DNA from: a virus
Reading direction: 5' to 3' (one strand)
DNA: 64,000 bases
Virus record (IMG/VR): IMGVR_UViG_3300022921_000002
Span: 62,001-126,000 of that record
Positions within the stretch are counted from its first letter, which is position 1. Every line of letters starts with the position of its first letter. Of the stretch, positions 1-64,000 are shown in pieces. A program made the translations under genes and the position numbers. The notes below the pieces were generated by a model, which saw only the letters and a list, made by a program, of their open reading frames with translations, was not told where the DNA came from and did no database searches.

Positions 1-481
1 CGTCAGGATCATCCGCAACAGTAACTTTGGTAACACGAGACATTTTTTGTCCATGAAGGTGTGTTTTCTGTAGCTCTTCACCACGTTCTAATCTGGAATG
101 ATGCGGTTGCCCTAAGTTTTCTGGTTGTTTTGCTCTACTGTTCAATTCAGGTTGTTCTGTTATTACACCCCAACCTTTTGTTTCAGGATTGATTTCTTCA
201 TTATATTGAGTAGGAACTGTTCCGATAATAATTGGTTGCTGTGCATCTCTACCATCAATAAACAAACCAAAAACGAAATCGTTTTCATCAGGAATTTGAT
301 TAAATAAGTCATTTACAAGGCAACTTGCCCATGGTAATGATTGAGTCGGAACTTTATCATTCAAACCATGTACTCCAAATGCTCTTACTTGAACTCGTCC
401 TTGCTTTTGTGGATCATCTCTATTCTCAATAACACCAATAAAGAATAAAGGTTCTCTTATGCCAACACCGTATGGGAACAT
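1..481 (-). CDS. gp5: Baseplate central spike / hub protein gp5 (partial)
   Basis: The reading frame starts with ATG at 481 on the minus strand and is still open at position 1, so only about 160 N-terminal residues are present. The translated start has the gp5 OB-fold signature: a GVIENRDDPQKQGRVQVRAF stretch, then PWA and an IIIGTVPTQYNE segment. In T4, gp5 forms the trimeric tail spike that punctures the outer membrane and carries a lysozyme domain further on; whether a lysozyme domain exists here cannot be seen. The start overlaps the gp27-like stop by one base (TAATG), which suggests translational coupling of the two hub components. Confidence 0.85.
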   Translation of the reverse strand, partial: MFPYGVGIREPLFFIGVIENRDDPQKQGRVQVRAFGVHGLNDKVPTQSLPWASCLVNDLFNQIPDENDFVFGLFIDGRDAQQPIIIGTVPTQYNEEINPETKGWGVITEQPELNSRAKQPENLGQPHHSRLERGEELQKTHLHGQKMSRVTKVTVADDPD

Positions 482-1854
482 TAATCATTACTCCAATCAT
501 ATTTAACAAGCTCAAAGTTGGTCCGTACTTTATCGTTTTCCAATGTATGCTTGGTTGTAAATACAAGATACCTACCTGATAGCTGTTGATGGTTATTAGA
601 AGTACCTAAAGCATCAAATCCTTGAACTGTAAGATCAATTAATTGACCAGGCATAATATCCATTCGGCCTGTTAATGATGCCGATACTTTAGTGTTGTAT
701 AAATGGTGCCTGTATGCTATTCGGTTTGAAACTAAATCATCAAGTCTTTGGTCAGATGCCAATTCACGTGAAGTAGCATAAGGTCCGGTAAAATCACGGA
801 ATGCAAGAAACCGTGGACCGTTGTCAATTCTAAATGTTTCTTCAGCAAATTCTCTAGAATGTGGAAAATCAATTTGGCCTCTTCGTGCCTGAACTCCTGA
901 CATATCAACAAACTCAGCTTCTTCGGTATACTTATATGTTGATTCAGTATAGTTGTGGTTTAATATATCAACTACACAAACCGTACTTGCATATCCGCCT
1001 GATTTTATATCTTTACCAATATCACTACCTCTTGAATTAATAGTGATATATTCAATACGATTAAGTTGCTTTTCAGGTTCAGTAGGATCATATGTTGCAT
1101 TAGGTGAATAAAAGAATTTTTGTATTACGTCATCTGCTTCAACTGATTCTTTAATTAAATATTCATCAGTCACAAAAAAGTAATCAGTTAAATTTTCAAA
1201 GAAACGATAAGTCTGTGAATTTGCTTCACCATAAGCACGTCGAGCAAGGAACAACATTGTTTCCGACGGTGTGTAATGCGGGATAGCTAAATTGTTTAAA
1301 CCAATTGTAGGTTGTATTGTAAACTTTCGGCTTTCATTTGTTGCAAAATTAACTAATGGAAATTTAGCAGTACCATATGGGAATGTTCTGCTTCCTTCAT
1401 TTCTAACAGCAGTGCCAAGTGTTGCGAAATAATTTCTAAACGTATATTCAACAATTTGGTTTATTGATTTATTGGCAAACCCTTCTTCAACATCCGACGC
1501 AACGGCTGCCGAATAAGTAACTGCTGATATAAAATGAATATTATACCGAACACCATTCATACTTTCAGTAGGTACTAAATTATCAATACGAATAACCTGA
1601 CACGCCAAATCATATTCAGTATCAAGGTCGTGGGATACAATTTTTAAAATTAATTGTTCTTCGCCAAGTAATGGTGTCTTGTCAAGGAAACCAACGGTGT
1701 CTAGGACAGCGGCTACACCACTCCATGAAGTCATACCCATCGACTGATTGATTTCAATACCATCAATCATCCCGGCGATATTTTCATCAAGGTTTGTGTA
1801 TTTGTTTCTTAACGTAAATGAAACAATCGTATATGATGATGGATTAAATGCCAT
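481..1854 (-). CDS. gp27: Baseplate hub protein, gp27-like
   Basis: This 457-residue protein lies directly upstream of gp5 and downstream of gp53, the place of the gp27 hub in marine T4-like phages. It is rich in beta-strand patterns and opens with an IDGIEINQSMGM stretch typical of barrel-forming tail hub proteins. In T4, gp27 trimers form the ring that joins the gp5 spike to the tail tube. There is no signal peptide or membrane segment. The start at 1854 directly abuts the stop of the upstream 84-residue gene. The assignment rests on position, length and general resemblance, so the family is likely but not proven. Confidence 0.7.
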   Translation of the reverse strand: MAFNPSSYTIVSFTLRNKYTNLDENIAGMIDGIEINQSMGMTSWSGVAAVLDTVGFLDKTPLLGEEQLILKIVSHDLDTEYDLACQVIRIDNLVPTESMNGVRYNIHFISAVTYSAAVASDVEEGFANKSINQIVEYTFRNYFATLGTAVRNEGSRTFPYGTAKFPLVNFATNESRKFTIQPTIGLNNLAIPHYTPSETMLFLARRAYGEANSQTYRFFENLTDYFFVTDEYLIKESVEADDVIQKFFYSPNATYDPTEPEKQLNRIEYITINSRGSDIGKDIKSGGYASTVCVVDILNHNYTESTYKYTEEAEFVDMSGVQARRGQIDFPHSREFAEETFRIDNGPRFLAFRDFTGPYATSRELASDQRLDDLVSNRIAYRHHLYNTKVSASLTGRMDIMPGQLIDLTVQGFDALGTSNNHQQLSGRYLVFTTKHTLENDKVRTNFELVKYDWSND

Positions 1855-2109
1855 TTATAGTTTTATACTTTTTACAAATTCTTCGGTTACTTGTGGTAAA
1901 TACTTTTTATCAATTAAAAAGATCTCACGTTTGTTTTCGTTTATTGCTCGTTCGTTATCCCAAATGCGCCAAGGTTTCCATTCTTCAGGAATAATACGTT
2001 TAATAATAATTTTACGACCTTGTTCTGTTCTGATAATAACTCGGTCTTCCTTACGAAGATAAATTGTTTCAAAACTTTCAGGTGTTAATTTGACTAGATC
2101 AACTGCCAT
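1855..2109 (-). CDS. Small conserved baseplate-cluster protein, unknown
   Basis: An 84-residue basic protein with no recognised domain, between gp53 and the gp27-like hub gene. It abuts its downstream neighbour and lies 3 bases from gp53, so it belongs to the baseplate operon. It has two strand-like stretches (DRVIIRT, KIIIKRII) and no membrane segment. A role as a small baseplate or assembly factor is an inference from position only. Confidence 0.55.
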   Translation of the reverse strand: MAVDLVKLTPESFETIYLRKEDRVIIRTEQGRKIIIKRIIPEEWKPWRIWDNERAINENKREIFLIDKKYLPQVTEEFVKSIKL

Positions 2110-2112
2110 TTA

Positions 2113-2487
2113 TTAAACCTCCCTATACCAATAGATGATGTTTTCATCGTTATCTTCTTGTGTCCAATCGACTACATCATCACCAATCCTACCTGATACA
2201 TTACCGTATTTGTCAATTAAGAAATCTTTAAATTCTGCTTCCGACAACGGCCACTCATGGTAAGGATCCATTATATTGTTTGCCATATAAACGAGCCAAG
2301 TATAATCAACTGAACCGTAATAAAAATTAGCAATATCCTCAGCTCTTTCACCTTCACTAATTGTATATGGTAAATAAAGTAAAGGGTTTGTACTTACGTT
2401 ACGAACAAATTGATTTCTTCGTGTAATGTCACGTACCTGTTTACCTTCGTATGTTATAATTGGAAAATTTTCAAAATACTTTGCCAT
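2113..2487 (-). CDS. gp53: Baseplate wedge subunit gp53
   Basis: A 124-residue protein with the hallmark gp53 pattern: YYGSVDYTWLVYMANNIMDP, a LysM-like segment found in T4 gp53, followed by WPLSEAEFKDF. In T4, gp53 locks neighbouring wedges together around the hub during baseplate assembly. It is shorter than T4 gp53 (about 196 residues), as is usual in marine relatives. Its start overlaps the gp48 stop by one base (TAATG). Confidence 0.85.
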   Translation of the reverse strand: MAKYFENFPIITYEGKQVRDITRRNQFVRNVSTNPLLYLPYTISEGERAEDIANFYYGSVDYTWLVYMANNIMDPYHEWPLSEAEFKDFLIDKYGNVSGRIGDDVVDWTQEDNDENIIYWYREV

Positions 2488-3470
2488 TAAGTTTCTCCTA
2501 CCGCATTAGCATCTGCACCGGCGCTAACACCATAATCATTCGCAGTTTGAATTTCGAGTTCTTGGAAGGTTAATGCTATTTGAACTGCTGATGGTTTACC
2601 ACCTTTCATAATGCTTGTCAATCCGCCAACTTGATAATTAACAGTAAACTGTGTAACCATTGAAGTTTTATATTGCATCCAATGAGTAGGATCAATTCCC
2701 AATAAAAAGATATCTACTGTTGAAGGATATGACAAGAATGCCTGTGTAAGACCAGCAAAATCTCGTGCTACAGGTAATGTCTTTTGTTTGAACCTTTCAA
2801 CAATCTTTTTAATCAAAATTGAATCAGATTTATTCGTTGGATATAAATCAAATGTCATATTATGAGTTCTTAAATCAACACCTTCAAACGATAGTGTTTC
2901 TCTTGGGTTAACAGTATTTCCTTGCACCGTATCAAGTGTTCTGCCAATGTCACCTGGCAATTTACTACGCAAAAGGTATTGTGCTGACTTGGCGGTATCA
3001 GCAAGGCTTGATCCCATAATCGCCGATCCTGCTGCATTAATAGACATATCCTCAGGTGCATTTCTACCCATACCCGCTCCTAATGACATTAGTAGTTGTG
3101 GTAGATCTGAAACTTTTGAATTGCCAAAATCACCAGATGCAGCAAATTCTCTTGCCGCAGTAGCAAGGTATTCCGTTGTTTTATTTCTTTCAAACCCATT
3201 AATTCTAAGGTTCGTATCATCCTGTAGTGTTGTGGGAAAAGGTAGTTCAATAGAATTAATTGATCTTAATTCACTACCTACAGCTCTCTGCCCAACTCTT
3301 TCACTACTTGCGTTTAATCCACCGCCTAGTGCAGTTTTAAAATCATAATCTTTAAAAACGAACAGAACCGAATGTGGTACAGGCGATGTTGGAAACGATA
3401 AATTACCTTGAGTGTTCTTATTGCGCCATGCATTTCTGTCCAGCTCTGGGCGAGTTGATGTTTTCGCCAT
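2487..3470 (-). CDS. gp48: Baseplate tail-tube cap gp48
   Basis: A 327-residue protein that is first in the minus-strand baseplate operon. It contains an INSIELPFPTTLQDDTNLRI stretch resembling the gp48 motif of an ionic/hydrophobic strand followed by an asparagine-rich turn, and a C-terminal strand pair (YKTSMVTQFTVNY, VQIALTFQELEI) typical of tail-tube-like folds. gp48 caps the hub and starts tube assembly together with gp54. The late promoter at 3508-3515 reads into it. Confidence 0.75.
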   Translation of the reverse strand: MAKTSTRPELDRNAWRNKNTQGNLSFPTSPVPHSVLFVFKDYDFKTALGGGLNASSERVGQRAVGSELRSINSIELPFPTTLQDDTNLRINGFERNKTTEYLATAAREFAASGDFGNSKVSDLPQLLMSLGAGMGRNAPEDMSINAAGSAIMGSSLADTAKSAQYLLRSKLPGDIGRTLDTVQGNTVNPRETLSFEGVDLRTHNMTFDLYPTNKSDSILIKKIVERFKQKTLPVARDFAGLTQAFLSYPSTVDIFLLGIDPTHWMQYKTSMVTQFTVNYQVGGLTSIMKGGKPSAVQIALTFQELEIQTANDYGVSAGADANAVGET

Positions 3471-3488
3471 TTGATTCGGTCCTTTTCT

Positions 3489-3496
3489 TATAAATA
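3489..3496 (+). promoter_or_regulatory. T4-type late promoter (TATAAATA)
   Basis: An exact match to the T4 late promoter box, 26 bases before the GTG start of the gp4-like gene. It lies 11 bases from an oppositely oriented copy, so the two tail operons diverge from one 50-base regulatory spacer. Confidence 0.8.
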
Positions 3497-3507
3497 GTTT
3501 ATGTTCT

Positions 3508-3515
3508 TATTTATA
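3508..3515 (-). promoter_or_regulatory. T4-type late promoter (TATAAATA on minus strand)
   Basis: Exact late box on the minus strand, 38 bases upstream of the gp48 start. It should drive gp48, gp53, the 84-residue gene, gp27 and gp5 after sigma-gp55-like factor and sliding-clamp activation. That mechanism is known for T4 and inferred here. Confidence 0.8.
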
Positions 3516-3522
3516 TGGAAGT

Positions 3523-3987
3523 GTGAGCAGGATATTGGCGTATAGTGGTAGGTTTCGGCCGAAAAACCCGCAGAAATATAAAGGTGACCCCACAAAGATT
3601 ATTTATCGTTCGCTGTGGGAGTTTAAATTCTTTAGACACGTAGATAAACATCCTGATGTGATTTGGTGGCAAAGTGAAGAGGTTATTGTACCTTATAGAT
3701 CACCAATTGATGGGCGGTTGCATCGGTATTTTCCTGATGTGATTGTTAGGCAGAAAAAGCCTGACGGTAAGACCGAAACATTAATGATTGAAATTAAACC
3801 AAAGGCACAGACAAGGCCACCTGATATTCGTAATAAAAGTACACTCAAAGGTCGTGTATCAAAACGCTATTTGAATGAGGTTAAAACCTGGGGTGTTAAT
3901 GAAGCAAAGTGGAAAGCAGCACAAAATTTCTGTGCTGACCGCGGATGGAAATTTTTGATATATACTGAAGATCATTTAGGAGTTTAA
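3523..3987 (+). CDS. gp4: Head completion protein gp4-like (TnsA/PD-(D/E)xK-type fold)
   Basis: A 154-residue protein with the very conserved gp4 signature: GRFRPKNPQKYKGDPTKIIY near residue 10, then RSLWEFKFFRHVDKHPDV, RYFPDV and IEIKPKAQ. FPD...EIK has the spacing of a PD-(D/E)xK nuclease core. T4 gp4 (gp50) is needed to finish DNA-filled heads. The chosen start is GTG at 3523; a TTG at 3535, better spaced from an AGGA at 3530, is possible. It lies 2 bases before the next gene. Confidence 0.85.
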   Translation: MSRILAYSGRFRPKNPQKYKGDPTKIIYRSLWEFKFFRHVDKHPDVIWWQSEEVIVPYRSPIDGRLHRYFPDVIVRQKKPDGKTETLMIEIKPKAQTRPPDIRNKSTLKGRVSKRYLNEVKTWGVNEAKWKAAQNFCADRGWKFLIYTEDHLGV

Positions 3988-3989
3988 AA

Positions 3990-4598
3990 ATGGTAGCAAA
4001 ATTATTTGACGATATACTATTAAGAGGTATCCGTGAAGGGCAAATCCCTGCACGTACTGCAGGTGCCAGAGATTGGTATCGTCAGCAAGCCGCTACAGTT
4101 GGAAAAGGTGAAGCAAAAGGTGAAAAACTTATTCGTGAAGCCGGTAAAGAAAGATATGAAAACAGATTTAGGTTAGGCCATATGTATATGTTTGCATATG
4201 ATCCAAAGCACAAAAAGACATTACCATACTATGATAGGTTTCCACTTATATTTCCGATAAATAGAGCACAAGGTGGTTTTCTTGGTATCAATATGCATTA
4301 TTTGCCACCCACCTTAAGAGCAAAATTAATGGACCAACTATATACTGTTGCCTCCAATAAAAAATATGATGAGACTACTAAATTGAGGATTAGTTATGAC
4401 GTATTAAACGGAGCATCTAAGTTTAAGTTATTTGCACCTACGGTGAAACATTATTTAACAAAGCAGGTAAGAACGAGATTAGTATATATTAATCCTTCAG
4501 AATGGGATATTGCATTATTCTTACCGACACAAAAATTTGTTGGTGCCAAACAATCAAAAGTTTGGTCTGACTCAAGAAAAGCCGTAAGAGGAAGATAA
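3990..4598 (+). CDS. Conserved T4-like virion-module protein, unknown
   Basis: A 202-residue basic protein between gp4 and gp54, one base from gp54. It has aromatic-rich blocks (YYDRFPLIFPI, GFLGINMHYLPP) and a C-terminal INPSEWDIALFLPTQKF segment that looks strongly constrained. There is no signal peptide or membrane helix. I recognise the pattern as common in marine T4-like phages but cannot assign a T4 gene. Position next to gp4 makes a DNA-end or neck/baseplate role possible, but this is unproven. Confidence 0.6.
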   Translation: MVAKLFDDILLRGIREGQIPARTAGARDWYRQQAATVGKGEAKGEKLIREAGKERYENRFRLGHMYMFAYDPKHKKTLPYYDRFPLIFPINRAQGGFLGINMHYLPPTLRAKLMDQLYTVASNKKYDETTKLRISYDVLNGASKFKLFAPTVKHYLTKQVRTRLVYINPSEWDIALFLPTQKFVGAKQSKVWSDSRKAVRGR

Positions 4599-5366
4599 AT
4601 GTCTTTTAACATATCAAAATTTAAATCAAATATGGACCGTTACGGTGGACCTGCTCATACCTCATTATTTGAAGTTCAAATCATACCACCTGGTGTTAGA
4701 ATTGAATCAGGATTAACACCAAGAGAACTTACATTCTTTTGTAAAACTGCCGCGGTACCAGGTTTAACTGTAAGAACAGAAACACTTGAACAGATTGGCC
4801 AATTGCCAAAACAGTTTCCCGTAGGAATGGATAACCAACAATTTAATACAATCTTTATGCTTGACTCCGACCATGCTGTTGTGAGTTATTTCCATTCATG
4901 GATACAGTCAGTTGTAAATTACGGTTCAAAAGGTGGAAGCTTTGCCGAGGTTGATGGGCAACTGCCGTATGAGGTGGGATACAAAGATGAGTATTCATGC
5001 CGAATGATTATCAAATATTATTCAACACGTGGCAAAATTGAAACTTATTATGAAACAATTCTTGACGGATGTTATCCAACAATCATTGGTGATATTGATT
5101 TGGCGTGGGAAAACAATGACAGCTTTGGCACATTACCTGTTGCGTTTGCATACGATCGCATTGCATTTAGTGGAGAAAAGGTTGGTTTGGTTGGAACACT
5201 TGAACGGTTTGGACGAGGTGCAGGATTGTTATCATTACTCGAATCAGTAGGAAGCATTGGTCAAACAATTCAACAAGGTTTAAGACCTGTTGGTATTCAA
5301 GATGCAATTAATAAGTTTACTAAAGTAAGAAGCGATTTCGATAATATATCAAAAATATTTAGATAA
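4599..5366 (+). CDS. gp54: Baseplate tail-tube initiator gp54
   Basis: A 255-residue protein with the tail-tube-family hallmark FCKTAAVPGLTVRTET near residue 45, followed by long beta-strand stretches. This matches gp54, the tube initiator that sits on gp48, more than the tube protein gp19, because of its place in the baseplate cluster and the extra C-terminal helical tail after about residue 200. Stop and RBS are close to the gp26 gene (AGAGAG at about 5370). Confidence 0.75.
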   Translation: MSFNISKFKSNMDRYGGPAHTSLFEVQIIPPGVRIESGLTPRELTFFCKTAAVPGLTVRTETLEQIGQLPKQFPVGMDNQQFNTIFMLDSDHAVVSYFHSWIQSVVNYGSKGGSFAEVDGQLPYEVGYKDEYSCRMIIKYYSTRGKIETYYETILDGCYPTIIGDIDLAWENNDSFGTLPVAFAYDRIAFSGEKVGLVGTLERFGRGAGLLSLLESVGSIGQTIQQGLRPVGIQDAINKFTKVRSDFDNISKIFR

Positions 5367-5383
5367 TAAGAGAGAGATAAATT

Positions 5384-6085
5384 ATGACACTACCAAAAAT
5401 TGATTTGCCGATTTATGAGATGGAATTGCCATCAACCGGTGAAACTATCAAGTACCGTCCCTTCACGGTTAAAGAAGAAAAGATTCTATTAGTTGCTCAA
5501 GCATCTAAAGATAGTACACAAGAAATGGTTGCATCAAAGCAAATTGTAAATAACTGTTTGATTGACTATGATGTTAATAAATTAGCAATGTTTGATCTTG
5601 AGCTTATTCTATTAACATTGAGATCAAAATCCGTTGATAACTTAATTGAAATGCAGATCACTGATCCTGAGACAGAAGAAACTGTTGATATTTCAATTGA
5701 TTTAATGGACACTGAAATTATTAAAAATGATAAGCATACTAACAAAGTTAGGATCAATGAAGATTACACATTAATTTTAAAGTATCCTTCGATTGATGAG
5801 TATATTAAGATTACTGAAATGGACGAAGAGGATCCATTGGTATCATATCAAATTATGGTTTCCTGTTTGGATAAAGTTGCATCGGAAGATGAAGTTTATG
5901 AGTTTTCAAAGTATTCACAAAAAGAAATAGATCAATTCATGGAAGATGTGACAACCCCGGTCGTTGACGGTATTAGACTATTTTTTGAAACAATGCCAAA
6001 AATAAGACACACTAAAACATACAAGAATAAAAACGGTGACACTAAAAACTTTGTAATAGAAGGAATGCGAAGTTTTTTTACATAA
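5384..6085 (+). CDS. gp26: Baseplate hub subunit gp26 (T4 base plate protein family)
   Basis: A 233-residue acidic protein. Its N-terminus (LPIYEMELPSTGETIKYRPF followed by TVKEEK) is diagnostic of the T4 baseplate gp26 family. In T4 it takes part in central hub assembly. A good RBS (AGAGAGATAAATT) precedes the ATG. The stop overlaps the next start by one base (TAATG), so gp51 is likely translationally coupled, as in T4 where 26 and 51 are adjacent. Confidence 0.85.
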   Translation: MTLPKIDLPIYEMELPSTGETIKYRPFTVKEEKILLVAQASKDSTQEMVASKQIVNNCLIDYDVNKLAMFDLELILLTLRSKSVDNLIEMQITDPETEETVDISIDLMDTEIIKNDKHTNKVRINEDYTLILKYPSIDEYIKITEMDEEDPLVSYQIMVSCLDKVASEDEVYEFSKYSQKEIDQFMEDVTTPVVDGIRLFFETMPKIRHTKTYKNKNGDTKNFVIEGMRSFFT

Positions 6086-6249
6086 TGTTGTGCCATTCAT
6101 CACTGAGCGAATATTACCAAACGATGTTTGCTCTGGTACAACATCATAAGTATTCTATATCAGATATTGAAAGTTTGGTACCGTATGAAAAAGAATTATA
6201 TTTTACAATGTTAATTGAGTTCATGGAAAAGCAAAACGAGAATAGGTAA
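6085..6249 (+). CDS. gp51: Baseplate hub assembly protein, gp51-like (54 aa)
   Basis: A short gene starting ATG TTG TGC at 6085 and ending TAA at 6247-6249. Its middle, HHKYSISDIESLVPYEKELY, matches the gp51 pattern (a YK/HYS...DIE..IPFEREIY-type helix pair) seen in T4-like phages. T4 gp51 catalyses hub assembly and is not in the virion. It is nested between gp26 (1-base overlap) and the tape-measure candidate (5-base gap), exactly the T4-like order. Confidence 0.75.
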   Translation: MLCHSSLSEYYQTMFALVQHHKYSISDIESLVPYEKELYFTMLIEFMEKQNENR

Positions 6250-6254
6250 GAAAC

Positions 6255-8381
6255 ATGGCTAGAGAATATTCCAAAGATACAGAAGCAATCATTCAAAGGC
6301 TTAGGGATGAAGGTGACCTGATCCGTAATAGTGGAACAAATTCATTAAAATCAGTCAGTTCAAAACTCGACAAGTTTGGTGATGTTTTCAAATCAATTAA
6401 CAATGGAATACAAGCTCAAAGCGTAATGCTAAAGCAAGCACAAGGTATTGCGGAAGAACAATACGAGTACACAAAAAGACAACAGGAATTTGATGATTTA
6501 AAATCAGAAAAGCTTTCTGATGATACTCGTAAGAATGCCGAAGCCCGTGACGCAAAATTAATTGACGGTGTTACAAAAGCATTTAACTTAGGTAACCTTA
6601 CCAAATTACTTGCAGGTGGTGCAGGACTTGCTGCCGCAGGCCTTATAGGTAAAGGGTTTATGGATGAAAGATTTCCTAATGCATTTGACGGTATCAAAGA
6701 TACAGTAGCGGACTTGCGAGGAACTATTGACGGTATGAACCAGGCAGCCGCTGAATTAACACGAACCGTTAATGAAATAAAAACAGATATTCAAAAATTT
6801 AAAGATGCTGTACCATGGGAAGCCCTTGCGATCACACTTGCAGGACTTGCCCTTCTTCCATCAAGAGCAGGTCGGTTTGGCTTTGGTCTTGCCGCAGGTG
6901 CTGCTACTGGTGCATATAAAGTATTTAAGGGTGCAAGGCAAGGTGATGCTGGTTTAGCACAAGCGAAGGCAATTAAAGAAGCACAAGAGCGAGCAGCGAA
7001 AGAAGCAGCAGAAGCAGCGGCAAAAGAAGCAGCAGAAGTTGCAGCAAAGCAAGCAGCGGAAGCGGCGGCTAAGAAAGCAGCTCAAACTGCTGCATCTGAT
7101 GATAAGTTAATTGCTATCGCGGCGGAGCAGGCAGCAAAAGTTGCAAGTGAAGAAGCAGCAGAAGCAGCGGCAAAACGTACGGCGGCAATCTCAGCATCAG
7201 TCGCATTGCAACAAGCAGCATATGCTGATGCCGCTGGTCCTAATAGATATAGAATTCAACCACCGTCATTACCTCACCCTGGCAAAATGTTTACAGCACC
7301 GGGTCAAATGCCCGCGCCTAATATTAATATTACAGAAACACCTTCTGGTTTTATTTATCAAGATATGGATAATAATAATAGGTTTATGCCAAGGGATGTG
7401 GCGCAACAACGATTATCAGCTGCAGGATTTGGACCTGACGGTTTACCAAATTATGGTAAGGCGCCTCGACAACCACGTGTCGGCCCAAGGGGTGGGGATG
7501 CTGGTTTAGCAGAGGCACGAAGAATGTTGCAAGTTGGAGAAAAGCAGGGTGCAGAACTTTTAGCAAATGCTGACCGAGGTTTGATGAAAAAAATGGTAGC
7601 ATCTGAAACCACTAAAATCGCGGTAAAATGGATTCCCGCTGTTGGTGCAGTTATAGGTCTTGGGTTTGTAGCATATAGTCTTATAATAGGAGATTATACA
7701 ACCGCCGGTTTAGAATCAGTCGGTGTGGCAATGCCTAGTATTACTGGTATTGCTGCTGATATCGCCGCAGCTACTACTTCAATATTTTTCCATGTTGGAG
7801 GAGTAGGTCCTTATAACCAATTCAACCCAGCACACCGTGCACTGTATATGGAAATTGCTGCGATGTTACGAGATTCAGTTGATAAGTATATGGAAGATAA
7901 AGCAAGGGCAAGAGCAGAACGAGCAGCACAACCTTCCCAATGGGAACTCTTAGCAAGAGAAGCAGAAATTAAAGGTGGCAATGCTCGTATTGCAAGTCAA
8001 GCAACTTATTATGAAAAAAATGAAAGTGGAGGATTTTTGGGATTGCGCCGTTATTCAGTATTTAATGCTGCAGGACAATTTGTTCGTTATTCACGTACAA
8101 AACCTGAAGGTACTACATCTATGGATGGTTTCCGTATTAATCAAGCAAGGAATACTAGTTACCCATCAGCACAGCGCCAAATGGCACGAGCACAAATGGT
8201 TGCAGCAGGTGCAATAGGCACAGGCGGACAATATAACATCCATATGGGTGATACCGTTAACGCCCCAATGAATTATACTGAAGGTTCTAAGTCACAGGCA
8301 AATGTTAGAATGAACGGTACAAGTCTGCACGGCGGTGCTACCGATGATCCGTTTAATAATTTGCCACCAGGTATTAACTAA
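6255..8381 (+). CDS. gp29: Probable tail tape-measure / hub protein (gp29 analogue)
   Basis: A 708-residue protein directly after gp26 and gp51. The N-terminus (residues 1-100) is helical and charged. Hydrophobic segments occur at about 115-135 (LLAGGAGLAAAGLIGKGF) and about 455-475. Residues 235-300 are a long Ala/Lys/Glu-rich helix built of EAAAKEAAE-like units, as expected for an extended rod. gp29 in T4 is the tape measure and hub component. Length and composition fit, but sequence identity to gp29 is not obvious, so this is inference from position and architecture. The 3' end overlaps the convergent glycosyltransferase gene by 8 bases. Confidence 0.6.
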   Translation: MAREYSKDTEAIIQRLRDEGDLIRNSGTNSLKSVSSKLDKFGDVFKSINNGIQAQSVMLKQAQGIAEEQYEYTKRQQEFDDLKSEKLSDDTRKNAEARDAKLIDGVTKAFNLGNLTKLLAGGAGLAAAGLIGKGFMDERFPNAFDGIKDTVADLRGTIDGMNQAAAELTRTVNEIKTDIQKFKDAVPWEALAITLAGLALLPSRAGRFGFGLAAGAATGAYKVFKGARQGDAGLAQAKAIKEAQERAAKEAAEAAAKEAAEVAAKQAAEAAAKKAAQTAASDDKLIAIAAEQAAKVASEEAAEAAAKRTAAISASVALQQAAYADAAGPNRYRIQPPSLPHPGKMFTAPGQMPAPNINITETPSGFIYQDMDNNNRFMPRDVAQQRLSAAGFGPDGLPNYGKAPRQPRVGPRGGDAGLAEARRMLQVGEKQGAELLANADRGLMKKMVASETTKIAVKWIPAVGAVIGLGFVAYSLIIGDYTTAGLESVGVAMPSITGIAADIAAATTSIFFHVGGVGPYNQFNPAHRALYMEIAAMLRDSVDKYMEDKARARAERAAQPSQWELLAREAEIKGGNARIASQATYYEKNESGGFLGLRRYSVFNAAGQFVRYSRTKPEGTTSMDGFRINQARNTSYPSAQRQMARAQMVAAGAIGTGGQYNIHMGDTVNAPMNYTEGSKSQANVRMNGTSLHGGATDDPFNNLPPGIN

Positions 8382-9771
8382 ATATCTTTTTAATTTGGTT
8401 ATCAATTGCAGTTTGCGGATCATTAATATATTGGTTTATATTAAATAGATCTTTAAGCTCATTCAGGATTTCAATCCTTACTGAATCATTATCGTTAAAG
8501 TATTTAATTCTTTCATCAATATCCCACGCATTAGCGACTAACAATTTTTCTTGAATATGTTTAGGTATTTGTAAACAATCAGGATCATATTGTGGATCAA
8601 GAAATGGTACAATATCGGAATAGGCATATAGTACAGGTCTAAAGTTTAGTGAGTCATTAATTGACACGCATCTAAAAATCATTCCATACTTATATCTTTT
8701 TGTTTTATCATTGACCTCGGACGGAAGCAATGCTTCTTTATAATTTTTATGTTCTATAACATTATTATATAGTTCTGTAAATGCAGCAGTTTCTTTAAGA
8801 GTTGTTTCCGCTCGTTCTGATCTACCGTCCTTTGATTTATTAACACCATTCTTTCTTAATGGAATATAATAAGAACAATCATCGGATTTGACATCCTTTA
8901 GAAACTTATCCCAAATAAATCTCCTACTGCCTTTGTCCTGAAATAACGTACCGGCAAAAAACATATTATGAGTTTTCTTAACTTCATCATCAAAGAAACT
9001 ATCGAGTGTTTTTGGTTTAAATTTTTCATCATAGATAATATGCTGTAATTGTGATATATCAAGTTGTTGAAAGTTTCTTGTACCACGTGTATCATCGGCA
9101 AAATAAAACAGTTTCGTTTTAATTCCCATTTTATCAAAGTACGGTGTATAGATTGCAGGATCAATTGAAAAGGCAATCAATTCTTTATTCAATTTATTTA
9201 CTTTATTGATATATCCAATACACTCCATAAACCAAAAGTAATCTTTTGTACTAAACGCATATGGTGATACACGCTTATCCCAATTAGAAGTCATATCGGT
9301 ATTCATTTCATCAATTTTTTGCATTATATCAGAATCAGTACCAATATAATCAAAGAATTCGTTTTGCATATTATGTAGGAATTCAGAATAATCTTTACCA
9401 CAAAACTTTTGTAATGGCAGCCTAAAGAAATCATCAGTACCTAAAATGATGTGGTCAACAACAGGTAAATCAACAAAACTATCATCCAACCAAGAACGCA
9501 TTGTAATTGCATTCTTTTCCTTATAGTCAGGTCCGTTACCTTCTTTTCTTAAAAGACTATCGGTAGCACCACGTTGGAGTTCATAGTAATTATCAGTGAG
9601 GCCGCAACCTGCACCGATTGTAATAATATTATATTTGTCTTTAATGTTTTCTTTTACAATACGAGCTGGGCCGTAGATGTGCGTATAGGAATTATGATTT
9701 CCTTTATCCATAAAAATAACGGTTGGTTTACTCTCATCAATAATAAGATTACCCATCAATTTAAAAATCAT
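8374..9771 (-). CDS. GT-B-type glycosyltransferase, possibly acting on modified DNA
   Basis: A 465-residue protein. Its C-terminal half carries a GT-B-like donor-site region: a KTHNMFFAGTLFQDKGSRR strand-turn, then FRPVLYAYSDIVPFLDPQYD near residue 395. The same theme ('shape of the contents, then a site where the donor is held') is seen in the second GT-B at 18.7 kb and in T4 glucosyltransferases. Given a dCMP hydroxymethylase in the window, hydroxymethyl-dC glycosylation is a reasonable hypothesis; LPS or protein targets are alternatives. The RBS GAGGTGAT precedes ATG 9771. It lies just downstream of a strong terminator, so it needs its own promoter or readthrough. Confidence 0.5.
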   Translation of the reverse strand: MIFKLMGNLIIDESKPTVIFMDKGNHNSYTHIYGPARIVKENIKDKYNIITIGAGCGLTDNYYELQRGATDSLLRKEGNGPDYKEKNAITMRSWLDDSFVDLPVVDHIILGTDDFFRLPLQKFCGKDYSEFLHNMQNEFFDYIGTDSDIMQKIDEMNTDMTSNWDKRVSPYAFSTKDYFWFMECIGYINKVNKLNKELIAFSIDPAIYTPYFDKMGIKTKLFYFADDTRGTRNFQQLDISQLQHIIYDEKFKPKTLDSFFDDEVKKTHNMFFAGTLFQDKGSRRFIWDKFLKDVKSDDCSYYIPLRKNGVNKSKDGRSERAETTLKETAAFTELYNNVIEHKNYKEALLPSEVNDKTKRYKYGMIFRCVSINDSLNFRPVLYAYSDIVPFLDPQYDPDCLQIPKHIQEKLLVANAWDIDERIKYFNDNDSVRIEILNELKDLFNINQYINDPQTAIDNQIKKIFS

Positions 9772-9792
9772 TTATCACCTCACATAGTAAAA

Positions 9793-9814
9793 GAAAGGGA
9801 CCGAAGCCCCTTTC
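9793..9814 (-). terminator. Rho-independent terminator with UUCG loop
   Basis: On the minus strand a 9-bp stem (GAAAGGGGC / GUCCCUUUC, one G-U pair) closes a UUCG tetraloop and is followed by UUUU. On the plus strand one pair becomes an A-C mismatch, so the element is built for minus-strand transcripts arriving from the 9.8-11.5 kb genes. Confidence 0.8.
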
Positions 9815-9823
9815 AGTCATTTT

Positions 9824-10042
9824 TTAATCTTTATTTGAGACAAACGAGTACATTTCTGTAGCTTTTTTCGTAAGTTCCTCGACTGAATATAACTCAGTCA
9901 TTTTTTGATATTCTTCAAATTGAATTTGTCCTAATTCAAACATCTTAGCTGCGTAATGATGGTTAGTTTCATGGATTTGATCCATATACTCTTTAGCCAT
10001 TTGCAACATATCGGCACGAATTTCAAAAGGATTTTTACTCAT
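9824..10042 (-). CDS. Small phasin-like helical protein
   Basis: A 72-residue protein, wholly amphipathic-helical, with an N-terminus NPFEIRADMLQMAKEYMDQ. This pattern is frequent in marine T4-like phages next to a second phasin-like gene. Phasins coat polyhydroxyalkanoate granules; here the similarity may be only in fold, so function is unknown. The start overlaps the upstream stop by one base (TAATG). A strong terminator follows. Confidence 0.6.
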   Translation of the reverse strand: MSKNPFEIRADMLQMAKEYMDQIHETNHHYAAKMFELGQIQFEEYQKMTELYSVEELTKKATEMYSFVSNKD

Positions 10043-10251
10043 TATTTCATTACCTTAGCTGCGGTTTCACCAGACGCATTCATAAAATCAGCCATTGATT
10101 TCATAGCAACCTTTGAAAAAGCTGTTTGAGCTTCAATAAAAGCATGCAGTGGCGCAGACAATTTTTCGTCTTTTACCAATGTATCAACCATTGTTTTCTT
10201 TGTAGACTGAACATGGTCAATCCAGTAGTTAGTTGTAAAGTCGTTAAACAT
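10042..10251 (-). CDS. Small phasin-like protein
   Basis: A 69-residue helical protein (MFNDFTTNYWIDHVQSTKKT...) ending AFSKVAMKSMADFMNASGET, a phasin-like helix with Ala/Ser spacing. I start it at 10251 because CAGGAGAAC sits 5 bases upstream; an in-frame upstream extension would run through the repeated leader. It is coupled to the 72-residue gene by a TAATG overlap. No catalytic motif is present. Confidence 0.6.
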   Translation of the reverse strand: MFNDFTTNYWIDHVQSTKKTMVDTLVKDEKLSAPLHAFIEAQTAFSKVAMKSMADFMNASGETAAKVMK

Positions 10252-10256
10252 TTTTG

Positions 10257-10277
10257 TTCTCCTGTGTGTGTTAAAAG
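10257..10277 (-). repeat. Repeated leader element, copy 1 (CTTTTAACACACACAGGAGAA)
   Basis: Minus-strand 5' leader of the phasin-like gene: CUUUUAACACACACAGGAGAA. An almost identical copy lies at 11464-11483 before the 119-residue membrane protein. Each copy ends in the RBS and is preceded by a potential hairpin (here a nested GGGC/GCCC pairing), so the unit may act as a combined terminator, processing site and ribosome-loading site. Confidence 0.5.
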
Positions 10278-10289
10278 GGCGACAAAGGT

Positions 10290-10508
10290 TCATCCTCCAC
10301 CTGCCCACTTTTTACTTGAACGATACCAATTTTTTTGGTTATGAATGCGTCCAAGTAATTCTTGTATCTCATGCATTTCAGCACGAGATTGTTCTGATGC
10401 ATTACCTTGAGCAATAGCTAATCCTCTACGACCAGCCTTTGCTCTTAGTGCTTGTTCTATTACTTCAATGTCTCTGACCGACAAATCAAATTTTTTGTTG
10501 GGTTTCAT
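10290..10508 (-). CDS. Small conserved protein, unknown
   Basis: A 72-residue basic protein (starting MKPNKKFDLSVRDIEVIEQA) predicted mostly helical. It overlaps the upstream 78-residue gene by 23 bases and is part of the minus-strand run of small early genes. The C-terminus ends WAGGG. No domain recognised. Confidence 0.5.
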   Translation of the reverse strand: MKPNKKFDLSVRDIEVIEQALRAKAGRRGLAIAQGNASEQSRAEMHEIQELLGRIHNQKNWYRSSKKWAGGG

Positions 10509-10722
10509 TTAATATCTCTTTTGTAATTTTGTTTGCTGGCATACAAGCAACATTTAATATTGTATCGTTAAATCCTGCAACATCAATAACTTCTATTGCA
10601 AGCCTATCACTATTAGCAGGATTGTTGATATATTGTTTACATACGTTTTGCGTTTCAAAAGGTAAGCTCTTTAATGCAAAAGGTTCTGCTTCTAACATTG
10701 TAAAAACTATTAACCATTTCAT
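10486..10722 (-). CDS. Small possibly exported protein, unknown
   Basis: A 78-residue protein with a short hydrophobic N-terminus (MKWLIVFTMLEAEPFALKSL) that could be a weak signal peptide, and two cysteines (in NVCKQY and VACMPA). It overlaps the downstream gene by 23 bases. No family recognised. Confidence 0.45.
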   Translation of the reverse strand: MKWLIVFTMLEAEPFALKSLPFETQNVCKQYINNPANSDRLAIEVIDVAGFNDTILNVACMPANKITKEILNETQQKI

Positions 10723-10751
10723 GTCCTGTTACCTCTTAGCATTATCGGTAC

Positions 10752-10937
10752 TTATCTACTGGGCGTCACATACCCATAATAAGAGCGATAAATTTCAGCA
10801 AGTTCTTGTTGGTCAGTTGACTCTTGAATAATATAGTCTTCTTTATCAACTCGAGATCCGTCTGCGATTGCAATAGCATCCTCTAAACGTGATGCTAATG
10901 CAATAACTTCACCATCTTTTGATCTTATAATATGCAT
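10752..10937 (-). CDS. Small conserved protein, unknown (61 aa)
   Basis: Starts at ATG 10937, overlapping the stop of the upstream membrane protein (TGATG). The longer in-frame version is less likely because it lacks this coupling. The protein (MHIIRSKDGEVIALASRLED...) is acidic and soluble, with a strand-helix start. No function recognised. Confidence 0.5.
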   Translation of the reverse strand: MHIIRSKDGEVIALASRLEDAIAIADGSRVDKEDYIIQESTDQQELAEIYRSYYGYVTPSR

Positions 10938-11107
10938 CAGTTCAGCCCAAAGCAAGGTAAGATATTAACATTACAATAACGACCATATTCTTCAAGGCCA
11001 ACCATTGCCATTAGCATTAGTACCGGTAATACCGCAATCATAAAAATAATAATTGCAAACGCCCAGCCTAATCCTTTAGTTGTGCAATATTGTGTTTGTT
11101 CACTCAT
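10937..11107 (-). CDS. Small single-pass membrane protein (56 aa)
   Basis: Starts MSEQTQYCTTKGLGWAFAII, with a strong transmembrane helix at residues 14-34 (AFAIIIFMIAVLPVLMLMAM). The ATG at 11107 overlaps the end of the 119-residue membrane gene by 8 bases; in-frame upstream starts would overlap further. It could be a holin-like or envelope protein. No family recognised. Confidence 0.5.
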   Translation of the reverse strand: MSEQTQYCTTKGLGWAFAIIIFMIAVLPVLMLMAMVGLEEYGRYCNVNILPCFGLN

Positions 11108-11459
11108 GCTCGCCACCATTCGCACGGCCATCATATTTACGGCCTGATTTTAAAATGTTGTTAAATGACTTAGGATTGTTTTCAGCTTGACGGAATGTCA
11201 CGGCTGTGATTGTAATACCACTAATAAGTAATAGGTGAAACGTGGCACTAAGACCGAAAGCAATATAGCTTCCTACCATTAGGGCAAAAATACCAGACCA
11301 AATAAAGAATAGACTCTGGAAGATCATATGTGCTACCATGGGGTCTAAGTTGCGTAGTGGTGATTTTTCGACTGTCATTACGCTGTCCCACATGTCTTTG
11401 GGAATAGCAGCTAGTGTTGAGATAGTAGTTGCCCAACCAATGGGTTTTACTTTTTTCAT
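11100..11459 (-). CDS. Membrane protein, unknown (119 aa)
   Basis: Two predicted membrane helices at about residues 47-65 and 68-88 (IFALMVGSYIAFGL, LLLISGITITAVTF), with a basic N-terminus. The RBS GGAGAA sits 6 bases before the ATG in the repeated leader. It heads a small operon read from the promoter at 11519-11546, with a hairpin in between. Similar small membrane proteins occur in marine myophages; function unknown. Confidence 0.55.
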   Translation of the reverse strand: MKKVKPIGWATTISTLAAIPKDMWDSVMTVEKSPLRNLDPMVAHMIFQSLFFIWSGIFALMVGSYIAFGLSATFHLLLISGITITAVTFRQAENNPKSFNNILKSGRKYDGRANGGEHE

Positions 11460-11463
11460 ATTA

Positions 11464-11483
11464 TTCTCCGTGTGTGTTAAAAG
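11464..11483 (-). repeat. Repeated leader element, copy 2 (CTTTTAACACACACGGAGAA)
   Basis: Minus-strand CUUUUAACACACACGGAGAA directly after a perfect 9-bp hairpin (11483-11505) and before the ATG at 11459. It matches the copy at 10257-10277 apart from one missing base. Confidence 0.5.
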
Positions 11484-11505
11484 TCAAACCCAGTTAGGGT
11501 TTGAC
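11483..11505 (-). terminator. Perfect 9-bp hairpin with UUUU tail (terminator or attenuator)
   Basis: GUCAAACCC / GGGUUUGAC stem with a 5-base loop, followed by UUUUAAC on the minus strand. It lies about 15 bases after the -10 box of the promoter at 11519-11546 and also downstream of the Hsp20 stop. It can therefore end Hsp20 transcripts and, at the same time, attenuate the downstream promoter. Confidence 0.6.
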
Positions 11506-11518
11506 CGTTATTAGAATC

Positions 11519-11546
11519 AATATAACATAGTTTATTATTTTGTCAA
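11519..11546 (-). promoter_or_regulatory. Sigma70-like early promoter
   Basis: Minus strand TTGACA, 16-base spacer, TATATT. It reads toward the 119-residue membrane gene. Flanking bases (CTATTGACA) match the other members of the early promoter family in this window. Confidence 0.75.
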
Positions 11547-11552
11547 TAGTAA

Positions 11553-12005
11553 TTATCCGTTGAGTTGTTCAACTGCAGATGCAGCATTATTAATAGCAAT
11601 TTTACGAGGCTTCTTTTCTTCGGGAATTACATTTTCTAACGAAATAGTTAGAATGCCGCTATCAAGTGTTGCACCGTTTACTACAATCGTATCCGATAAT
11701 GTAAAGGTCCTGCGGAAGTTACGTGCGGAAATACCACGGTGCAGGTAATCAGGTTCATCTTCTTTGGGAGATTGATTTCCATCAATAGTGAGTGTTCCAT
11801 CTCTCAATTCAATGTCCAAATCATCATAAGTAAAGCCTGCAATTGCTAACTGCAATTCATAGGTTTCATCTGACGTTTTGATAATATTATAAGGGGGATA
11901 GTTTGCTTGACTCGGTGTTTCTTGTCTCATCCTTTCAATCATTCGGTCAAAGCCGATGAAGAATGGATCATTTAACATAGACGTATCTAATCTGCGTGTA
12001 TTCAT
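11553..12005 (-). CDS. hsp20: Small heat-shock protein Hsp20 (IbpA-like)
   Basis: A 150-residue protein with a full alpha-crystallin domain: YNIIKTSDETYELQLAIAGF near residue 40, a DLDIELRDGTLTIDG strand pair, and the terminal GILTISLENVIP motif. A C-terminal KIAIN strand replaces the usual IxI tail. It should act as an ATP-independent holdase; phage copies are thought to protect folding during assembly. The RBS AAGGAGA precedes ATG 12005. It is transcribed from the promoter at 12069-12096 and followed by the 11483-11505 hairpin. Confidence 0.9.
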   Translation of the reverse strand: MNTRRLDTSMLNDPFFIGFDRMIERMRQETPSQANYPPYNIIKTSDETYELQLAIAGFTYDDLDIELRDGTLTIDGNQSPKEDEPDYLHRGISARNFRRTFTLSDTIVVNGATLDSGILTISLENVIPEEKKPRKIAINNAASAVEQLNG

Positions 12006-12068
12006 TTTGTTTCTCCTTAAATAAGCAAGATTAATATAAGGAACCCTTTACGGCATTCCTATACAGTA

Positions 12069-12096
12069 TATATAATACATTTTTCTAAAATGTCAA
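12069..12096 (-). promoter_or_regulatory. Sigma70-like early promoter for hsp20
   Basis: Minus strand TTGACA, 16-base spacer, TATATA, in the CCATTGACATTTTAGAA context shared with other early promoters here. It lies in the gap between the upstream periplasmic-protein stop and the Hsp20 start, giving a leader of about 55 bases. Confidence 0.65.
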
Positions 12097-12105
12097 TGGT
12101 TTTAA

Positions 12106-12426
12106 TTAATTATTTTCAGTATAAGGCTGAAAATTACTTCCATTGGCAACCATGCAGGCAATACCATTAGGATATAATGAAACTAAAGTCCATGAACCTG
12201 TATCCTGATTAACCGTGAAAACAAATTCAGTTTTGATGGTTTGTCCTGAGGCATGAATATTCAATATTTGTCCATTAAACAATACCGGTTCATTATGCCT
12301 TTGAGAAATTGCGGCAATCTCTTGCATCGTGGCACAAGATTGCATTGCATAAAATGGTGGGTAATTTGATTCTTGGGCAACAGCGGGTGCCGCAAGTAGT
12401 GCTGTAAGTAGTGTTAGATATTTCAT
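12106..12426 (-). CDS. Small exported (periplasmic) protein, unknown
   Basis: A 106-residue protein with a clear Sec signal peptide (MKYLTLLTALLAAPAVAQES, cleavage probably after AVA-Q). The mature part has three cysteines (SCATM, IACMV) and alternating strands. No domain recognised. It directly follows the dUTPase gene (9-base gap). One of several phage proteins in this window destined for the periplasm. Confidence 0.6.
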   Translation of the reverse strand: MKYLTLLTALLAAPAVAQESNYPPFYAMQSCATMQEIAAISQRHNEPVLFNGQILNIHASGQTIKTEFVFTVNQDTGSWTLVSLYPNGIACMVANGSNFQPYTENN

Positions 12427-12435
12427 ATCATCTTC

Positions 12436-12945
12436 CTATTCTCCAGTACTACCAAACCCTCCGTCTCTTTCGGTTTTTTGTTCTGGACGTTCTGTGGTTT
12501 CATTTAATTCAATGTTTGTTGTTGGTTCAATTAAACATTGAGCTAATCGCTCACCGTGCTCAATAGTAATAAGACTATCACTAAAATTCGTGAGCATTAT
12601 AAACGACTCCTCGACATAATCAGAATCAATTATGCCAACACCATTTGCCATGGCTAAACCTTTTTTAAGTGCAGTACCTGACCTAATATACATCTTCATA
12701 ACGTGACCTTTTGGTACGTCAAAGATTAAACCTGTAGGGACGAGTACTCTCATCTCTGGTGGTAGTTGAAAGGCATCAGGTTTTTGTCCAACACCTTTCA
12801 CTACAATATCCAACTTCTTGTTCCATGTATTGTAACCAACAAGTCTTTGTTTTTGTTCAATACAGGCTGCTATATCAAAACATGCCGATCCTTCTGTTGC
12901 GTATTCAGGCATCGTAGCACGCTCATTCATTTTATAAACATTCAT
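12436..12945 (-). CDS. dut: dUTP diphosphatase
   Basis: A trimeric dUTPase that hydrolyses dUTP to dUMP, keeping uracil out of DNA and feeding thymidylate or hydroxymethyl-dC synthesis. Motifs: motif 1 ATEGSACFDIAA, motif 2/3 RSGTALKKGLAMANGVGIID with the catalytic-site aspartate following in DSDY, and the C-terminal P-loop-like GGFGSTGE. About 169 residues. I start at 12945 because GGAAAG lies 7 bases upstream and the regA stop is 1 base away. There is an insertion (about 30 residues) after motif 1. Confidence 0.9.
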   Translation of the reverse strand: MNVYKMNERATMPEYATEGSACFDIAACIEQKQRLVGYNTWNKKLDIVVKGVGQKPDAFQLPPEMRVLVPTGLIFDVPKGHVMKMYIRSGTALKKGLAMANGVGIIDSDYVEESFIMLTNFSDSLITIEHGERLAQCLIEPTTNIELNETTERPEQKTERDGGFGSTGE

Positions 12946-12946
12946 A

Positions 12947-13354
12947 TTATTTCTTTCCAATATTATATTTTGCTTCAAGTATCCAATTATCTTTTTCTTT
13001 ATGTGAAAGAATTTTGATTTGGTTTAAAGGTGCAATTGGGTCTTGCGCCTTTTCAGTGTTCACAATATTAACCAAACCCCATTCTTCCAATAAGTTAACT
13101 ATTGTATTACGTCTTGCATTATCTTCTTCGATAAACGTGTCCTTTTTACCATCTAGGATAAACAATTCTTTAAAATGTAGAATTGCATAGCGACCTTGTT
13201 TATGTAGGATGTGGCAAGATTGGTATAATTTCTTTTCTTTACGAGATGAAATACCAATACGTGTGAGTGTTTCTTTGATTTTTAGAAAGCTGTCCTGCGT
13301 TGGTAGGGAAATTTCAATGCCTACTCCTCTAAAAATGTTTTCTTCAATTTGCAT
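12947..13354 (-). CDS. regA: RegA translational repressor
   Basis: A 135-residue homologue of T4 RegA, which binds the ribosome-binding sites of many early mRNAs and blocks their translation. Shared motifs: FLKIKETLTRIGISSRKEKK, LYQSCHILHKQGRYAILHFK and LLEEWGLVNIV, each matching T4 RegA closely. There is a 10-residue N-terminal extension. It sits after gp62 as in T4. Its own RBS (AAAGGTG, 8 bases from ATG) in an A/T-rich leader may be autoregulated. Confidence 0.93.
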   Translation of the reverse strand: MQIEENIFRGVGIEISLPTQDSFLKIKETLTRIGISSRKEKKLYQSCHILHKQGRYAILHFKELFILDGKKDTFIEEDNARRNTIVNLLEEWGLVNIVNTEKAQDPIAPLNQIKILSHKEKDNWILEAKYNIGKK

Positions 13355-13379
13355 AACGATAGCACCTTTATTATTGTTA

Positions 13380-13421
13380 TTATTTAGGCGATGCTCTCAT
13401 GACCATCCGAATATTTATCAT
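13380..13421 (-). CDS. Possible 13-residue leader peptide before regA
   Basis: ATG at 13421 sits 8 bases after AGGAGGG, the best Shine-Dalgarno in this region, which overlaps the gp62 stop. It would encode MINIRMVMRASPK and end 25 bases before regA. It may be a regulatory leader or chance. Confidence 0.25.
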   Translation of the reverse strand: MINIRMVMRASPK

Positions 13422-13425
13422 TTTC

Positions 13426-13821
13426 TTACCCTCCTGTGCTCAATTTGGAATGTACCTCTTTGAGATCAGCGGTTGATAATGCTTTGAGATAGAGTTTAGC
13501 AATTGTTCTATTGCATTGGTATACTTCTTGAATGGCATCAAGGTCTTTGCTTTTATCAGCTTTTGGCCATTTGCTAAACCGTTTACGTTTACGCAATACA
13601 CCTCGGTAATATTGAAATTGCGCATCTTTGAATAAGTGTGCTCTTTGATTCATTTCGTTTGCGTGAAGAATGGAATCCTCAAAGTTAGTGAACCCACGGT
13701 TAACAATATATGGAACATATAGATTTTCCGCCATCTCAGGGTTTTCATGGTTTGCAATCAAATCATCTTTTGAAAATGAGGCTGCGTTCATAAAATCAAA
13801 AGGTGTTATTTCTTTGACCAT
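13426..13821 (-). CDS. gp62: Clamp-loader small subunit gp62
   Basis: A 131-residue helical protein in the gp62 position (gp44-62-regA). It contains FYYRGVLRKRKRFSKWPKA-like basic sequence (near residue 75) that resembles the RGKRYGKWAK region of T4 gp62. gp62 binds the gp44 ATPase ring to load the sliding clamp. It is shorter than T4 gp62 (187), as in marine relatives. Overlaps the upstream zinc-ribbon gene by 26 bases. Confidence 0.75.
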   Translation of the reverse strand: MVKEITPFDFMNAASFSKDDLIANHENPEMAENLYVPYIVNRGFTNFEDSILHANEMNQRAHLFKDAQFQYYRGVLRKRKRFSKWPKADKSKDLDAIQEVYQCNRTIAKLYLKALSTADLKEVHSKLSTGG

Positions 13822-14005
13822 TTAGGTTCTCCTCAAGGTCTTTAAGCATATCATCAAAGTCATCGGCACAATTTTGACATAGCTTTAGGTGTAACGGTCC
13901 ATCCGCGGTATCAATGTCAACACTGTAAATGTCTTTCTTATTAACAGTGCTTTCACAATTAAAACAAGTGTGCATACCTATAAGTTTTTTAATCCATTCA
14001 CTCAT
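13796..14005 (-). CDS. Small zinc-ribbon protein
   Basis: A 69-residue protein with two CxxC pairs (CFNC at 14-17 and CQNC at about 43-46) that should bind one zinc. It is inserted between gp44 and gp62, overlapping both (4 and 26 bases), so it is co-translated with the clamp loader. A DNA- or protein-binding accessory role is an inference. Confidence 0.6.
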   Translation of the reverse strand: MSEWIKKLIGMHTCFNCESTVNKKDIYSVDIDTADGPLHLKLCQNCADDFDDMLKDLEENLNGQRNNTF

Positions 14006-14955
14006 TTGAAACTCGTTTCTATCATAATTTCGGTTAAGAATGCAACCATGTTAACTTCAAGGTCAGCAACAAAGTTGGCCTTATACATATAGTCAGCAAG
14101 TGTTACAACAAAACCTGGCATTGATCTCATTTCAATTTTATCGTTTGACATATCATAGATACGACGGAACATCTCATTCATATCCTGGTCACTGTTTTTA
14201 GCAACCCATTTACGCATATTGGTAAAATCTTTTGCTTTGAGTAATTCAAACAGTGCATCCATTGATTCTTGTTTAAGATTAATAAAAATACCTTCATCAA
14301 TTTTACCCGAAGCTGCATATGATTGCAATTCAGTTAAAACACGACGGAAGTCAGGAAAATGTTTTTGGATTACTTTTGCAACTACCGCTTTATCGTGAGC
14401 GACGTTTTCAGTTTCAAGAATTGCCTCTACTCGTTTCATAAATTGCATCGCAAGTTTAGGACGGTCACTGGTTTCAATACTGAAATCAACTTCTGATAAA
14501 CGAGAACGGAGTGGTGCAATGATACGGTTTTTGAAGTTACACGTAAAGATGAAACCACAATTGGATGAGAATTCCTCAATAAAATTACGGAGTGCGGGTT
14601 GCACGTTAGCAGCATTTAGGTAATCTGCTTCATCAAAGATAACATATTTACGGCCGCCTTGAAGTGATACCGCTGACGCATATGTTGAAATATCATAGCG
14701 GAGGGTATCAATGTTTACGTTCAATGATCCGTTCTTAACAATATAGTCACAACCCATTTCTTCGAGCATTGCTTTTGCAATTGTTGTTTTACCAACACCT
14801 GGTCCACCACTCAATAACAGATTAGGAATACTATCATCAGATACGAATTTTTTAAACATATCTTTAGTTTTTTGCGGAAGGATTGTGTCTTCGATAACCT
14901 GAGGTCTATATCGTTCAACCCACAATACTTCATTTGCTTTTGCATCTACAGCCAT
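14002..14955 (-). CDS. gp44: Clamp-loader AAA+ ATPase gp44
   Basis: A 317-residue AAA+ ATPase. Walker A GGPGVGKTT at residues 50-58, Walker B VIFDEAD at 105-111, sensor 1 region FIFTCNFKNRI, and the Arg finger in LRSRLSEVDF. These order and lengths match T4 gp44 (319). Forms the gp44/62 complex that opens and loads gp45 onto primed DNA. Its start is preceded by a hairpin and U-rich run (14989-15005) that may tune its level relative to gp45. Confidence 0.95.
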   Translation of the reverse strand: MAVDAKANEVLWVERYRPQVIEDTILPQKTKDMFKKFVSDDSIPNLLLSGGPGVGKTTIAKAMLEEMGCDYIVKNGSLNVNIDTLRYDISTYASAVSLQGGRKYVIFDEADYLNAANVQPALRNFIEEFSSNCGFIFTCNFKNRIIAPLRSRLSEVDFSIETSDRPKLAMQFMKRVEAILETENVAHDKAVVAKVIQKHFPDFRRVLTELQSYAASGKIDEGIFINLKQESMDALFELLKAKDFTNMRKWVAKNSDQDMNEMFRRIYDMSNDKIEMRSMPGFVVTLADYMYKANFVADLEVNMVAFLTEIMIETSFK

Positions 14956-14988
14956 TTAATCACCATTTCATAATATAAAAAATAAGGT

Positions 14989-15005
14989 GGGGGCATTTCA
15001 CCCCC
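14989..15005 (-). terminator. GC hairpin with U-rich tail between the 86-residue gene and gp44
   Basis: GGGGG/CCCCC stem, 7-base loop, then ACCUUAUUUUUU on the minus strand. It could be a leaky terminator that makes clamp (gp45) in excess of clamp loader. Confidence 0.5.
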
Positions 15006-15012
15006 GAAGTTT

Positions 15013-15273
15013 TTACTGAACTTTGTCAGCGAGCGGTGCATCTGCTGGAACATTAGCAGGCGCATCCATAGGCATTTGGCCTTGAGGTGCTTCACCTTGT
15101 GGAGCGTTCTGTTGCAAAAACATTTCCAACTTGTTGCGGAGCATGCCTACTCCTGCTAATTCACGGCCTTCAATGCCGCCGCGGCGTGATACAACATCAA
15201 TCATTTGAACAACTGTTGCGATATCTTGTAGCGAGAGTTGTACCTTCTCTTGCTCTTGATTTTCGTTTTCCAT
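15013..15273 (-). CDS. Conserved small protein of the clamp operon, unknown
   Basis: An 86-residue protein between gp45 and gp44. It has an N-terminal helix (VQLSLQDIATVVQMIDVVSR), a conserved RGGIEGRELAGVG stretch, and a proline/alanine-rich disordered tail. The same place is filled by a similar protein in marine T4-like phages, but its function is unknown. The start abuts the gp45 stop. Confidence 0.6.
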   Translation of the reverse strand: MENENQEQEKVQLSLQDIATVVQMIDVVSRRGGIEGRELAGVGMLRNKLEMFLQQNAPQGEAPQGQMPMDAPANVPADAPLADKVQ

Positions 15274-15939
15274 TTAGGATCCTTTCTTATAAGTCGACTT
15301 TGTGTCAATTGCTACGTAATATGTAGCTTCATTACCTTTGAACTCAGAGATACCTTTACTTGAAAGCGTAACTTTGTAGTCCTGAGGTAGGAGTTTCAAA
15401 TTATCAGTCTTGATGATAATTTTGAATGTGTCGGGTGTTACACCGATTTCTACACCATAATCATCAGCTCTTTCGCTAGATGAGTCAATGGCTTTAAGAT
15501 AGCATTTGCCATCTTGTCCAACAAATGCAACTTCAGAGAACTGAAGCACACCTGCTGCTTTCACCACTGATTGGATATCTTCCCACGATACCGCCACTTC
15601 AACGTCAGCGTCTGTGATCTGAATTTCTTTCTCAGGTGGTGTATGAATCATAGAGATATCAGCAAACGCATAACGTGTGCGCTGTTTACCTTCTGTGATA
15701 ATAAAGTATTTATCATGGAATTCTACATCCGGATTTGAATGAAGTGACAAAATTGATAGAAATCTTGACAAATCATAGATACAAGCCTGTGATGGAATTT
15801 GATCTGGAATTGTTGCTGATGCAAGCAATGTTTTCTCAGGTGTGATTGTTTTCAATACACTACCTGGTTGCATCAAAATTGATTTATTAATAGTAGAGAA
15901 ACTCTTCAGAATAGTCAGAGTACGGTCAGAAAATTGCAT
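15274..15939 (-). CDS. gp45: Sliding clamp gp45
   Basis: A 221-residue protein (T4 gp45 is 228) with an N-terminal LTILKSFSTINKSILMQPGS pattern matching T4 gp45. It forms the trimeric DNA clamp that tethers polymerase and, in T4, activates late promoters. That second role matters here because exact T4 late boxes are present. A promoter at 15973-16001 reads straight into it with a leader that contains GACAGGAGTC. Confidence 0.92.
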   Translation of the reverse strand: MQFSDRTLTILKSFSTINKSILMQPGSVLKTITPEKTLLASATIPDQIPSQACIYDLSRFLSILSLHSNPDVEFHDKYFIITEGKQRTRYAFADISMIHTPPEKEIQITDADVEVAVSWEDIQSVVKAAGVLQFSEVAFVGQDGKCYLKAIDSSSERADDYGVEIGVTPDTFKIIIKTDNLKLLPQDYKVTLSSKGISEFKGNEATYYVAIDTKSTYKKGS

Positions 15940-15962
15940 TATATAAGACTCCTGTCATTGTG

Positions 15963-16856
15963 TTATCTGTTTATTTTATTACGCTTTTGCCTTTTTGTCA
16001 ATGGCTTTTTTGCTTTTTGAGATGTTTTATCAGCAGTTAGTGGTGCACCGAGTGAACCGATGTGTGCCATTGAACCTTTGAATACATATGCTCCAATATG
16101 TTGCAACTGCATCCATGGGCAAGTCCAAATTCTTAATCCAATATCACGTGCTTTACGGCAGAAGAAGTAATCTTCCGATAGATACCGTTTTGATACTGGG
16201 TCAATCATACAATCAAAGAATGCGTGGATCATTGTTTTACCATCAAAGTTTTCAGTACGAACATGGTCAGGTTTATAACTCATCTCAGGATATGCTTCTT
16301 TCCATTTAATAAGTGTTTCACGTGGGATGAGCATAAATCCTGTACCTGCTTCTGCAACCTCCATTGGTTCACCGACATTAAATGTTGCCTGTCCTTGAAC
16401 CGGGTTCATAACATAATCAGCAGTATAGTTTTCTAATTCAAACGGATCTTTATCAGCACGACCTTCTTTGGCAGCACGTGCTACCTTTTCCCAAGCAATT
16501 GTTTTCTTTGGGTAAGGACCTGTTACGATATTATAATTCTCAGGATCTGAAATGTTAACCGCAAGCATTGCAAGAATATCTTTTGCATTGAAACCAATAT
16601 CAGAATCAATAAAGACCATGTGGGTGCATTCTGACCTTAGGAATTCATCAACACAATAGTTACGTGCTCGCTGTACAAGGCTTTCATTAAACAAATAATA
16701 AAACTTTACGGTGATGCCATTTGCAGCACACATCATAGCCAAATCTGTTGAAGCCTTTGTATATGAGCCAGCACATTGGGCACCATACATCGGACTTGCT
16801 ATGAAGAGGGAAAACTTTCGTAATTCCTCAACTGTTACTTCTATTTTATTACTCAT
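15963..16856 (-). CDS. GT-A-type glycosyltransferase
   Basis: A 297-residue protein with a family-2/Anp1-like nucleotide-sugar fold: LFIASPMYGAQCAGSY at the start, HMVFIDSDIGF (a DxD metal site) near residue 85, and a GTGFMLIPRETLIKW acceptor loop. The basic C-terminus (KKPLTKRQKRNKINR) could bind nucleic acid or membranes. It overlaps dexA by 4 bases. Target unknown: LPS, virion protein or DNA. Confidence 0.65.
   Translation of the reverse strand: MSNKIEVTVEELRKFSLFIASPMYGAQCAGSYTKASTDLAMMCAANGITVKFYYLFNESLVQRARNYCVDEFLRSECTHMVFIDSDIGFNAKDILAMLAVNISDPENYNIVTGPYPKKTIAWEKVARAAKEGRADKDPFELENYTADYVMNPVQGQATFNVGEPMEVAEAGTGFMLIPRETLIKWKEAYPEMSYKPDHVRTENFDGKTMIHAFFDCMIDPVSKRYLSEDYFFCRKARDIGLRIWTCPWMQLQHIGAYVFKGSMAHIGSLGAPLTADKTSQKAKKPLTKRQKRNKINR
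15973..16001 (-). promoter_or_regulatory. Sigma70-like early promoter for gp45
   Basis: Minus strand TTGACA, 17-base spacer, TAAAAT, inside the 3' end of the upstream glycosyltransferase gene. It gives gp45 a separate promoter, about 30 bases before its start. Confidence 0.7.
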
Positions 16857-17479
16857 ATCATCTCCATATCATTTTCAGCTCGATGGATTGCCTGCAAACG
16901 CATAACATCCGCAAGAATATCCCATGAGCTATCGTGTTCTTTAAAATTATTTTCCCACACTTCTGTACTATTGATTGGACAAAAACCATTGATCTTTGGG
17001 AAATCCAATTTTGCATCAATATAAGTACGTGTATCTCGTATTCTCCAAAACTTTAGGTATTCTTCCATGTGTAGAAGTTTGTTTTGTGATTTAAACAAAC
17101 GACCTAGAATAATAGGATCAAACGTATTTGATCTTGACCACCAATATGTAATGTTTGGTTGGCTAATCAAATAATCCATAAACTCTGAACAGAACATTTC
17201 AACAGTTAAATCATTGGGTGTTGGTTTGATATGCCTACGCACCTCAGGACCTAGTGACTCCCACCAATTAACTGTTGATGCATCAACTTCATATCCATAC
17301 TTTTTAACCTGATTAACAACATCAAGTTTAAACCGTTTTGCTTTTACAACATCGTTGAAGTTGTATGGCTCATCAAGAAACTTATCCCAATTGAATACCA
17401 TAACCGAACAGTCGATTACAGCACATTTATTAGCATCCTTTCCGAATGTTTCGAAGTCAATTATAAGATCGTTTCTCAC
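16853..17479 (-). CDS. dexA: 3'-5' exonuclease DexA (DnaQ-like)
   Basis: A 208-residue DEDD exonuclease. LIIDFETFGKDANKCAVID (motif ExoI DFET), DASTVNWWESLGPEVRRHIK, SNTFDPIIL (ExoII region) and HDSSWDILADVM (ExoIII) match T4 DexA, including the STIEWWK...SPEARK motif. T4 DexA removes 3' ends and affects recombination/host DNA turnover. Flanked by overlapping genes on both sides (4 bases each). Confidence 0.85.
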   Translation of the reverse strand: MRNDLIIDFETFGKDANKCAVIDCSVMVFNWDKFLDEPYNFNDVVKAKRFKLDVVNQVKKYGYEVDASTVNWWESLGPEVRRHIKPTPNDLTVEMFCSEFMDYLISQPNITYWWSRSNTFDPIILGRLFKSQNKLLHMEEYLKFWRIRDTRTYIDAKLDFPKINGFCPINSTEVWENNFKEHDSSWDILADVMRLQAIHRAENDMEMI

Positions 17480-18699
17480 GCAAAGAACTCCTCTAATGTA
17501 GGTTGATTACTTGTACCTCGGACATCCATTTCTGTCTTTTCAGTATGATTATTCTGACGCAAATAGTTTGTTTCAGACATAGGTAGTTCACCGTTAAGGA
17601 ATTTTGCAATCTGCAAGTGCATATCACGAGATGTTGGTACAGGAACATTTTGGGCAATGTGGTTCATAGAAGTCATTCCATTAAGCAACTCAAAATCATC
17701 AGGGAAACCCATCAAATACAATGCTTCACGGATTGTTAGTGAACGGTCATAGTGCGGATGTACTGTGTCTGCAAGGTTACGTCCAATAACAGCATTCATA
17801 CAATCATCAAACACATGGACTGATGCATCCCAAACGCCCAAACCTTGAGCAAACTTTTTGATGGCATGGTCAGTTACGTGTATCCCACGTGTATGTCCTG
17901 TCTCGTGCATCCATTTATTTGCCTCTTGAATTTTACCTGATTTGTTTACATATCCAAATGCCGTTGCCGCAATCTCACGGATAACTTGACGTGCTGTCAT
18001 ATTTGATCCTGGTGGTAGCATTGCTTCAACAAAATTATAATAAGGTTCATCCATTAGGTTTTTGTTTACAATCAAATCTTGGTGTAGTGCATCATCTTTG
18101 ACATCGTTTACATATTCATCAAATCTACGACGTGGGCGTTTATGCCAATCCATAATAGGTGCAGTTTCTGATTTCCAACCAATAGCAAAGGTACGGTCAC
18201 GTGCTTGTGGAATACCATGATATTTTGTTGATGTTTTATATAATGTCATACTATAACCTGCTTTGCTGCAAATGTCAAATAGTTTATCTGCTACAGGTCG
18301 ACCTTTATTAGTAAATAGTGCAGGAGCGTTTTCAACAATAATAGCTTTGGCTTCAAACCTATTAATACCTTCTTTAAAAACTTCGTACATCCATTCGTTC
18401 TTTTCACAACCTGCACCTTTTGCGTCAGGCGCTTTTGCAGTATTCAATTGTGACAATGCAGCACAAGGTGGTGTACCGCTGACAACATCAAGTGATCTTT
18501 TTGCGGCTTCAGGAATCATTGTATAGGCAATATCTCGACCTTTTGTTACATTCTGATAGTTAACATAGTGACTATCGTTTGCTCCAAAGTCAGGATAGGA
18601 ATAGATTGTTTCAGGTGGCTTGCCGAATGCTTTTTCCGCTCCTAGCATTTGACCGCCGATTAGTGGAATGATTGGAGCCCAGGTAATTTCTTTGTTCAT
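17476..18699 (-). CDS. DNA (cytosine-5) methyltransferase
   Basis: A 407-residue C5-MTase. Motif IV GTPPCAALSQ with catalytic C79, motif VI IIVENAPAL, motif VIII QARDRTFAIGW, and terminal GFPDDF and QNVPVPT motifs are all present, so it looks active. It transfers a methyl group from SAM to cytosine C5, for protection from restriction or for regulation. Its presence with a dCMP hydroxymethylase is odd: 5-hydroxymethyl-dC would block C5 methylation, so modification may be partial or this enzyme may act on host DNA early. Confidence 0.85.
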   Translation of the reverse strand: MNKEITWAPIIPLIGGQMLGAEKAFGKPPETIYSYPDFGANDSHYVNYQNVTKGRDIAYTMIPEAAKRSLDVVSGTPPCAALSQLNTAKAPDAKGAGCEKNEWMYEVFKEGINRFEAKAIIVENAPALFTNKGRPVADKLFDICSKAGYSMTLYKTSTKYHGIPQARDRTFAIGWKSETAPIMDWHKRPRRRFDEYVNDVKDDALHQDLIVNKNLMDEPYYNFVEAMLPPGSNMTARQVIREIAATAFGYVNKSGKIQEANKWMHETGHTRGIHVTDHAIKKFAQGLGVWDASVHVFDDCMNAVIGRNLADTVHPHYDRSLTIREALYLMGFPDDFELLNGMTSMNHIAQNVPVPTSRDMHLQIAKFLNGELPMSETNYLRQNNHTEKTEMDVRGTSNQPTLEEFFA

Positions 18700-18712
18700 A
18701 ATATATCCTTAT

Positions 18713-19963
18713 TTAAAAAAATGCTTCGAGTGTTGCTGGTTTTTGAACTTCATATCCAGTTAAATCAGGTCTCTTATAGTTACTGTCAAATGCGGTGAAG
18801 ATTTTATCATTAATAAAACTACCATCATAATATTCAGGTTTAAGAACAGCTTTACGCAATTCGTAGATTGTTTGCTCATATGCCAATTTGTTATCAATAA
18901 GATATTGAAGATTTTTATGGAATTCTTCAGGTGTTTTTGGGCGCAAGATCTCAGGAATAGGTGTGTGACCTTGCATATCATATGACGGATGTAAGAATGG
19001 AATAACACCAGCATGGATCATTTCAATATACTTTGACGTTACCCAACCTTCTTTAATAGGAATGATAAATGTAAACTTAACATCCTGTAGTTTGTTCTGC
19101 AATTGTTTTAAATGCATTGATCCTTTAAAACGATTATCTCCTTTTGCATTATTACCCCATTTGCCATAGATCTCAACATCATCAAATTTGTCGAGTACCC
19201 ATTCCTTCAGGAGTTTATAACGTGATGGTTTGCCTTCATTAAGAACAACCATGAAGTCAGTGTTACGATTAGTATTTACTTCTTCTGTATATTCGTAATC
19301 AACACAGAATGCTGTTTCCATTGCAGCGTATTCACAGTTAACAGGAATGTCTTGCCGTGATTGATCTTCAATGCTTTTAATTGGATGAGCAGTATAGGTA
19401 TAGTCATATTGGCTCAAACCTTTAAACGGTAGGTGCATAAAGTCACGTGCTTGCCGCATTGTGTATCGAGGATCATTGATAACTTCAACATAATGTGGCT
19501 TACATTCATTTAGCCAAAAAGTCAACGGTGTAACATACCATTTTGTCATATCAAGAACAAATGCTGGTTTGCCATCATCGTTTTCTTCACGAACCTTTTT
19601 CATCTTTTCGGGAATACTTACGTTACCGATTTGACCTACCATCATTACCGTGGCATCAAGCGTGATATTATTTTCTTCAAAATATGTTTTAATCCACCAA
19701 AAATACCGATCAGTTGGTACTCTTTCAATTTTCATTTCTGCCCAAATATCAATAACATTATTATAAGGAAACAGATCTGCTTTATCCGTTTCAGTTAATG
19801 AAGCGAAGTCAGATCTTCCTACAATATAAAATATTTTATCAGGGTTGTTGTTTGCAATAGCACGAAGAACACAAGATGCCTCATTGTCACCACCGACAGG
19901 AGAATATTTGTTTGTCCTTAGCTTTACTGATTTACCAATTTTGGCAAAGGCAATATGTTTCAT
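18713..19963 (-). CDS. GT-B glycosyltransferase resembling DNA glucosyltransferases
   Basis: A 416-residue protein beginning MKHIAFAKIGKSVKLRTNKY. Its second half has a SRYKLLKEWVLDKFDDVEIYG strand, then FTFIIPIKEGWVTSKYIEMI followed by HAGVIPFLHPSYD, a donor-binding loop arrangement like that of T4 beta-glucosyltransferase. The first half has GGDNEASC and a Rossmann-like pattern. With gp42 in the genome, glycosylation of hydroxymethyl-dC is the favoured hypothesis. Start could be 12 bases further upstream (19975). It follows the HAD gene by 2 bases. Confidence 0.55.
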   Translation of the reverse strand: MKHIAFAKIGKSVKLRTNKYSPVGGDNEASCVLRAIANNNPDKIFYIVGRSDFASLTETDKADLFPYNNVIDIWAEMKIERVPTDRYFWWIKTYFEENNITLDATVMMVGQIGNVSIPEKMKKVREENDDGKPAFVLDMTKWYVTPLTFWLNECKPHYVEVINDPRYTMRQARDFMHLPFKGLSQYDYTYTAHPIKSIEDQSRQDIPVNCEYAAMETAFCVDYEYTEEVNTNRNTDFMVVLNEGKPSRYKLLKEWVLDKFDDVEIYGKWGNNAKGDNRFKGSMHLKQLQNKLQDVKFTFIIPIKEGWVTSKYIEMIHAGVIPFLHPSYDMQGHTPIPEILRPKTPEEFHKNLQYLIDNKLAYEQTIYELRKAVLKPEYYDGSFINDKIFTAFDSNYKRPDLTGYEVQKPATLEAFF

Positions 19964-19965
19964 AA

Positions 19966-20328
19966 TTAAGTCCATTCCATAGTTTTAACGAATTGCTCGG
20001 GAGTTATTGCTTTATCGTCAATATAGTAAACACCGTATGGTTTACCCCAAACAATTTCATCATAAGGAACGTCGTACTTTTTTAGCCAATCGACTGTAAT
20101 CTGTCCGACGTCTTCAATAATTTTATTTATGTCACCGCCATGAGTTAACATTCTGCGTGCTGTATGTAGCACAATCCGATAACCTTTTGACTTTGCCTTT
20201 TGCAGACTTTTAATCATAGGTTCATTTGGTAGAGCCATAGCATACTTCTGTTCTGATTCTTTTTGGTTATGTCTAGGGTAACATATAGTATCGTCTATGT
20301 CAACTACAATTGTTTCTTGCGTACTCAT
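19966..20328 (-). CDS. HAD-superfamily phosphatase (capsule-biosynthesis type)
   Basis: A 120-residue minimal HAD with VVDIDDTICYP (motif I, nucleophile Asp), VLHTARRM (motif II), WGKPYGVYYIDDKA (motif III/IV). Such short forms occur in surface-polysaccharide gene clusters next to nucleotidyltransferases, as here: it overlaps the nucleotidyltransferase-kinase gene by 29 bases. Likely dephosphorylates a sugar or polyol phosphate intermediate. Substrate unknown. Confidence 0.75.
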   Translation of the reverse strand: MSTQETIVVDIDDTICYPRHNQKESEQKYAMALPNEPMIKSLQKAKSKGYRIVLHTARRMLTHGGDINKIIEDVGQITVDWLKKYDVPYDEIVWGKPYGVYYIDDKAITPEQFVKTMEWT

Positions 20329-21775
20329 TAATATAATCTCTCATTCTTTGTTGTCTGTCTTCGCAGTCATAATGAAGTTTAATACAAGTTGCGATTAACA
20401 GTGCACCGCCATCTATGATTTCGTCATAATCATTAGGAAAGTACTCTTTAATTAATTCAGAAAAACATTCCCGAACCGCTGTGGGGTATTTATGCCCCGT
20501 AACTAGTTCGTTATATCCATGATATAGGTCGTGTGACAATTTGCACATATCATAAAGGTAATCACCACCGATACCTATATAATCACCATAAGATCCTCGT
20601 GGATCCAATAATGTAAAAGCATCATTATATGGGTTATACAGAATGTTGCCAAAGTGCAAATCACCGTGCATAGCATCAACAGGTTTTGCCTTTTTCAGAC
20701 AGCGTTCCGCAACATTTCGGTAATACGGACTATCAGTTTCTAATCGTTCTTCTGTTTTATCAATCCACATCTTTTTTGCATTGTCAGGAAAATTGGCAGT
20801 AAACTCAAGAGTTGGCTTACGATGAAAATGGTTTGACATTGTAACTATAACTCTTTCAATCAAATACCGTATAGTACTTTTTGATATGTCCTCATGAGCA
20901 AATAGATCAGATAGCAGAATGCCTGACTCATAGGACATGGTCAGGGAATAATCATCTTTTAATACTTTAGGAATGAGCATGCTTTGAATAGGTGACAGTG
21001 ATGTATACCAATTCTTTTCATTCATAATAGTTCTTGTGGCAAAACTGTTATTTGCATTTGGAATCTTTGTAATCATATTGAGATCGGCATGATATTCAAA
21101 CGAATTAAACTCACGTGCCTTTAGTGTCAACAATGTAGCACAAGTTTTATGGTATGAGGCAATATCACCAATATCATACCACAATTCTGTACTTACGTTA
21201 TTAAAGTTACCATAATCTTCAAGTGCATCCGAGATATCATATCCTTTGCTATCACAAAAAGCAATGGATGCAGTTTGACCACACTTAAAGCTGTATAGAC
21301 CTACGAGTGCGGTTGCGTTATCAATGTTTTCTTTTGGTTTATTGTAATATTTTTCACCATCCCACATACACCAAGCAAAGTGATCTTCAACTTGTTTTGT
21401 TAAAAGGAAGTCTGTACCCAACGGCATATTTTCTTCAAGGATAATTGCGTCACCCAACCAAACAACAAGAGGACATTCCCAATTACCCAAATTTTCAATA
21501 CCAACAGCAATAGCGTCACGAGGTCCATTTAGTGATCCTTGTTTTACACATTTAATATTTTTATATTTTGATTTTTCAACCCAGTCACGAATATCATTAT
21601 GCTTACCATCAACAATAACGATCTGCCCAACTTGATCAGCATTCTTATAAATTGATTCAATAATATATTCAATAGTAGGTTTACCGTGGACACGGATCAT
21701 AGCCTTGCTACAATTTGCTGTTAGCGGTTTAAGGCGTGTTGCTTCTCCTGCCGCTGGTATCACTACATTTATCAT
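20300..21775 (-). CDS. Nucleotidyltransferase fused to a phosphotransferase (kinase) domain
   Basis: A 491-residue two-domain protein. Residues 1-220: sugar-nucleotidyltransferase fold with VVIPAAGEATRLKPLTANCS, KAMIRVHGKPT and WLGDAI. Residues 250-491: APH/choline-kinase-like domain with AMHGDLHFGNILYNPYND and a TLLDPRG metal-binding motif. The fusion could phosphorylate a small alcohol or sugar and then activate it as a nucleotide, for transfer by the neighbouring GT-B. It partly resembles LicA/LicC chemistry, but split differently. Overlaps the HAD and the methyltransferase gene. Confidence 0.8.
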   Translation of the reverse strand: MINVVIPAAGEATRLKPLTANCSKAMIRVHGKPTIEYIIESIYKNADQVGQIVIVDGKHNDIRDWVEKSKYKNIKCVKQGSLNGPRDAIAVGIENLGNWECPLVVWLGDAIILEENMPLGTDFLLTKQVEDHFAWCMWDGEKYYNKPKENIDNATALVGLYSFKCGQTASIAFCDSKGYDISDALEDYGNFNNVSTELWYDIGDIASYHKTCATLLTLKAREFNSFEYHADLNMITKIPNANNSFATRTIMNEKNWYTSLSPIQSMLIPKVLKDDYSLTMSYESGILLSDLFAHEDISKSTIRYLIERVIVTMSNHFHRKPTLEFTANFPDNAKKMWIDKTEERLETDSPYYRNVAERCLKKAKPVDAMHGDLHFGNILYNPYNDAFTLLDPRGSYGDYIGIGGDYLYDMCKLSHDLYHGYNELVTGHKYPTAVRECFSELIKEYFPNDYDEIIDGGALLIATCIKLHYDCEDRQQRMRDYINEYARNNCS

Positions 21776-22409
21776 AATTTAATCTCCACTCGTCGTATTC
21801 ATCTTCAAGGTTAACCCATTGTGGTTTACATAGACCTGACCAACTATGTCTCTTGTCCCAAACAAACCACGCATATGCAATCATACCACCAATCTGATGT
21901 TTCTTTTCAATCGGCTCAATAGAATCCTTTTTGAATTGAACTCGGTCCGATAAAAATATTATATCACTAGGAGGGTGGTTTGTAAACAACTTTTTTCGTT
22001 TTTTTCCTTCTAAAAAGGTTAAACGTAGAAACATTGCTACATAATCATATTCACCTATCCATTTTTCCGCCATCTTTCGTGGTAAGTCTTTATGATATGG
22101 TGGGTTTGTCACTACTCCATCAAAACCTGTTGGCTTTTGCAATTCCATTGCGTCATAAGAAGTATTTATGCTACATAAAGAATCGGAATATTCATTGAGA
22201 TCATAACTTAAAACATTGTGACCATTCCGCGCAAGCTCAACCGAAATGTTACCACGACCTGCGCATGGTTCAACTATATCTCTTGGTGGTTTACAATACT
22301 TTGTGAGAACGAATGTTGCAAGTGGAGGTGTTGGGTAAAAATCATTCGTTCTTCGGTTAGGGTCATCTTTCTTGACCCCAACATAGACATCGGTTAAACT
22401 ATTAGCCAA
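21729..22409 (-). CDS. N6-adenine (or N4-cytosine) DNA methyltransferase-like
   Basis: A 226-residue class I methyltransferase: SAM-binding EPCAGRGNISVELA at 47-60, catalytic VTNPPYH at 100-106 (NPPY). The N-terminus has NRRTNDFYPTPP, a pattern seen in phage and plasmid methyltransferases and antirestriction genes. It probably methylates DNA or a nucleotide base. Overlaps the upstream dCMP deaminase by 8 bases and the downstream gene by 47. Confidence 0.75.
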   Translation of the reverse strand: MANSLTDVYVGVKKDDPNRRTNDFYPTPPLATFVLTKYCKPPRDIVEPCAGRGNISVELARNGHNVLSYDLNEYSDSLCSINTSYDAMELQKPTGFDGVVTNPPYHKDLPRKMAEKWIGEYDYVAMFLRLTFLEGKKRKKLFTNHPPSDIIFLSDRVQFKKDSIEPIEKKHQIGGMIAYAWFVWDKRHSWSGLCKPQWVNLEDEYDEWRLNYDKCSDTSGRRSNTP

Positions 22410-22905
22410 GGTGTGTTACCAAAATACCTGCCTCTTTAAACATAGGCGCAGATTGCGTGGTCCATAAGTCAACCCATTTCTCGGGTGTGTTGTATGTTGC
22501 TTCGCGGATTACAACTCGGCGAATACCGGATTGAATAATAAGTTTAGTACAGTCAGGACACACTGGCAATCCGTGGACATATATTGTTGCATTCTTTAAT
22601 GAAACACCAGAATACAAAGCATTCATCAAAGCATTAGTTTCCGCATGGACAATCCGTGGGTATTTTTCATCTCGGTTTTCTAAACGCTCAATACTATCTT
22701 CAATACCTTTTGGAAAACCATTATAACCAGTAGCAAGAATACGTCGTTCGTCATTTACACAAACAGCACCAATCTGACTCGACGGATCTTTACTCCATTT
22801 AGAAATTGTTTCAGCCAATTCCATAAATCGCTTATCCCATTTGAGTTGACGTTCATCTTCCTCACGGTATTTTCGACTTATAAATCTATCATATGGTTCT
22901 TGCAT
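22402..22905 (-). CDS. cd: dCMP deaminase
   Basis: A 167-residue zinc deaminase: HAETNALMNAL (H87, E89) and PVCPDCTKLII (C116, C119) make the catalytic zinc site, and the first half has GYNGFPKGIED. Converts dCMP to dUMP, balancing pyrimidine pools in a phage that also carries dUTPase and dCMP hydroxymethylase. Overlaps fabF by one base at 22905. Confidence 0.92.
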   Translation of the reverse strand: MQEPYDRFISRKYREEDERQLKWDKRFMELAETISKWSKDPSSQIGAVCVNDERRILATGYNGFPKGIEDSIERLENRDEKYPRIVHAETNALMNALYSGVSLKNATIYVHGLPVCPDCTKLIIQSGIRRVVIREATYNTPEKWVDLWTTQSAPMFKEAGILVTHLG

Positions 22906-24140
22906 TACATACCTCGAATAGCAATAGTTGAATTTAAACCACCAAACGCAAAGTTATTACTGATTGCAACATCAACCTTCTTTTCCTTTGCGGTATTTGG
23001 TACGACGTCAAGATCACATTCAGGATCAGGTTCTTCATAATTAATTGTTGGTGCAATAATGCCATCGTTTACTGCCATAATTGCCGCAAGTAATTCAACT
23101 GCACCTGTTCCGCCAATACAATGTCCGTGCATAGATTTGGTTGAACTTACACTCAATTTATGAGCATGGTCACCGAATGTTTGTTTGATAGCATCAATTT
23201 CAGTTCTATCATTTGGAACTGTGCCTGTACCATGAGCATTTATATAATCAACTTGTTCTGGGTTAATTGATGCATCTTTGAGGCATTTTTTCATTGATCT
23301 AATCAATCCTGAAACTTCAGGCATCACAAGATCACTTGAGTCTGCAGTACACGCCGCACCTAATACTTCACAGATGATATTTGCACCACGATTTTTAGCA
23401 TGCCAATATTCTTCAAAGACAAATACACCTGCGCCTTCACCGTGAACAATACCTTGACGCCCAAGAGAAAACGGTCGACAGTAACCTGGGCTTACAACGC
23501 GCAAACCTTCCCATGCTTTCATTCCTGATAGATTTAGAATTGCTTCTGAACCACCTGTCAGCATAACAGGAGCCATACCGTATTTAACCATATGGAATGC
23601 TTGTGTCATTGCGTGGTTAGCAGAAGCACATCCTGACGTTACAGTAAATGATGGACCTTTGATATTATGTTCCATTGAGATATGGCAAACAGGAGCATTA
23701 CCCATAACACGTGGAATAATAAAAGGATTAGCACGGCGTTTTGGATTATCAGATGCAAAGTAATTATGATATGTCCGTTCCCAGGTTTCAGCGCCACCAC
23801 TACCGTTACCCATAATAATACCTGCTTCCTCAGCAAGTTCACCATCAAATTCTAAACCTGATTGTTCTACTGCCTCGCGGGCTGCAAGTATATTGAGTTG
23901 TGTAAACCTATCAAAGATTGCAATTTGCATTCTTGTCCAATGGTCTTTTTCATCATAGCCTTTAATTTGGCCACCACGAGTGTAGCGCATATTTTGAATT
24001 TCTATGATGTTTTGGAGTTCGCTAATGCCGTCGGTGCCTTCGGCCATTGCTTTCATTGTATCTTGGGCAGTCCATCCTAAAGAATTTATAGTGCCCATGC
24101 CTGTAATAACAACACGGTTAGTCTGTCTTGTTGAGCTCAT
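22905..24140 (-). CDS. fabF: Beta-ketoacyl-ACP synthase II (FabF/KAS II)
   Basis: A full-length (about 411 residue) thiolase-fold condensing enzyme that extends acyl-ACP with malonyl-ACP. The Cys-His-His triad is intact: nucleophile in TVTSGCASANHAM (about C171), NAHGTGTVPNDRTE (about H303) and STKSMHGHCIGGTGAVE (about H338 with the preceding Lys); the C-terminal NNFAFGGLNSTI loop is also present. Fatty-acid synthesis genes are very unusual in phages. It overlaps dCMP deaminase by one base and the 67-residue gene by 23 bases, so it is a resident part of the early operon. It could reshape host lipids or supply acyl chains; no ACP gene is seen. Confidence 0.93.
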   Translation of the reverse strand: MSSTRQTNRVVITGMGTINSLGWTAQDTMKAMAEGTDGISELQNIIEIQNMRYTRGGQIKGYDEKDHWTRMQIAIFDRFTQLNILAAREAVEQSGLEFDGELAEEAGIIMGNGSGGAETWERTYHNYFASDNPKRRANPFIIPRVMGNAPVCHISMEHNIKGPSFTVTSGCASANHAMTQAFHMVKYGMAPVMLTGGSEAILNLSGMKAWEGLRVVSPGYCRPFSLGRQGIVHGEGAGVFVFEEYWHAKNRGANIICEVLGAACTADSSDLVMPEVSGLIRSMKKCLKDASINPEQVDYINAHGTGTVPNDRTEIDAIKQTFGDHAHKLSVSSTKSMHGHCIGGTGAVELLAAIMAVNDGIIAPTINYEEPDPECDLDVVPNTAKEKKVDVAISNNFAFGGLNSTIAIRGM

Positions 24141-24321
24141 CAATTAATGTTTTCCTTTTTTCACTACCCATTGCTCCATCAAAAAGTGATTTGGCAGAAG
24201 TCATAAGACAACTGCCGAGCATTAGGATTTCTTCATTATCATCACACATCATAATAAGCCGATCTAATTCAGAATTAAAATAAGTCATTCTTTTTACAAC
24301 GTGGCGTGCGGAATGTGGCAT
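24118..24321 (-). CDS. Small helical protein, unknown
   Basis: A 67-residue helical protein (with a CDDNEEILMLGSCLM segment) between the WYL_2-like gene and fabF. It overlaps fabF by 23 bases and its start overlaps the upstream stop by one base. It has no recognised domain; co-translation with fabF may hint at an accessory role. Confidence 0.5.
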   Translation of the reverse strand: MPHSARHVVKRMTYFNSELDRLIMMCDDNEEILMLGSCLMTSAKSLFDGAMGSEKRKTLIDELNKTD

Positions 24322-24593
24322 TACTCTTCAACAAGCTCCACTGAAATAACTTTCTTTACTTTAATACCATCCCACCGATCCTTGCGGATATCGTAACAAC
24401 CAGTATGAGAAGGTGTCAACACAGGTGGATTGTTTATGCGGCCGCGCTTGTTTGGCATATCAGGAATTAGTTCAGGCTTGAGTGTGTAATGCTTACTGCG
24501 TGTACCAGTTTTATCATTACGTTCCCAGGTGACAAGGCATTCGCCTTCCTGTAATTTAGCTTTAAATGCTGCTTTACTCCATGTCCCTAGCAT
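24321..24593 (-). CDS. Small SH3/Sm-like protein (WYL_2 / DUF2693-type)
   Basis: A 90-residue protein with a beta-barrel pattern: CLVTWERNDKTGTRSKHYTL near residue 20 and CYDIRKDRWDGIKVKKVISVE at the end, matching the WYL_2 layout (K-DG-x-R ... YDV-K-xWRSF). These small phage proteins probably bind a nucleotide or RNA. Overlaps its neighbours by 1 and 20 bases. Confidence 0.6.
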   Translation of the reverse strand: MLGTWSKAAFKAKLQEGECLVTWERNDKTGTRSKHYTLKPELIPDMPNKRGRINNPPVLTPSHTGCYDIRKDRWDGIKVKKVISVELVEE

Positions 24594-24810
24594 CGGATTC
24601 TCCTATCATTCGTTTTTCCATATTTTCTTTTACGTCCATTACTTTTTCATTTTCAATTATATTAATAATGATATTAGTAATGTCTAAATCTTTTTGTAGG
24701 AAAGACATTTTGGTTTTTATTTTTTCAATCTGTGCTCGATAAAATTCAAGCTCTTTTTCTTTTCTGAGTTTTGTCTCGATAACATCTGATATTCGTATTA
24801 ATTTACTCAT
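24574..24810 (-). CDS. Small coiled-coil protein, unknown
   Basis: A 78-residue protein, nearly all heptad-type coiled coil (VIETKLRKEKELEFYRAQIE, then KIKTKMSFLQKDL). It starts 8 bases after the gp42 stop. No enzymatic motif. Similar helical small proteins occur beside gp42 in relatives. Confidence 0.55.
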   Translation of the reverse strand: MSKLIRISDVIETKLRKEKELEFYRAQIEKIKTKMSFLQKDLDITNIIINIIENEKVMDVKENMEKRMIGESDARDME

Positions 24811-24818
24811 GGATATAT

Positions 24819-25517
24819 TTATACAACAAGATCAAAATGACGTTCGTATACGTGCAAGTTCATCACTTGCCATGTCAGCATGCCTTTTTCAATAGTAAAG
24901 TGTTTATTACCAGGAAGCTCACAACGGCTGTTCCATCGAGTAACAAGTTGATCCATTAGGTATTGAGCCCATGCGTAATCATTCTTGTAACCAAATACAA
25001 CATCATTAGAACGCATTTGCGATACCATATGTAGAATACCATCACGGATATAGAATGTTTGAGCGTTGGTACAAATGAAATCAGACTTACCGTTTTCATC
25101 AAACTCAACCCAGATAGATGGACGATTGTAAACCATTTGAGCACGACGGCTGTCAGGATTACGCCACAGTTCATCAAAAGCATTTTCAAATTGATTGAAA
25201 TACTTTGGTGAATTTACAAGGTGACCGTAGTTTGAATTGATTTCACCGTTTGGATCAGCAGCATATTGCCATGCCGCAGGTGGTTCTTTAGATGGTCCGT
25301 AAATATCATTAATATTTGTTGAACCTGATTTGTACCATTCCAATTCTGATTCAATATAACTTTGACTTGGTTTACCAAAGATTGCTGGTTCAGTTGCAAG
25401 AAAGTTTGCACCGATTAATTCAATAGTACGTTGGCCTGTTTTATCAATAGTGAATGCTTCATCTTTAAGCTCACCTTTGAAAAACTCACGGATATCATAT
25501 ACGCTATCAATTCTCAT
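24819..25517 (-). CDS. gp42: dCMP hydroxymethylase gp42
   Basis: A 232-residue thymidylate-synthase-fold enzyme with clear identity to T4 gp42: KTGQRTIELIGANFLATEP, GEINSNYG, PDSRRAQMVYNRPS, DFICTNAQTFYIRDG (catalytic C149) and MRSNDVVFGYKNDYAWAQYL. D180 (in KND) replaces the thymidylate-synthase Asn and fixes dCMP specificity. Makes 5-hydroxymethyl-dCMP from dCMP and methylene-THF, so this phage probably has hydroxymethylated, possibly glycosylated, cytosine. It overlaps the nuclease-like gene by 4 bases. Confidence 0.95.
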   Translation of the reverse strand: MRIDSVYDIREFFKGELKDEAFTIDKTGQRTIELIGANFLATEPAIFGKPSQSYIESELEWYKSGSTNINDIYGPSKEPPAAWQYAADPNGEINSNYGHLVNSPKYFNQFENAFDELWRNPDSRRAQMVYNRPSIWVEFDENGKSDFICTNAQTFYIRDGILHMVSQMRSNDVVFGYKNDYAWAQYLMDQLVTRWNSRCELPGNKHFTIEKGMLTWQVMNLHVYERHFDLVV

Positions 25518-26014
25518 GCGAATGTCCTTTTATAGTTTGACTTGTCTATTTCTTTAATTCTATTATACAACGGTTCGTTATTAATGTCAATAATTTTATT
25601 AAATGTTTCGAGCGCAAATCCTGCGGTATGCCTATTGTCTCGTTTGTTTTGAATAACTCTAAACCTACGTTGACCAGGTGGAGGTGCTTCCCATAATGTA
25701 ACAAGCTTTGATCCAGGCCGTGGGTTTTGAACAATAATCCATCGGTCGGCATTTAAACACTTATCAAGTTGATTACTTACGGCACCACCTTTAGTTGTTG
25801 TAATCGGAACAGTAAATGCCTCATACGTTTCCATGTTAGGTACTTTAAAATGGTAATAAATTGTTTGGAATTTAACTTCGGCATGTCTGCCGTCAATCAT
25901 CATATCCTTTGACATATCAAACGGATCTTCCGACATTTCAACTTTGCAATTTTGCATTTCAAAGTATTCTTTTACAATACGTTCACCTAATTTACCTAAC
26001 CGTTCTATGCTCAT
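25514..26014 (-). CDS. PD-(D/E)xK-type nuclease-like protein
   Basis: A 166-residue protein with a restriction-endonuclease-like core: GERIVKEYFEMQNCKVEMSE, then DMMIDGRHAEVKFQTIYYHF (D...EVK). The central ETYEAFTVPITTTKGG and the RWIIVQNPRPG strand complete the fold. It is coupled to gp42 and to the MazZ-like gene (4-base overlaps). If gp42 makes modified DNA, this enzyme could cut unmodified host DNA selectively; that is inference. Confidence 0.6.
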   Translation of the reverse strand: MSIERLGKLGERIVKEYFEMQNCKVEMSEDPFDMSKDMMIDGRHAEVKFQTIYYHFKVPNMETYEAFTVPITTTKGGAVSNQLDKCLNADRWIIVQNPRPGSKLVTLWEAPPPGQRRFRVIQNKRDNRHTAGFALETFNKIIDINNEPLYNRIKEIDKSNYKRTFA

Positions 26015-26322
26015 TTTTTAAACCTATCATCAGTATCAATTGGATCAGACTCAATTGTTGTCATAACAAGAATCATCATTTGAGTTAAGGCATGAGACAA
26101 ATGTGGCAAACCTGATTCAGGATCTTGATCTTCACCTGACATATATGCTAACAAATGACGCTGAATAGATGAGTAATGACGAGAGACAGGAAACTTTTCA
26201 ATGTCTTGTCGCCAATTGTTTTCACCGTACTTTTCAGCACCAAAACCAAATACCTTTGCTGCTTCGATAATAGCTTCAGGTGGAACTAAATGGATTTTGG
26301 GTTTGTCATTATCATACTTCAT
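26011..26322 (-). CDS. MazZ-like dATP/dGTP pyrophosphohydrolase (DUF5664)
   Basis: A 103-residue all-alpha NTP pyrophosphatase. KYDNDKPKIHLVPPEAIIEA, GFGAEKYGENNWRQ and the DPESGLPHLSHALTQ helix match the MazZ/DUF5664 family. MazZ helps base-Z phages deplete dATP; no PurZ is visible here. Given its place next to gp42, it may fill the slot of T4 gp56 (dCTPase), clearing dCTP so that hmdCTP is used. That is inference. Confidence 0.8.
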   Translation of the reverse strand: MKYDNDKPKIHLVPPEAIIEAAKVFGFGAEKYGENNWRQDIEKFPVSRHYSSIQRHLLAYMSGEDQDPESGLPHLSHALTQMMILVMTTIESDPIDTDDRFKK

Positions 26323-26842
26323 TACGAGAGCCTCTGCCTTTTATTTGAGAATTGAGTAGTGGCTGATAATGGTCAATAGATGCATCTTCAATTAATGGAG
26401 CAATCTTTAAGTCATAATCAGCGGTGTTAATGTATTTTATCACAACATCCATAGTTTGTAAACCATTTTCTTTTAGATATTGTCTATATTTTCTACCTGT
26501 TACTTCATGGTGTGAGTCAGGTTTAGTAAACGAACTGCGGTGATTGCCTATCCGTGCATGGATTGAAGAAGTCTTACCATCCGTTTTGCCAATATAAAGT
26601 ATTTTACCTGTGGATTTTTCTTGCCACATATAAACACCTTTATGTTCAAATGCAGCTATGCGCCTACCGTGATTACAGCGACGCAATGGAGTTACAATAT
26701 CAGCTTTATATTCTGTCTTATAACCATGCTCTATGATTTGTAAACAGACTTCACCGTATTCTATGGCTTCCTCCCAATACTCTTCAATATTGGAAAGAAT
26801 TTTATCTTGCAGCAAAGCCGCAAGGTCATCAAGTTTTGACAT
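26312..26842 (-). CDS. GIY-YIG endonuclease-like protein
   Basis: A 176-residue protein with GVYMWQEKSTGKILYIGKTD (GIY-YIG signature as GVY/YIG), an IHARIGNH Arg-containing helix and a KIAPLIEDASIDHYQPLLNS region (metal-binding Glu, terminal Asn). It may be a homing-type or repair nuclease. It overlaps the MazZ-like gene by 11 bases and has no linked intron, so a free-standing nuclease is likely. Confidence 0.8.
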   Translation of the reverse strand: MSKLDDLAALLQDKILSNIEEYWEEAIEYGEVCLQIIEHGYKTEYKADIVTPLRRCNHGRRIAAFEHKGVYMWQEKSTGKILYIGKTDGKTSSIHARIGNHRSSFTKPDSHHEVTGRKYRQYLKENGLQTMDVVIKYINTADYDLKIAPLIEDASIDHYQPLLNSQIKGRGSRNEV

Positions 26843-26854
26843 AACGTCAGTCCT

Positions 26855-27016
26855 TTATGATTTGTGGTTACGATCCTGTAACCCAATCTTTTTAGCACCT
26901 TTATTCCAGGCACCTGATTTACCACGCCATGTTTTGAAGCGTTTCTTTGACGGTTCACATTTTGTAATGGAACCGCCTTCAGAGACAAACTTTTTTACAA
27001 GATCTTTATAATCCAT
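26855..27016 (-). CDS. Small basic protein, unknown (53 aa)
   Basis: ATG at 27016 overlaps the upstream stop by one base (TAATG). Basic product with CEPSKKRFKTWRGKSGAWNK and further lysines at the end, suggesting nucleic-acid binding. It has 12 bases to the GIY-YIG gene. Confidence 0.5.
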   Translation of the reverse strand: MDYKDLVKKFVSEGGSITKCEPSKKRFKTWRGKSGAWNKGAKKIGLQDRNHKS

Positions 27017-27282
27017 TATGAATAATCCCGGATGTAAACGTCGTAATGAGTTGCATTTTCAGCAGGTGTGTCATAAGCCCAAGAATTTTTGCGAGGACCG
27101 CGAGGACGAATACGAAGTCCTTGTGTTTTTTGGTTAAAAATACAAAATCTGCGGGCACGTTTGATAAAACCGTTGCGTTCAACAAGTATTTTTTTAAGGT
27201 TTGCAATCTCAGGATCATCAAGAGATTTACAAGTAAAACGATAGTCAGAAGAAGAGCGGTTTTTGTAAGTTACATAAGCCAT
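27016..27282 (-). CDS. Small basic protein, unknown (88 aa)
   Basis: Begins MAYVTYKNRSSSDYRFTCKS at 27282; upstream in-frame starts would overlap the promoter leader. Highly basic middle (NGFIKRARRFCIFNQKTQ) and RPRGPRK. It is the first gene after the promoter at 27312-27340. No domain recognised; such basic proteins near early promoters may bind RNA polymerase or DNA. Confidence 0.55.
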   Translation of the reverse strand: MAYVTYKNRSSSDYRFTCKSLDDPEIANLKKILVERNGFIKRARRFCIFNQKTQGLRIRPRGPRKNSWAYDTPAENATHYDVYIRDYS

Positions 27283-27311
27283 GATATAGTTCCTTTTCAT
27301 TTGATACAATC

Positions 27312-27340
27312 AATATAACTGATTCTAAAGCATTTGTCAA
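27312..27340 (-). promoter_or_regulatory. Sigma70-like early promoter
   Basis: Minus strand CTATTGACAAATGCTTTAGA...: TTGACA, 17-base spacer, TATATT. It drives the basic-protein genes down to the GIY-YIG and gp42 operon. Spacer bases TTTAGAATCAGT are shared with other copies of this promoter family. Confidence 0.85.
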
Positions 27341-27354
27341 TAGTTAATTTGAAA

Positions 27355-27516
27355 TTAAATCAAATTAAGTAGACCTGCTGTACCTAAAAACAAAATTAAA
27401 CCTGTTAATGACCATGCCAATACTTCTAACTCAGCACCAACTTTTTTGTCATCCACAATATATGCACCAAACAGTCCACCTGCAATCATACCTGCTATAA
27501 TAAAAACTACTTCCAT
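27355..27516 (-). CDS. Small two-helix membrane protein (53 aa)
   Basis: Starts at 27516 behind AAGGAGTAAGCG. Hydrophobic helices at residues 3-18 (VVFIIAGMIAGGLFGAYI) and 32-52 (LAWSLTGLILFLGTAG). Topology resembles a small holin or inner-membrane regulator. It lies after the 79-residue gene (3 bases) and ends upstream of the promoter at 27312. Confidence 0.55.
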   Translation of the reverse strand: MEVVFIIAGMIAGGLFGAYIVDDKKVGAELEVLAWSLTGLILFLGTAGLLNLI

Positions 27517-27519
27517 CGC

Positions 27520-27759
27520 TTACTCCTTAAGTTGGAATTTTGAACTAAATCCAACCGCGTCTTGTTTATATTCAAAAAAGAATGTATCTTCATATACATC
27601 TGTAAATTTTCGGTGCACCCATTGCTGTTTATGCAATTGCACTTTGCACCATTGAGTGGCTGCCCACCTATTATCCGAATGAATGGCAACGGCGTAAAAA
27701 TTACCGCTGCTCATCCATCGTTGTTTATGATCTGCTATTTCTTGTGGCGTCATACCCAT
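27520..27759 (-). CDS. Small conserved protein, unknown (79 aa)
   Basis: A basic, aromatic-rich protein (WMSSGNFYAVAIHSDNRW, then WCKVQLHKQQWVHRKFTDVY) with strand-like periodicity. It overlaps the upstream gene by 10 bases and is 3 bases from the membrane-protein gene. No family recognised. Confidence 0.5.
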   Translation of the reverse strand: MGMTPQEIADHKQRWMSSGNFYAVAIHSDNRWAATQWCKVQLHKQQWVHRKFTDVYEDTFFFEYKQDAVGFSSKFQLKE

Positions 27760-28151
27760 TCCTTATATTCAACAATACCCAACAGATCTTCAATTAATTT
27801 CTTACCATATTTAGTAAACAAAATTCCTTGTTCCCATACAAAATGCTCAACATCTTGACTATGATAAAAGGTTTCTTGACCAGTAATCCAACTTAATGCT
27901 GTTTTACGGTCACCGGCACCAAGGCTGATAACATCTTGAACGCGTGCTTCAAACTTTGCAACATCTCGTTCTTCCTGAGATTTTGTTTCAGCCATTTGGA
28001 TATCAAGGGCACGGCAATACTCATCCCACGTTTTTTGTTTTTCCGCAGGTGTACAGTTATTCCAATCATCCCAATATGCACCACGAGGTCTATAACCATA
28101 AACTTCTTTGTGTAAATCTGAAATACAATCATCTGAATATGTATAAGTCAT
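27750..28151 (-). CDS. Conserved phage protein, unknown (133 aa)
   Basis: Starts MTYTYSDDCISDLHKEVYGY at 28151 after CAAAGGAGC; a longer start would fall inside the promoter at 28177-28205. The segment RPRGAYWDDWNNCTPAEKQK is a recurring pattern in phage hypothetical proteins. Helical C-terminal half. First gene of an early unit. Confidence 0.6.
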   Translation of the reverse strand: MTYTYSDDCISDLHKEVYGYRPRGAYWDDWNNCTPAEKQKTWDEYCRALDIQMAETKSQEERDVAKFEARVQDVISLGAGDRKTALSWITGQETFYHSQDVEHFVWEQGILFTKYGKKLIEDLLGIVEYKEWV

Positions 28152-28176
28152 TGTTTGCTCCTTTGTTGATGATTCC

Positions 28177-28205
28177 AATATAACTGATTCTAAACCAAAT
28201 GTCAA
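28177..28205 (-). promoter_or_regulatory. Sigma70-like early promoter
   Basis: Minus strand TTGACA, 17-base spacer (including TTTAGAATCAGT), TATATT. Identical in layout to the copy at 27312-27340, about 860 bases away. Confidence 0.85.
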
Positions 28206-28292
28206 TAGGAAACATCATTTTTTAGTAGATAAATCTATGATAACACAGCTATGATAGTCTGTCAACAAAATAAATAAGACATGGAGGAGTAA

Positions 28293-28394
28293 ATGAAACT
28301 AAAGTATAGAATCAAGTTCTTTATGTCTAAATTAAAGTTTTGGAAAAAAGGAAGTTACGGTAAAGGTACGTTCATCTACGAAGATGATGATTAG
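28293..28394 (+). CDS. Small charged peptide (33 aa)
   Basis: ATG 28293 preceded by an excellent SD (GGAGGAG, 5-base spacing). Product is basic at first (MKLKYRIKFFMSKLKFWKKG) then acidic (YEDDD). Lies alone on the plus strand between two minus operons and overlaps the sulfotransferase 3' end by 23 bases. An AATAAATA at 28269-28276 could be a weak late box. Confidence 0.5.
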   Translation: MKLKYRIKFFMSKLKFWKKGSYGKGTFIYEDDD

Positions 28395-28986
28395 GTTCAT
28401 AATTAAATGTTTTGATATCTCTTTCATACCAATCTCCTATATCATTTATAAGCTTAGGAGTCCAAAGATTAGGGTAATCGCCTGTGACATTATACTTTTC
28501 TTGTAGTTCAACGCTGAAATAGTTTTTTACATCTTTCTTTAAAGTCTCAGTTTTCATCACATGGCACATTATTTTCCCATCATCGTTAGTAATGTGGTCT
28601 AATTGATTATGCCAATGAAGATGTGGTCTGTGCCATGTGAACGGCATTTCTATAAGTCTGTGCCTATCTTCAATAAATGCCTCAAAGCTTGAAAGATCAG
28701 TACCATGAACCTCATAATCTCTTGTCTTTGCATGCCAATAGCGAGAAGCTGTTCTCTGCCATGGATTTCTTACAACAGCAAATGCTTCAAACTTATCTCT
28801 ATATTCTGGGTAAAGGTCTTTCCATCTACTATGCTCAGCTCCTGGATATCCAATAACTTTTAAGCCCTGAATATAATCATAGTCTTTTAATTTATCTACA
28901 GTGTTAATGATAATTTGAGACTTTAGTGCGTTGCAATATCTTATAGAGAACCCACCTGTCTTTGGAATATGAATAAAAATTTTCAT
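28372..28986 (-). CDS. Sulfotransferase
   Basis: A 204-residue cytosolic-type sulfotransferase: IHIPKTGGFSIR at the start is the PAPS 5'-phosphosulfate loop, and VVRNPWQRTASRYW the 3'-phosphate-binding segment, plus the catalytic-site HRPHLHWH region. Likely transfers sulfate to a sugar or protein made by the upstream operon enzymes. It is the last gene of the fibre/modification operon and overlaps the GNAT gene by 4 bases. Confidence 0.85.
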   Translation of the reverse strand: MKIFIHIPKTGGFSIRYCNALKSQIIINTVDKLKDYDYIQGLKVIGYPGAEHSRWKDLYPEYRDKFEAFAVVRNPWQRTASRYWHAKTRDYEVHGTDLSSFEAFIEDRHRLIEMPFTWHRPHLHWHNQLDHITNDDGKIMCHVMKTETLKKDVKNYFSVELQEKYNVTGDYPNLWTPKLINDIGDWYERDIKTFNYEPNHHLRR

Positions 28987-29438
28987 AATCTATATACTGC
29001 GTATGCATTTTCTCCGTGTTTAAATGTCATCCACTCAGTCATACGAATGAACCCAAACTCTTCAGCATGAGAAAATGTAGGCCTACGAGGTAAACACCAT
29101 AAAAACTCACAACCTTCTCTTCTTCCTTGGTCTGCCACAGCTTGCCACATTATTTGAGATAACTTTTGTCTTCTATAATCTTCATCTACCCACACTCCAC
29201 GTCCTCTATAATAAGTTTCTGAAGTCTTGTGTCCTGAGTTTGAAGCTATAAGTTTATCTCCGTCATACAAGCCCCAGTAGGTGGCTTTATATTTTGTAAA
29301 TATTTCTTTATTGTTTCCAAGTTCAGGAAAAGTCATATCAGAAATATAATAGTGCTCATTCCCAGGCCACAACTTGTCCCAGGCTTCTTTAATCTGTTCT
29401 TTGGTTATTTCTCTAAGCTGATAATTCTGCATAGTCAT
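28983..29438 (-). CDS. GNAT-family acetyltransferase
   Basis: A 151-residue GNAT fold: VWVDEDYRRQKLSQIMWQAV is the acetyl-CoA-binding motif A (R/Q-x-x-G/K-L), followed by EFLWCLPRRPTFSHAEEFGF. Would acetylate an amine on a sugar or residue. Overlaps the 2OG gene by 26 bases and the sulfotransferase gene by 4. Confidence 0.75.
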   Translation of the reverse strand: MTMQNYQLREITKEQIKEAWDKLWPGNEHYYISDMTFPELGNNKEIFTKYKATYWGLYDGDKLIASNSGHKTSETYYRGRGVWVDEDYRRQKLSQIMWQAVADQGRREGCEFLWCLPRRPTFSHAEEFGFIRMTEWMTFKHGENAYAVYRL

Positions 29439-29961
29439 TCAGTACATTTACTACAAGGTGTATTCTATCTTCTTTACTTGAATTGAAGGCAGTGTGCTTT
29501 AACATAGTATTGGTTAAATACCACGTGTCTTGTTTGAGATGCATAATCTCATCATCTATAACCATAAAGCATCCTTCCTGTGTTTTTACAGGATAGTGTA
29601 TTCTTATTTGAGAATCAGTATGCCATGATAAACAAGTAAACGGTAAAGATTTCATTAATCTGACTCTACCGATTTTATATCTTTCATTCAACATATTATA
29701 AACAGTTTCAAGTACGGTGCCACGGAACACTGAGCACACGGTGTTGAAATCTTGTTCCTTGAGTTCTGTTTCTCGCAATGGTACTATAGTCTGACCATTT
29801 TTATAAACCTTTTTTGACCAATCATATTTCAAACTACCACATGCCATCTTTGTGTTATCAGGTGCATCCGATGTAGTTGTAATACCGATCTGTGTTTGAC
29901 CATCCCATTCAATATGATCTAATGTAAATGGCGGTAATTCTAATTCAGTAAAATTTTTCAT
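29413..29961 (-). CDS. AspH-like 2OG-Fe(II) hydroxylase
   Basis: A 182-residue protein of the aspartyl/asparaginyl beta-hydroxylase type. CLSWHTDSQIRIHYPVKTQE carries the iron-binding HxD, DTWYLTNTMLKHTAFNSS the distal His and 2OG-binding Arg (RIHLV). Hydroxylates an amino-acid or other acceptor using 2-oxoglutarate. Its place in an operon with radical-SAM and sugar enzymes suggests it modifies the same product. Confidence 0.8.
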   Translation of the reverse strand: MKNFTELELPPFTLDHIEWDGQTQIGITTTSDAPDNTKMACGSLKYDWSKKVYKNGQTIVPLRETELKEQDFNTVCSVFRGTVLETVYNMLNERYKIGRVRLMKSLPFTCLSWHTDSQIRIHYPVKTQEGCFMVIDDEIMHLKQDTWYLTNTMLKHTAFNSSKEDRIHLVVNVLNDYAELSA

Positions 29962-30650
29962 GGTTCAATCACAAGAAAAGGATATTCTAATTCGTGTACG
30001 ATTTGAATAGTACCACCAAGATGGCCTAATACGAACGGTGGTCTATACATTGTCAAAAATGTTTGGCATGGAGTATTATTTGCTTGTATCTGATCTCGTA
30101 TCAATACATTGTTATCGGTAAGATAAGCTATGTTTGTATCGGTCTCATTCTCTAAGTTACGTATATCAATACTTGACCCATCTCTTTCAACACGTGCCTT
30201 ATAAAACCTATCAAGTAATTTTGTACTATTCGTTCCGATAAGACTGATGATGATTTTCTTATAGGTAAATGTTTCTTTCATCCACCGAACGGTTTGTTTG
30301 AACTCATTAAAATCTGTATGGGTAAATACACTAAACGCAAAAATAATATCTTGCTTTGTATTGATATTGGGAAACGGTTCGTCGAGATTACCAGTCTGAT
30401 TATAAACTTTATTATATTTGTTATAGTGAAAAAAGTTAGCATCAGGATAATTTTTTGCACCAACATCCAATGCACCTTTATCAACATCAACACAAGTATA
30501 GTTACTTTGTTTGATTGGAAAATTATCAAACGATAATAGGTTACCTTGATTGCCACCCCAATCTAAAAATGTTGTTGTACTTGATAAATCATCAACCTCT
30601 AAAAGGCTGTTAAGACTGATTACCGATTTTTCTACCGGGTATAAATCCAT
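29958..30650 (-). CDS. SAM-dependent methyltransferase
   Basis: A 230-residue class I methyltransferase with TFLDWGGNQGNLLSFDNF (motif I), TCVDVDKGALDVG (acidic motif II) and DIIFAFSVFTHTD (motif IV region). Acceptor unknown. Overlaps the PP-loop gene by 41 bases and the 2OG gene by 4. Confidence 0.75.
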   Translation of the reverse strand: MDLYPVEKSVISLNSLLEVDDLSSTTTFLDWGGNQGNLLSFDNFPIKQSNYTCVDVDKGALDVGAKNYPDANFFHYNKYNKVYNQTGNLDEPFPNINTKQDIIFAFSVFTHTDFNEFKQTVRWMKETFTYKKIIISLIGTNSTKLLDRFYKARVERDGSSIDIRNLENETDTNIAYLTDNNVLIRDQIQANNTPCQTFLTMYRPPFVLGHLGGTIQIVHELEYPFLVIEP

Positions 30651-31344
30651 AATCCCAATCTCCCCATATTAATTTGCGTTCACCACAAGACCAACATACA
30701 CCACACGGTTTTTCTGTGTCAGGTATATTAGTACAGCATGACCTCGTTTCCTGCAACAAATCAAATAAATCAAATCTCCTGTAGATTGACGCAACAAACC
30801 TTTTATCAACATTTGCAAATGGAGAATAGTATGGATATCCAAATCTATCAATTGTAATAGGAATATCGTTTTCATTCCGTATACCAATCATTGGATCACA
30901 TTCTTTCCAAAGATTAATATGCGTACCATCTTTTAATTCAATGTCAACATCAAATCGAGGGTTAGCTGTATTACCGCCAATAAGCATATCATACTCACCA
31001 CGGCCAAACACTTCTTTTTGATATTTATGTAGGTGAGAGTCGTTATAATCATCACCGTAGACTGTATGGTGAGACAAGATGTTGTGGTAATCAAACTTGC
31101 TAATCATATATTCAATGATGTTGGCAGACCTTCGTGCCTGCCATCTATACCGCTTGTCAAAGGCTAGAGTAAGGCATCCAATCGTTGTATCGTGTCGGTT
31201 ATTTTCCGTTAAGTATTTGATTAGTAAATAAAAAACCAATGCCGAATCAGCACCACCGCTTAAATTAAAAAGTATTCTTTTACATTCTAACGGTATTTCA
31301 AAGCTTATAGATTGACCAAACTCATCCTCAAGATACATCATCAA
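30610..31344 (-). CDS. PP-loop ATPase, QueC-like
   Basis: A 244-residue adenine nucleotide alpha hydrolase-fold protein. ILFNLSGGADSALVFYLL contains the SGGxDS PP-loop (residues 29-34), and the C-terminal SCCTNIPDTEKPCGVCWSCG is a zinc-site arrangement like the CGxCxxC of QueC. QueC makes preQ0 from carboxydeazaguanine; no other queuosine-pathway gene is visible, so an amide- or thio-forming reaction on another substrate is equally possible. Overlaps SGNH and methyltransferase genes. Confidence 0.75.
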   Translation of the reverse strand: MMMYLEDEFGQSISFEIPLECKRILFNLSGGADSALVFYLLIKYLTENNRHDTTIGCLTLAFDKRYRWQARRSANIIEYMISKFDYHNILSHHTVYGDDYNDSHLHKYQKEVFGRGEYDMLIGGNTANPRFDVDIELKDGTHINLWKECDPMIGIRNENDIPITIDRFGYPYYSPFANVDKRFVASIYRRFDLFDLLQETRSCCTNIPDTEKPCGVCWSCGERKLIWGDWDYGFIPGRKIGNQS

Positions 31345-32161
31345 TCCACTTGTTTATCGCTGCACCGAGGTTTATTTGTCCTTTTGCATCAGGATGAGAG
31401 TCAAGTTCTGAAATTTTACTTTCTGCTGATATCCATTTACCACCAATCTCTTTCCATACAGGCCAACCATATACTTCAACAGGTTTGATCTTTTCAACTT
31501 TTGCAAATGCCTCGCCTGAGATTAATTCGTTTAAAATTGCCTTAGTTAAAAAACAATTCTCAACTCTTTCATCAATCATTAAGTTAAAAACTTTCCATTC
31601 CTTGGGGTGCTTTTGTCTAAAGTTATCGAGGTACCACCACCAGTAATCGGATGTAAACGGCCATATTGGGACATCAGATTGAAATATATTTAATTTAATA
31701 TTAAGTTTACGGCATAACATAATTACCTTCTCAATATAAAACAACGTGTTTTCTAATATAGGTATAGGTCCGTCGAGTGCTAATGGCAATGTATGTAAAC
31801 CCATTAAGTATTCAGCGCTTGAGTTATCTTTTCTGAATTTCTTTTCAGAATTAGATTCCATTGCAAACACCTCCCACCTTTTACAAGGCATTATTCTGCG
31901 CCTACCTAATTGCAATCTTGACCAATCGGTAAGTTGCCAACAAATGTGTGATGGAGGATCATCTGATAATACCGCGTCCATTATTTCAATATAAGCATAC
32001 TCATTTGAACTACCAGATCTACCTTTATTAACGGCAGGCAATCCCAAATGCTTTCCAACATATTCTGGCCATTTCGGCCATGAGCAATCAAGTTCTTCAT
32101 GCTGAAAAGAAAAGTAATTGTGGTCAGTCCAACTACATCCTACTGCAAGCAAATAACTCAT
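31328..32161 (-). CDS. SGNH/GDSL-like hydrolase
   Basis: A 277-residue protein with AVGCSWTDHNYF (block I, Ser), VNKGRSGSSNEYAYI (block II Gly/Asn) and DSHPDAKGQINLG (block V Asp-His). Such enzymes act as sugar O-acetyl esterases or acyltransferases in polysaccharide clusters. Overlaps the PP-loop gene by 17 bases and the double glycosyltransferase by 1. Confidence 0.7.
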   Translation of the reverse strand: MSYLLAVGCSWTDHNYFSFQHEELDCSWPKWPEYVGKHLGLPAVNKGRSGSSNEYAYIEIMDAVLSDDPPSHICWQLTDWSRLQLGRRRIMPCKRWEVFAMESNSEKKFRKDNSSAEYLMGLHTLPLALDGPIPILENTLFYIEKVIMLCRKLNIKLNIFQSDVPIWPFTSDYWWWYLDNFRQKHPKEWKVFNLMIDERVENCFLTKAILNELISGEAFAKVEKIKPVEVYGWPVWKEIGGKWISAESKISELDSHPDAKGQINLGAAINKWIDDVS

Positions 32162-33870
32162 TACATTATCAACCCAAAGTTTTTAGAAATAAAGTGTATG
32201 AATTGAAGTTCTTTAAACTTTATGTTTGTTTCTAACTCATGCTTTCTTTGTTTAAAATGGCGGTTGGTTGGATCATAGGCAGCCAGCTTAGTAGTATCGT
32301 GTTTGAAATGCCATTTCTCTTGTAGGCGCATTACAGGTACATTATTGATCTTAGTCTTATATGACATTATAGTTTCATTATCGTGTCCAAATGATCTACG
32401 GATCTCCTCAGTATACATTGAGAATTCCTTAACCTCATCCATTAAATCTAACAATTCATCAATGCCACCAAAATAATCAAGTTGTTCCATAATCTTTCGG
32501 CTTGACATCATAATCCCAGTATTGAATACCCAATTGTCACCATCAAGATCTTCCTCTGCCAACAATGCGTGCGCATTCCAATACTTTGCTTGGGGATTAC
32601 GGAAATCTTTATTATAATTTTTGAAATATAATGGATCTCTTACATTAACTCCTGCTTCATACGCGGTGTTTACATCACAACAAAATCCTTGTTCTGCTCT
32701 CAAATAATTAAACGCATCAAACTTATCAGCAAAATATACATCGTAATCAATATACAAAACTAAATCATAATCGTGAGTTAATTTATCAAGTAACCAAACT
32801 TTATATAGATTAATAATATTGTATTCTGTTAGTTGTGGAAATCTTGCCGCAAATGTTTCGTATTGCTCATCACGCCCAAACTGAATAAATTCTGCACCGC
32901 ATAGATCTGCATAATCTCGGTGGTTTTTATCTAACTTATCTTTAAATTCTGCAAGCCGTTGTTTAACACGGAGACTTTTCGGAACATCATCATCGGATGG
33001 ACCACGAGGATTGTCAAGACGTTCGTCAGGTATTTCAATATAAATTGAATAGATACATTTAGTTTTATCGTTAAAGAAATGATTGAACTTTTTATTAATA
33101 AAATGAGCAACCTTAATCTCATCCCAATCAACAGTTATAAGATCATCGGATACAATGTAATGCCATTCTCTATCCATCAAAACATACGGGATATTGAATT
33201 CTTCCATAATCCATGAAAACAATGATTCGTTGTTTGGATAATAATACATTCTCAAATAAGTACTATTAACACCCATAAGATTATCGTGCTTTATTTGATT
33301 AATCTTTTTTATGCCTTTTTTAATTCTTGCGATATACTTGATCTTTTTGATGTGTTCAGACTTGCCAACCATAATACCTGTATTCATCACATGGCAATCA
33401 AACTTATCATTAAGTAGATCTCTTGTGATATGGTATTTTAATGTTGGGTTACGCACGCCAATTTCTTGAAAGACAACTTCATTAATGTTTCTATTCAATA
33501 TCTTTTCATCTTGATCTTTAATATGAATGCCTTTACTCAAATCCAATTCATCAAACATATTCTCATCGGTATTGAATACCACATCCATATCAATATACAT
33601 TACTTCATCATATTCTTCAGCAAGTTTGGCAAATAAGTGATGTTTATATAAGTTAACCTTTGTAAACTCAACGTCGTGCTCGACAACAAAGTCTTTCATT
33701 GTGTTATGGAATAATTTAAATTCTACACCAATTTTATCGGCATAATCTTTTTTGTTGTCAATCAGTTTATCCCAATAATCTTTTTGCTGTTCGTGTGACC
33801 AATGATTAACATTCCATGCATCATCTTCACGACTAATATCATCCCAAACTGTAAATATAATTCGTTTCAT
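32161..33870 (-). CDS. Tandem (two-domain) glycosyltransferase
   Basis: A 569-residue protein made of two similar halves. Each has a GT-A-type strand ending in an Asp cluster: EYDEVMYIDMDVVFN in the first half and DYDLVLYIDYDVYFADKFDA in the second, plus a matching MNTGIMVGK / FNTGIMMSS region. This implies an internal duplication of a GT8-like unit, with one domain perhaps specialised. The start at ATG 33870 (MKRIIFTVWDDIS...) is preferred over one 60 bases upstream. Overlaps the methyltransferase by 4 bases. Confidence 0.7.
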   Translation of the reverse strand: MKRIIFTVWDDISREDDAWNVNHWSHEQQKDYWDKLIDNKKDYADKIGVEFKLFHNTMKDFVVEHDVEFTKVNLYKHHLFAKLAEEYDEVMYIDMDVVFNTDENMFDELDLSKGIHIKDQDEKILNRNINEVVFQEIGVRNPTLKYHITRDLLNDKFDCHVMNTGIMVGKSEHIKKIKYIARIKKGIKKINQIKHDNLMGVNSTYLRMYYYPNNESLFSWIMEEFNIPYVLMDREWHYIVSDDLITVDWDEIKVAHFINKKFNHFFNDKTKCIYSIYIEIPDERLDNPRGPSDDDVPKSLRVKQRLAEFKDKLDKNHRDYADLCGAEFIQFGRDEQYETFAARFPQLTEYNIINLYKVWLLDKLTHDYDLVLYIDYDVYFADKFDAFNYLRAEQGFCCDVNTAYEAGVNVRDPLYFKNYNKDFRNPQAKYWNAHALLAEEDLDGDNWVFNTGIMMSSRKIMEQLDYFGGIDELLDLMDEVKEFSMYTEEIRRSFGHDNETIMSYKTKINNVPVMRLQEKWHFKHDTTKLAAYDPTNRHFKQRKHELETNIKFKELQFIHFISKNFGLIM

Positions 33871-34538
33871 ATACCAATCACCATATATCTTTGATATTGA
33901 GCATTCTCCGGTGTAGTAAATCCTGACCAAAATACTCTTGTTAAACCCAATGATTTTTCAAATTCTTCAATACTGTTATGAGTATTAATGTGCTCAGCTT
34001 CATTATGAAAGTTATTACTTTGAAAGCATACAATGCAATTTGGTTTCTTAAGGCGGATAATCATTTCAATATCCTCCTGTTCCATATGCTCACAACTTGT
34101 ATTAATAATGAGTTGAAAATTTTCTGCGCGTTCAATAAAATAATCTATTGCATCATCATGCTTCCAATGAATATTTTGGCAATGCTCAATATCTTTGTGT
34201 AGCATAGGACCGTATATTTCACATTGGTAATCTGAATCAACATTCCATACCGCAACATCATTATCGAGATGTTCTTTCATTAATAATCCGGCAATACCAT
34301 ACCATGCACCCATAACTAAAACGTGCTCAATCGGCCCGTCTCGTAGAAAGGTTTCATCGTTTACAAATTCTTTGAGGTTTTCAACCAGCCATTGCTTACT
34401 TGTTGTTTGGCTAGGATTAACGGCAGTCATAATATCGAGTGAACGGTATAAATCTACATTAGGATTATACTTTGACTCAACATATATTTCTTCAATTATT
34501 TTAAGAGCATTTTTATAAAGTGTTTCTAGGTAATTCAT
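33867..34538 (-). CDS. SAM methyltransferase-like protein
   Basis: A 223-residue protein with a Rossmann motif (HVLVMGAWYGIAGLLM), VWNVDSDYQC (acidic loop) and LIINTSCEHM (motif IV). Probably methylates a sugar or a protein residue together with the neighbouring glycosyltransferases. Overlaps both neighbours (4 and 26 bases). Confidence 0.65.
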   Translation of the reverse strand: MNYLETLYKNALKIIEEIYVESKYNPNVDLYRSLDIMTAVNPSQTTSKQWLVENLKEFVNDETFLRDGPIEHVLVMGAWYGIAGLLMKEHLDNDVAVWNVDSDYQCEIYGPMLHKDIEHCQNIHWKHDDAIDYFIERAENFQLIINTSCEHMEQEDIEMIIRLKKPNCIVCFQSNNFHNEAEHINTHNSIEEFEKSLGLTRVFWSGFTTPENAQYQRYMVIGI

Positions 34539-35121
34539 ATTTCATTCCATTATACATATCAATTGGTGCAGTGCCATTATAAGGATTGGCAATTGAGTTT
34601 ACTAATCCGTGTTCAAACGTATTAAATTCAATACCTTCATGGACAAGAAAACGATCTATACCTGCGTACTTTCTCATAAAGTAATCTTTATTTGACATAA
34701 AGTGATCCCAGATATGATTCTGTTCACCAGCAGTCCATGTGATTACTGAACTATTTATGTGAACATCATAAGCATGAGGTGCCATGTATAAATCGTCTTT
34801 CCAATAATCTTTAATGATTGTTAACCCATCCCAATTCAACCATGGGCGCGGATCAGCTTTAATATCCATGTCTAAATCAAAGAATAAACATTTACCTCTG
34901 ACTGGAAAATCTTTACTAAACATTGCAAGTTTATTCCACCAAAATCTAAGTGATGGTTTTTTGAAACATGGAATACACTCAATCTCAACATTCAACGGAT
35001 TATCAGTATAGCACAAGTATTGAGAATTAGGATAGTATTCTCGTAGCTGATCTCTCAATCTGTTAACGTGTTCAGGGTCGTACTTGTCACCATGTTTCAC
35101 AAATATAATATTATCGGTCAT
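34513..35121 (-). CDS. GT-A-like glycosyltransferase (small)
   Basis: A roughly 200-residue protein (MTDNIIFVKHGDKYDPEHVN...) with CLFFDLDMDIKADPRPWLNW, a DxD-type metal site, and SLRFWWNKLAMF before it. Resembles short GT8/GT25-type transferases. An upstream start at 35130 is possible. Overlaps the radical-SAM gene by 11-20 bases. Confidence 0.65.
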   Translation of the reverse strand: MTDNIIFVKHGDKYDPEHVNRLRDQLREYYPNSQYLCYTDNPLNVEIECIPCFKKPSLRFWWNKLAMFSKDFPVRGKCLFFDLDMDIKADPRPWLNWDGLTIIKDYWKDDLYMAPHAYDVHINSSVITWTAGEQNHIWDHFMSNKDYFMRKYAGIDRFLVHEGIEFNTFEHGLVNSIANPYNGTAPIDMYNGMKYELPRNTL

Positions 35122-36211
35122 TAATTGCATTCCTCAATAAGTTCATAATTTTTGTAACTGCATTCCTGCTATTACGGTTAGACAGGTTTAATATTTTTAG
35201 TCTATTCATTATATCTTCTAATACATCTTTTGATAACAAATTAATATTCCAATTTTCAGTATGCTGCCGTCCTGCTCTATCATATGCATTTATAAACGCG
35301 CCAAAACCATTCCACTCCGCATATTTAAAAAACAAATCAATATTTTCGGCATTGACTTTCATAAGAGTTGAATTAACTTTAATGTTTTCAGGACCTAATA
35401 CATCTTTAAACTTTTGAATGTTATCCATTGTTTCATTATACTTACCGCCAATTCTAATCATATCATATTCCGATTCAACAACAGTATCTAATGAAACTGA
35501 AAGACTAATGTTGTTTTCTTGGCACATCCTTAAAACTTTTTTATTAAATACACTACCGTTAGTACAGATTTGTACTCTCATCTCAGGATTAATGTCGGCA
35601 ATCAACGCACAAAGTTTATATAATGCTTTATGAGAAAACGGTTCTCCACCAACAAATCTTATCTCTTTTAGGTGTGGAATAAACTCGACAAACTGTTCAA
35701 GCAATTGTTCTAGGTTTTCATCATTATCAAACACGTTTGGATCATATTGTTTAAGATCTTTATCGCGTCCTAACATATGTTTTGATGATAATTCGCCAAA
35801 GCACATTGGGCACGCCATATTACACAGATTACTAATTTCAAATTCAAAAACTCTAGGCCATGAGTTAGCATCCATTGCGTGTTCTAATCTATCTCTGCCA
35901 ACATTATAATCATATTCAATAATAGGTGGTGTTTCACCTTTATCAATTCTTTTTTGACAAGCAGCCTGACAACCTGCACTTAATTTATTCTCAAGGAAGT
36001 CATCTTTATAAGTGTTGTTTAATTCACCAAACCAATAATCTTTTAAACCAAACTGATCTTTTTTCCATATTTTCATTTTACGGCTAAAGCAGCAAGGATG
36101 CATCCCGCCGTTTCTTCTTATTCGCATATGATTAAATGCGGCATAGCATGAGATAATTTTATGTTCTTCGGGTATAGTTCGTTTACTTTGAAATAAATCC
36201 CACTTATTCAT
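35111..36211 (-). CDS. Radical SAM protein (SPASM/twitch type)
   Basis: A 366-residue radical-SAM enzyme: SNLCNMACPMCFGELS holds the CxxxCxxC cluster (C130, C134, C137), RFVGGEPFSH is the GGEP motif, and VQICTNGSVF is typical of the core strand. N-terminal cysteines (HPCCFSR, GCQAACQ) could bind an extra Fe-S cluster. Enzymes of this type modify peptides or sugars. Overlaps the other radical-SAM gene by 8 bases. Confidence 0.88.
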   Translation of the reverse strand: MNKWDLFQSKRTIPEEHKIISCYAAFNHMRIRRNGGMHPCCFSRKMKIWKKDQFGLKDYWFGELNNTYKDDFLENKLSAGCQAACQKRIDKGETPPIIEYDYNVGRDRLEHAMDANSWPRVFEFEISNLCNMACPMCFGELSSKHMLGRDKDLKQYDPNVFDNDENLEQLLEQFVEFIPHLKEIRFVGGEPFSHKALYKLCALIADINPEMRVQICTNGSVFNKKVLRMCQENNISLSVSLDTVVESEYDMIRIGGKYNETMDNIQKFKDVLGPENIKVNSTLMKVNAENIDLFFKYAEWNGFGAFINAYDRAGRQHTENWNINLLSKDVLEDIMNRLKILNLSNRNSRNAVTKIMNLLRNAINDR

Positions 36212-37415
36212 TATCTTTGTATTCCTTCAAATATGGAGCCAAATCCCATATGTCTTCATTATTTTCACGTGCCACTAAACAAAAGTCAATCCATTCAACC
36301 ATTCTTTCTTGTATCTCTGCCTTTTCGCCATTCCATTCTTCTTCTTGTGGTACAACACTTAATACGTTATTAGTATTACTCAAATCAAGTTTTGGGTTTC
36401 GCCAATAAAATTTATCGACTTGTTCAAATTTAGAATTAAGATATTCAAATAGTTTATCAATACCTTCTTTTTGGTGATGATCCTCTAACCAAACAGGTGA
36501 ACAATATTTTGGAAATGTAACAAGGTTTGCCATACTTACACGAGGCACACCAGGTACATCAATAAAGTAATCAATCAATTCTGGTAAGTGCATCCAATTA
36601 TAAATTGAGACCGTTGCAACAACTATTACGATGCGTCCTTCGACAGCGTGGTACCGATTGATATTATTTATTGTGCGTTCAAAGTTACCGCCACGGATCC
36701 AATCATATGTTTCGTGTACTCCATCAATACTTGCTTGAATGTGTACTTCTTCAATCTGATGTAAAATATCAATAACAGTATTAGTAACCAATTGAAAGTT
36801 AGTACAAATCTCAACACGGCATTTAGGATTTGTTTCCGCAACCTTTTTCAATATTTTTATATTGTTTGGGTCAGCAAATGGTTCACCACCTTTAATGGTT
36901 AGGTGCTGTAAATGTGGAACAAGATCAAGTACCTTATCAACATCGGCGTCAGTCATCTTATACATATCAGTGTGGAATTTATGATTTTGGTTTCGCCAAT
37001 CTAAACCAGACTCCACCGCCATTTTTTCATATGGTGCCCACTTTGACGAATACTTACCTGAACAGGTTACGCACATTTGGTTACAGATATTACTTGTTGT
37101 AAGCTCAAGAAACCTTATTGGTGTTACCTCAGCGGCAACGTCTTCTTCATATGTTGGAAATTTAAAACGGTTGTAAGTATCAAACCGAGCAAGGCGCCCT
37201 GCATCCCAATGGCGCCAACAGACATCACATTGAGGCGGGAATTTCTTTTCTTTAAAATCTGCACGGATTTGGTTGTATATATCACCGTTAAAGAACTCAG
37301 TTAAATCAGGAACATCTTTAATATGTGATACCGCAGTGTTATCACCGGCACAGCATAAGACAATTTCTCCAATAGGATTGATTGTCAATCCAGTTTCAGG
37401 TACCATACATTTCAT
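36204..37415 (-). CDS. Radical SAM protein (SPASM/twitch type)
   Basis: A 403-residue radical-SAM enzyme: SNICNQMCVTCSGKYS (C111, C115, C118), LTIKGGEPFAD, and VEICTNFQLV core strand. N-terminal CCAG and CDVCW pairs suggest an auxiliary cluster. It is paralogous in layout to the 366-residue gene that follows. It is the first enzyme gene after the fibre-like genes (5-base gap), so the pair probably acts on a fibre- or glycan-linked substrate. Confidence 0.88.
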   Translation of the reverse strand: MKCMVPETGLTINPIGEIVLCCAGDNTAVSHIKDVPDLTEFFNGDIYNQIRADFKEKKFPPQCDVCWRHWDAGRLARFDTYNRFKFPTYEEDVAAEVTPIRFLELTTSNICNQMCVTCSGKYSSKWAPYEKMAVESGLDWRNQNHKFHTDMYKMTDADVDKVLDLVPHLQHLTIKGGEPFADPNNIKILKKVAETNPKCRVEICTNFQLVTNTVIDILHQIEEVHIQASIDGVHETYDWIRGGNFERTINNINRYHAVEGRIVIVVATVSIYNWMHLPELIDYFIDVPGVPRVSMANLVTFPKYCSPVWLEDHHQKEGIDKLFEYLNSKFEQVDKFYWRNPKLDLSNTNNVLSVVPQEEEWNGEKAEIQERMVEWIDFCLVARENNEDIWDLAPYLKEYKDNE

Positions 37416-37420
37416 AATAA

Positions 37421-37990
37421 TTAATCCAATACTGTGTTGATAATAGAGATTGCCTCAGTAATTTTAGTTGAGCGTCGGATTTTAGATTTGATTTCTTTTG
37501 GTGCCTTTTTAATTATATCTTGTTCTAATGACCATAGTTTAAATTTAAATACTGCTTCTTTATTAGTATTGTTATCAAGGATATATTCAAACGCAACATT
37601 ATCAACCTTATTCGTTTTCATTTTAAATGCTTGGTCCAACGTTGTCAAGTCATCTTTTGTTTTCTCAAGGTCCACACGTTTTGTATGTAGATCTTTAAGT
37701 ACACGTGCCTTTTCTTTTTCAAGTTCTTCAATACCAAGGATCTCCCTTGCCCTCATATTAACACGTGTATTGAACTCACGAGAATAACGACGTTTAAATT
37801 CTACCGTGTCATCAAGAATTGATTCTTCATCCCATCCTTCTTCAATCAATGCTTTATAATCTGCGCTATCGGGATTGTTTTCAATAACGTGAGCAACTTT
37901 AGTGTCGCCATCCTCGAATATAATCTCAATTGTATTATAACCTTCATCTATATAATGTGCTTCAATTACCTTACCACTAAACACTGACAT
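37421..37990 (-). CDS. Fibre-operon protein, paralogue of upstream gene
   Basis: An approximately 189-residue protein (MSVFSGKVIEAHYIDEGYNT...) paralogous to the 169-residue gene just upstream: same N-terminal strand pattern, EEGWDEESILDD matching EEGWTKDRLLDS, and ILDNNTNKEAVFKFKLWSLE matching MDNNTSKEEIFKVKLWALE. It adds a coiled-coil insertion (LEKEKARVLKDLHTKR). Start at 37990 gives a 14-base overlap with the upstream gene. Structural or chaperone role in fibres is inferred. Confidence 0.6.
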   Translation of the reverse strand: MSVFSGKVIEAHYIDEGYNTIEIIFEDGDTKVAHVIENNPDSADYKALIEEGWDEESILDDTVEFKRRYSREFNTRVNMRAREILGIEELEKEKARVLKDLHTKRVDLEKTKDDLTTLDQAFKMKTNKVDNVAFEYILDNNTNKEAVFKFKLWSLEQDIIKKAPKEIKSKIRRSTKITEAISIINTVLD

Positions 37991-38486
37991 CTTCATCACC
38001 CTCATCAATAGCTTGTTGGATTATACCTAACGTGCTCAAAATTGTTTTACTTTTACGAATATCTCGTTTTAATTTTGAATCACTGTCTTTAATAAAAGGC
38101 AATTCCAACGCCCATAATTTAACTTTAAATATTTCTTCTTTACTTGTATTGTTATCCATAATAGCTTCATACTTATCAAGACCCATTGTTTTGAGTTTTT
38201 TCTCAGCCTTCATACTTTGACTAATAATTAAATGCTTTGCCTGGGCATTAACAAATGTTGCAAATTCTCTACTTGTTCTCTGTTTATATTCTGCAGTTGA
38301 ATCGAGGAGTCTATCTTTTGTCCATCCTTCTTCAACCAGATCAATATAATCAGGATTATCGGTATCATCTGCGGGAAGGTGGAATACGTGCTCTTTGCCA
38401 TCATCGTCAAGCCATTTGACAAAAATAGTATCGTAGTTGTTACTGATATAATACGCTGTAACTATGCGTTTGCTAAATACTGCCAT
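37977..38486 (-). CDS. Fibre-operon protein, paralogue of downstream gene
   Basis: A 169-residue protein (MAVFSKRIVTAYYISNNYDT...) that shares its whole layout with the following gene, without the coiled-coil insertion. Strand-rich N-terminus, helical C-terminus. Lies 15 bases downstream of the 347-residue fibre-like gene. Probably a virion or assembly factor; family not recognised. Confidence 0.6.
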   Translation of the reverse strand: MAVFSKRIVTAYYISNNYDTIFVKWLDDDGKEHVFHLPADDTDNPDYIDLVEEGWTKDRLLDSTAEYKQRTSREFATFVNAQAKHLIISQSMKAEKKLKTMGLDKYEAIMDNNTSKEEIFKVKLWALELPFIKDSDSKLKRDIRKSKTILSTLGIIQQAIDEGDEDVSV

Positions 38487-38501
38487 AATATATTCACTTT
38501 C

Positions 38502-39545
38502 TTATGATTTTACAATTCTTAAATAATATGTTTCTCTTGTTTGTGTTACACCGCTTGGAAATTCTTGAGTACGATAATCATCGGTATTGACAAATCTTGT
38601 TTGGTAACCGTCATCTGATTCACCTGATAGATATGTATCCGCCATACCCGTACCACGTTGCAGCCCATCACCTGTATATGTCGAGTCAGTGATTTCATAT
38701 GTGATCTTATAACCATCAACAGTACGAGCAACAAGGTTGATTTCATATGAAAGCATATCTTGGAATTCTTCCAACGTATATGTTTGCACTGATCCATCGG
38801 CGGCGGCGTAACATGGAATTTTTACACCAAATTCTGTCCCATCACTCGAGACATTAATTTCGCTAACGGCATTCTTTATGTATAGATAATAAGTGTTTAC
38901 AATAAAATAAATGTCACGGTCATAAAAAGGTTCGCCAATCTGATCTCCAGGTGTGACATCATAACCGCCAGTTATATCATATTTTGAATCTTGGAAAACT
39001 GAACGTGTTCCTACTTGAGTAAAACCAGATTCAGCACCTGTACCAATTTTATATGTGCCTTGCTGATTATCGCCAACAGCTTGGAATGCCATTTCGTTAA
39101 TCGTAGGATAAATGTATGTGTCACGGAAATCCTCACGAGACATAGAACGCAAATTAGCATCACTATCAACGTATAACGGATATCGGTGTGTTTCTTCTGA
39201 TATTGGATATGTTGGCTCAGTTATAGAATTAAATCTTTGTTTAATACCACGCCAAGGTGTTGTAACTAATTCAATGTCAGGTGTTTCCGCAGGAGTGTCA
39301 AAATTTGTTATGTCGGTGGTATCTTCGCCTGCTTTATAACGTGTATCCGTAATAGTACCAATAATATCAGGATCATTAGCAAACTGTGTAAACGGGTTTA
39401 ATACATATAACTCAACTGCGGGGTTTAGTGCATATTGCCGTGCTGCTTCACGTCGCCAAAACGATTGTTCTAGGGATGGTGATTCTCGAAACGATAACAC
39501 ACCGTTAGTGTCAACTGAAACATAGGCTGCTGTGCGTGCGGTCAT
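38502..39545 (-). CDS. Tail-fibre-like structural protein
   Basis: A 347-residue protein paralogous to the 331-residue gene at 39779. Both begin MTAR, contain RYKAGEDTTD / RRTAGAATEN, RSMSREDFRDTYIYPTINEM / RAMTKADFRDTFIIPTIDAL, and end with a TQEFPSGVTQTRETYYLRI-like strand (TQEFPVGSPTNLISYGLRI in the other). Beta-rich and charged with no catalytic motif, typical of T4-like marine fibre or whisker proteins. Coupled by TAATG to the 70-residue gene. Confidence 0.6.
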   Translation of the reverse strand: MTARTAAYVSVDTNGVLSFRESPSLEQSFWRREAARQYALNPAVELYVLNPFTQFANDPDIIGTITDTRYKAGEDTTDITNFDTPAETPDIELVTTPWRGIKQRFNSITEPTYPISEETHRYPLYVDSDANLRSMSREDFRDTYIYPTINEMAFQAVGDNQQGTYKIGTGAESGFTQVGTRSVFQDSKYDITGGYDVTPGDQIGEPFYDRDIYFIVNTYYLYIKNAVSEINVSSDGTEFGVKIPCYAAADGSVQTYTLEEFQDMLSYEINLVARTVDGYKITYEITDSTYTGDGLQRGTGMADTYLSGESDDGYQTRFVNTDDYRTQEFPSGVTQTRETYYLRIVKS

Positions 39546-39757
39546 TAATCATCACTTCCACAGTAAAATGTTTTAAGAACGGTACCGTCTGAAGCTTTAA
39601 CTTCAAACTTGTGATCCTTGGCAACCACACCAGAGTTAATTGTCGCGGTTGTAATTTTTTGGTTAATGATGGTAGACGTTCCTGCGTCAATATCGGCAAT
39701 GTTTTCTAAATGCCGAGTATCATCAATAACTATGCTAGTTCCTACTTTTAATGGCAT
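39545..39757 (-). CDS. Small fibre-associated protein (70 aa)
   Basis: A 70-residue protein: VGTSIVIDDTRHLENIADID, a common N-terminal motif of marine phage fibre proteins (G-T-x-V-I-D-D-x-R-x-L-x-N-I). Paralogue of the 61-residue gene at 40787 (VAGTEVIDNALQLKNVA). The RBS is AGGAGGCAAGG. Preceded by its own late promoter (39776-39783). Confidence 0.6.
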   Translation of the reverse strand: MPLKVGTSIVIDDTRHLENIADIDAGTSTIINQKITTATINSGVVAKDHKFEVKASDGTVLKTFYCGSDD

Positions 39758-39775
39758 CCTTGCCTCCTATGAATT

Positions 39776-39783
39776 TATTTATA
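39776..39783 (-). promoter_or_regulatory. T4-type late promoter (TATAAATA on minus strand)
   Basis: Exact late box 19 bases upstream of the 70-residue gene start, overlapping the stop region of the 331-residue gene. Gives the second fibre unit and the modification operon an internal late promoter. Confidence 0.75.
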
Positions 39784-40774
39784 TTTTTCTAATACGAAGA
39801 CCATATGAAATTAGATTTGTCGGTGAACCAACCGGGAATTCTTGAGTACGATATAAGTCATTACCTGTTGTTCCAACTTGTCTTGTTGTATAACCTGCTG
39901 CTGATGTTCCGTCAAGAATCGTGTCATTCATCAATGTACCTTTGAGTGTAAGAGGACTTGAACTACTTGTAAGGCTATATTGAATTTCATTTCCTGTAGA
40001 ATCAGACGCAATGTGTTTTAACTCACCGAGAATTAAAGCATCAAATGCCGCAACAGTATATTGTCTAATATCTCCATTTGTGTCAATATAAAAAGGTGGT
40101 TCATATGCTACCGCCGACGTATTAACTTTATGTAAGTAATACTGATTAATAATGATTGGCTGATCTTCATTCTCAGGAATACCACCTGACGTATAAACTG
40201 CAGAATCAGCACGCCTATCAATAAACACGGGGTTGGCATTTTGGAGTGTTGCACCTGTAACACTATTTGTTGCCGCAATAAAATATGTACCACCTTGGTC
40301 CGCGGTTTCACCTGAAGAAACAAGTGCATCAATTGTAGGAATAATAAACGTATCTCTAAAATCAGCTTTGGTCATTGCTCTAATTCCGAGTGATCCTGTC
40401 CCAACTGCATATACAGGAAACGCAAGGTTTTCATCAGTATACGTAGGTGCTGCTGCTAAAGTATAATCAACTTGTAATGTAGTATAGGTAACTTCTTCAC
40501 TACCTGTATCAGGTGTGGCTGCCTCAGATGCATAGTTAGCAACAGTAGAAGGACCGTTTTCTGTTGCCGCTCCAGCTGTCCTACGAGTATCAATCATACT
40601 ACCCATATTACCACCACTTGCAACACGAGAAACTGTAACTACTTCATCGTTTGCTAATAGGTGTGCTGCATTTTGAAATATGGCTTGCAGATCTGTACTT
40701 GACATTTCAGTAAGTCTTGTCACTGCAGTATTGGAATTTGCTTCATCCCAATATAATGGTAACCTTGCTGTCAT
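39779..40774 (-). CDS. Tail-fibre-like structural protein
   Basis: A 331-residue protein, paralogue of the 347-residue gene (see shared blocks there). Begins MTARLPLYWDEANSNTAVTR. It follows the 61-residue gene by 12 bases. Beta-rich, Thr/Ser-rich; likely fibre, whisker or baseplate decoration. No enzymatic motif. Confidence 0.6.
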   Translation of the reverse strand: MTARLPLYWDEANSNTAVTRLTEMSSTDLQAIFQNAAHLLANDEVVTVSRVASGGNMGSMIDTRRTAGAATENGPSTVANYASEAATPDTGSEEVTYTTLQVDYTLAAAPTYTDENLAFPVYAVGTGSLGIRAMTKADFRDTFIIPTIDALVSSGETADQGGTYFIAATNSVTGATLQNANPVFIDRRADSAVYTSGGIPENEDQPIIINQYYLHKVNTSAVAYEPPFYIDTNGDIRQYTVAAFDALILGELKHIASDSTGNEIQYSLTSSSSPLTLKGTLMNDTILDGTSAAGYTTRQVGTTGNDLYRTQEFPVGSPTNLISYGLRIRKI

Positions 40775-40786
40775 TTTATTGTCCTT

Positions 40787-40972
40787 TTATAAGGCGCAAT
40801 AATACGCAGCAATAATTGTGCCTGCCGCATTATAAACTGTTAGAACATTTGCTTGGTTTTTAATTGAGTTATTAATCGCGGTATCAGTTGTTGTATCTGT
40901 GCTTGCCACGTTTTTTAACTGTAACGCATTATCAATTACTTCGGTGCCTGCTACTTGAATCGCCATCTTCAT
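40787..40972 (-). CDS. Small fibre-associated protein (61 aa)
   Basis: A 61-residue protein (MKMAIQVAGTEVIDNALQLK...) matching the fibre N-terminal pattern. It ends AAYYCAL, parallel to TFYCGSDD in the 70-residue paralogue, so a Cys near the C-terminus is conserved. An alternative start is MAIQV at 40966. First gene after the palindromic late promoter. Confidence 0.6.
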   Translation of the reverse strand: MKMAIQVAGTEVIDNALQLKNVASTDTTTDTAINNSIKNQANVLTVYNAAGTIIAAYYCAL

Positions 40973-41003
40973 CTCCTTTGACTATTAGCAATCTTATTAG
41001 TTT

Positions 41004-41015
41004 TATTTATAAATA
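41004..41015. promoter_or_regulatory. Overlapping divergent late promoters (TATTTATAAATA)
   Basis: A 12-base palindrome in which a minus-strand TATAAATA (41004-41011) and a plus-strand TATAAATA (41008-41015) share four bases. It can serve either the fibre operon (minus) or the EF-hand membrane gene (plus), not both at once on one DNA copy. Confidence 0.75.
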
Positions 41016-41066
41016 TTCTCAGTGAGTTATTTGCTATGTTACTGATTTTTTCACAGGAGCTATTAT

Positions 41067-41438
41067 ATGGCTTATGTCAACGCCTTTGGAGTGGAGATGA
41101 AAACTATGGCAAAGAAAGAAATAACAGTTGATGCTGAAGCAGCAGCTGCACTCGACACAAATAATGACGGTCATATCTCGGCAGAAGAGCTGAGTATGGA
41201 GTTGGAATTTAAACGCAAGCGCCTTGAAGATCAAGATGCTCAACGAGATGCAATGCGTAAAATGACTTGGTTTGCATTGTTTGGAATGTTATTGTACCCA
41301 GTAGGTATTGCTATAACATCATGGTTAGGATTAGATGAAGCATCAGGATTAATTGGAGATATTGCACCGACATATTTTGTTGCAATTTCTGCACTTGTTT
41401 CTGTTTTCTTTGGTGCTAACGCATACAGTAGTAAGTAA
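41067..41438 (+). CDS. EF-hand membrane protein
   Basis: A 123-residue protein with one canonical EF-hand loop (DTNNDGHISAEE, calcium ligands at positions 1, 3, 5, 9 and 12) at about residues 30-41, then two membrane helices (WFALFGMLLYPVGIAITSWL; YFVAISALVSVFFGANAY). The RBS AGGAGC supports ATG 41067. A calcium-responsive holin or adhesion protein is possible. It is alone between a late promoter and a hairpin. Confidence 0.7.
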   Translation: MAYVNAFGVEMKTMAKKEITVDAEAAAALDTNNDGHISAEELSMELEFKRKRLEDQDAQRDAMRKMTWFALFGMLLYPVGIAITSWLGLDEASGLIGDIAPTYFVAISALVSVFFGANAYSSK

Positions 41439-41444
41439 AACAAA

Positions 41445-41476
41445 AATAGGGAGGCTAACTTAATAACCTCCCTATT
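41445..41476 (-). terminator. Rho-independent terminator of the tRNA transcript
   Basis: A perfect 10-bp stem (AATAGGGAGG / CCTCCCTATT) with a 12-base loop. On the minus strand it is followed by TTTTTGTTTT, so it ends the RNA started at 42284. On the plus strand there is no U-tract, although it lies directly behind the EF-hand gene. Confidence 0.85.
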
Positions 41477-41567
41477 ACTCGGGTCTTGTATGTGGACTTC
41501 GGGCTGTGTGTTACACCTCTCCCAGGCTGTCCCTACCTATCTGGTTTTCACGTCACCAGAATTCCTT
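41477..41567 (-). other. Structured spacer between tRNA-Pro and the terminator
   Basis: No gene is seen in 91 bases. The minus strand holds a TCTGG...CCAGA stem around TGACGTGAAAA and a GTGTAACACAC hairpin. It may be part of a tRNA processing tail or a small RNA. Confidence 0.35.
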
Positions 41568-41634
<67 letters not shown>

Positions 41635-41644
<10 letters not shown>

Positions 41645-41802
41645 TTTCTTGTTATAAGATCAAGAACAATGCTCAACTCATATATTGATTTATCTAAAAC
41701 TAAATGAGCAGTTTTATCATCATTCTTTTTCTTTTCTTCGCGAAGAAACTCTAACCTTACCTTTATATAGTTTTCTGCTTCAGGTTTGTTTCCTCTACGC
41801 AT
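41635..41802 (-). CDS. Small charged protein between two tRNAs (55 aa)
   Basis: ATG 41802, seven bases after AAAGGAT. The product is charged and helical (VRLEFLREEKKKNDDK then LDKSIYELSIVLDLI). Its last 10 bases overlap the 5' end of tRNA-Pro, so tRNA processing should destroy the message. No family recognised. Confidence 0.5.
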
Positions 41803-41819
41803 AATATATCCTTTTTATT

Positions 41820-41893
41820 TGGCAAGGGTGGTAGGAATCGAACCCACACCAACGGGTTTGGAATCCGTTGTACTGCCATTATACTACACCCTA
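41820..41893 (-). tRNA. tRNA-Trp (anticodon CCA)
   Basis: 74 bases including the encoded CCA. Anticodon loop TTCCAAA within ACGGA/CCCGT (one A-C mismatch at the base next to the loop), T-arm GTGGG/CCTAC, acceptor AGGGTG/CACCCT with an imperfect first pair. Discriminator G, as in Trp tRNAs. The non-ideal pairs suggest some decay or phage-specific drift. Confidence 0.85.
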
Positions 41894-41901
41894 TCAAACT
41901 C

Positions 41902-42277
41902 CTTAATACTGAATAGTAGTCTTAACTTAGTCCCTCACCAGGATTTTACGGGTTCGGTTGCTAGCACCTACCTACCTGTTACGTTTCTTTGCTCGTACTA
42001 TGCAGTATTAAGAAGTTTTCGTGGGAGGGACTTTCTGCAGTGCCCCTCCCCTTATTTGCATTTTACGTATGCAACAACCGACTGGGTTTTTTTACGGTAC
42101 CAGTTCTTTTTACCGACCTATATGTCCGACGCGCCTCGAACCACATATAGGGTTTGCTTGGGTACGTTCGACGTGATTGTCAGGCTTTCCCCGTGTGCCT
42201 AATAAAGAATGAGTTCGTTACCGTCATGCTTTTTTACCCGAAGGTGATAGCGTCGTGGCCTATTCCTCATTCCTTAT
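41902..42277 (-). ncRNA. Structured non-coding RNA candidate upstream of tRNA-Trp
   Basis: About 375 bases without a credible gene, transcribed from the promoter at 42284-42312. Visible minus-strand structure: 10-bp repeat 41902-41911/42003-42012; 8-bp repeat 41929-41936/42025-42032 interleaved with it (a pseudoknot or a switch); 9-bp repeat 42117-42125/42143-42151; a stem 42081-42085/42100-42104 whose loop CGGT can pair with ACCG at 42077-42080; a UUCG hairpin at 42236-42245; and a closing pair 42207-42213/42266-42272. A permuted tmRNA is one hypothesis (marine myophages encode such RNAs near tRNAs) but I could not find a convincing tag frame or acceptor arm. Confidence 0.5.
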
Positions 42278-42283
42278 ATAAAC

Positions 42284-42312
42284 AATATAACTGATTCTAT
42301 AGTAAATGTCAA
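42284..42312 (-). promoter_or_regulatory. Sigma70-like early promoter for the tRNA/ncRNA unit
   Basis: Minus strand TTGACA, 17-base spacer with ATAGAATCAGT, TATATT. It is the only promoter seen for the ncRNA-tRNA-Trp-55aa-tRNA-Pro transcript. Confidence 0.85.
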
Positions 42313-42315
42313 TAG

Positions 42316-43026
42316 TTATTTGAAGTTTTTTTGTTTCCAAAACATTTTTTTGTACCGATCTACCCACATTGTTGCTAGTTTATTAACAAACTTTTTATGT
42401 GCGGATTGGTCTATATGATGTTGTTCAGATTTCCATGATTCTCTTTTAAAAGGAATAACTTGTACAAGTGGTGTTCCTTTTTTAATTATAACAGGTCGAC
42501 CTGTAAAGTTTCTAAAAAAGAATGGCAAGTTAACTTGATTGTTTTTATACTCATCGGTATCAACAATTGCTGTTTGGAAATAAACACCACTTAATTGTAA
42601 CGTAGGATCATTTAACATTGGTGTAAATAAACAACTATAACCTGGTGGTGTTTCAATTATAAAATGTTGATTGTATTTGAGTACCATTGCAGGTTCAGTG
42701 AAATACGGATGGCCGTTAACTTGATTAGTATTGTGGTCGGTAATTAAATTTTCCAAACCGTCATTTGACCATGAGGCTTCCCATTTGGGTTTATCATTTT
42801 CAATAGAACCGACAAGCATAAGATCACAGTGTGCAGTAATGGTATAACCTGCAGTCATTGCGTCAAGAAACGGAATACATTTTTTGACGGACCCAATTTG
42901 TACTCCTTCTATAACAGGAGATATCTTTTTAAACCAACTTGGTATTGTTTTGACTGCAGGTTTCGGATATTCACTTGCATCGGATAAAAACTCATCAACT
43001 GAAAATTTAATCCGTTTATCTTTCAT
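42316..43026 (-). CDS. Conserved protein of DUF6065 type, unknown
   Basis: A 236-residue soluble protein. The IPSWFKKISPVIEGVQIG block and KKCIPFLDAMTAGYTI block match the DUF6065 pattern known from marine phages, with a beta-rich centre (PPGYSCLFTPMLNDP) resembling a cupin. Function unknown. It lies 4 bases behind the tRNA promoter and 13 bases after the nuclease gene. Confidence 0.65.
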   Translation of the reverse strand: MKDKRIKFSVDEFLSDASEYPKPAVKTIPSWFKKISPVIEGVQIGSVKKCIPFLDAMTAGYTITAHCDLMLVGSIENDKPKWEASWSNDGLENLITDHNTNQVNGHPYFTEPAMVLKYNQHFIIETPPGYSCLFTPMLNDPTLQLSGVYFQTAIVDTDEYKNNQVNLPFFFRNFTGRPVIIKKGTPLVQVIPFKRESWKSEQHHIDQSAHKKFVNKLATMWVDRYKKMFWKQKNFK

Positions 43027-43039
43027 AATATAATATCCT

Positions 43040-43504
43040 TTATTTTTTCATTTTAGCGGCTGCTTTATCAACTTCCTCTTGTGATACAACACCTTCAGAT
43101 AACAGACGTGCTCGGTTTGTGTTATGAGCTGCTTGTGTGTCATCTTTTGATCCACCTGTATATGGTACAGCATGACCTTCACTAATCATAATAGCAGTTA
43201 CCATACGACCATCTTCAGCAATAAAATCACCGAGGATACGACCAAACTTACCCTTCATATCTTCACCGTCTTTTGCAGCAAATGTTTTAAGTGTAGTTGT
43301 TTTGCCAAGGATGCCTTTTAGTCTATTCTTTGCGGCTAATCCAAATACCTTTTCAACCTTATCGGATGTGCGTGACTCAGGAGTATCAATACCCATAATA
43401 CGTACTCGCTCATCTTTCATCCAAATACCAAATCCTAGATCAATGTCTACATCCACTGTATCACCGTCCACGATTTTAGTTACGTGTGCTTTATATTCAT
43501 ACAT
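43040..43504 (-). CDS. Thermonuclease (SNase-like)
   Basis: A 154-residue protein with a staphylococcal-nuclease core: VDGDTVDVDIDLGFGIWMKD, RIMGIDTPESR (catalytic Arg/Glu region), and KGKFGRILGDF (second Arg). No signal peptide, so it works inside the cell, perhaps on host DNA or RNA. Flanked by small early genes. Confidence 0.85.
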   Translation of the reverse strand: MYEYKAHVTKIVDGDTVDVDIDLGFGIWMKDERVRIMGIDTPESRTSDKVEKVFGLAAKNRLKGILGKTTTLKTFAAKDGEDMKGKFGRILGDFIAEDGRMVTAIMISEGHAVPYTGGSKDDTQAAHNTNRARLLSEGVVSQEEVDKAAAKMKK

Positions 43505-43563
43505 TCTTTGATTCCTTTTATGATTTAAGAGCTCAAAGAATTATAATATAAGTTGCTCAGGTA

Positions 43564-43872
43564 TTATTTATTAAGTTCAAACCGTTCTTCGACGTGCTCA
43601 ATACAAGCAGCAATGATATGGCCGATAGTCGGTTCACTATCAATCCATAATCTAACCGCATAGTTATCAATATCAACGTCAGGAAAGAACTTCTCCTCAG
43701 CTGCCATGATGAAATATAGTACACCCATAGAATCCATAATATCATCAAGTGCTGATTCTAAAGTAATGTCATCACGTCTGTAGTCATCTTTCAAGTATTC
43801 AAGTGCCCAATCATACATTTGTTCAAGAGGTGGGCCGCCATATTTTGTAACCATATCCAATTCCTTATTCAT
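43564..43872 (-). CDS. Small acidic helical protein, unknown
   Basis: A 102-residue acidic protein (MYDWALEYLKDDYRRDDITL, SMGVLYFIMAAEEKF) driven directly by the promoter at 43881-43909. No domain recognised. Could be an early host-takeover protein. Confidence 0.5.
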   Translation of the reverse strand: MNKELDMVTKYGGPPLEQMYDWALEYLKDDYRRDDITLESALDDIMDSMGVLYFIMAAEEKFFPDVDIDNYAVRLWIDSEPTIGHIIAACIEHVEERFELNK

Positions 43873-43880
43873 CTGTATCT

Positions 43881-43909
43881 ACTATATCAAACTTTATTTA
43901 CTTTGTCAA
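43881..43909 (-). promoter_or_regulatory. Sigma70-like early promoter
   Basis: Minus strand TTGACA, 17-base spacer, TATAGT. It lies 12 bases from the plus-strand late promoter at 43922-43929, so early (-) and late (+) transcription diverge here. Confidence 0.75.
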
Positions 43910-43921
43910 CAACTTTTGCCT

Positions 43922-43929
43922 TATAAATA
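43922..43929 (+). promoter_or_regulatory. T4-type late promoter (TATAAATA) for the curli/lysis block
   Basis: Exact late box about 20 bases before the RBS (GAGGAG) of the first holin-like gene. No other promoter is seen before the end of the plus-strand block at 51.3 kb, so it probably controls all of it. Confidence 0.8.
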
Positions 43930-43949
43930 ACCGTAGAGGAGTATTAATT

Positions 43950-44228
43950 ATGGATTTTTTAACGCTTGTTGGTGATGTAGGTTTCCCTATTGCTGGTGCC
44001 CTAGCTGCCGGTGTATTTGTATTTATCACACTTAAGTTTATCCTTGCAAGCGTTACTGACACTGTAAATTCCCTCAAAAATATTATGACGGGTTTGGACA
44101 ACCGAGTTCAGACTATGAATAACGATTTAGTGAAAATTGATGCCCTTTTAAGTTATGCTCTAAATGTTAAACCAAACATTGACCGCATAGCTGCAAATGA
44201 AGGCAAGGATGATGCAAGGAGAGATTAA
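43950..44228 (+). CDS. Holin-like (BhlA-type) membrane protein
   Basis: A 92-residue protein: one membrane helix at about 12-34 (FPIAGALAAGVFVFITLKFI) and a long heptad C-terminal helix (TGLDNRVQTMNNDLVKIDAL). This one-helix-plus-coiled-coil layout is that of BhlA/UviB holins. RBS GGAGTATTAATT. It is paralogous to the 126-residue gene at 44588. First gene of the late plus-strand block. Confidence 0.65.
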   Translation: MDFLTLVGDVGFPIAGALAAGVFVFITLKFILASVTDTVNSLKNIMTGLDNRVQTMNNDLVKIDALLSYALNVKPNIDRIAANEGKDDARRD

Positions 44229-44398
44229 TGCTTTGGAAAGATTTACTATTAATGAAATTTAAAAATGGTTTTCGCATTCTCAATAACGACGATGATAAAT
44301 TTTTTGTTATTGACGACGTGAAACTAAATATCGGTGACATTTATCGAGTTGGCCCAAACGGTTACTTCGAGTTAATTGAAGAAGGACCGCCGCTATGA
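44228..44398 (+). CDS. Small soluble protein, unknown (56 aa)
   Basis: ATG 44228 overlaps the upstream stop (TAATG); TGA at 44396 overlaps the next ATG (ATGA). Strand-rich (NGFRILNNDDDKFFVIDD, VGPNGYFELIE). No family recognised. Confidence 0.5.
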   Translation: MLWKDLLLMKFKNGFRILNNDDDKFFVIDDVKLNIGDIYRVGPNGYFELIEEGPPL

Positions 44399-44586
44399 TG
44401 TGGATGGAATATGCGATTAATCAAGCTGGAAAAAACTTTGAAATAAAAGGTGACTGGCCCGGAGAGGTTATGGGAAAACTAAAAGACGGTACGGATAAAG
44501 AATATTATCTATACAAACCAGGCGATAAGTTTATAGTTAATGAAGATGGTTGGTTGATGCATCACGGAAACATTAACGAGGAATAA
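44395..44586 (+). CDS. Small soluble protein, unknown (63 aa)
   Basis: A 63-residue protein (MMWMEYAINQAGKNFEIKGD, DKEYYLYKPGDKFIVNEDG) with beta periodicity. Coupled to both neighbours. Resembles the 56-residue protein in layout, so a small paralogous pair is possible. Confidence 0.45.
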   Translation: MMWMEYAINQAGKNFEIKGDWPGEVMGKLKDGTDKEYYLYKPGDKFIVNEDGWLMHHGNINEE

Positions 44587-44587
44587 T

Positions 44588-44968
44588 ATGGAATTTGACA
44601 TTGCAGGAGCCATAAGTGAATATGGATTTCCTATAGTTGCGGCTTTTGGAATGGGCTATTTTATATTTTTTATATGGAAATGGGTTACGGAAGTAATTGA
44701 TCCGGTCCTAGGTGAAGCGATGTTTACTTTGATTAAATTAGTAGATCGTGTACGTATGCTTGATAATGATATGATTAGACTTAATAGCAAGTTATCTATG
44801 GTACTTGAATATAGGTCAAAACTAAATCCTAAGCGACAAGATGAGTTGCATAGGTTGGTTGCCGAATATCAGGCAGGTAGTAAAGCGTTTAATTCAACTG
44901 GGGTTGTAGATGAAGAAAATATTAACAATAGTGGCGGTGATGATGCCGGCACAGGTAATAGCAAGTGA
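44588..44968 (+). CDS. Holin-like membrane protein, second copy
   Basis: A 126-residue protein that repeats the first holin-like layout: GFPIVAAFGMGYFIFFIWKW membrane helix at 13-32 aligns with GFPIAGALAAGVFVFITLKF, then a coiled-coil (LDNDMIRLNSKLSMVLE versus MNNDLVKIDALLSYAL). Two such proteins in one late operon suggest a holin/antiholin pair or a dedicated pore pair near the export system. Its tail overlaps csgF by 59 bases. Confidence 0.65.
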   Translation: MEFDIAGAISEYGFPIVAAFGMGYFIFFIWKWVTEVIDPVLGEAMFTLIKLVDRVRMLDNDMIRLNSKLSMVLEYRSKLNPKRQDELHRLVAEYQAGSKAFNSTGVVDEENINNSGGDDAGTGNSK

Positions 44969-45371
44969 ATTAGTTTGGGGATTTAAATCTCCCGCTTTTC
45001 ATTATGGTAATGGATATTCAACTCACGTTTTGTCGGTTGAACAACTTTCTCACAACAGAAAACAAGATTATAAAGACGAGCAACAACGTATTGCCGATGA
45101 ACTTGAGCGAGAAGCAGAAAATACTACTTTAGCCAAATTCCTTCGCAACGTAGAGTCAAGAATTTACGCTACGTTATCCAAACAAATGGTTGATGCTATG
45201 TTTGCCGATTGTGGCGACAGTTGTTCCAACAGCGGTTCAACTGACCTTGAAGATAATACGATTGCTTGGTTAAGAGACCCGGTAACAGGTTCTATCACAT
45301 TAACGATTACCGAAGCAGATGGTAGTACTACTGAAATCACAATACCAGGTGCTGGGGAGTTTAATTTCTAA
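44910..45371 (+). CDS. csgF: CsgF-like curli secretion accessory protein
   Basis: A 153-residue exported protein with a signal peptide (MKKILTIVAVMMPAQVIASE). Directly after it, LVWGFKSPAFHYGNGYSTHV corresponds to the VNPSFGGNPLNGS-type N-terminal segment of CsgF that inserts into the CsgG channel, followed by a helical/coiled part (AENTTLAKFLRNVESRIYAT) and a beta-rich C-terminus. CsgF partners CsgG in curli export. The order csgF then csgG (1-base gap) is preserved. A 3' overlap with the holin-like gene implies coupling. Confidence 0.85.
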   Translation: MKKILTIVAVMMPAQVIASELVWGFKSPAFHYGNGYSTHVLSVEQLSHNRKQDYKDEQQRIADELEREAENTTLAKFLRNVESRIYATLSKQMVDAMFADCGDSCSNSGSTDLEDNTIAWLRDPVTGSITLTITEADGSTTEITIPGAGEFNF

Positions 45372-46184
45372 ATGAGATTTTTACCCTTCATACTAATATT
45401 CTTTTTAAGTGCCTGCGCAACACCCGGAAGTTTGAAAGTTTTAGGTGACCTTGATAAATCTCCAACATTATCAGGAAGTCCTATTGATGATAGATTACTC
45501 GCCGTTCCTGAACTGTCAGGTCCAAAGATTACAATTGCAGTTTATGAATTTGCCGATAAGACAGGTCAAAGAAAGACGAGTTCCAACTCATCATTATCAA
45601 GTGCCGTAACTCAAGGTGCTGAGGTTTGGGTAATTAAAGCATTACAAGATGTGGGCAATCAAACATGGTTTGAGGTAGTTGAAAGAGTTGGCATTGATAA
45701 TCTAATTAAAGAAAGACAGCTTATTCGCCAAACGCGTGAAGTATATGAAAAAGAAAAAGAAAAAGGCCCGACACCTTTACAGCCAATGTTATTTGCCGGC
45801 TTATTACTTGAAGGTGGTGTTGTAGGTTATGACTCCGATACCGCGGCCGGTGGAGTAGGTGCAAGATTCCTAGGAGTCGGAGCCTCAACAGAATATAGAG
45901 TTGATACAGTAACAGTTGTTATGAGACTTGTGAGTGTTAATTCAGGAAAGGTGTTAATGAGTATCGCAACTGAGAAATCAATTGCAAGTTACAGATCTTC
46001 AACCGATGTATTTAAATTTATTGATTTAGGACAAGAAAATATTGAGGTTGAAAATGGGTATTCCGTAAATGAACCTGTGAACTATGCAGTAAGGGCTGCA
46101 ATAGAACAGGGTGTGATAGAATTGGTTAAAGACGGGGTCGATAAGGGATTATGGTCGTATAAAATAAAAGAGATAAGAGGATAG
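45372..46184 (+). CDS. csgG: CsgG-like curli outer-membrane export channel lipoprotein
   Basis: A 270-residue homologue of CsgG. Lipoprotein signal (lipobox LSAC at C15); ITIAVYEFADKTGQRK; VKALQDVG-type helix; ERVGIDNLIKERQLIRQTRE; GGVVGYDSDTAAGGVGARFL; GASTEYRVDTVTVVMRLVSV; NEPVNYAVRAAIEQGVIELV; DGVDKGLWSYK. These are the conserved CsgG blocks, nearly in full length. CsgG is a nonameric outer-membrane channel, so the phage may open a selective export route in the host outer membrane. The start abuts csgF. Confidence 0.95.
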   Translation: MRFLPFILIFFLSACATPGSLKVLGDLDKSPTLSGSPIDDRLLAVPELSGPKITIAVYEFADKTGQRKTSSNSSLSSAVTQGAEVWVIKALQDVGNQTWFEVVERVGIDNLIKERQLIRQTREVYEKEKEKGPTPLQPMLFAGLLLEGGVVGYDSDTAAGGVGARFLGVGASTEYRVDTVTVVMRLVSVNSGKVLMSIATEKSIASYRSSTDVFKFIDLGQENIEVENGYSVNEPVNYAVRAAIEQGVIELVKDGVDKGLWSYKIKEIRG

Positions 46185-46186
46185 AA

Positions 46187-46924
46187 ATGAAGCATTTCAT
46201 ATTTTTGATTATGATGATGTTTGGTTCTGCAGCCTATGCCAACGATATCTACATTACACAAAGCGGTGACAATTTAGATTTAGACATAACACAAGATGGG
46301 CAAGATAACGAATTCGGTGATAGTACCACTGATGCAACTTTGACGGGTGATACAATGACTTTTAATATCACCCAAACAGGTGATTTTAACAAGATTGACG
46401 TTATCATTGATGGTAACAACTACACAGGTACTTGGGCATTTACAGGTGACGATAACACTGTTGATATGACTTGTGATTCCGCATCAGGTTTGAATTGTGA
46501 AACAGTTCAGGTTGATGTTACTGTTATAGGTGATGATTCTGACTTTAAGATTTACATTGGTGAAACAGCAGATGCCGATAGTTTAGTTGCTGACTTTACT
46601 GTTACAGGTGATGGTAACGCATTTTATCTTGATGCTGATGGCACAAATCAGAATTTTGATGTTAATGTTAATTCAAGCGCAACATTACTTACAGCAGGTA
46701 CAGATCGTACACATTTAACTTACGATGTTAATGCTGATAGTGCCGGTAACTTGATTGCTATTGACAGCACAGGAGATGGTGATGTTAATGGGCATGAAGT
46801 AGATCTTACAGTTACTGGTGGCGGCGGAGATTTTATTATTGTTCAAAGCGGTATTTACGATAATCTCGTAAACGCAACTTTCAGTGGAGATTCAGCAAAT
46901 GTTCAAATTACACAATCTGATTAA
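46187..46924 (+). CDS. Curlin-like repeat protein
   Basis: A 245-residue exported protein with a signal peptide ending YAND (MKHFIFLIMMMFGSAAYAND). The mature part contains repeated Q-x-G-D-x-N motifs (ITQSGDNLDLDITQDGQDN, ITQTGDFNKIDVIIDGNNY, TGDDNTVDMT), with Asn/Asp/Thr/Gly bias like CsgA/CsgB. Predicted to be an amyloid subunit or CsgG cargo. One base overlap with the FecR-domain gene. Confidence 0.8.
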   Translation: MKHFIFLIMMMFGSAAYANDIYITQSGDNLDLDITQDGQDNEFGDSTTDATLTGDTMTFNITQTGDFNKIDVIIDGNNYTGTWAFTGDDNTVDMTCDSASGLNCETVQVDVTVIGDDSDFKIYIGETADADSLVADFTVTGDGNAFYLDADGTNQNFDVNVNSSATLLTAGTDRTHLTYDVNADSAGNLIAIDSTGDGDVNGHEVDLTVTGGGGDFIIVQSGIYDNLVNATFSGDSANVQITQSD

Positions 46925-48069
46925 TGAAATTTCATACTATTGGCTTCATTGCCATTCTGCTGATACCGAGCTTATGCTTTGGCGCTGTAGATGAAGATGC
47001 GGGGGCAATCGGTGAATTTTCAGGATCAGGAGTCATTGAGCGTGGGAGAGATGTTATTGATGGTGGCCAAGGTGTTGGGGTGCAACCCATGGATACCGCC
47101 GTCACAGCAAAAGGCCGAATGCGAATCGACTTTATTGATGATACGAGAGTCGATATTACCGAACACGCAAGGTTAGTAATTGATGATTTCGTTTATGACC
47201 CAAATGCTGGGACTGGTAAGCTGGGATTACGTGCGACATTGGGAACAGTACGCTATGCGTCTGGAGCAATTGCAAAGAACAGCAGAAGAAACGTCAGCAT
47301 CAAAACACCGTCAGCAACGATAGGTGTACGTGGTACTGATTTCGTTATGGTGGTTGATGAAATAGGTGGCACGATGGTGACATTATTACCATCGTGTTCC
47401 ATCGACTCCCTCGGAAAAACCAATTGCGTGACCGGTGAAATTTCAGTTGAGTCTGACACCGGGTTTGTTATTATGAATAAAGCATTTCAGGCAACAATAG
47501 TAAAAAGCAGATGGACAAAACCAACTAAGCCATTATTATTGGCGCTTAATGAAAGTGACATAACAAACCTTTTGATTTTAAGAAAGAAAAAACCTTTATT
47601 TGAAGAAGATGGGCAACCATTAGAACAAATGACGGATTTCCTAGATATAGATTTCTTAAATTTTGACGGTTTGGATGTTGATATTTTATCCGATAGTATT
47701 AAAGACATATGGTTAACAGAGTTTGATTTAAGAGATAGTGATTATTATCTCGGTGAACTACTACACGACATGGTTGAACAATTAAACATTGCTTTAATGC
47801 GAAGACTTATGGGTGAATTAGATGCACAGAATGCCGAGTTCTTTAATTTCAGAGAAGAAGGTTATGATCCTGTAACAAGAATTACTTTAAACAGAGAAGA
47901 TCCTAGTTGGATTTTTGAAAGAGACGATAGTGGTTATTATCACCACCTAAGAATATATGTGGAGCAGCAATATGGATATACGATTAATATCCAACAACAG
48001 GACGAGTATGTTTGGGATTACCGTCTTGGCGTTGGTAATAATAATATTGACATCATCCAAATCAAATAG
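46924..48069 (+). CDS. FecR-domain periplasmic protein
   Basis: A 381-residue protein with a signal peptide (ending SLCFGAVDED) and a FecR-type domain at residues 60-180: TAVTAKGRMRIDFIDDTRVD, then GKLGLRATLGTVRYASGAIAK and SIKTPSATIGVRGTDFVMVV, the classical FecR pattern. Residues 200-381 are an acidic/aromatic part of unknown function. It probably senses or scaffolds periplasmic material in the curli locus. Its 3' end overlaps the second curlin-like gene by 98 bases. Confidence 0.85.
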   Translation: MKFHTIGFIAILLIPSLCFGAVDEDAGAIGEFSGSGVIERGRDVIDGGQGVGVQPMDTAVTAKGRMRIDFIDDTRVDITEHARLVIDDFVYDPNAGTGKLGLRATLGTVRYASGAIAKNSRRNVSIKTPSATIGVRGTDFVMVVDEIGGTMVTLLPSCSIDSLGKTNCVTGEISVESDTGFVIMNKAFQATIVKSRWTKPTKPLLLALNESDITNLLILRKKKPLFEEDGQPLEQMTDFLDIDFLNFDGLDVDILSDSIKDIWLTEFDLRDSDYYLGELLHDMVEQLNIALMRRLMGELDAQNAEFFNFREEGYDPVTRITLNREDPSWIFERDDSGYYHHLRIYVEQQYGYTINIQQQDEYVWDYRLGVGNNNIDIIQIK

Positions 48070-48850
48070 TGGACCAAATGAAGTTTATATGTATCAAACA
48101 GGTGACGACTTTACGTTAACTATCACCCAAGATGGCAGTCAGAATTATATAACTGGTGTAAGTGGACAGACTAAAGGTATTGAAGGTGACAACAATACGG
48201 TTGATATGGTACAAATAGGACAGTATCATGGTATCGCAGGAATGTTAGATGGTGATAACAATAACATAGATTTTTATCAAGGTGGCGGTGGTGACAGCGG
48301 AATGATTACTGCAATGGTAACAGGTAATAATAATGACCTGGTGGTGTGGCAAGGTAAGCATCCTGATGGTACAACTGACTTGTCAGAAGGCGGTGACCAC
48401 ACTGCAACGGTTACCATTACTGGTGATTATAATGATATTAAGGCCGGACAAACTGATCAAGGACAAATTAATCAAACTTATGGTAGGCATGAATTAACCG
48501 CAGAAATTACCGGTGATAGCAATGATGTTGGAATGACACAAAAAGGAAATCAAAAGCATACATTGGACCTTGATATTTCTGGTGATGGTAATGATGTTAC
48601 AACTTATCAGCATGGTAATGGCGGACAAAAAACTGCAACCATTGAAGTTTCTGGCAACTATAACGTAATTGATGTAAACCAACGTGGAACAAATTCAGCG
48701 TCAGCAACCATTTCAGTAGAAAGCATATATGGTCCTGCCTATAATGTAACACTTAGCCAACAAACCGACACTTCTGCTAAATCATTTTCTTTAAGTGGTG
48801 TATGTAATGATCCAAATGGATGTGTCGTAAGTGTCGAGCAACACAACTAG
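47972..48850 (+). CDS. Second curlin-like repeat protein
   Basis: A 292-residue protein from ATG 47972 (GGAG 7 bases upstream); ATG 48008 with AGGA is a shorter option. N-terminus has a signal anchor (MFGITVLALVIIILTS). Then at least seven repeats with a DNN/NDV core: GDDFTLTITQDGSQN, GDNNTVDMVQIGQ, GDNNNIDFYQ, GNNNDLVVWQG, GDYNDIKAGQ, GDSNDVGMTQKGN, GDGNDVTTYQHGN. Each resembles the curlin Q-x-G-x-x-N strand-loop unit. Likely a secreted amyloid. Confidence 0.8.
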   Translation: MDIRLISNNRTSMFGITVLALVIIILTSSKSNSGPNEVYMYQTGDDFTLTITQDGSQNYITGVSGQTKGIEGDNNTVDMVQIGQYHGIAGMLDGDNNNIDFYQGGGGDSGMITAMVTGNNNDLVVWQGKHPDGTTDLSEGGDHTATVTITGDYNDIKAGQTDQGQINQTYGRHELTAEITGDSNDVGMTQKGNQKHTLDLDISGDGNDVTTYQHGNGGQKTATIEVSGNYNVIDVNQRGTNSASATISVESIYGPAYNVTLSQQTDTSAKSFSLSGVCNDPNGCVVSVEQHN

Positions 48851-48858
48851 GAGAAGTA

Positions 48859-48969
48859 ATGGATACAGTCGTCGCGTTTTTCATAGCAGGATTTTTTACA
48901 GCATTCGGTTGGTGGGCAGCAAACAAAATAACAACCCAAATTGATACACATATTGAGCAGGCTGAGTAA
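48859..48969 (+). CDS. Single-pass membrane peptide (36 aa)
   Basis: ATG 48859 behind AGGAGAAG. MDTVVAFFIAGFFTAFGWWA is a membrane helix, the rest is acidic. The stop overlaps the next start (TAATG). Small helices of this kind often regulate or anchor neighbours. Confidence 0.55.
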   Translation: MDTVVAFFIAGFFTAFGWWAANKITTQIDTHIEQAE

Positions 48970-49331
48970 TGGATTTAATTTTAAGTTTGGCTTTGTCAAC
49001 ACATTTGGGTCTTTCTCAAGATTATAATGAAATTCATCCTCATATAAGATTAACTAATGATAAATATATCGCAGGCGCATATTATAACAGCGTCGAAAAA
49101 TTGAGTGTATACTCAGGAATAAAATATAGTTATGGTGATATTGCAATAGAAGGAGGTGTGGCTACAGGCTATAGGCCACATCCAATAGCTCCTTATGGTA
49201 GGGTAACCTACGATTACGTGGATAATATAAGATTATTTGGGACTACGGCATTTGAATCCGACGGCTCTGCAGCTCGAGGAGGAATTGTATTAGGAATAGA
49301 ATTTATACTAAATCCACGGGAGAAGCAATGA
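48969..49331 (+). CDS. Small outer-membrane beta-barrel-like protein
   Basis: A 120-residue protein with a short hydrophobic start (MDLILSLALSTHLGLSQDYN) and eight-strand-like alternation (YIAGAYYNSVEKLSVYSGIK, YGDIAIEGGVATGYR). Resembles a minimal outer-membrane barrel. It is followed by a 4-base overlap with the large secreted gene. Function unknown. Confidence 0.55.
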   Translation: MDLILSLALSTHLGLSQDYNEIHPHIRLTNDKYIAGAYYNSVEKLSVYSGIKYSYGDIAIEGGVATGYRPHPIAPYGRVTYDYVDNIRLFGTTAFESDGSAARGGIVLGIEFILNPREKQ

Positions 49332-51322
49332 AACATTTACTATTAACAACTGCATTAGTCATACCAAGCTGGGCTATTGCTGATACTTCGAGTTTACAAA
49401 CATCATCTCACGGTTTACTTGAGAACCAATGGGTTAAAGCTGGCATTAATAAAGACTCAGGCACATTTGGCTCTGGCGGAAGTACATCACCGGGCCTGTT
49501 ATTTGATCCTGAAGGTTCGGGTACATTTAATTCTAGTTATGATTATCTGACGCCTGGCTCGCCGTTTGACGGACAAGCACTAAAGGTAGATGGCACAAAT
49601 AAAGCAAATAATAATACAGGCTCAAAAACTATCGTTGACTCTGACGGTTTAACAGACGGCACAGACAGCATGACTTGGAGTGGTGATGTTGATGTTGATG
49701 GCGGTACATGGAATGTTGAAAATACATTTACATTAGAAGATAATAAACCATACATTGATGTTGAAACAAAAATTACCGCAGGTTCTGATGCTGATACTGT
49801 AGCATATGGTAAATTTATTGACCCAGACTCACAAGGTATGCCGGGAGATAGTTCATCAACAGATAACGTACTTGGGTATTCAGGTGTTCCTGATACAAAC
49901 ATTGCCTTTTCAGAAGCAACTGTTTCAAAGTATGCATTAGGTGTTTATTCAACGGATACAAACACTACTGCAGGCGTCAATGGTTGGTCATCAGAAGCAG
50001 ATGGATATAACGGAACAAGTTATACAGATGCCGAAGGCAATGCTGTCAATTACGGCAATTCAGATGATACTATTGGTATTAGTTGGTCTTGGACTGGTGT
50101 ATCAACAGGCGACATTCTTACAGCAAAATATGCTTATATCTTCGGCCCATCAGCGTTTGATGCACTTGATGATGCAGTAGATGGTGGAGCAGGCGGTGGT
50201 ACTCCTGGTGAATTACCTACAGGGTGGTCACTTGATGATGTTGGATCAGCAACAGATGCTGCCGAAAGCGGCGGAGCACCAACAGTTGTAAGTACCGCAA
50301 CCGAAACTATTACTTCAACATCAGAAGCAATAAGCACAACACTACCTGTTTTAACTGGTGCAATCACAACGCATGACTCATCTACAGCTGACGGTGTTCA
50401 AACTATTGACCGTGAAACTACTACGACTGTAACAACACCGATGGATGTAACAACCACAAGCTTTGTTAGAACTACTGATACTATGAGTGACGGCAGCGAA
50501 GTTGTTACAGACGGTACTCCAACATCAACTACAGTTGTTCGTAATGATGCTGTTGTAACTGTAACTGATCCAGGTTCATTCGTTGGACGTATGGATCAAG
50601 CATCGCAATTAATCGGATTAAATACTCATCGCAATTTAAATATAGCTGATGGCGTATCAGTAGGTCGCATTAACCATTCGATGGGTGATAACTACGAAGC
50701 AACATCAACGGTGGTTGGTCTTGGTCACACACTTGTAACCGACGATGCGTTAAGACTAAGCCTAGGTATTAATAGAATTGATACTGAAATGTCAGAAGGC
50801 GGCGATGGTGAAATAATAACAAACGCTGTGTCTGCTGAATTAGGAAAGGCAATAGAAGATAAAGACATTACCGTCGTAGGACGAGTAAACATGGCTAAAT
50901 CTGATATTGAATATTCAAGAACAATCGGTACTTTTTCTGCGGCAGGTGAAACATCAGCTTCTGACGTTTCTGCTGGGCTAACAATTGAAAAATCAACTGG
51001 TTCTGTTAGACCTTTCGGTGGATTAACTATCGGAAAATCAAGCACTGATGGATGGACTGAAACCGGAGATGTTCAAGCTGTTTTAACTCATGATGAAGCA
51101 GACGCTACATACAGATATGGTACAATAGGTTTCAATATTGATGAAGGACCAATTACCGCTACATTTAGTAAAAACATTGGCGACAATGATGCCACTAATA
51201 TAAGAATTGGTTTTGAACAAGAAATAAATGAATATGCTATTGTCGGTGTAGATTATAATAGAACTTTGGATGAAGATAATTCAAGCAATTATTTCTCAGC
51301 AGGTATCAAGATACGGTTTTAA
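49328..51322 (+). CDS. Autotransporter-like secreted protein
   Basis: A 664-residue protein with a signal peptide (MKHLLLTTALVIPSWAIADT). Residues 30-400 are Thr/Gly/Ser/Asp-rich beta passenger. Residues 430-664 form an alternating-strand domain (GRINHSMGDNYEATSTVVGL, AVSAELGKAIEDKDITVVGR, RYGTIGFNIDEGPITATFSK) ending SAGIKIRF, the terminal-Phe signature of BAM-assembled barrels. It probably inserts into the outer membrane, displaying a passenger. This could stage the lysis step or change the surface of infected cells. Converges with the SIS gene (17-base overlap). Confidence 0.75.
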   Translation: MKHLLLTTALVIPSWAIADTSSLQTSSHGLLENQWVKAGINKDSGTFGSGGSTSPGLLFDPEGSGTFNSSYDYLTPGSPFDGQALKVDGTNKANNNTGSKTIVDSDGLTDGTDSMTWSGDVDVDGGTWNVENTFTLEDNKPYIDVETKITAGSDADTVAYGKFIDPDSQGMPGDSSSTDNVLGYSGVPDTNIAFSEATVSKYALGVYSTDTNTTAGVNGWSSEADGYNGTSYTDAEGNAVNYGNSDDTIGISWSWTGVSTGDILTAKYAYIFGPSAFDALDDAVDGGAGGGTPGELPTGWSLDDVGSATDAAESGGAPTVVSTATETITSTSEAISTTLPVLTGAITTHDSSTADGVQTIDRETTTTVTTPMDVTTTSFVRTTDTMSDGSEVVTDGTPTSTTVVRNDAVVTVTDPGSFVGRMDQASQLIGLNTHRNLNIADGVSVGRINHSMGDNYEATSTVVGLGHTLVTDDALRLSLGINRIDTEMSEGGDGEIITNAVSAELGKAIEDKDITVVGRVNMAKSDIEYSRTIGTFSAAGETSASDVSAGLTIEKSTGSVRPFGGLTIGKSSTDGWTETGDVQAVLTHDEADATYRYGTIGFNIDEGPITATFSKNIGDNDATNIRIGFEQEINEYAIVGVDYNRTLDEDNSSNYFSAGIKIRF

Positions 51323-51758
51323 ATCTCGGTAACACCACACCGCATTGTTCCATAATCTTATAGAGTGTAAGTAATGCTTCGCACTCAAATTCATGGTAGG
51401 TTTTTTGATTTAAAACAATTGTATCTAATTCAGGAATGTCCATAGGGGCTATTACAATCTTATGAGGTAATAGCCCGCCGACATTAACAAGTCCTTCGAC
51501 AATAGGAGAGTTTGCTCTTGTTGTAATACCGATGATACAGTCAGCAAAAGTTCCGTATTCATATATCCATCTTTTATGCCAACCCTCATCACCACCCAAG
51601 GCGGTTAGGTGAATAGCATCAGGTGCAAAGCAATGTTTGCCAAGATGCCTTGTCATATCAGATGCAGCGTGTTGAGCAATAGCAAGGTTTCCGCCATTGC
51701 CTACAATAGCAATCTTTGGTGAATGAGATATTTTTTTAATAAGATTAAGATCTATCAA
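51306..51758 (-). CDS. SIS-domain phosphosugar isomerase (GmhA-like)
   Basis: A 150-residue protein: AIVGNGGNLAIAQHAASDMT matches the GmhA GNGGSAADAQHFAAE motif, then HLTALGGDEGWHKRW and GITTRANSPIVEGLV. Isomerises a sedoheptulose-type phosphate for LPS heptose synthesis. Shorter than GmhA (about 190). Overlaps kdsB by 14 bases. Confidence 0.75.
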   Translation of the reverse strand: MIDLNLIKKISHSPKIAIVGNGGNLAIAQHAASDMTRHLGKHCFAPDAIHLTALGGDEGWHKRWIYEYGTFADCIIGITTRANSPIVEGLVNVGGLLPHKIVIAPMDIPELDTIVLNQKTYHEFECEALLTLYKIMEQCGVVLPRFKTVS

Positions 51759-52434
51759 GGTATTCCTCCACTAATTTTATATCGTCTGGTACATCAACCG
51801 CAGGTGTACGTTCATTAATCATATATGGTATAACATCAACCATTCCTATGAATGCTAATGTGTCTAGTCCTTTATGTGCATATACTAATTCTTGATCATA
51901 TTCTGGAAAATGCATAATTGTACCAAGATCATATGCATATAAGCCATTAATACCAACAAGATTAGGACTATCAATTAATTCACGGTCAGGTGTTCGTGTT
52001 AAGTAAACAATTTTCCCATTGCTGATAACAGCCTTAACTACGTTTACATTACTTCTTTCTTCATCGGTTAATGGATAACAACACTGAACCATTTCAGCAT
52101 TTGTTTCAAACATTTTACGAATGATTCCAGATATCATTTCAGGTGTAACACACGGTTCATCACTTTGTAAATTCACAATATAATCAGCATCAGTTTGAAT
52201 AACCGCCTCAGCAACTCGTGAAGTACAAGTGTTGTGAATCTTTTTTGTTTTAATAAGATTAGGCGCCCATATGCTGTCGTATTCGTCAGCAGCTACATAT
52301 ACTTTATTAATATCTGCGCAAGCGTTCGCGTTATCAATACAATGATTAAGAACAGATTTACCGTTTACTTCGGCAAATATTTTGCTTGGGAAACGAGTTG
52401 ATCCTGTTCTTGCTGGTATAATACAATCAATCAT
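51745..52434 (-). CDS. kdsB: CMP-Kdo synthetase-like (KdsB)
   Basis: A 229-residue cytidylyltransferase: CIIPARTGSTRFPSKIFAEV is the KdsB activation loop (IPARYxSTRxPxKPLA), with NLQSDEPCVTPEMIS (QGDEP motif) and VGINGLYAYDLGTIMHFPEY later. Activates Kdo or a similar sugar acid as CMP-sugar for LPS. With the GmhA-like gene it makes a two-step sugar cassette. Start overlaps the upstream gene by 8 bases. Confidence 0.85.
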   Translation of the reverse strand: MIDCIIPARTGSTRFPSKIFAEVNGKSVLNHCIDNANACADINKVYVAADEYDSIWAPNLIKTKKIHNTCTSRVAEAVIQTDADYIVNLQSDEPCVTPEMISGIIRKMFETNAEMVQCCYPLTDEERSNVNVVKAVISNGKIVYLTRTPDRELIDSPNLVGINGLYAYDLGTIMHFPEYDQELVYAHKGLDTLAFIGMVDVIPYMINERTPAVDVPDDIKLVEEYLDRS

Positions 52435-53257
52435 TTAATATATTCCTTATTTCCTCGGGTTTCAAATATGATATAGTTGAATACTCGATAGGTGCGGATA
52501 CAGCTTCATTTCTGAATTGTAATATTTTGTTTGGGCTGATACCCATAAATCCCCACGTGTCGGGTAAGTTATCATAATAGTGAGTATATTTGGTTGTCGG
52601 TGTTCCCGTCATTCCTGCGGTGTAATAAGTACCGCCGTCATAACTAAAATGGTGTGTGGTTGATAACAATATATCATAGATTTCTTCCATTGTCAAGGAG
52701 TAATGAATAAATTTTACACCATACCCAAACTCGTGAGCAATTTTAGTTATGTTCGGTAATATTGTTTTTTCTTTTTCCATTAATCCGCCGATCCGTCGCT
52801 TTGACATTAACGGTTCAGATTTATGAATTGAAACGAATTTACCTTTCTTATTCCATTGTTTTTTAAACGGCCATAATTGATTTACCGTCCAAGGTGTTGC
52901 AACTGTCTGCTTTTGTTCGTACCGATATATGCTTACAATCATACCATTCTTAGGAGGTAGCATATTATTAAGAAACCATTTCATAACATCATATGAGGTT
53001 TCGGCATTACTAGGTTTACGTTTAAATGGATTGATAAATTGTTCAGGCCACATAATAGAAACACGATATGGGCCTTGTGCATAGTCTTCATCTGACATTA
53101 ATTGTGCTTTAAAGAAAACATCACTTAATAAACACATAATAGTGCAGTGAGCATGGGCTGTATCAGCACAAAAACGTACTATGTGGGATGATGTTGGCAG
53201 TGAAATGCTTTTATTATTTTCACAACCTATATAAATAGTTTCAATTAGATTTGCCAT
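52427..53257 (-). CDS. Unknown protein of the sugar operon
   Basis: A 276-residue protein starting MANLIETIYIGCENNKSISL at 53257 (the upstream ATG at 53269 leaves only a 5-base leader from the late promoter). Aromatic-rich blocks (YGVKFIHYSLTMEEIYDILL, YYTAGMTGTPTTKYTHYYDN) give a glycosyltransferase-like impression (N- and C-terminal sites) but no sure motif. It is the first gene of the sugar operon. Confidence 0.5.
   Translation of the reverse strand: MANLIETIYIGCENNKSISLPTSSHIVRFCADTAHAHCTIMCLLSDVFFKAQLMSDEDYAQGPYRVSIMWPEQFINPFKRKPSNAETSYDVMKWFLNNMLPPKNGMIVSIYRYEQKQTVATPWTVNQLWPFKKQWNKKGKFVSIHKSEPLMSKRRIGGLMEKEKTILPNITKIAHEFGYGVKFIHYSLTMEEIYDILLSTTHHFSYDGGTYYTAGMTGTPTTKYTHYYDNLPDTWGFMGISPNKILQFRNEAVSAPIEYSTISYLKPEEIRNILND
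53230..53237 (+). promoter_or_regulatory. T4-type late promoter (TATAAATA) for the cyclase cassette
   Basis: Exact late box on the plus strand, 64 bases before the Cys-rich gene, inside the minus-strand sugar gene. Probably drives the CHASE2 cyclase/lipase cassette. Confidence 0.65.
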
Positions 53258-53280
53258 GATATAATCCATTAATAAAATAA

Positions 53281-53288
53281 TATTTATA
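53281..53288 (-). promoter_or_regulatory. T4-type late promoter (TATAAATA on minus strand)
   Basis: Exact late box on the minus strand, 24 bases before the 53257 start. Drives the sugar operon (unknown, KdsB, SIS). Confidence 0.75.
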
Positions 53289-53300
53289 AGGAGTATAAGA

Positions 53301-53423
53301 ATGATAGGTCAAGAGAGATTTTGTAAAAAGTGTGGTCACCGCTGCCACTGTTATGCATCAGACTGTAAAGAATGTGTCAATGATGTTTGCACAAGCTGTG
53401 ATTGTAAGAAAGATAAAGAATGA
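53301..53423 (+). CDS. Small Cys-rich (zinc-binding?) protein, 40 aa
   Basis: ATG 53301 behind AAGGAGTATAAGA. Nine cysteines and two histidines in 40 residues (FCKKCGHRCHCYASDCKECV, then CTSCDC), enough for two metal sites. TGA overlaps the cyclase ATG (ATGA). No family recognised; short Cys clusters can be metallothionein-like or zinc fingers. Confidence 0.6.
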   Translation: MIGQERFCKKCGHRCHCYASDCKECVNDVCTSCDCKKDKE

Positions 53424-55462
53424 AAAATATTTTATTATCTCCTATATGGAGCATATTATTGTTAGGGTTACTTGCTTGGCTGCATACTATTAATCCTTCA
53501 TTCATTGAAAGTTTAAGATTACGGTATTTTGACCAGCTTATTGTAAATCAAGAGGTTGTCCCAAATAACATTTATTCAGTAAACATTGATGAAGATGCAA
53601 TAACCGAATATGGACAATGGCCATTTCCTAGACAAGTATACTCAGAATTTATTATAGATCTGTACAATAGAGGTGCAGGTCTTGTTGTTTTAAATATTCT
53701 TATGTCTGAACCTGATAGATCCGGCGGAGATGAAGACCTTGCTATAACTATGCAGCAAGTACCAATAATTTTAACCATGCTTGGAGCTGAGGAGAACAAA
53801 AATGAAGCGATTAATCCAGGAGCCTCTATTATTAATAGCGATTATATTTCTCTCATTCCAAGTGTACCTGGGATTATCGCTAACATCAATGAGCTTGAAA
53901 CTAATGCAGTGGGGTCAGGAATCATCAACACATTCCCAGAGATCGACGGGGTTACCCGCAGAGCACCGTTGGTATTCGAGTCCGGGGGGAACCTCTTCCC
54001 TAATGTCACCCTTGAGGTATTGCGAGTCCTTGCCGGAGACCCATCCTTCCAAATCAAGTTGTCGCCGCTCGGGGTTGATAAATTAAGAATACCACAATTT
54101 GGAATGATACCAACAAATGAGGTTGGCGAGGTATGGATAGATTGGTCTCAAGGTTATCAATCAGAATCAATAATGAATTTGCCAGATGATTTAGGAGGTG
54201 CTGTAGTATTTGTTGGACCAACAGCTGCAGGTACTATTCAACCGATTTCAACTGCGGTTGGTGGAGTATATCCACAAGAAATACAAGCAGCAATGCTTGG
54301 TACTGTATTTAATGAGTCAAACATCACACGTCACGCCGATGCAAAAGCATGGGGTGAACTGGCTGCTCTAATTGTAGCAGGGCTATTAATAATTGGTTTA
54401 TCCTATTGGACTTTTATAGGCATCGGCGCATTCGTATTAACGATTGGCGGCTTTATAGGAGGGTCTATCTATGTATTCCAAAGTTCAAATTTACTTATTG
54501 ACGGCATCACTATTTCTGTTATGCTGTTCCTTGTTGGTAGTTTACGATATATTGTAAAATTCGTAGACGAGTTTTTACAGAAACAAGCAATCAAAAAACA
54601 ATTCGCGGGTTACGCTTCACCAACGGTTGTTAAGTTATTACAAGAAAATCCGTCGTTAGTTAAGGATGGGCAAAAGAAAGACGTATCAATAGTATTCAGT
54701 GACCTTCGCGGTTTTACTCCTTTAGGAGAAAGCTTTGGCGATGATGTTAAAGGCTTAACGGAGATTATGAATGGTTATATGGATGCAATAACCGAACCAG
54801 TATTAGATGCCAATGGCATGATTATTAAGTATATCGGCGATGCTTCAATGCATATTCACAACGCACCGATAGATGATCCTGACCACCCACGAACCGCGGT
54901 GCAAGTGGCTTTCAAAATGCTGAAAGCAGTGGAGAAATTTAATGTGGCACTTCAAAGAAGTAACCGGCCGCCAGTGGGCATGGGTGCTGGTATTAATTCT
55001 GGCCTGGGTTACATTGGGGAGATGGGTAGTAGTAAGCGGCACAGCTACGACATACTTGGGGATGCTGTATCAACAGCAGCAAGAATTGAGTCTAAATGTA
55101 AAGAATATGGAATGGTACTCCTCATTGGAGAAGAAACGCAACGCCACACAGCTGATGAATTCTTTTACCTCAAGATCGACGACTTGGCAGTCAAAGGTAA
55201 ATCGGTAGGAATTGGAATTTGGACAGCACTTGATGATGTAAAACAACCATGGTATGCAGCACAGAAAAAACACCAAGAAATGTTTGCTGCGTATCAAGCA
55301 CAAGATTTTGATAAAGCTATTGAACTATGTGATATATTACATGGCCACTTTGATAATAAAATGGACGGATATTATGATATGTGGAAAGAAAGATGTGAAT
55401 ATATGAAAACACAAGACCTTCCAGAAGATTGGAACGGCGTATTTATTGCGACCACAAAATGA
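53420..55462 (+). CDS. CHASE2 sensor - class III adenylate cyclase
   Basis: A 680-residue membrane protein. A signal-anchor helix (LSPIWSILLLGLLAWL) is followed by a CHASE2 sensor (residues 35-300, with QWPFPRQVYSEFI, IVNVL-like strands and VFVGPTAAGTIQPI), three helices at about 305-385, and a cyclase domain (410-590). Catalytic: D428 (FSDLRGFT), K470 and D474 (KYIGDASM), D544 (YDILGD), R555 (TAARIE). The K/D pair indicates ATP use. S551 replaces the usual Asn of GDxVN. A phage-borne periplasmic-sensing cAMP synthase is exceptional. A GC-rich patch (53860-54080) interrupts the host-like codon use. Confidence 0.93.
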   Translation: MKNILLSPIWSILLLGLLAWLHTINPSFIESLRLRYFDQLIVNQEVVPNNIYSVNIDEDAITEYGQWPFPRQVYSEFIIDLYNRGAGLVVLNILMSEPDRSGGDEDLAITMQQVPIILTMLGAEENKNEAINPGASIINSDYISLIPSVPGIIANINELETNAVGSGIINTFPEIDGVTRRAPLVFESGGNLFPNVTLEVLRVLAGDPSFQIKLSPLGVDKLRIPQFGMIPTNEVGEVWIDWSQGYQSESIMNLPDDLGGAVVFVGPTAAGTIQPISTAVGGVYPQEIQAAMLGTVFNESNITRHADAKAWGELAALIVAGLLIIGLSYWTFIGIGAFVLTIGGFIGGSIYVFQSSNLLIDGITISVMLFLVGSLRYIVKFVDEFLQKQAIKKQFAGYASPTVVKLLQENPSLVKDGQKKDVSIVFSDLRGFTPLGESFGDDVKGLTEIMNGYMDAITEPVLDANGMIIKYIGDASMHIHNAPIDDPDHPRTAVQVAFKMLKAVEKFNVALQRSNRPPVGMGAGINSGLGYIGEMGSSKRHSYDILGDAVSTAARIESKCKEYGMVLLIGEETQRHTADEFFYLKIDDLAVKGKSVGIGIWTALDDVKQPWYAAQKKHQEMFAAYQAQDFDKAIELCDILHGHFDNKMDGYYDMWKERCEYMKTQDLPEDWNGVFIATTK

Positions 55463-55764
55463 TTAGAACTTTATTTGAAATGTTCTTTAAAAATTATATT
55501 GATGAACAAATAGACAAACGGTTCACGGAGAATATGATTGAAAGATACTGGGCTCAAAGACAGAATGAAACATCAAGACGACTTCAACAAGCAAGAGATC
55601 GCTACAAGATTGATTATCCGCCTTCCCATGAGGCCGAGCAAGATATGTCCGAGCCCAAAGTATTGTCCAGTGGTGACTTACGATGGGACGACGCCAAATC
55701 CCGAGTACAAACAAAAACCACTACATCTTCGTTAAAAGATAAACTAAAGGGGATTAACAAATGA
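55459..55764 (+). CDS. Coiled-coil/basic protein of the cyclase cassette
   Basis: A 101-residue protein (MIRTLFEMFFKNYIDEQIDK, then RFTENMIERYWAQRQNETSR) with helical N-half and Ser/Thr/Lys-rich tail. It starts at ATG 55459 overlapping the cyclase stop (ATGA) and ends ATGA into the lipase. No domain recognised. May anchor or regulate. Confidence 0.55.
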   Translation: MIRTLFEMFFKNYIDEQIDKRFTENMIERYWAQRQNETSRRLQQARDRYKIDYPPSHEAEQDMSEPKVLSSGDLRWDDAKSRVQTKTTTSSLKDKLKGINK

Positions 55765-56501
55765 TAGAAAAATGCGCAACTATGGCTCAGTGTGCTCAAA
55801 TAGCATATATGGACGGTAAAGAAGCAAAAGCTGAATATAAAAAGTTAGGTTATACACAACATAAATTTATTGAAAAGGATGGTGCTCAGGTACACCTTAT
55901 TCAGAATAAGAACGAAATTGTTTTATGTTTCCGTGGTACAGAGCCTGGTGAATTTTCTGATATTAAAGCAGATCTAAATGCTATGCCCGACAAAGCAAAC
56001 AACGGATCAGGTCTTGTCCATAACGGTTTTCAAACAGAAGTTGATAAAGTATGGGTTGCAATTGAAGCAGCATTGGCAAAGGCAAAACCTAAAGACCTAT
56101 TCATATGCGGACATTCATTAGGTGGTGCAATGGCAACAATTGCAACATCTCGTTTGGCTGATGGTCCTTGGAATCCTGTGGCATTATATACATATGGATC
56201 ACCGAGAGTTGGTACTCGTAAATTCGTCAAGAGTTTTAAAAATGTTACTCACTATCGCCATGTCAACAATAATGATTTGGTAACAACTGTACCGTTTGCA
56301 CTTATTGGCTATAGACATCATTGCCCACCACGTTATATTAATTACTACGGTAATATTAGAAAAATGTCGAAGTGGCAAAGAATTAAAGACAAGTGGCGCG
56401 GCCGTTGGAGAGCATTGAAAAAAGGTATGCCTTTTGATGGTGCATATGACCACGGTATGAACCATTACTGCAAATACACGGAGCAAAATAATGATAGATA
56501 G
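55761..56501 (+). CDS. Class 3 lipase
   Basis: A 246-residue alpha/beta hydrolase: LFICGHSLGGAMATIA (Ser119), NNNDLVTTVPF (Asp172) and DHGMNHYC (His at about 231/235) form the triad, and VLCFRGTEPGEFSDIK is the lipase-3 oxyanion strand. No signal peptide, so it should act on inner-membrane or intracellular lipids. With the membrane proteins around it, a role in membrane disruption or host-lipid scavenging is plausible. Overlaps both neighbours. Confidence 0.9.
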   Translation: MIEKCATMAQCAQIAYMDGKEAKAEYKKLGYTQHKFIEKDGAQVHLIQNKNEIVLCFRGTEPGEFSDIKADLNAMPDKANNGSGLVHNGFQTEVDKVWVAIEAALAKAKPKDLFICGHSLGGAMATIATSRLADGPWNPVALYTYGSPRVGTRKFVKSFKNVTHYRHVNNNDLVTTVPFALIGYRHHCPPRYINYYGNIRKMSKWQRIKDKWRGRWRALKKGMPFDGAYDHGMNHYCKYTEQNNDR

Positions 56502-56793
56502 AATGCTAGAAGACACGTTATGGATCTACACCGCAATTGGCGGATCCATAATTGGCGCAGTTGTACTTGCATATTTGAGTACAACACGCATTGGACTATG
56601 GGGCTATGCTAAATTTGATTTGATGATTGATTACTTAGTTGAGCGCTGGGGTTTAACCTGGCTTGAACAACCTGAAGACGCATGGCGAAAGAAGTATCCA
56701 AAAATCACTCAAAAGATTGATGATATGGAGCGCCGGCTAAATGCCGTTGAAGCAAAAGCTGGTGTTAAAATCCTAGGAGGAAAAAAGAAATGA
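56491..56793 (+). CDS. Small membrane protein, unknown
   Basis: A 100-residue protein with one membrane helix at 12-30 (IYTAIGGSIIGAVVLAYL) then charged coiled-coil (ITQKIDDMERRLNAVEAKAG) and GGKKK tail. Overlaps the lipase by 11 bases and the next gene by 4. Layout resembles a holin- or spanin-like accessory protein. Confidence 0.6.
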   Translation: MIDRMLEDTLWIYTAIGGSIIGAVVLAYLSTTRIGLWGYAKFDLMIDYLVERWGLTWLEQPEDAWRKKYPKITQKIDDMERRLNAVEAKAGVKILGGKKK

Positions 56794-56948
56794 ATTGGAT
56801 TAAAAACAGACTTAAGGAAAGAACAACTTGGGACGGCTGTGCTTTGGTAGCACTCGGTATGTTGGTTCTCTTCATGGCACCATTAGCAAAAATTGCTGCA
56901 GGCATTGCAATTGCCTGGGGCGCTTGGACAATTTGGAAATCTGAATAA
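56790..56948 (+). CDS. Small two-helix membrane protein (52 aa)
   Basis: ATG 56790 (overlap ATGA, SD TAGGAGGA). Basic N-terminus then helices ALVALGMLVLFMAPLAKIAA and AIAWGAWTIW. Similar proteins occur in marine phages without known function. Candidate holin or antiholin. Confidence 0.6.
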   Translation: MNWIKNRLKERTTWDGCALVALGMLVLFMAPLAKIAAGIAIAWGAWTIWKSE

Positions 56949-56949
56949 G

Positions 56950-57705
56950 TTAAGCTTTCCGCCAATGTTCAAATGAAGGCAGTGTTCTACTATATTCGGC
57001 GACATTTGGTTTTCTTACAATCATAACATCTCCTGCCACACAAAACCTACTTAGTTTTAAATCAGTTTTTGTTTTGAAACTTTGGAGGCCAGGTCCATCG
57101 TCACCTTCCTGTGCAACAATATCATGGTTAAGGTTTGATGGAAATACTAGTAGAACACCGTCCTTTACTGGGAATTGCCATGTTCTTGCATTTGCATAAG
57201 TCCAATTCCCACCCACGTGTTCGCCAAAGAATTTTGAATAGGGCTCATTAGGATGAGCATCACGTGGATCATAGAATCTAATATCACGGTGCCTTTGAAT
57301 ATTTACGTGTGGATAATACACCCATGAGATATGATTCTCAGCATGGTTATGGATATTTATGGATGCTTTATCGGTTATATTAAAGAATGCTTTTGTTATA
57401 AACAAATCAATCTTCATTCGGTTCACACCGATTGTCTCAAGGTACAGGTTTAAACAGTTTGGTAATACTACATCAAACCATTCCGCTAATGCAGGATCAT
57501 TGTGTACTTTCTCATAACCGATAAAGTCATGAGATACACCACTTTCCTTTGAATGTCTAAGATAAGCGTCAAACCACATATCTTTTTCTTTTTGAGTTAC
57601 AGGTTTTCTAACTTCTGTAATTGTTGTTGGAAAAATAAAGTGATTTTGAAATTCACCTTCTTGAGTTGTCGGAAACTTTTCCTCATATCTAAATTGATTT
57701 GCCAT
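56950..57705 (-). CDS. 2OG-Fe(II) oxygenase (TIGR02466-type)
   Basis: A 251-residue oxygenase. SINIHNHAENHISWVYYPHV contains the HxN/H iron-binding region, then RFYDPRDAHPNEPYSK and VFPSNLNHDIVAQEG (distal His). Common in marine myophages; hydroxylates an unknown substrate. Start at MANQFRYEEKF. Its 3' end is 1 base from the plus-strand membrane gene. Confidence 0.8.
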   Translation of the reverse strand: MANQFRYEEKFPTTQEGEFQNHFIFPTTITEVRKPVTQKEKDMWFDAYLRHSKESGVSHDFIGYEKVHNDPALAEWFDVVLPNCLNLYLETIGVNRMKIDLFITKAFFNITDKASINIHNHAENHISWVYYPHVNIQRHRDIRFYDPRDAHPNEPYSKFFGEHVGGNWTYANARTWQFPVKDGVLLVFPSNLNHDIVAQEGDDGPGLQSFKTKTDLKLSRFCVAGDVMIVRKPNVAEYSRTLPSFEHWRKA

Positions 57706-58567
57706 GCTTTCCCATTTCTAACTTATACTGATCGTGGCACATATCACCAAGCGATTTTGTCAGGTTACATAATTTTGATGGATTATCAACTATAGATTTA
57801 ACAGCATCACCGGCACGACGGCCGACAATTTTTCTATTCATTGATTTACCGGTAATTTTTTCCATAGTATCTAAGACTTCGTGGACAGTCCATCCTTGAT
57901 TACTTCCGAGGCATTCGTATGGAGTATTGGATGGTCCAGATATAGCAGCGTTGAGTAAAGAATTACAGAGATCGTTAACGTGAATGTAATCACGTACACA
58001 AGTCCCATCCCGTGTTTCATAATCATCTCCATATACTTCTACGTGTTGCCGTATGCCTGCAGCAACTTCCGCTCCAATTCTAATGAGGTGAGAACTATCC
58101 CCAAGCTGACGATTAATACCATCACTCCCACTAACATTAAAGAAACGAAAAATAGTGTACCCATCAGCTTTCTCCTTTATAATATCTTCAGCACCAACTT
58201 TTGAGCGAGCATATGGTGATGCCATTTCAAAAGCCGATGATGTAGATGCGAATATGAAATTATCAGTACGTAATTTTTGAACCGCATTGAGCGTACCCAT
58301 TGTATTGATACGATAATATGCTGATGGTTCTTTTAATGATTGTGGAACAATACTACGGCCTGCAAGGTGAACTACTGCATCACCCCAACCCATAAGCCAA
58401 TGATCCATAATATCCTGTACCCAAAACTTGTCACAGTATTTAGAAACATCATTGCTTTCGCCATGGAAATTGTTATCAAACCCATGGACTTCATATCCAT
58501 GTTCTTTTGCCAACCGACAAAAATGTGATCCGATATAACCGGACGCACCTGTCACTAATAACTTCAT
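57689..58567 (-). CDS. NAD-dependent sugar epimerase/dehydratase (GalE-like)
   Basis: A 292-residue extended SDR: LLVTGASGYIGSHFCRLAKE (NAD motif), VVHLAGRSIVPQSL, FASTSSAFEMASPYARSK (catalytic Tyr-x3-Lys), NVSGSDG and RDYIHVNDLCN. GalE is usually about 340 residues; this is shorter. Probably makes a sugar nucleotide for the glycosyltransferases. Start MKLLVTG at 58567; a CATAAATA box overlaps the spacer upstream. Confidence 0.85.
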   Translation of the reverse strand: MKLLVTGASGYIGSHFCRLAKEHGYEVHGFDNNFHGESNDVSKYCDKFWVQDIMDHWLMGWGDAVVHLAGRSIVPQSLKEPSAYYRINTMGTLNAVQKLRTDNFIFASTSSAFEMASPYARSKVGAEDIIKEKADGYTIFRFFNVSGSDGINRQLGDSSHLIRIGAEVAAGIRQHVEVYGDDYETRDGTCVRDYIHVNDLCNSLLNAAISGPSNTPYECLGSNQGWTVHEVLDTMEKITGKSMNRKIVGRRAGDAVKSIVDNPSKLCNLTKSLGDMCHDQYKLEMGKHGKSI

Positions 58568-58581
58568 AACCATACTAATAT

Positions 58582-58788
58582 TTATGTAAAGTACTTATCC
58601 AACATATCAAGTACATCCTGGTATTTTGCAATTTCAAGGATTTCTGTTTCCATTGCTTCAAATACGTCGGGGTGTTCACCTACACCTGCTGGGTTATTAA
58701 GATAAACTTCAACATTATACTTATGCTTATCAATATGACCTCTTGCGTGTGAGCGTAGTGCTTCTATTGTGTATTCTTGATGAATCAT
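58582..58788 (-). CDS. Conserved T4-like small protein, unknown
   Basis: A 68-residue protein (IEALRSHARGHIDKHKYNVE, then VYLNNPAGVGEHPDVFEAME) whose pattern recurs in cyanophage and marine myophage genomes. Helical. Function unknown. Confidence 0.65.
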   Translation of the reverse strand: MIHQEYTIEALRSHARGHIDKHKYNVEVYLNNPAGVGEHPDVFEAMETEILEIAKYQDVLDMLDKYFT

Positions 58789-58797
58789 AATATTCTC

Positions 58798-59091
58798 CTA
58801 TACAATTAAGCTTGATTGTGGTGTAACCAAACCACTCGTCATTTGTCGGTATGCGTTAGCAACCTCTTCATTTGTTTTAACTACTAATGAAATGTTATAT
58901 AATACACATTCCTTAGGATCTTGTTCACCTGTCATAGCAATTCCATTTGAAAAACCCATACCTTGTTCACTCATTGTGAGGAACCTAGGATTTTTTAGCT
59001 CAACTGTTGAGCCATCTTGTGATATTAGTTTACCTACGTATTCACCGTTTTGTGTAATTACTGTTACAATATCATTAGCTTTAAATGCCAT
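58798..59091 (-). CDS. Small Sm/SH3-like conserved protein
   Basis: Starts MAFKANDIVTVITQNGEYVG at 59091; a longer start lies inside the upstream gene. Beta-barrel pattern with LKNPRFLTMSEQGMGFSNGI and SLVVKTNEEV. Common in T4-like marine phages, perhaps RNA- or virion-associated. Function unknown. Confidence 0.65.
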   Translation of the reverse strand: MAFKANDIVTVITQNGEYVGKLISQDGSTVELKNPRFLTMSEQGMGFSNGIAMTGEQDPKECVLYNISLVVKTNEEVANAYRQMTSGLVTPQSSLIV

Positions 59092-59272
59092 CTTTTTCAC
59101 CTTTATAAATGCAAATTGCTTGTTGACCTGCTTCAAAATAACCATCGCCTTTACCAACGTCAGAACTTAGATCTTCACGTGCATAAAAGCACTCATACAT
59201 ATTAGTATGTTTGCTGACAAGTTCTACGTAAGGTATTTCATCGTACATATATACGAACACTAAAACCCACAT
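59081..59272 (-). CDS. Small conserved protein, unknown (63 aa)
   Basis: A 63-residue protein (MWVLVFVYMYDEIPYVELVS...) with a hydrophobic first strand and two cysteines (ECFYAR, AICIYKG). Overlaps the next gene by 11 bases and lies 16 bases after tRNA-Arg. No domain recognised. Confidence 0.5.
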   Translation of the reverse strand: MWVLVFVYMYDEIPYVELVSKHTNMYECFYAREDLSSDVGKGDGYFEAGQQAICIYKGEKDGI

Positions 59273-59287
59273 TGTTATTCCTTTATT

Positions 59288-59365
59288 TGGTGATCTCTGT
59301 AGGACTCGAACCTACGACCTAGTGCTTAGAAGGCACTTGCTCTAATCCTGCTGAGCTAAGAGACC
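59288..59365 (-). tRNA. tRNA-Arg (anticodon TCT)
   Basis: 78 bases including encoded CCA. Acceptor GGTCTCT/AGAGATC (one G-T pair), D-arm with AGCTC...GAGC, anticodon stem-loop AGTGC CTTCTAA GCACT, T-arm GTAGG TTCGAGT CCTAC. Decodes AGA/AGG, codons often used by AT-rich phages. Confidence 0.95.
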
Positions 59366-59829
59366 TATCTTTGAAAATTAAGAACGTATCGTTTACCGTC
59401 AATAAAAAATCTAATCGTCGAGTGCGAATACACGTCGGCGTTTACGGTATCTCGATATTCAACAACATCACATTGTTCAGTCCATTCATAACCAACAATA
59501 CGTTGTTGTGTTTTTGGTCGTGATCCTTGATCTGCACCAACCAATCCTCCAATTACCGCGCCGACTGCTGCACCATCATCGTTACCTGATACTCCTTTAC
59601 CTAGGATACCTCCGATAATCATACCTGCAAGAGCACCACCTGCGGCATCACCTTGGGATTGTACCGTCTCGTAAATCGGTACTTTCACATCATTACAAAC
59701 GAGCTTTTCAACAATCTGAACGGAACGTGCTTGCTTTGTATGGTCAAACACTCTCACGTTAGTCGGAGTTTCGTTTGCAAAGACTGGTGTTGCAACAGTC
59801 AGCGCGGTTAGAAATACTAAATTTTTCAT
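59365..59829 (-). CDS. Glycine-zipper outer-membrane-type protein (17 kDa antigen-like)
   Basis: A 154-residue exported protein with a signal peptide (MKNLVFLTALTVATPVFANE). Middle: GGALAGMIIGGILGKGVSGN and AVGAVIGGLVGADQGS, a glycine-zipper 2TM pair, with cysteines in VCND and QCDV. Such proteins sit in the outer membrane. The stop TAG overlaps the first base of tRNA-Arg, so they share a transcript. Confidence 0.75.
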   Translation of the reverse strand: MKNLVFLTALTVATPVFANETPTNVRVFDHTKQARSVQIVEKLVCNDVKVPIYETVQSQGDAAGGALAGMIIGGILGKGVSGNDDGAAVGAVIGGLVGADQGSRPKTQQRIVGYEWTEQCDVVEYRDTVNADVYSHSTIRFFIDGKRYVLNFQR

Positions 59830-59833
59830 TTTA

Positions 59834-60058
59834 TTATCCAATCAATCTTTTAGCATAACGAACGGTCATTAGTTGTGCTTCACTAAGACCTTTCATAGAT
59901 GCAGTTTCAGCAAGATGCTCACCTACATCCGAAAAGGAATTCAGGATAGGTAACGGAATGTTCATAAATTCACCTGATTCAGATGCCCACATCATTTTAC
60001 GGCCAAAGGATGAAACGATTTTTTGTGCGGCAGTTTGTTCAAAGAATGTAATGTTCAT
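59834..60058 (-). CDS. Small helical protein, unknown (74 aa)
   Basis: A 74-residue protein (MNITFFEQTAAQKIVSSFGR...) ending MTVRYAKRLIG, directly after the promoter at 60086-60114. Helical. No family recognised. Confidence 0.5.
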   Translation of the reverse strand: MNITFFEQTAAQKIVSSFGRKMMWASESGEFMNIPLPILNSFSDVGEHLAETASMKGLSEAQLMTVRYAKRLIG

Positions 60059-60085
60059 AGATAGTTTCCTTTATTTGATTATTCC

Positions 60086-60114
60086 ATAATAACTGATTCT
60101 AAAGCATTTGTCAA
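60086..60114 (-). promoter_or_regulatory. Sigma70-like early promoter
   Basis: Minus strand TTGACA, 17-base spacer AATGCTTTAGAATCAGT, TATTAT. The whole spacer is identical to that at 27312-27340, which is strong evidence of a duplicated promoter. Confidence 0.85.
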
Positions 60115-60482
60115 TGGTTAATTTCAATTATTTTAACAAATTCTGTAATTAATTCTTTAGATTTTTCACGTGCCTCAGTTTCCCACCAACAAGTTTCGTA
60201 TTCTGTGTCAGTTTGTAATGCAGCATTAAGATCATCAAACTCATATTGTTTAACGTGAACAAGCTCGTGAGCAATGGTTGAAAATATTTCCGTGATATTA
60301 CGATTAATGGTTTTTACCAAAATCAGATAATAACCTTTTTCTATATCAACACATATACCATTGCCTTCGAGCTCATCCTCAGCTTCGAGGACGATTTGCT
60401 CTGGGAACACGTTTAGATTGTTACAACAAAATGCAACAAACTTTTTTACCAGATCTTCATTATCAAGATTAGTTTTAATCAT
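60111..60482 (-). CDS. HExxH metallopeptidase-like protein
   Basis: About 123 residues from ATG 60482 (MIKTNLDNEDLVKKFVAF...). IAHELVHVKQYEF holds a HExxH zinc site. Paralogous in core to the gene at 61032 (HEMVHVKQY). SprT-like or DUF-type; inferred to cut a host protein or be an inactive relative. Overlaps the YubB-like gene by 8 bases. Confidence 0.65.
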   Translation of the reverse strand: MIKTNLDNEDLVKKFVAFCCNNLNVFPEQIVLEAEDELEGNGICVDIEKGYYLILVKTINRNITEIFSTIAHELVHVKQYEFDDLNAALQTDTEYETCWWETEAREKSKELITEFVKIIEINH

Positions 60483-60981
60483 CATCTTCGTAATCAAAGT
60501 CTTCAAGGTATTCGTTATATTCTTCTTCAATGCTAAAATGTTCTAGCAAATCATCAGGAATTTCATCAATTGACGAACGGTCTTCCAAATTATATTCGTA
60601 ATACTCGTCTTCCATTGTTTCAGAATTAAATTGCCCAACAAACCCAATGCCTGACTCCCAATATTTCAAATCAACAGAACAGTCTTTGTTAAGGGTGGCG
60701 AATGTTTCCAATGCGGTGATTGGTGGACCCCATGCAGAATCGACAGTACCAACAATACGAAGTGTATTAGCGTTTACAACATCAAGTTCTAGGTTCTCAG
60801 GATCAACATCCCATTTAGTACCCCATGCTTCAAGCTGGTCACCGATTCCGATTGATTCATCTTCCTTAAGAGGTACGAGTTGTTGAAGTAAACCACCTTG
60901 ATCTTGAGCCTTTTCAAAAATCTCAGTGATTAAATCAGTCGGTCCGCTTATTTCAATATCATTCATACACCAATTGGGCAT
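60475..60981 (-). CDS. YubB/Api92-type ferredoxin-like protein (DUF1281)
   Basis: A 168-residue protein with the diagnostic N-terminus MPNWCMNDIEISGPTDLITE and GIGFVGQFNS..., as in Api92/YubB of plasmids and phages. Acidic tail (YNEYLEDFDYEDDD). Driven by the consensus promoter at 61007-61035. Biological role unclear. Confidence 0.8.
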   Translation of the reverse strand: MPNWCMNDIEISGPTDLITEIFEKAQDQGGLLQQLVPLKEDESIGIGDQLEAWGTKWDVDPENLELDVVNANTLRIVGTVDSAWGPPITALETFATLNKDCSVDLKYWESGIGFVGQFNSETMEDEYYEYNLEDRSSIDEIPDDLLEHFSIEEEYNEYLEDFDYEDDD

Positions 60982-61006
60982 GCTGTTTCTCCTTTGTTAT
61001 TATGTT

Positions 61007-61035
61007 ATTATAACTGATTCTATTTTGAATGTCAA
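61007..61035 (-). promoter_or_regulatory. Full-consensus sigma70 early promoter
   Basis: Minus strand TTGACA, 17-base spacer, TATAAT: exact consensus in both hexamers. Again carries the AATCAGT spacer tail. Confidence 0.9.
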
Positions 61036-61436
61036 TAGGATTTAAAGCAATCAAACATAATCTTTTCTAATTCGAAGGCTTCTTGTTCCCATGGTGAATT
61101 ATAATAATCACCATCAAATGTTTTACCATACCAACGTGACGGTTTCTTACCGATACCTGAAACAAGCTCACCTTTTAGGTATTGTTTAACGTGTACCATT
61201 TCATGGAAGAAAGTAGTGAGGATCTGGTCTTGCTGGTTTTTTCCATCAATATAAACACACAGCTCAAGATCCTCAGGGTCGTATTCAACATAACCAAAAC
61301 AATCATTATCGAACTCACCATTAAATAACACTTCCATTTCACCTTCGATTTCAAGGAACTCTGATGCAAACGCAACAGCACGGTCCATCATGGCATCAGG
61401 TATTTTTGCTGGTTTATCATATGAGACATAAAACAT
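61032..61436 (-). CDS. HExxH metallopeptidase-like protein
   Basis: A 134-residue protein; FFHEMVHVKQYLKGEL contains the HExxH site, and the downstream YNSPWEQEAFELEKIM provides a Glu. Likely SprT-like protein fold. The start overlaps the gp52 stop by one base (TAATG). Second of two such proteins 550 bases apart. Confidence 0.65.
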   Translation of the reverse strand: MFYVSYDKPAKIPDAMMDRAVAFASEFLEIEGEMEVLFNGEFDNDCFGYVEYDPEDLELCVYIDGKNQQDQILTTFFHEMVHVKQYLKGELVSGIGKKPSRWYGKTFDGDYYNSPWEQEAFELEKIMFDCFKSY

Positions 61437-62776
61437 TATGCCACCTCTTTAAGATCAAGCTCAAATTGTTTCTTTGCAGTTGTATTGTTCCAATACCGCA
61501 AATCAGTTTCAGCTTCTTTGATTTCCTTGGCAAGCTTTTGTACCATTTCATCAGTTAGGCTCATAATGTTAATTGCGAGTAACTTATCAGCATCTTCTGG
61601 TAATGCTGAGGTGACATTAAGGATTTGCTCGGCGACATCTTTTTTCTTGCGGTTCTTGAATACAATTTTATCATCAAGTACTGCTTGGATGAATTCCATT
61701 TTAACACGTAACCAACGTGCTAATTCGATTGCTTCTTGTTTACGCAATTCAATACGAGCATTGAGAATACCCAAACGGTAATCACAAAAATCTTTAATGA
61801 GATCAAGTTCATTTTTGTACTCACGGAGTTTACCATTAAAATCAATAACAGTAATATTTTCGGTGAGTGGCTTTGATAATTTGAACTTACGATATATTTT
61901 ATCGTTATCCCAATCTGAACTACCTTTTTGTTTTAATTTAACATCAAAACGAAAACCAGTTTTATCACATAAATCTTCATATGATACAATGTCACCATCT
62001 TCCTCAAGTTTATCGAGAACCTTAACGTAACCTTCACGGTCAAAACCGTATGGTACTTCAGTGATTGTCATTGTTGTTTTGGTTGGTTTACTGAAAACAC
62101 CATTAACAGAATACTTATCTTCGATAGAATCATATGTAACTGTACCATTGAAATCAGGAAAGGACACTGGAAGTCTTCTCGATATGTTACCACTCGACAA
62201 GTATTCATCGCAAGCACGAGAGAGATCGTTTTTTGATCGCGGAAGAATGTTTGTTGCGAAACCAGTTGCAATTCCTTTAGTTCCATTTGCCAATACCAAA
62301 GGAATAACTGGCAGGTAGAATGCTGGCGGCTCATGCTCAGGATCATTATGTTCAGGTGACAATTCCAAATCTTTGATATATGTTTTGAAATTTTCATGGA
62401 CACGAGTATATACATAACGTGCCGCACCAGGTTCTTGAACAAGTCGAGTACCAAATGACCCACGGCCTTCAACTAAACAAATATTGTTATTCCATGTTGC
62501 TGCCATCAATTGACCGGCACCTGCCGCTGATGTTTCACCGTGGTTGTAGCCGTAATCAGAAATGATACCAGCAACAGCAGATACCTTTTTGAAATCTGAT
62601 TTAGAGTTTAGCAATGAGGAGTACAAATAAAACCGTTGTACTGGTTTCAACCCATCAATCATATTTGGGATTGCTCTCGACTCAACCGTATACATTGCAA
62701 ATGATAACCATTCGTTTTTAGCAACGGCGCTAATTGGGTATTGGTGTTGATCTTCAACAAAATCTAAAACGCTCAT
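61436..62776 (-). CDS. gp52: DNA topoisomerase II medium subunit gp52
   Basis: A 446-residue protein (T4 gp52 is 442). SFAMYTVESRAIPNMIDGLK followed by PVQRF, DYGYNHGETSAAGAGQLMA, WNNNICLVEGRGSFGTR, and GAARYVYTRVHENF (catalytic Tyr in YTR), all strongly gp52/GyrA-like. With gp39 it makes the T4-type type II topoisomerase for replication-fork relief. Overlaps the 134-residue gene by one base. Confidence 0.95.
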   Translation of the reverse strand: MSVLDFVEDQHQYPISAVAKNEWLSFAMYTVESRAIPNMIDGLKPVQRFYLYSSLLNSKSDFKKVSAVAGIISDYGYNHGETSAAGAGQLMAATWNNNICLVEGRGSFGTRLVQEPGAARYVYTRVHENFKTYIKDLELSPEHNDPEHEPPAFYLPVIPLVLANGTKGIATGFATNILPRSKNDLSRACDEYLSSGNISRRLPVSFPDFNGTVTYDSIEDKYSVNGVFSKPTKTTMTITEVPYGFDREGYVKVLDKLEEDGDIVSYEDLCDKTGFRFDVKLKQKGSSDWDNDKIYRKFKLSKPLTENITVIDFNGKLREYKNELDLIKDFCDYRLGILNARIELRKQEAIELARWLRVKMEFIQAVLDDKIVFKNRKKKDVAEQILNVTSALPEDADKLLAINIMSLTDEMVQKLAKEIKEAETDLRYWNNTTAKKQFELDLKEVA

Positions 62777-62800
62777 AGTAATTCCTTTATGATTCTATCC

Positions 62801-62829
62801 ATTCTACAACATTAAACCTGGTTTGTCAA
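62801..62829 (-). promoter_or_regulatory. Sigma70-like early promoter for gp52
   Basis: Minus strand TTGACA, 17-base spacer, TAGAAT. Lies within the end of the 50-residue gene; gp52 starts 25 bases downstream. Confidence 0.7.
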
Positions 62830-62964
62830 CCGATAATTACAGTACACCATCCAACCTTCATAAGCAAAGTATGCCATGATGGGTCCAATGAATGGTGCAA
62901 AGAATAGGTTGAGCATTATCCATGCAAACAAAATAGCTAACAATATGTCATACCATAAAATCAT
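62812..62964 (-). CDS. Small membrane protein (50 aa)
   Basis: ATG 62964 overlaps the gp39 stop (ATGA). Product is almost entirely hydrophobic (WYDILLAILFAWIMLNLFFA, PFIGPIMAYFAYEGWMVY), two helices. Between the two topoisomerase subunit genes. Role unknown. Confidence 0.55.
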   Translation of the reverse strand: MILWYDILLAILFAWIMLNLFFAPFIGPIMAYFAYEGWMVYCNYRLTNQV

Positions 62965-64000
62965 GCGAACATATACTCCTTACGCAAGGTTGAGTCTTTA
63001 CCGAACATCATTTGGAATACTGATGCATCATCAACCGTAACCGTATCATAAACCGGTTTATTAATAATGGTATCATATTCATCTTCGGTCAAGCTGCCTA
63101 GGCCTTTGATATAACGGTGCTTCCAATTTGTTTGTTCTTGTTTGAACTTTGAAGCATCTTCATATGTGTAGAACCATTTAATGTCTTTGCCTTTAGTTGA
63201 AATCATAATTGGAGTACGTGTGATTTTAACACGTTTCTCAGATAACAACCGCGGCCAAAATTTGTAAAAGAATGCAATCAGCAACGGACTGATGTGGCCA
63301 ATACCATCGTGGTCAGCATCGGTTAATGTTGCAATTGATTCATATGACATATTATCAATAGAATTTGGATTGTTAATGTCGAGGTTTAGAACCGCAACCA
63401 ATTCTGACAATTCTTTGTTCTTTAGCACATCCGCAGGTTTCATATCCCACGTGTTCATAATAACACCACGCAATGGATATGCACCAACCGTATCAGGATC
63501 ACGTACTTTGAGTAAGAAACCCATTGCCGAGTCACCTTCAACAATTTTCAGTGTTGAGTTTGGTTTGTTAGCAGAGATGTGCTTTGCAACTTTGACTTTT
63601 CTCAAATTCTTTTGAGCAATTGTAGCGGCACGTTTATCAGCAGCCTGTTTCTTTGCAAGCTGTGCTTCGATAATTGGTTCAATAATTGACGGTGTTGCCA
63701 TGATCTTACGAGCAAAGAATAAAGCATCTTTTACGTTTGCTTCTGTGTAGTGTTCTTTGACATTACCCATTGGGTTTGTTAACCGTTCCTTTGTTTGAGA
63801 ATCAAACTTTGGATTGGTGAAGTTTCGAGCAAACATAACCATGGTCAAACCATTTTTAATTGTCATATTACCGACTTCAATACGGTGTTTCCGTTTAATC
63901 ATAACAGCCAATTGAGTAATTACGTTATGCATTATCCAATCAACATAAGTACCACCTTGACGAGTATTCACACCATTAACAAATGAGTTTGAACGGAACC
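62961..64000 (-). CDS. gp39: DNA topoisomerase II large subunit gp39 (5' end missing)
   Basis: The frame is open at 64000, so the N-terminal ATPase part lies beyond the window (the visible part is about 346 codons). TOPRIM motifs KIVEGDSAMGFLL and LTDADHDGIGHISP carry the acidic metal site, and an ALFFARK-type transducer precedes it. GyrB-like subunit partnering gp52. It ends ATGA into the small membrane gene. Confidence 0.93.
   Translation of the reverse strand, partial: FRSNSFVNGVNTRQGGTYVDWIMHNVITQLAVMIKRKHRIEVGNMTIKNGLTMVMFARNFTNPKFDSQTKERLTNPMGNVKEHYTEANVKDALFFARKIMATPSIIEPIIEAQLAKKQAADKRAATIAQKNLRKVKVAKHISANKPNSTLKIVEGDSAMGFLLKVRDPDTVGAYPLRGVIMNTWDMKPADVLKNKELSELVAVLNLDINNPNSIDNMSYESIATLTDADHDGIGHISPLLIAFFYKFWPRLLSEKRVKITRTPIMISTKGKDIKWFYTYEDASKFKQEQTNWKHRYIKGLGSLTEDEYDTIINKPVYDTVTVDDASVFQMMFGKDSTLRKEYMFA

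Follow-up and report, generated by a model that had tools for sequence, protein, structure and literature searches.

Curli modules are found in phages that infect abundant ocean bacteria, hosts with no curli of their own, and several guesses at their function have been published. The available text of PMC9599517 describes the gene order HK-CsgF-CsgG-CsgA/B-FecR-CsgA/B-AC in pelagiphages, both pelagi-podo- and myophages, and the module is reported from HTVC008M, Melnitz and uncultured pelagi-podo- and myophages in the accessible portions of PMC9599517, PMC9004378 and PMC7029224. The window considered here is a stretch of 64,000 nucleotides from a large marine phage (positions 62,001 to 126,000 of the IMG/VR virus record IMGVR_UViG_3300022921_000002). 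In it, CsgF and CsgG stand in a row with one or more curlin repeat proteins, the arrangement by which the module is recognized in the available text of PMC9599517. The FecR gene lies behind the first curlin, as in the order given there, and is followed by the second curlin and the cyclase, as it often is in that module, with the cyclase here set apart by an insertion. The features of the locus are the following.

43922..43929, + strand: TATAAATA, a T4-type late promoter-like motif, 28 bases ahead of TMcc1
43950..44228, + strand: TMcc1, 92 aa, with a single N-terminal membrane span and a coiled-coil-like part
44588..44968, + strand: TMcc2, a 126-aa paralogue of TMcc1 (phrog_18771; family alignment)
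44910..45371, + strand: CsgF (PF10614)
45372..46184, + strand: CsgG, outer-membrane channel lipoprotein (PF03783)
46187..46924, + strand: Curlin1, secreted curlin-like protein (PF07012 below cut-off; AlphaFold beta-solenoid)
46924..48069, + strand: FecR-domain protein with a curlin-like C-terminal tail (PF04773; tail alignment; model)
47957..48850, + strand: Curlin2, secreted curlin-like protein (PF07012, 5 stretches)
48969..49331, + strand: accessory 120-aa small protein, PagP-like by one PHROG (phrog_3600)
49328..51322, + strand: accessory 664-aa secreted autotransporter-like protein (start and C-terminal end; kept in curli modules)
51306-53269, - strand: three genes between the autotransporter-like gene and the cyclase, which split the cyclase off from the rest
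53420..55462, + strand: CHASE2-adenylate cyclase, the final module gene (PF05226, PF00211)

The locus is an intact operon-like row of genes, a phage curli (type VIII secretion) module that is inherited as a unit and probably expressed late. Every open reading frame named in an earlier note on this DNA is intact, lies on the + strand and sits where it had been placed. That the CsgF, the CsgG, the curlin-like pair and the FecR protein are real is borne out by these frames and by Pfam matches for CsgF (E 1.5e-11), CsgG (E 5.7e-50) and Curlin2 (E 1.7e-12), with Curlin1 just below the cut-off. The interval drawn at that time, 43950-51322, holds for its genes and missed the CHASE2 cyclase, which lies outside it. 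Searches of Rfam at gathering thresholds returned tRNAs only, and a search for near DNA with positions 1-25000 of the window matched no phage record. The reading preferred here is a late phage curli module in which curlins are exported, the FecR protein acts as a structural anchor or nucleator and export is coupled to the cyclase; taken as a whole, it is given a probability of about 50%.

The match of CsgG spans profile positions 8-207 of 210, and its lipobox Cys15 is invariant in 22/22 aligned sequences, within a total of 56 invariant columns, which agrees with the earlier description of a near full-length channel protein. Curlin2 reaches 47.5 bits against the PF07012 cut-off of 20.7, and Curlin1 remains slightly under it (E 0.0014, 19.0 bits). 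The length of Curlin2 varies among relatives from 102 to 494 aa (30 clusters). The Q-x-G-x-x-N repeats previously ascribed to both proteins hold for Curlin1 (2 seen, p 0.0025 against shuffles) and not for Curlin2 (1 seen, p 0.23), and the patterns G[DNS]xN and hydrophobic-x-hydrophobic-x-Q exceed shuffles in both. The AlphaFold model of Curlin1 is a beta-solenoid (pLDDT 83.5). Foldseek found no PDB match for it at E 0.001, and against the CsgA fibril 8enq it aligns over 110 residues at 23% identity (Z 11.8, rmsd 8.8, rank 9). In a second search the CsgA fibril appeared among general beta-solenoids, and since SufB and lyases match alongside it, the model indicates a solenoid and not specifically a curlin. 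The two curlins are predicted to be exported and to form an amyloid fibre.

The late control claimed for this strand is supported by the motif TATAAATA before the first gene, which recurs at the same place in some relatives. It is present in 10/45 distinct TMcc1 upstreams and 13/59 CsgF upstreams, against a background of 0.0085 per upstream. It also precedes the cyclase (3/38), Curlin2 (2/40) and TMcc2 (1/48), and is absent upstream of CsgG (0/60), Curlin1 (0/57) and FecR (0/47). Over the whole window the motif occurs at the chance level, 9 times seen versus 8.83 expected. It is therefore the position alone that is informative and not the count; only a minority of relatives carry the motif, yet this is far above background. 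Late expression of the module is probable on this basis.

The module is preceded, according to the available text of PMC9599517, by one or two 'histidine kinase' genes. In the window this place is held by TMcc1 and TMcc2, both of which match phrog_18771 (E 3.5e-30 and 5.8e-28). Searches with 34 members of the two paralogues matched no kinase family, and there is no HisKA or HATPase domain in the genes before csgF; the one HATPase match in the record belongs to a 611-aa frame outside the window (record positions 126338-126655). The published 'histidine kinase' genes are most likely this membrane pair, and the kinase assignment was rejected for proteins of 92 and 126 aa with no kinase domain. 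Their similarity to the 'holin' phrog_4898 is weak (E 0.0083 and 0.9). Relatives of TMcc1 occur in only 6 of the 50,697 records of the 'phages' collection, and all six have the curli module.

The composition of the module is strictly kept across related loci. Among the best 80 of 116 loci, CsgF is found in 77/77 having at least 700 bases before csgG, a curlin and the FecR gene each in 62/62 that extend 2 kb or more downstream. A second curlin is present in 50/55. In a set of 32 IMG/VR loci and Melnitz, the CHASE2 cyclase is present in 33/33 and both small membrane proteins in 32/33, the remaining locus having one. Such counts overstate independence because many IMG/VR loci are near-identical: 81 CsgG proteins form 30 clusters, and 46 cyclases 28. 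For the family alignments, the window itself and open reading frames cut by a locus end were removed. Pore, cargo, FecR protein, cyclase and membrane pair are strictly inherited together, which indicates that all of them function jointly.

This conservation bears on a second explanation, in which lysis is timed by CsgG and CsgF acting as a gated pore or pinholin, the membrane pair are holins and the curlins are leftovers. A lysis role was earlier proposed for Melnitz, with a structural argument, in the available text of PMC9004378, and its extension to the membrane pair and the curlins is made here. The late promoter motif and the holin-like small membrane protein in 33/33 loci speak for it. 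The curlins, however, can hardly be leftovers, since they and the FecR gene are kept at the frequencies given above. CsgG is an outer-membrane lipoprotein and therefore would not depolarise the inner membrane. Control of lysis timing is thus considered improbable. A holin role, superinfection exclusion and sibling capture were considered as further roles of the module.

The only Pfam family that the FecR protein matches up to E 1 is PF04773 (E 1.1e-8), so that the domain noticed earlier is real, although its curlin-like tail had been overlooked. The only hydrophobic span, residues 1-24, is of the signal-peptide type, and the layout of an anti-sigma regulator, with a cytoplasmic N-domain and an inner-membrane span before the FecR domain, is not found. 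The available text of PMC9599517 labels the FecR protein and the small membrane genes as regulators of curli expression (iron-dependent FecR, histidine kinase). The PF04773 match and the fold of the FecR head, which resembles the FecR-type PupR (Z 15.1), are in line with the labels of those authors. An iron or anti-sigma regulator was rejected as a candidate, as a second hydrophobic span and an anti-sigma N-domain are both missing from the protein. The membrane pair has no kinase domain, the sole HATPase match of the record falls outside the window, and a transcription loop would hardly be sensible in a late lytic operon. Regulation by these genes is consequently very unlikely, and the FecR protein looks like a secreted part of a fibre. 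If it is indeed such a part, and not a regulator, the module can no longer be read in terms of 'iron regulation'.

The tail of the FecR protein (about residues 320-381) can be aligned to the C-termini of Curlin1 and Curlin2. Residues 322-381, bounds picked after the alignment had been seen, score 21.3 against one curlin profile and 26.7 against the other, and 0/150 column shuffles reach either value. Sliding windows along the whole protein peak twice, at the tail and at residues 1-60; the second peak is the signal peptide, which matches a control profile equally well. The tail does not match the autotransporter-like profile (10.8). With hhalign, the best stretch of the full-length FecR profile against Curlin1 was 74-186 (probability 2.9%, E 0.016), which misses the tail, and the tail given alone produced the curlin alignment at E 0.0004-0.004; against bacterial curlins the tail profile found none significant (best E 0.59). 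In the AlphaFold model the tail forms six strands, with blocks at pLDDT 82-90. The head may also resemble 5ix9, a 'cell surface anchoring domain', over 73 residues, at 20-22% identity, with a Foldseek E of 0.02 and a TM of 0.74 relative to the target; its Z of 6.9 falls short of 8, under which the tool advises caution, and 5ix9 is the head's best PDB sequence match (E 0.1).

A third explanation takes the FecR protein for a periplasmic chaperone or gate that replaces CsgE or CsgC, its tail holding the curlins and never leaving the periplasm. The absence of CsgE and CsgD noted earlier is confirmed: CsgE has no match anywhere in the 221-kb record, and GerE, the DNA-binding domain of CsgD, was not found. 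The signal-peptide-type start without a curlin-type N-terminus and the curlin-like tail would suit this role as well. A replacement for CsgE does not seem needed, however, because 14/15 curli-bearing bacterial genomes, those of the alphaproteobacterial operons compared below, are also without CsgE and have no such FecR gene at their csgG loci; moreover, the protein has no Pfam match to the CsgE or CsgC family. A chaperone function is regarded as rather unlikely. For the preferred structural role, export of the tail through CsgG is a guess, because the mature start of the FecR protein is unlike that of the curlins (by eye).

The accessory and terminal genes complete the locus. The 120-aa protein is PagP-like (phrog_3600, E 1.2e-8) and has no Pfam match. 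Its gene adjoins the autotransporter-like gene in 5/8 loci, and two of the other three are cut by the contig end. The 664-aa protein matches no Pfam or PHROG family, and no autotransporter (PF03797-type) domain is found in it or in 4 relatives at E up to 1; its start resembles a signal peptide, and its C-terminal end is of the outer-membrane type, with Phe as the last residue. This gene lies inside the curli module in 8/8 loci carrying relatives, three of which are near copies of that in the window. The cyclase matches PF05226 (E 5.3e-32) and PF00211 (E 1e-16). Class III adenylate cyclases are characterised by two Asp that bind metal, a Lys-Asp pair for the purine and an Asn-Arg pair for the transition state. 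Both metal Asp, the Lys and the Arg are kept in 46/46 sequences, and the purine-site Asp in 32/46, with Ser/Thr in 14/46. At the position of the transition-state Asn, 32/46 have Ser, the window included, and 14/46 have Asn; such a Ser could mean weak activity.

In the preferred reading, CsgG and CsgF would form the outer-membrane channel, through which the curlins would reach the infected cell's surface and stack there as amyloid. The FecR protein would be a structural part and not an iron regulator. Its FecR domain may stay folded in the periplasm, as the FecR-type heads do in retained giant adhesins, and the curlin-like tail may join or cap the curlin stack, so that the fibre is anchored or nucleated at the pore. 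The CHASE2 cyclase might sense the periplasmic head and report the export state as cAMP. In Sinorhizobium, NsrA gives outside input to CHASE2 cyclases. A bolder and doubtful proposal is a self-reporting amyloid export machine of a kind not known in bacteria: a chimera joining the FecR domain, as a retained-adhesin head, to a curlin end at the CsgG pore would template the fibre by its tail and signal through the cyclase whether export runs, and in some phages an outer-membrane-type module protein would add outside input, as NsrA does. Against a fibre stands the report, in the available text of PMC9004378, that Melnitz-infected cultures show no clumping. New here are the curlin-like FecR tail, the non-kinase membrane pair, the recurrent late motif and the autotransporter-like gene tied to the module.

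Among known systems, the curli of E. coli (CsgA-CsgG) share CsgG, CsgF and curlin repeats with the window, which differs in having no CsgE and no CsgD-type GerE domain and in adding the FecR protein and the cyclase. Alphaproteobacterial curli operons (Roseovarius, Pseudovibrio, Altererythrobacter and others) likewise have CsgF-CsgG followed by curlins, with CsgG at most 49% identical. Unlike in the window, the FecR protein, the CHASE2 cyclase and the membrane pair are all absent from the DNA available for 19/19 bacterial csgG loci, a tally in which some loci are short on one side (L098 stops just behind csgG) and from which L108, a CsgG fragment, was left out. L083-L088 and L109 were treated as phage contigs in bacterial bins; five have the FecR gene, and L085 and L088 stop after the first curlin.

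Bacterial CHASE2 cyclase loci resemble the window in another respect, a FecR-domain neighbour being present in 7/20 versus 0.18 expected, for 20 neighbourhoods taken from the first 26 places listed, with six left out. Bacterial FecR proteins differ from that of the window in having no curlin tail, as 0/51 matches pass profile position 206 of 367; 17/51 sit in frames over 800 aa. Two of six inspected FecR neighbours (L138 and L149) resemble, by eye, giant repeat adhesins of the cadherin/RTX type.

The closest systems are HTVC008M and Melnitz, with the membrane pair, CsgF, CsgG, curlin, FecR, curlin and adenylate cyclase in equal order; this order is annotated in Melnitz, and in HTVC008M the FecR protein and the second curlin are annotated as hypothetical and were assigned by position. 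The window CsgG is 48-49% identical to CsgG of the HTVC008M/Melnitz type and up to 100% identical to others in IMG/VR. Of the earlier interpretation, the curli export set with curlin-like cargo of its own and its probable late expression stand; a 'distinct system' does not, as the order with curlins, FecR and cyclase is already seen in Melnitz, HTVC008M and the available text of PMC9599517. Compared with the two phages, the window has the 120-aa and 664-aa genes after the second curlin and three - strand genes before the cyclase, where no gene stands in the rows of Melnitz and HTVC008M. The module is therefore not unique to this phage, and only the 120-aa and 664-aa genes are extra, as an occasional add-on.

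The row of genes in the window is an already known phage module for curli. The full virus record, of which the window covers bases 62001-126000, measures 221,447 bases and is probably T4-like, judging from its baseplate tail-tube cap and topoisomerase II genes. On its + strand, all intact and tightly packed, lie the genes of two small membrane proteins (TMcc1 and TMcc2, 92 and 126 aa), CsgF, CsgG, a curlin-like protein (Curlin1), a FecR-domain protein, a second curlin-like protein (Curlin2), and proteins of 120 and 664 aa. Downstream of the 664-aa gene, three − strand genes (51306-53269) separate this row from the last member, a CHASE2-adenylate cyclase.

Pfam evidence for the module genes
CsgF, + strand, E 1.5e-11
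CsgG, + strand, E 5.7e-50
Curlin1, + strand, score slightly below the curlin cut-off
FecR-domain protein, + strand, PF04773, E 1.1e-8
Curlin2, + strand, E 1.7e-12
CHASE2-adenylate cyclase, CHASE2, E 5.3e-32

These matches bear out the earlier note, which had named CsgF, CsgG, a FecR protein, and curlin-like cargo from the sequence; its claim that CsgE and CsgD are missing also stands, as neither CsgE nor a CsgD-type GerE domain was matched anywhere in the record. One of the three − strand genes encodes a CTP_transf_3 cytidylyltransferase (E 2.8e-23), and the three genes, taken with an epimerase (57689-58573), point to the synthesis of surface sugars. The gene at 55761-56501, downstream of the cyclase, encodes a class 3 lipase (PF01764, E 1.9e-23), and a 123-aa protein with a hydrophobic part at 41067-41438 gives an EF-hand match under the cut-off (E 5.4e-5).

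The phage curli module is discussed in PMC7029224, PMC9004378, and PMC9599517, and the available text of the last names CsgA/B, FecR, a "histidine kinase", and the cyclase as its genes; no newer phage curli paper was found among the matches listed. The proposal that the full set is a distinct system is not supported, because Melnitz and HTVC008M carry a row identical in gene order. CsgG relatives occur in 14 of 50,697 phage records: two of HTVC008M, four of Melnitz, one 1.5-kb "Salmonella phage" record, and seven of Brevundimonas and Caulobacter phages, whose CsgG is distant (26-28% identity). Such distant proteins occur in large phages, and the annotated neighbours in Caulobacter phage CcrColossus are lipoproteins, ATPases, and hypothetical genes, with no curlin annotation.

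The module is inherited as one unit. Among the best 80 of 116 CsgG relatives in IMG/VR, a curlin and a FecR gene are present in 62/62 loci that continue for 2 kb or more downstream of csgG, a second curlin in 50/55, and CsgF in 77/77 loci with at least 700 bases upstream, counts that are not independent, as many loci are near-copies and the CsgG sequences form 30 clusters. Where csgG has 5 kb or more of upstream and 7 kb or more of downstream sequence, all 33 loci (32 from IMG/VR and Melnitz) contain the cyclase, which lies on the opposite strand in 3/32, and 32 contain both membrane proteins, the other (L048) having one only; in several loci the pair is found downstream on the opposite strand. 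Relatives of the 664-aa protein, conserved over its N-terminal ~310 residues, occur in eight IMG/VR loci, three of them near copies of the window's protein. All lie within the module, so the protein probably works together with it. In one locus TMcc1 and TMcc2 flank the 120-aa and 664-aa genes, and two loci found through CsgG (L021, L071) also carry the 664-aa gene.

The motif TATAAATA, which we take to be the T4 late motif, precedes TMcc1 in 10/45 and CsgF in 13/59 distinct upstreams (background 0.0085), at 13-29 bases with one exception at 77; the window's own copy is 28 bases before the first gene. It was found before the cyclase in 3/38, Curlin2 in 2/40, and TMcc2 in 1/48 upstreams, and never before CsgG (0/60), Curlin1 (0/57), or FecR (0/47). 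Its excess before the first genes indicates that the row is probably read late, in line with the late control proposed earlier. Amyloid export late in infection is the favoured reading, with a probability of about 0.7; the available text of PMC9004378 reports that clumping was not observed for Melnitz.

The only hydrophobic span of the FecR protein covers residues 1-24, and Pfam returned no family besides PF04773. The protein thus has neither the anti-sigma part nor the membrane span typical of FecR regulators, and a role as iron or anti-sigma regulator was rejected. In its AlphaFold model (mean pLDDT 76.5), the FecR domain (27-193) is followed by a linker of low prediction quality (215-280), by a helix (274-308), and by six strands (320-379). 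The protein's final 60 residues align to the C-terminal ends of Curlin1 (212-244, score 21.3) and Curlin2 (240-297, score 26.7), scores reached by none of 150 column shuffles, while reversed profiles gave 12.1 and 10.9. The autotransporter-like (664-aa) profile scored 10.8 on this tail, and those of CsgF, CsgG, TMcc1, and cyclase gave E 0.34 or worse. The Curlin1 end scores 66.8 against Curlin2, so the two curlins are far closer to each other than the tail is to either. All 29 sequences have Gln379. Two results speak against a curlin-like tail: the full-length FecR profile did not choose the tail against Curlin1, and the tail profile found no significant bacterial curlin match. Structurally, the FecR domain is nearest to PupR and two further FecR-type entries (Z 13.9-15.1). 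It also resembles 5ix9 (Z 6.9; titled "cell surface anchoring domain", named "Antifreeze protein"), its top PDB match by sequence too (E 0.1) and presumably the end by which a Marinomonas ice-binding adhesin is retained in the outer membrane. That the FecR protein is an anchor or nucleator is a tentative proposal; the alternative, a periplasmic chaperone, is less likely.

All 46 cyclase sequences (28 clusters) retain both Asp residues of the metal site as well as the Lys and the Arg, and the enzyme is likely, though not surely, active. The presumed transition-state Asn position holds Ser in 32/46 (the window's included) and Asn in 14/46, and the presumed purine-site residue is Asp in 32/46 and Ser/Thr in 14/46. 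Among the phage cyclases of L001 and L003-L082, two domain types (32 and 14 of 46 sequences) differ at several active-site columns, as if one lineage's domain had been replaced.

FecR and CHASE2 belong together outside phages too. The cyclase profile matches in 86 of 142 alphaproteobacterial genomes, and in 20 neighbourhoods (~8-14 kb apiece) from the first 26 listed matches, a FecR-domain frame was found near the cyclase in 7, versus an expectation of 0.18 (calculated with 51 FecR matches over the ~73 Mb of 19 genomes). Inspected by eye, two of six FecR neighbours (L138, L149) resemble giant adhesins built of repeats. All 51 bacterial matches stop at or before position 206 of the 367 in the profile and so do not show the curlin tail. 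In Sinorhizobium, the available texts describe an outer-membrane barrel, NsrA, passing an outside signal to CHASE2 cyclases (PMC13001267) and a FecR-domain protein among the targets of the cAMP regulator Clr (PMC5498481). Sensing of FecR by the phage cyclase is possible, though less likely than not.

TMcc1 and TMcc2 are paralogues (phrog_18771) with a single span near the N-terminus, and TMcc1 was found in six of the 50,697 phage records, namely the module-bearing HTVC008M and Melnitz ones. We infer that they are the genes labelled histidine kinase in PMC9599517, the available text of which leaves that gene and CsgA/B out of trees as "short, diverged and/or paralogs". None of 34 TMcc members matches a kinase family, and the record's single HATPase match lies in a 611-aa frame outside the window.

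A genome scan for CsgG gave 27 loci, from which seven phage-type rows (L083-L088, L109) and a fragment (L108) were set aside. Those rows, in contigs binned as Rhodobacteraceae, Pirellulales, Flavobacteriaceae, and Pelagibacter, are probably phage contigs in bacterial bins. CsgG is present in all 19 remaining loci, mostly of Alphaproteobacteria, CsgF in 16, and curlins in 17; within up to 10 kb per side, FecR, cyclase, and membrane pair occur in none, in agreement with the available text of PMC9599517. CsgE was not found in 14 of the 15 curli-bearing genomes searched, a Burkholderia genome being the exception, so a lack of CsgE is not specific to the phages.

Follow-up and report, generated by a model that had tools for sequence, protein, structure and literature searches.

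A CHASE2-class III nucleotide cyclase beside the curli module of a large aquatic T4-like phage

Why would a phage carry a membrane-bound sensor cyclase next to genes for curli secretion, and who would receive its signal? The question is raised by a gene in a stretch of viral DNA of 64,000 nucleotides (hereafter the window), which corresponds to positions 62001-126000 in a virus record of 221,447 bases. A first-pass annotation had described the gene product as a CHASE2 sensor fused to a class III adenylate cyclase, and a Pfam search with the 680-aa protein confirmed both parts far above the cut-off, with CHASE2 (PF05226) at residues 20-323 (E 5.3e-32) and Guanylate_cyc (PF00211) at residues 417-595 (E 1e-16). 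The top sequence matches in the PDB are adenylate cyclases (6fht, E 1e-19; CyaC 1wc0, E 3e-18; CyaB 3r5g, E 2e-17). The gene is laid out as follows.

53420-55462, + strand: CHASE2-class III nucleotide cyclase gene, ATG to stop, 680 aa without internal stop
53429-53485, + strand: first transmembrane helix, residues 4-22 (hydropathy; helix in the AF2 model)
53477-54388, + strand: CHASE2 domain match, residues 20-323 (Pfam E 5e-32; AF2 pLDDT mostly >90)
54335-54562, + strand: three more membrane helices, residues 306-381, then a signalling helix (hydropathy; AF2 helices 306-327, 331-356 and 362-395)
54668-55204, + strand: class III cyclase catalytic domain, residues 417-595 (Pfam E 1e-16; PDB cyclases)
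55049-55051, + strand: D544 codon, adenine-specifying position, Ser/Thr in bacterial homologues (alignments)
55070-55072, + strand: S551 codon, in place of the transition-state Asn conserved without exception in bacterial homologues (alignments)
55247-55459, + strand: C-terminal helical tail, residues 610-680, ending DWNGVFIATTK (alignments)

The periplasmic part of CHASE2 is predicted to span about residues 24-305. The AF2 model is good for CHASE2 and poor for the catalytic core (pLDDT mostly 43-74 over residues 400-560), and therefore it cannot settle the geometry of the active site.

The phage and its curli module

The source is a large T4-like phage of aquatic origin. Its 221-kb record encodes a terminase, sheath, tube, portal, neck and baseplate of the T4 type, which bears out the earlier attribution of the gene to a phage, and phage isolates carry homologues of the cyclase. 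The closest known terminases are those of the Sinorhizobium phages phiN3/phiM12 (58%), with Melnitz next (50%). Neck and sheath-stabiliser genes are found at both ends of the record (L122:1-2486 and L129:11323-13581), reflecting either overlapping ends or a true duplication, and for this reason the record is probably near complete with overlapping ends. A topoisomerase II subunit (61436-62776, - strand) and a clamp loader (14002-14955, - strand) in the window are typical of T4-like phages; no riboswitch or tmRNA was found in the window, in contrast to Melnitz. Open reading frames of L127 that had been candidates for capsid and terminase turned out to be a carbamoyltransferase and a ribonucleotide reductase.

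The cyclase gene is neither a chance product nor an assembly error, since copies 100% identical to it occur in three independent IMG/VR contigs from other samples (L002, L003 and L005) and relatives were recovered from 251 viral contigs with the window protein as sole query. With the HTVC008M protein as query there were at least 585 viral matches, and with the Melnitz protein at least 135. The gene is under purifying selection, with a whole-gene dN/dS of about 0.06-0.09 between the window and L006, L007 and L085, dS being near saturation in more distant pairs.

Carriage of such a cyclase by phages and its link to curli are already published and not novel. Homologues are annotated in the isolated phages Melnitz (QZI94387.1; 49% identity to the window protein over 96%) and HTVC008M (AGE60353.1; 35% over 85%). 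Wittmers et al. (2022, PMC9599517) assigned the cyclase, together with a FecR protein, to a curli (type VIII) module of phages and noted its affinity with Alphaproteobacteria and its movement from one phage family to another. To our knowledge, the D544/S551 active site, the domain exchange, the late promoters and the receptor gap in the SAR11 family discussed below are apparently new: in the open-licence literature, where these points were not each searched individually, we found no mention of the D544/S551 pair, sensor/catalyst chimeras, late promoters, missing host receptors or the autotransporter-like gene of the window, and a direct-phrase search returned no paper naming a phage-encoded cyclase.

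The first-pass annotation had placed a Csg locus nearby, and CsgF, CsgG, curlin repeats and a FecR-domain protein are indeed encoded in the window. The region upstream of the cyclase reads as follows.

43922-43929, + strand: T4-type late promoter TATAAATA before the curli operon (motif search)
44588-44968, + strand: 126-aa protein with one transmembrane segment, with the module in most loci (locus comparison, hydropathy)
44910-45371, + strand: CsgF (Pfam E 1.5e-11)
45372-46184, + strand: CsgG outer-membrane pore (Pfam E 6e-50)
46187-46924, + strand: weak curlin-repeat protein (Pfam E 0.0014, below cut-off; matches the Melnitz curlin gene)
46924-48069, + strand: FecR-domain protein with N-terminal signal peptide (Pfam E 1e-8; hydropathy)
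47957-48850, + strand: curlin-repeat protein (Pfam E 2e-12, 4 repeats)
48969-49331, + strand: 120-aa protein that looks like a beta-barrel on inspection and recurs in the module (locus comparison)
49328-51322, + strand: 664-aa autotransporter-like protein with signal peptide, beta passenger and 12-strand C-terminal barrel (AF2 pLDDT 76)
51306-53269, - strand: reversed block of an SIS-like gene, a CMP-sugar-type cytidylyltransferase and an unknown gene, between autotransporter and cyclase
53230-53237, + strand: T4-type late promoter TATAAATA before the cyclase pair, i.e. a 40-aa ORF and the cyclase (motif search)
53301-53423, + strand: 40-aa Cys-rich ORF, its stop overlapping the cyclase start (ATGA) (sequence; recurs in window-like loci)

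The locus thus combines homology to the published phage cyclases with a set of csgF, csgG, curlin and FecR genes that precede the cyclase gene on the same strand (44910-48850), and this linkage is general: of 130 phage loci for which more than 5.5 kb of upstream sequence is available, 119 have csgF, csgG and fecR ahead of the cyclase. A scan of genome contigs brought up four loci only, all on phage-like contigs binned in MAGs. Melnitz and HTVC008M encode a homologous full-length cyclase and share the order csgF-csgG-curlin-FecR-curlin-cyclase with the window; in both, however, the cyclase directly follows the curlin gene, whereas in the window the 120-aa gene, the 664-aa gene and the three reversed genes intervene. 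The reversed block occurs in window-like phages only, and its content suggests surface-sugar modification. The best Foldseek matches of the 664-aa model are the autotransporters EstA (2.4e-7) and NalP (1e-6), and a phrase search of the literature turned up no publication describing such autotransporters in phages. The autotransporter-like gene is present in 29 loci, and all 19 of those with a known cyclase type carry the Asp544/Ser551 (D/S) type described below. The 40-aa ORF is zinc-ribbon-like (CxxCGHxCHCY...CxxCxxxxCxxCxC), its motif recurs in 14 phage loci and it is translationally coupled to the cyclase. Downstream of the cyclase lie a class 3 lipase (55761-56501, + strand; PF01764, E 2e-23) and a small one-TM protein (56491-56793), possibly lysis or membrane genes.

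The FecR-domain protein deserves a comment. Its sole hydrophobic segment, at residues 4-22, is signal-peptide-like and the FecR domain follows at residues 60-154; the cytoplasmic N-terminal anti-sigma region before a single transmembrane helix, by which FecI/FecR iron signalling works, is absent. Since the module protein starts with a signal peptide and has no counterpart of the cytoplasmic anti-sigma part found in classical FecR, its published designation as an iron-dependent regulator is probably misleading.

As for the time of expression, TATAAATA occurs nine times in the window, the number expected by chance. Its placement is non-random: five of the nine copies are intergenic, at most 120 nt 5' of a gene and in the same orientation as that gene, where 2.3% would be expected (p 7e-7); the rest of the genome has 11 of 23 so placed, and TATAAATA ranks first among permuted octamers. 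In 51 of 103 loci a copy lies no more than 1.2 kb from csgF, compared with an expectation of about 0.14 per locus. This placement makes late expression of the module likely, so that the curli operon and the cyclase would both be expressed late in infection.

Active site and sensor of the cyclase

The first-pass annotation had named six residues, and the alignment finds each of them in its place: D428 and D474 for metal, K470 and D544 for the purine, R555, and S551. K470/D544 is the ATP-type pair of class III enzymes, and the Asp at the 544 position, which is the residue of mammalian-type adenylate cyclases, fits ATP. Asn at the 551 position stabilises the transition state in class III cyclases, and mammalian cyclase mutants at this Asn are slow. 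That Ser551 replaces the usual Asn was rightly seen at the time, but its extent was understated. In an alignment of 243 distinct phage and bacterial sequences, Ser551 is not a stray substitution but is paired with Asp544 in 117 phage sequences; another 78 phage sequences have Ser544 and Asn551 (the S/N type), and no mixed pair occurs. Bacterial CHASE2 cyclases are about 27-36% identical to the window protein; all 47 sampled have Ser/Thr544, beside the Lys of the substrate-specifying pair, with Asn551, and none has the D/S pair. In the catalytic tree the D/S type forms one clade on a stem of 2.67 substitutions per site with a support of 100, and since D544 and S551 lie on this one stem they represent one evolutionary event or a linked series rather than 117 independent ones. 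No bacterial donor with the D/S pair was found among the cyclases of 142 alphaproteobacterial and 299 Pseudomonadota genomes.

Both metal Asp, Lys470 and Arg555 are retained in practically all D/S sequences, and no other part of the protein is as well conserved as the catalytic domain. The window cyclase has a CHASE2 domain, a class III domain with the two metal Asp and the catalytic Arg, and the adenylate-type K470/D544 pair; it has Ser551 instead of the transition-state Asn. The loss of this Asn weakens the claim of activity and leaves that of homology unaffected; with S551 in its place, activity may be low or absent. On balance we are fairly confident from these residues that the window cyclase is active, possibly at a slow rate, and its product is probably cAMP.

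The sensor and the catalyst do not share one history. Melnitz and HTVC008M are 57% identical in CHASE2 and 38% in the catalytic domain, while Melnitz and the window type are 33-39% identical in CHASE2 and 75-86% in the catalytic domain. The CHASE2 tree unites all phage sequences in a single clade (100), with D/S and S/N types intermixed. A catalytic tree constrained to keep the Melnitz/HTVC008M CHASE2 group intact was rejected (AU p 9e-16), and a CHASE2 tree constrained to unite D/S was rejected weakly (p 0.03); the trees are of a quick kind, the groups were picked after the identities had been seen, and a few rows have long branches. Sensor and catalytic domains have thus been exchanged between phage lineages, and Melnitz is a chimera. 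A recent case involves the window cyclase itself, whose nucleotide identity to the contig L004 is 97% for CHASE2, 71% for the catalytic domain and 90% for the tail. We also considered the catalytic domain as a recombination hotspot and rejected it: in 100 phage pairs whose CHASE2 domains share 90% identity or more, identity falls below 80% in the catalytic domain in 4, in the membrane segment in 11 and in the tail in 6. The pattern is one of mosaicism, not of a catalytic-domain hotspot. One more cyclase (L309:5989-8037) joins a CHASE2 that is 79% like that of a D/S-type phage to a catalytic domain of the canonical S/N kind that resembles other phage S/N domains at only 60%, and is by these identities a further, separate sensor/catalyst combination.

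Role of the cyclase and receiver of its signal

The nearest known systems are bacterial. CHASE2 adenylate cyclases of the Sinorhizobium CyaD1/CyaD2/CyaK type combine CHASE2 with a class III domain, have a conserved tail and often lie near a FecR gene, as in the window module. The tail is common to the bacterial CHASE2 cyclases and present with D544/S551 in the window protein, whereas the HTVC008M cyclase has the S/N pair and no tail. Of the 18 alphaproteobacterial loci that were read, 8 have a FecR-domain gene close to the CHASE2 cyclase, and no csg genes were found in the flanks of any. In S. meliloti, the FecR gene SMc02177 adjoins cyaD1 (PMC5498481), and a FecR-cyclase pairing has been published for Campylobacterota (PMC9239204). 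The pair therefore exists independently of curli. CyaD1 without CHASE2 (plasmid pCyaD1-delta-CHASE2) produces cAMP constitutively (PMC5498481), and the CHASE2 cyclases of S. meliloti respond through the outer-membrane barrel NsrA (PMC13001267); together these data offer a template in which an envelope signal relieves a restraint imposed by CHASE2. The catalytic domain also matches the PADLOC profiles of Pycsar PycC (E 3e-16). A Pycsar defence cyclase was rejected, as the likeness is a profile match only: the window protein has a membrane CHASE2 architecture, no gene for a cNMP-binding effector (PF00027) is adjacent or anywhere in the phage, and the neighbours belong to other families.

We propose that the phage has adapted a bacterial FecR/CHASE2-cyclase sensing unit and joined it to a curli secretion module that would be expressed late. 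The protein would sit in the inner membrane with one helix, a periplasmic CHASE2, three helices, a cytoplasmic dimeric cyclase and a helical tail. By analogy with CyaD1, CHASE2 would restrain the cyclase and release it on sensing the state of the envelope, most likely via the periplasmic FecR-domain protein of the module, to which genomic association points. Through this partner the cyclase could be coupled to export of curlin by CsgG and, in the window phage, also to that of the autotransporter. The output would be 3',5'-cAMP, used in hosts with a CRP/Clr-type receptor. The domains, intact residues, late-type promoters, module linkage and selection behind this reading were computed here; we infer the topology, the inhibition by CHASE2 (after CyaD1), FecR as partner, the product and the receiver. 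We hold the whole, in which a cAMP-making protein of the inner membrane, tied to the curli module, would monitor the envelope or secretion late in infection, only tentatively, at a little under an even chance.

The receiver is the difficulty. No cNMP-binding domain was found in the whole window phage (PF00027). In 41 sampled genomes of the SAR11 family (that of a Candidatus Pelagibacter MAG; some incomplete, with positive controls detected), the PF00027 model, which would miss unusual receptors, found no cNMP-binding domain in 40; a class III cyclase is absent in 39 and a class I cyclase in all 41. The two class III matches (G003 and G153) are on phage-like contigs with csg genes. HTVC008M is an isolate phage of SAR11-family hosts and its cyclase has the canonical S/N residues, so this absence makes the canonical cyclase of SAR11 phages a genuine puzzle. 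The lack of a receiver in the phage, and the near lack of CRP-type receivers in a family whose phages carry canonical homologues, count against the proposed monitor.

The first-pass annotation had suggested that the enzyme could rewrite host cAMP signalling; on this view the phage would raise cAMP to drive the Clr/CRP regulons for surface, motility and carbon. The idea does not stand in general, as SAR11-family hosts without cNMP-binding domains and cyclases leave it no CRP to act through, and it is possible only in receptor-bearing hosts. Rhodobacteraceae-type genomes usually encode candidate receptors, with cNMP-binding domains in 29 of 31. The terminases closest to that of the window phage come from Sinorhizobium T4-like phages (58%), and homologous contigs are binned with a Rhodobacteraceae MAG, although binning is weak evidence, and late-type promoters would leave little time for host reprogramming. 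We give it a low probability. The same gap in SAR11 favours a phage-private messenger, or a drain on ATP, that acts on a non-CRP target in the infected cell (lysis timing or a secretion gate) independently of host cAMP circuits: selection maintains a canonical cyclase in HTVC008M and many relatives where receptors (40/41) and host cyclases (39/41 class III, 41/41 class I) are missing, and the late-type promoters agree with it. No candidate target was found, however, and both the incomplete genomes and the narrowness of PF00027 temper the absence of receptors, so that we consider a private messenger unlikely, if somewhat less so than host-directed cAMP.

Another reading is that the D/S cyclases are degenerate or repurposed, binding nucleotide and metal but hardly cyclising, and serve as a nucleotide-gated membrane regulator or a scaffold of the secretion module. 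The loss in 117 of 117 D/S sequences of an Asn invariant in the 47 bacterial homologues and the very long stem of the clade (2.67 substitutions per site) are in its favour. Pseudoenzymes usually lose metal ligands, however, and here the two metal Asp persist along with Lys470 and Arg555 in nearly every D/S sequence, in the most conserved domain of the protein, while the gained Asp544 points to refined ATP recognition; repurposing seems to us about as unlikely as a private messenger. Finally, the D544/S551 clade might be a distinct class III catalytic type that was swapped onto different CHASE2 sensors and whose signal steers the phage's own late secretion or lysis. It would need no host CRP-type receptor, because some hosts of the family have none. 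We put this forward as a speculation that we would not expect to hold.

Hundreds of aquatic phages maintain second-messenger enzymes under strong selection, and this raises the question of what receives their signal in SAR11-family hosts, where known cAMP synthesis and CRP-type receptors are almost absent. The paired active-site change and the natural chimeras are ready-made constructs with which the control of the cyclase by CHASE2 could be tested, and the same constructs bear on the role of phage curli modules, which published work has left open.
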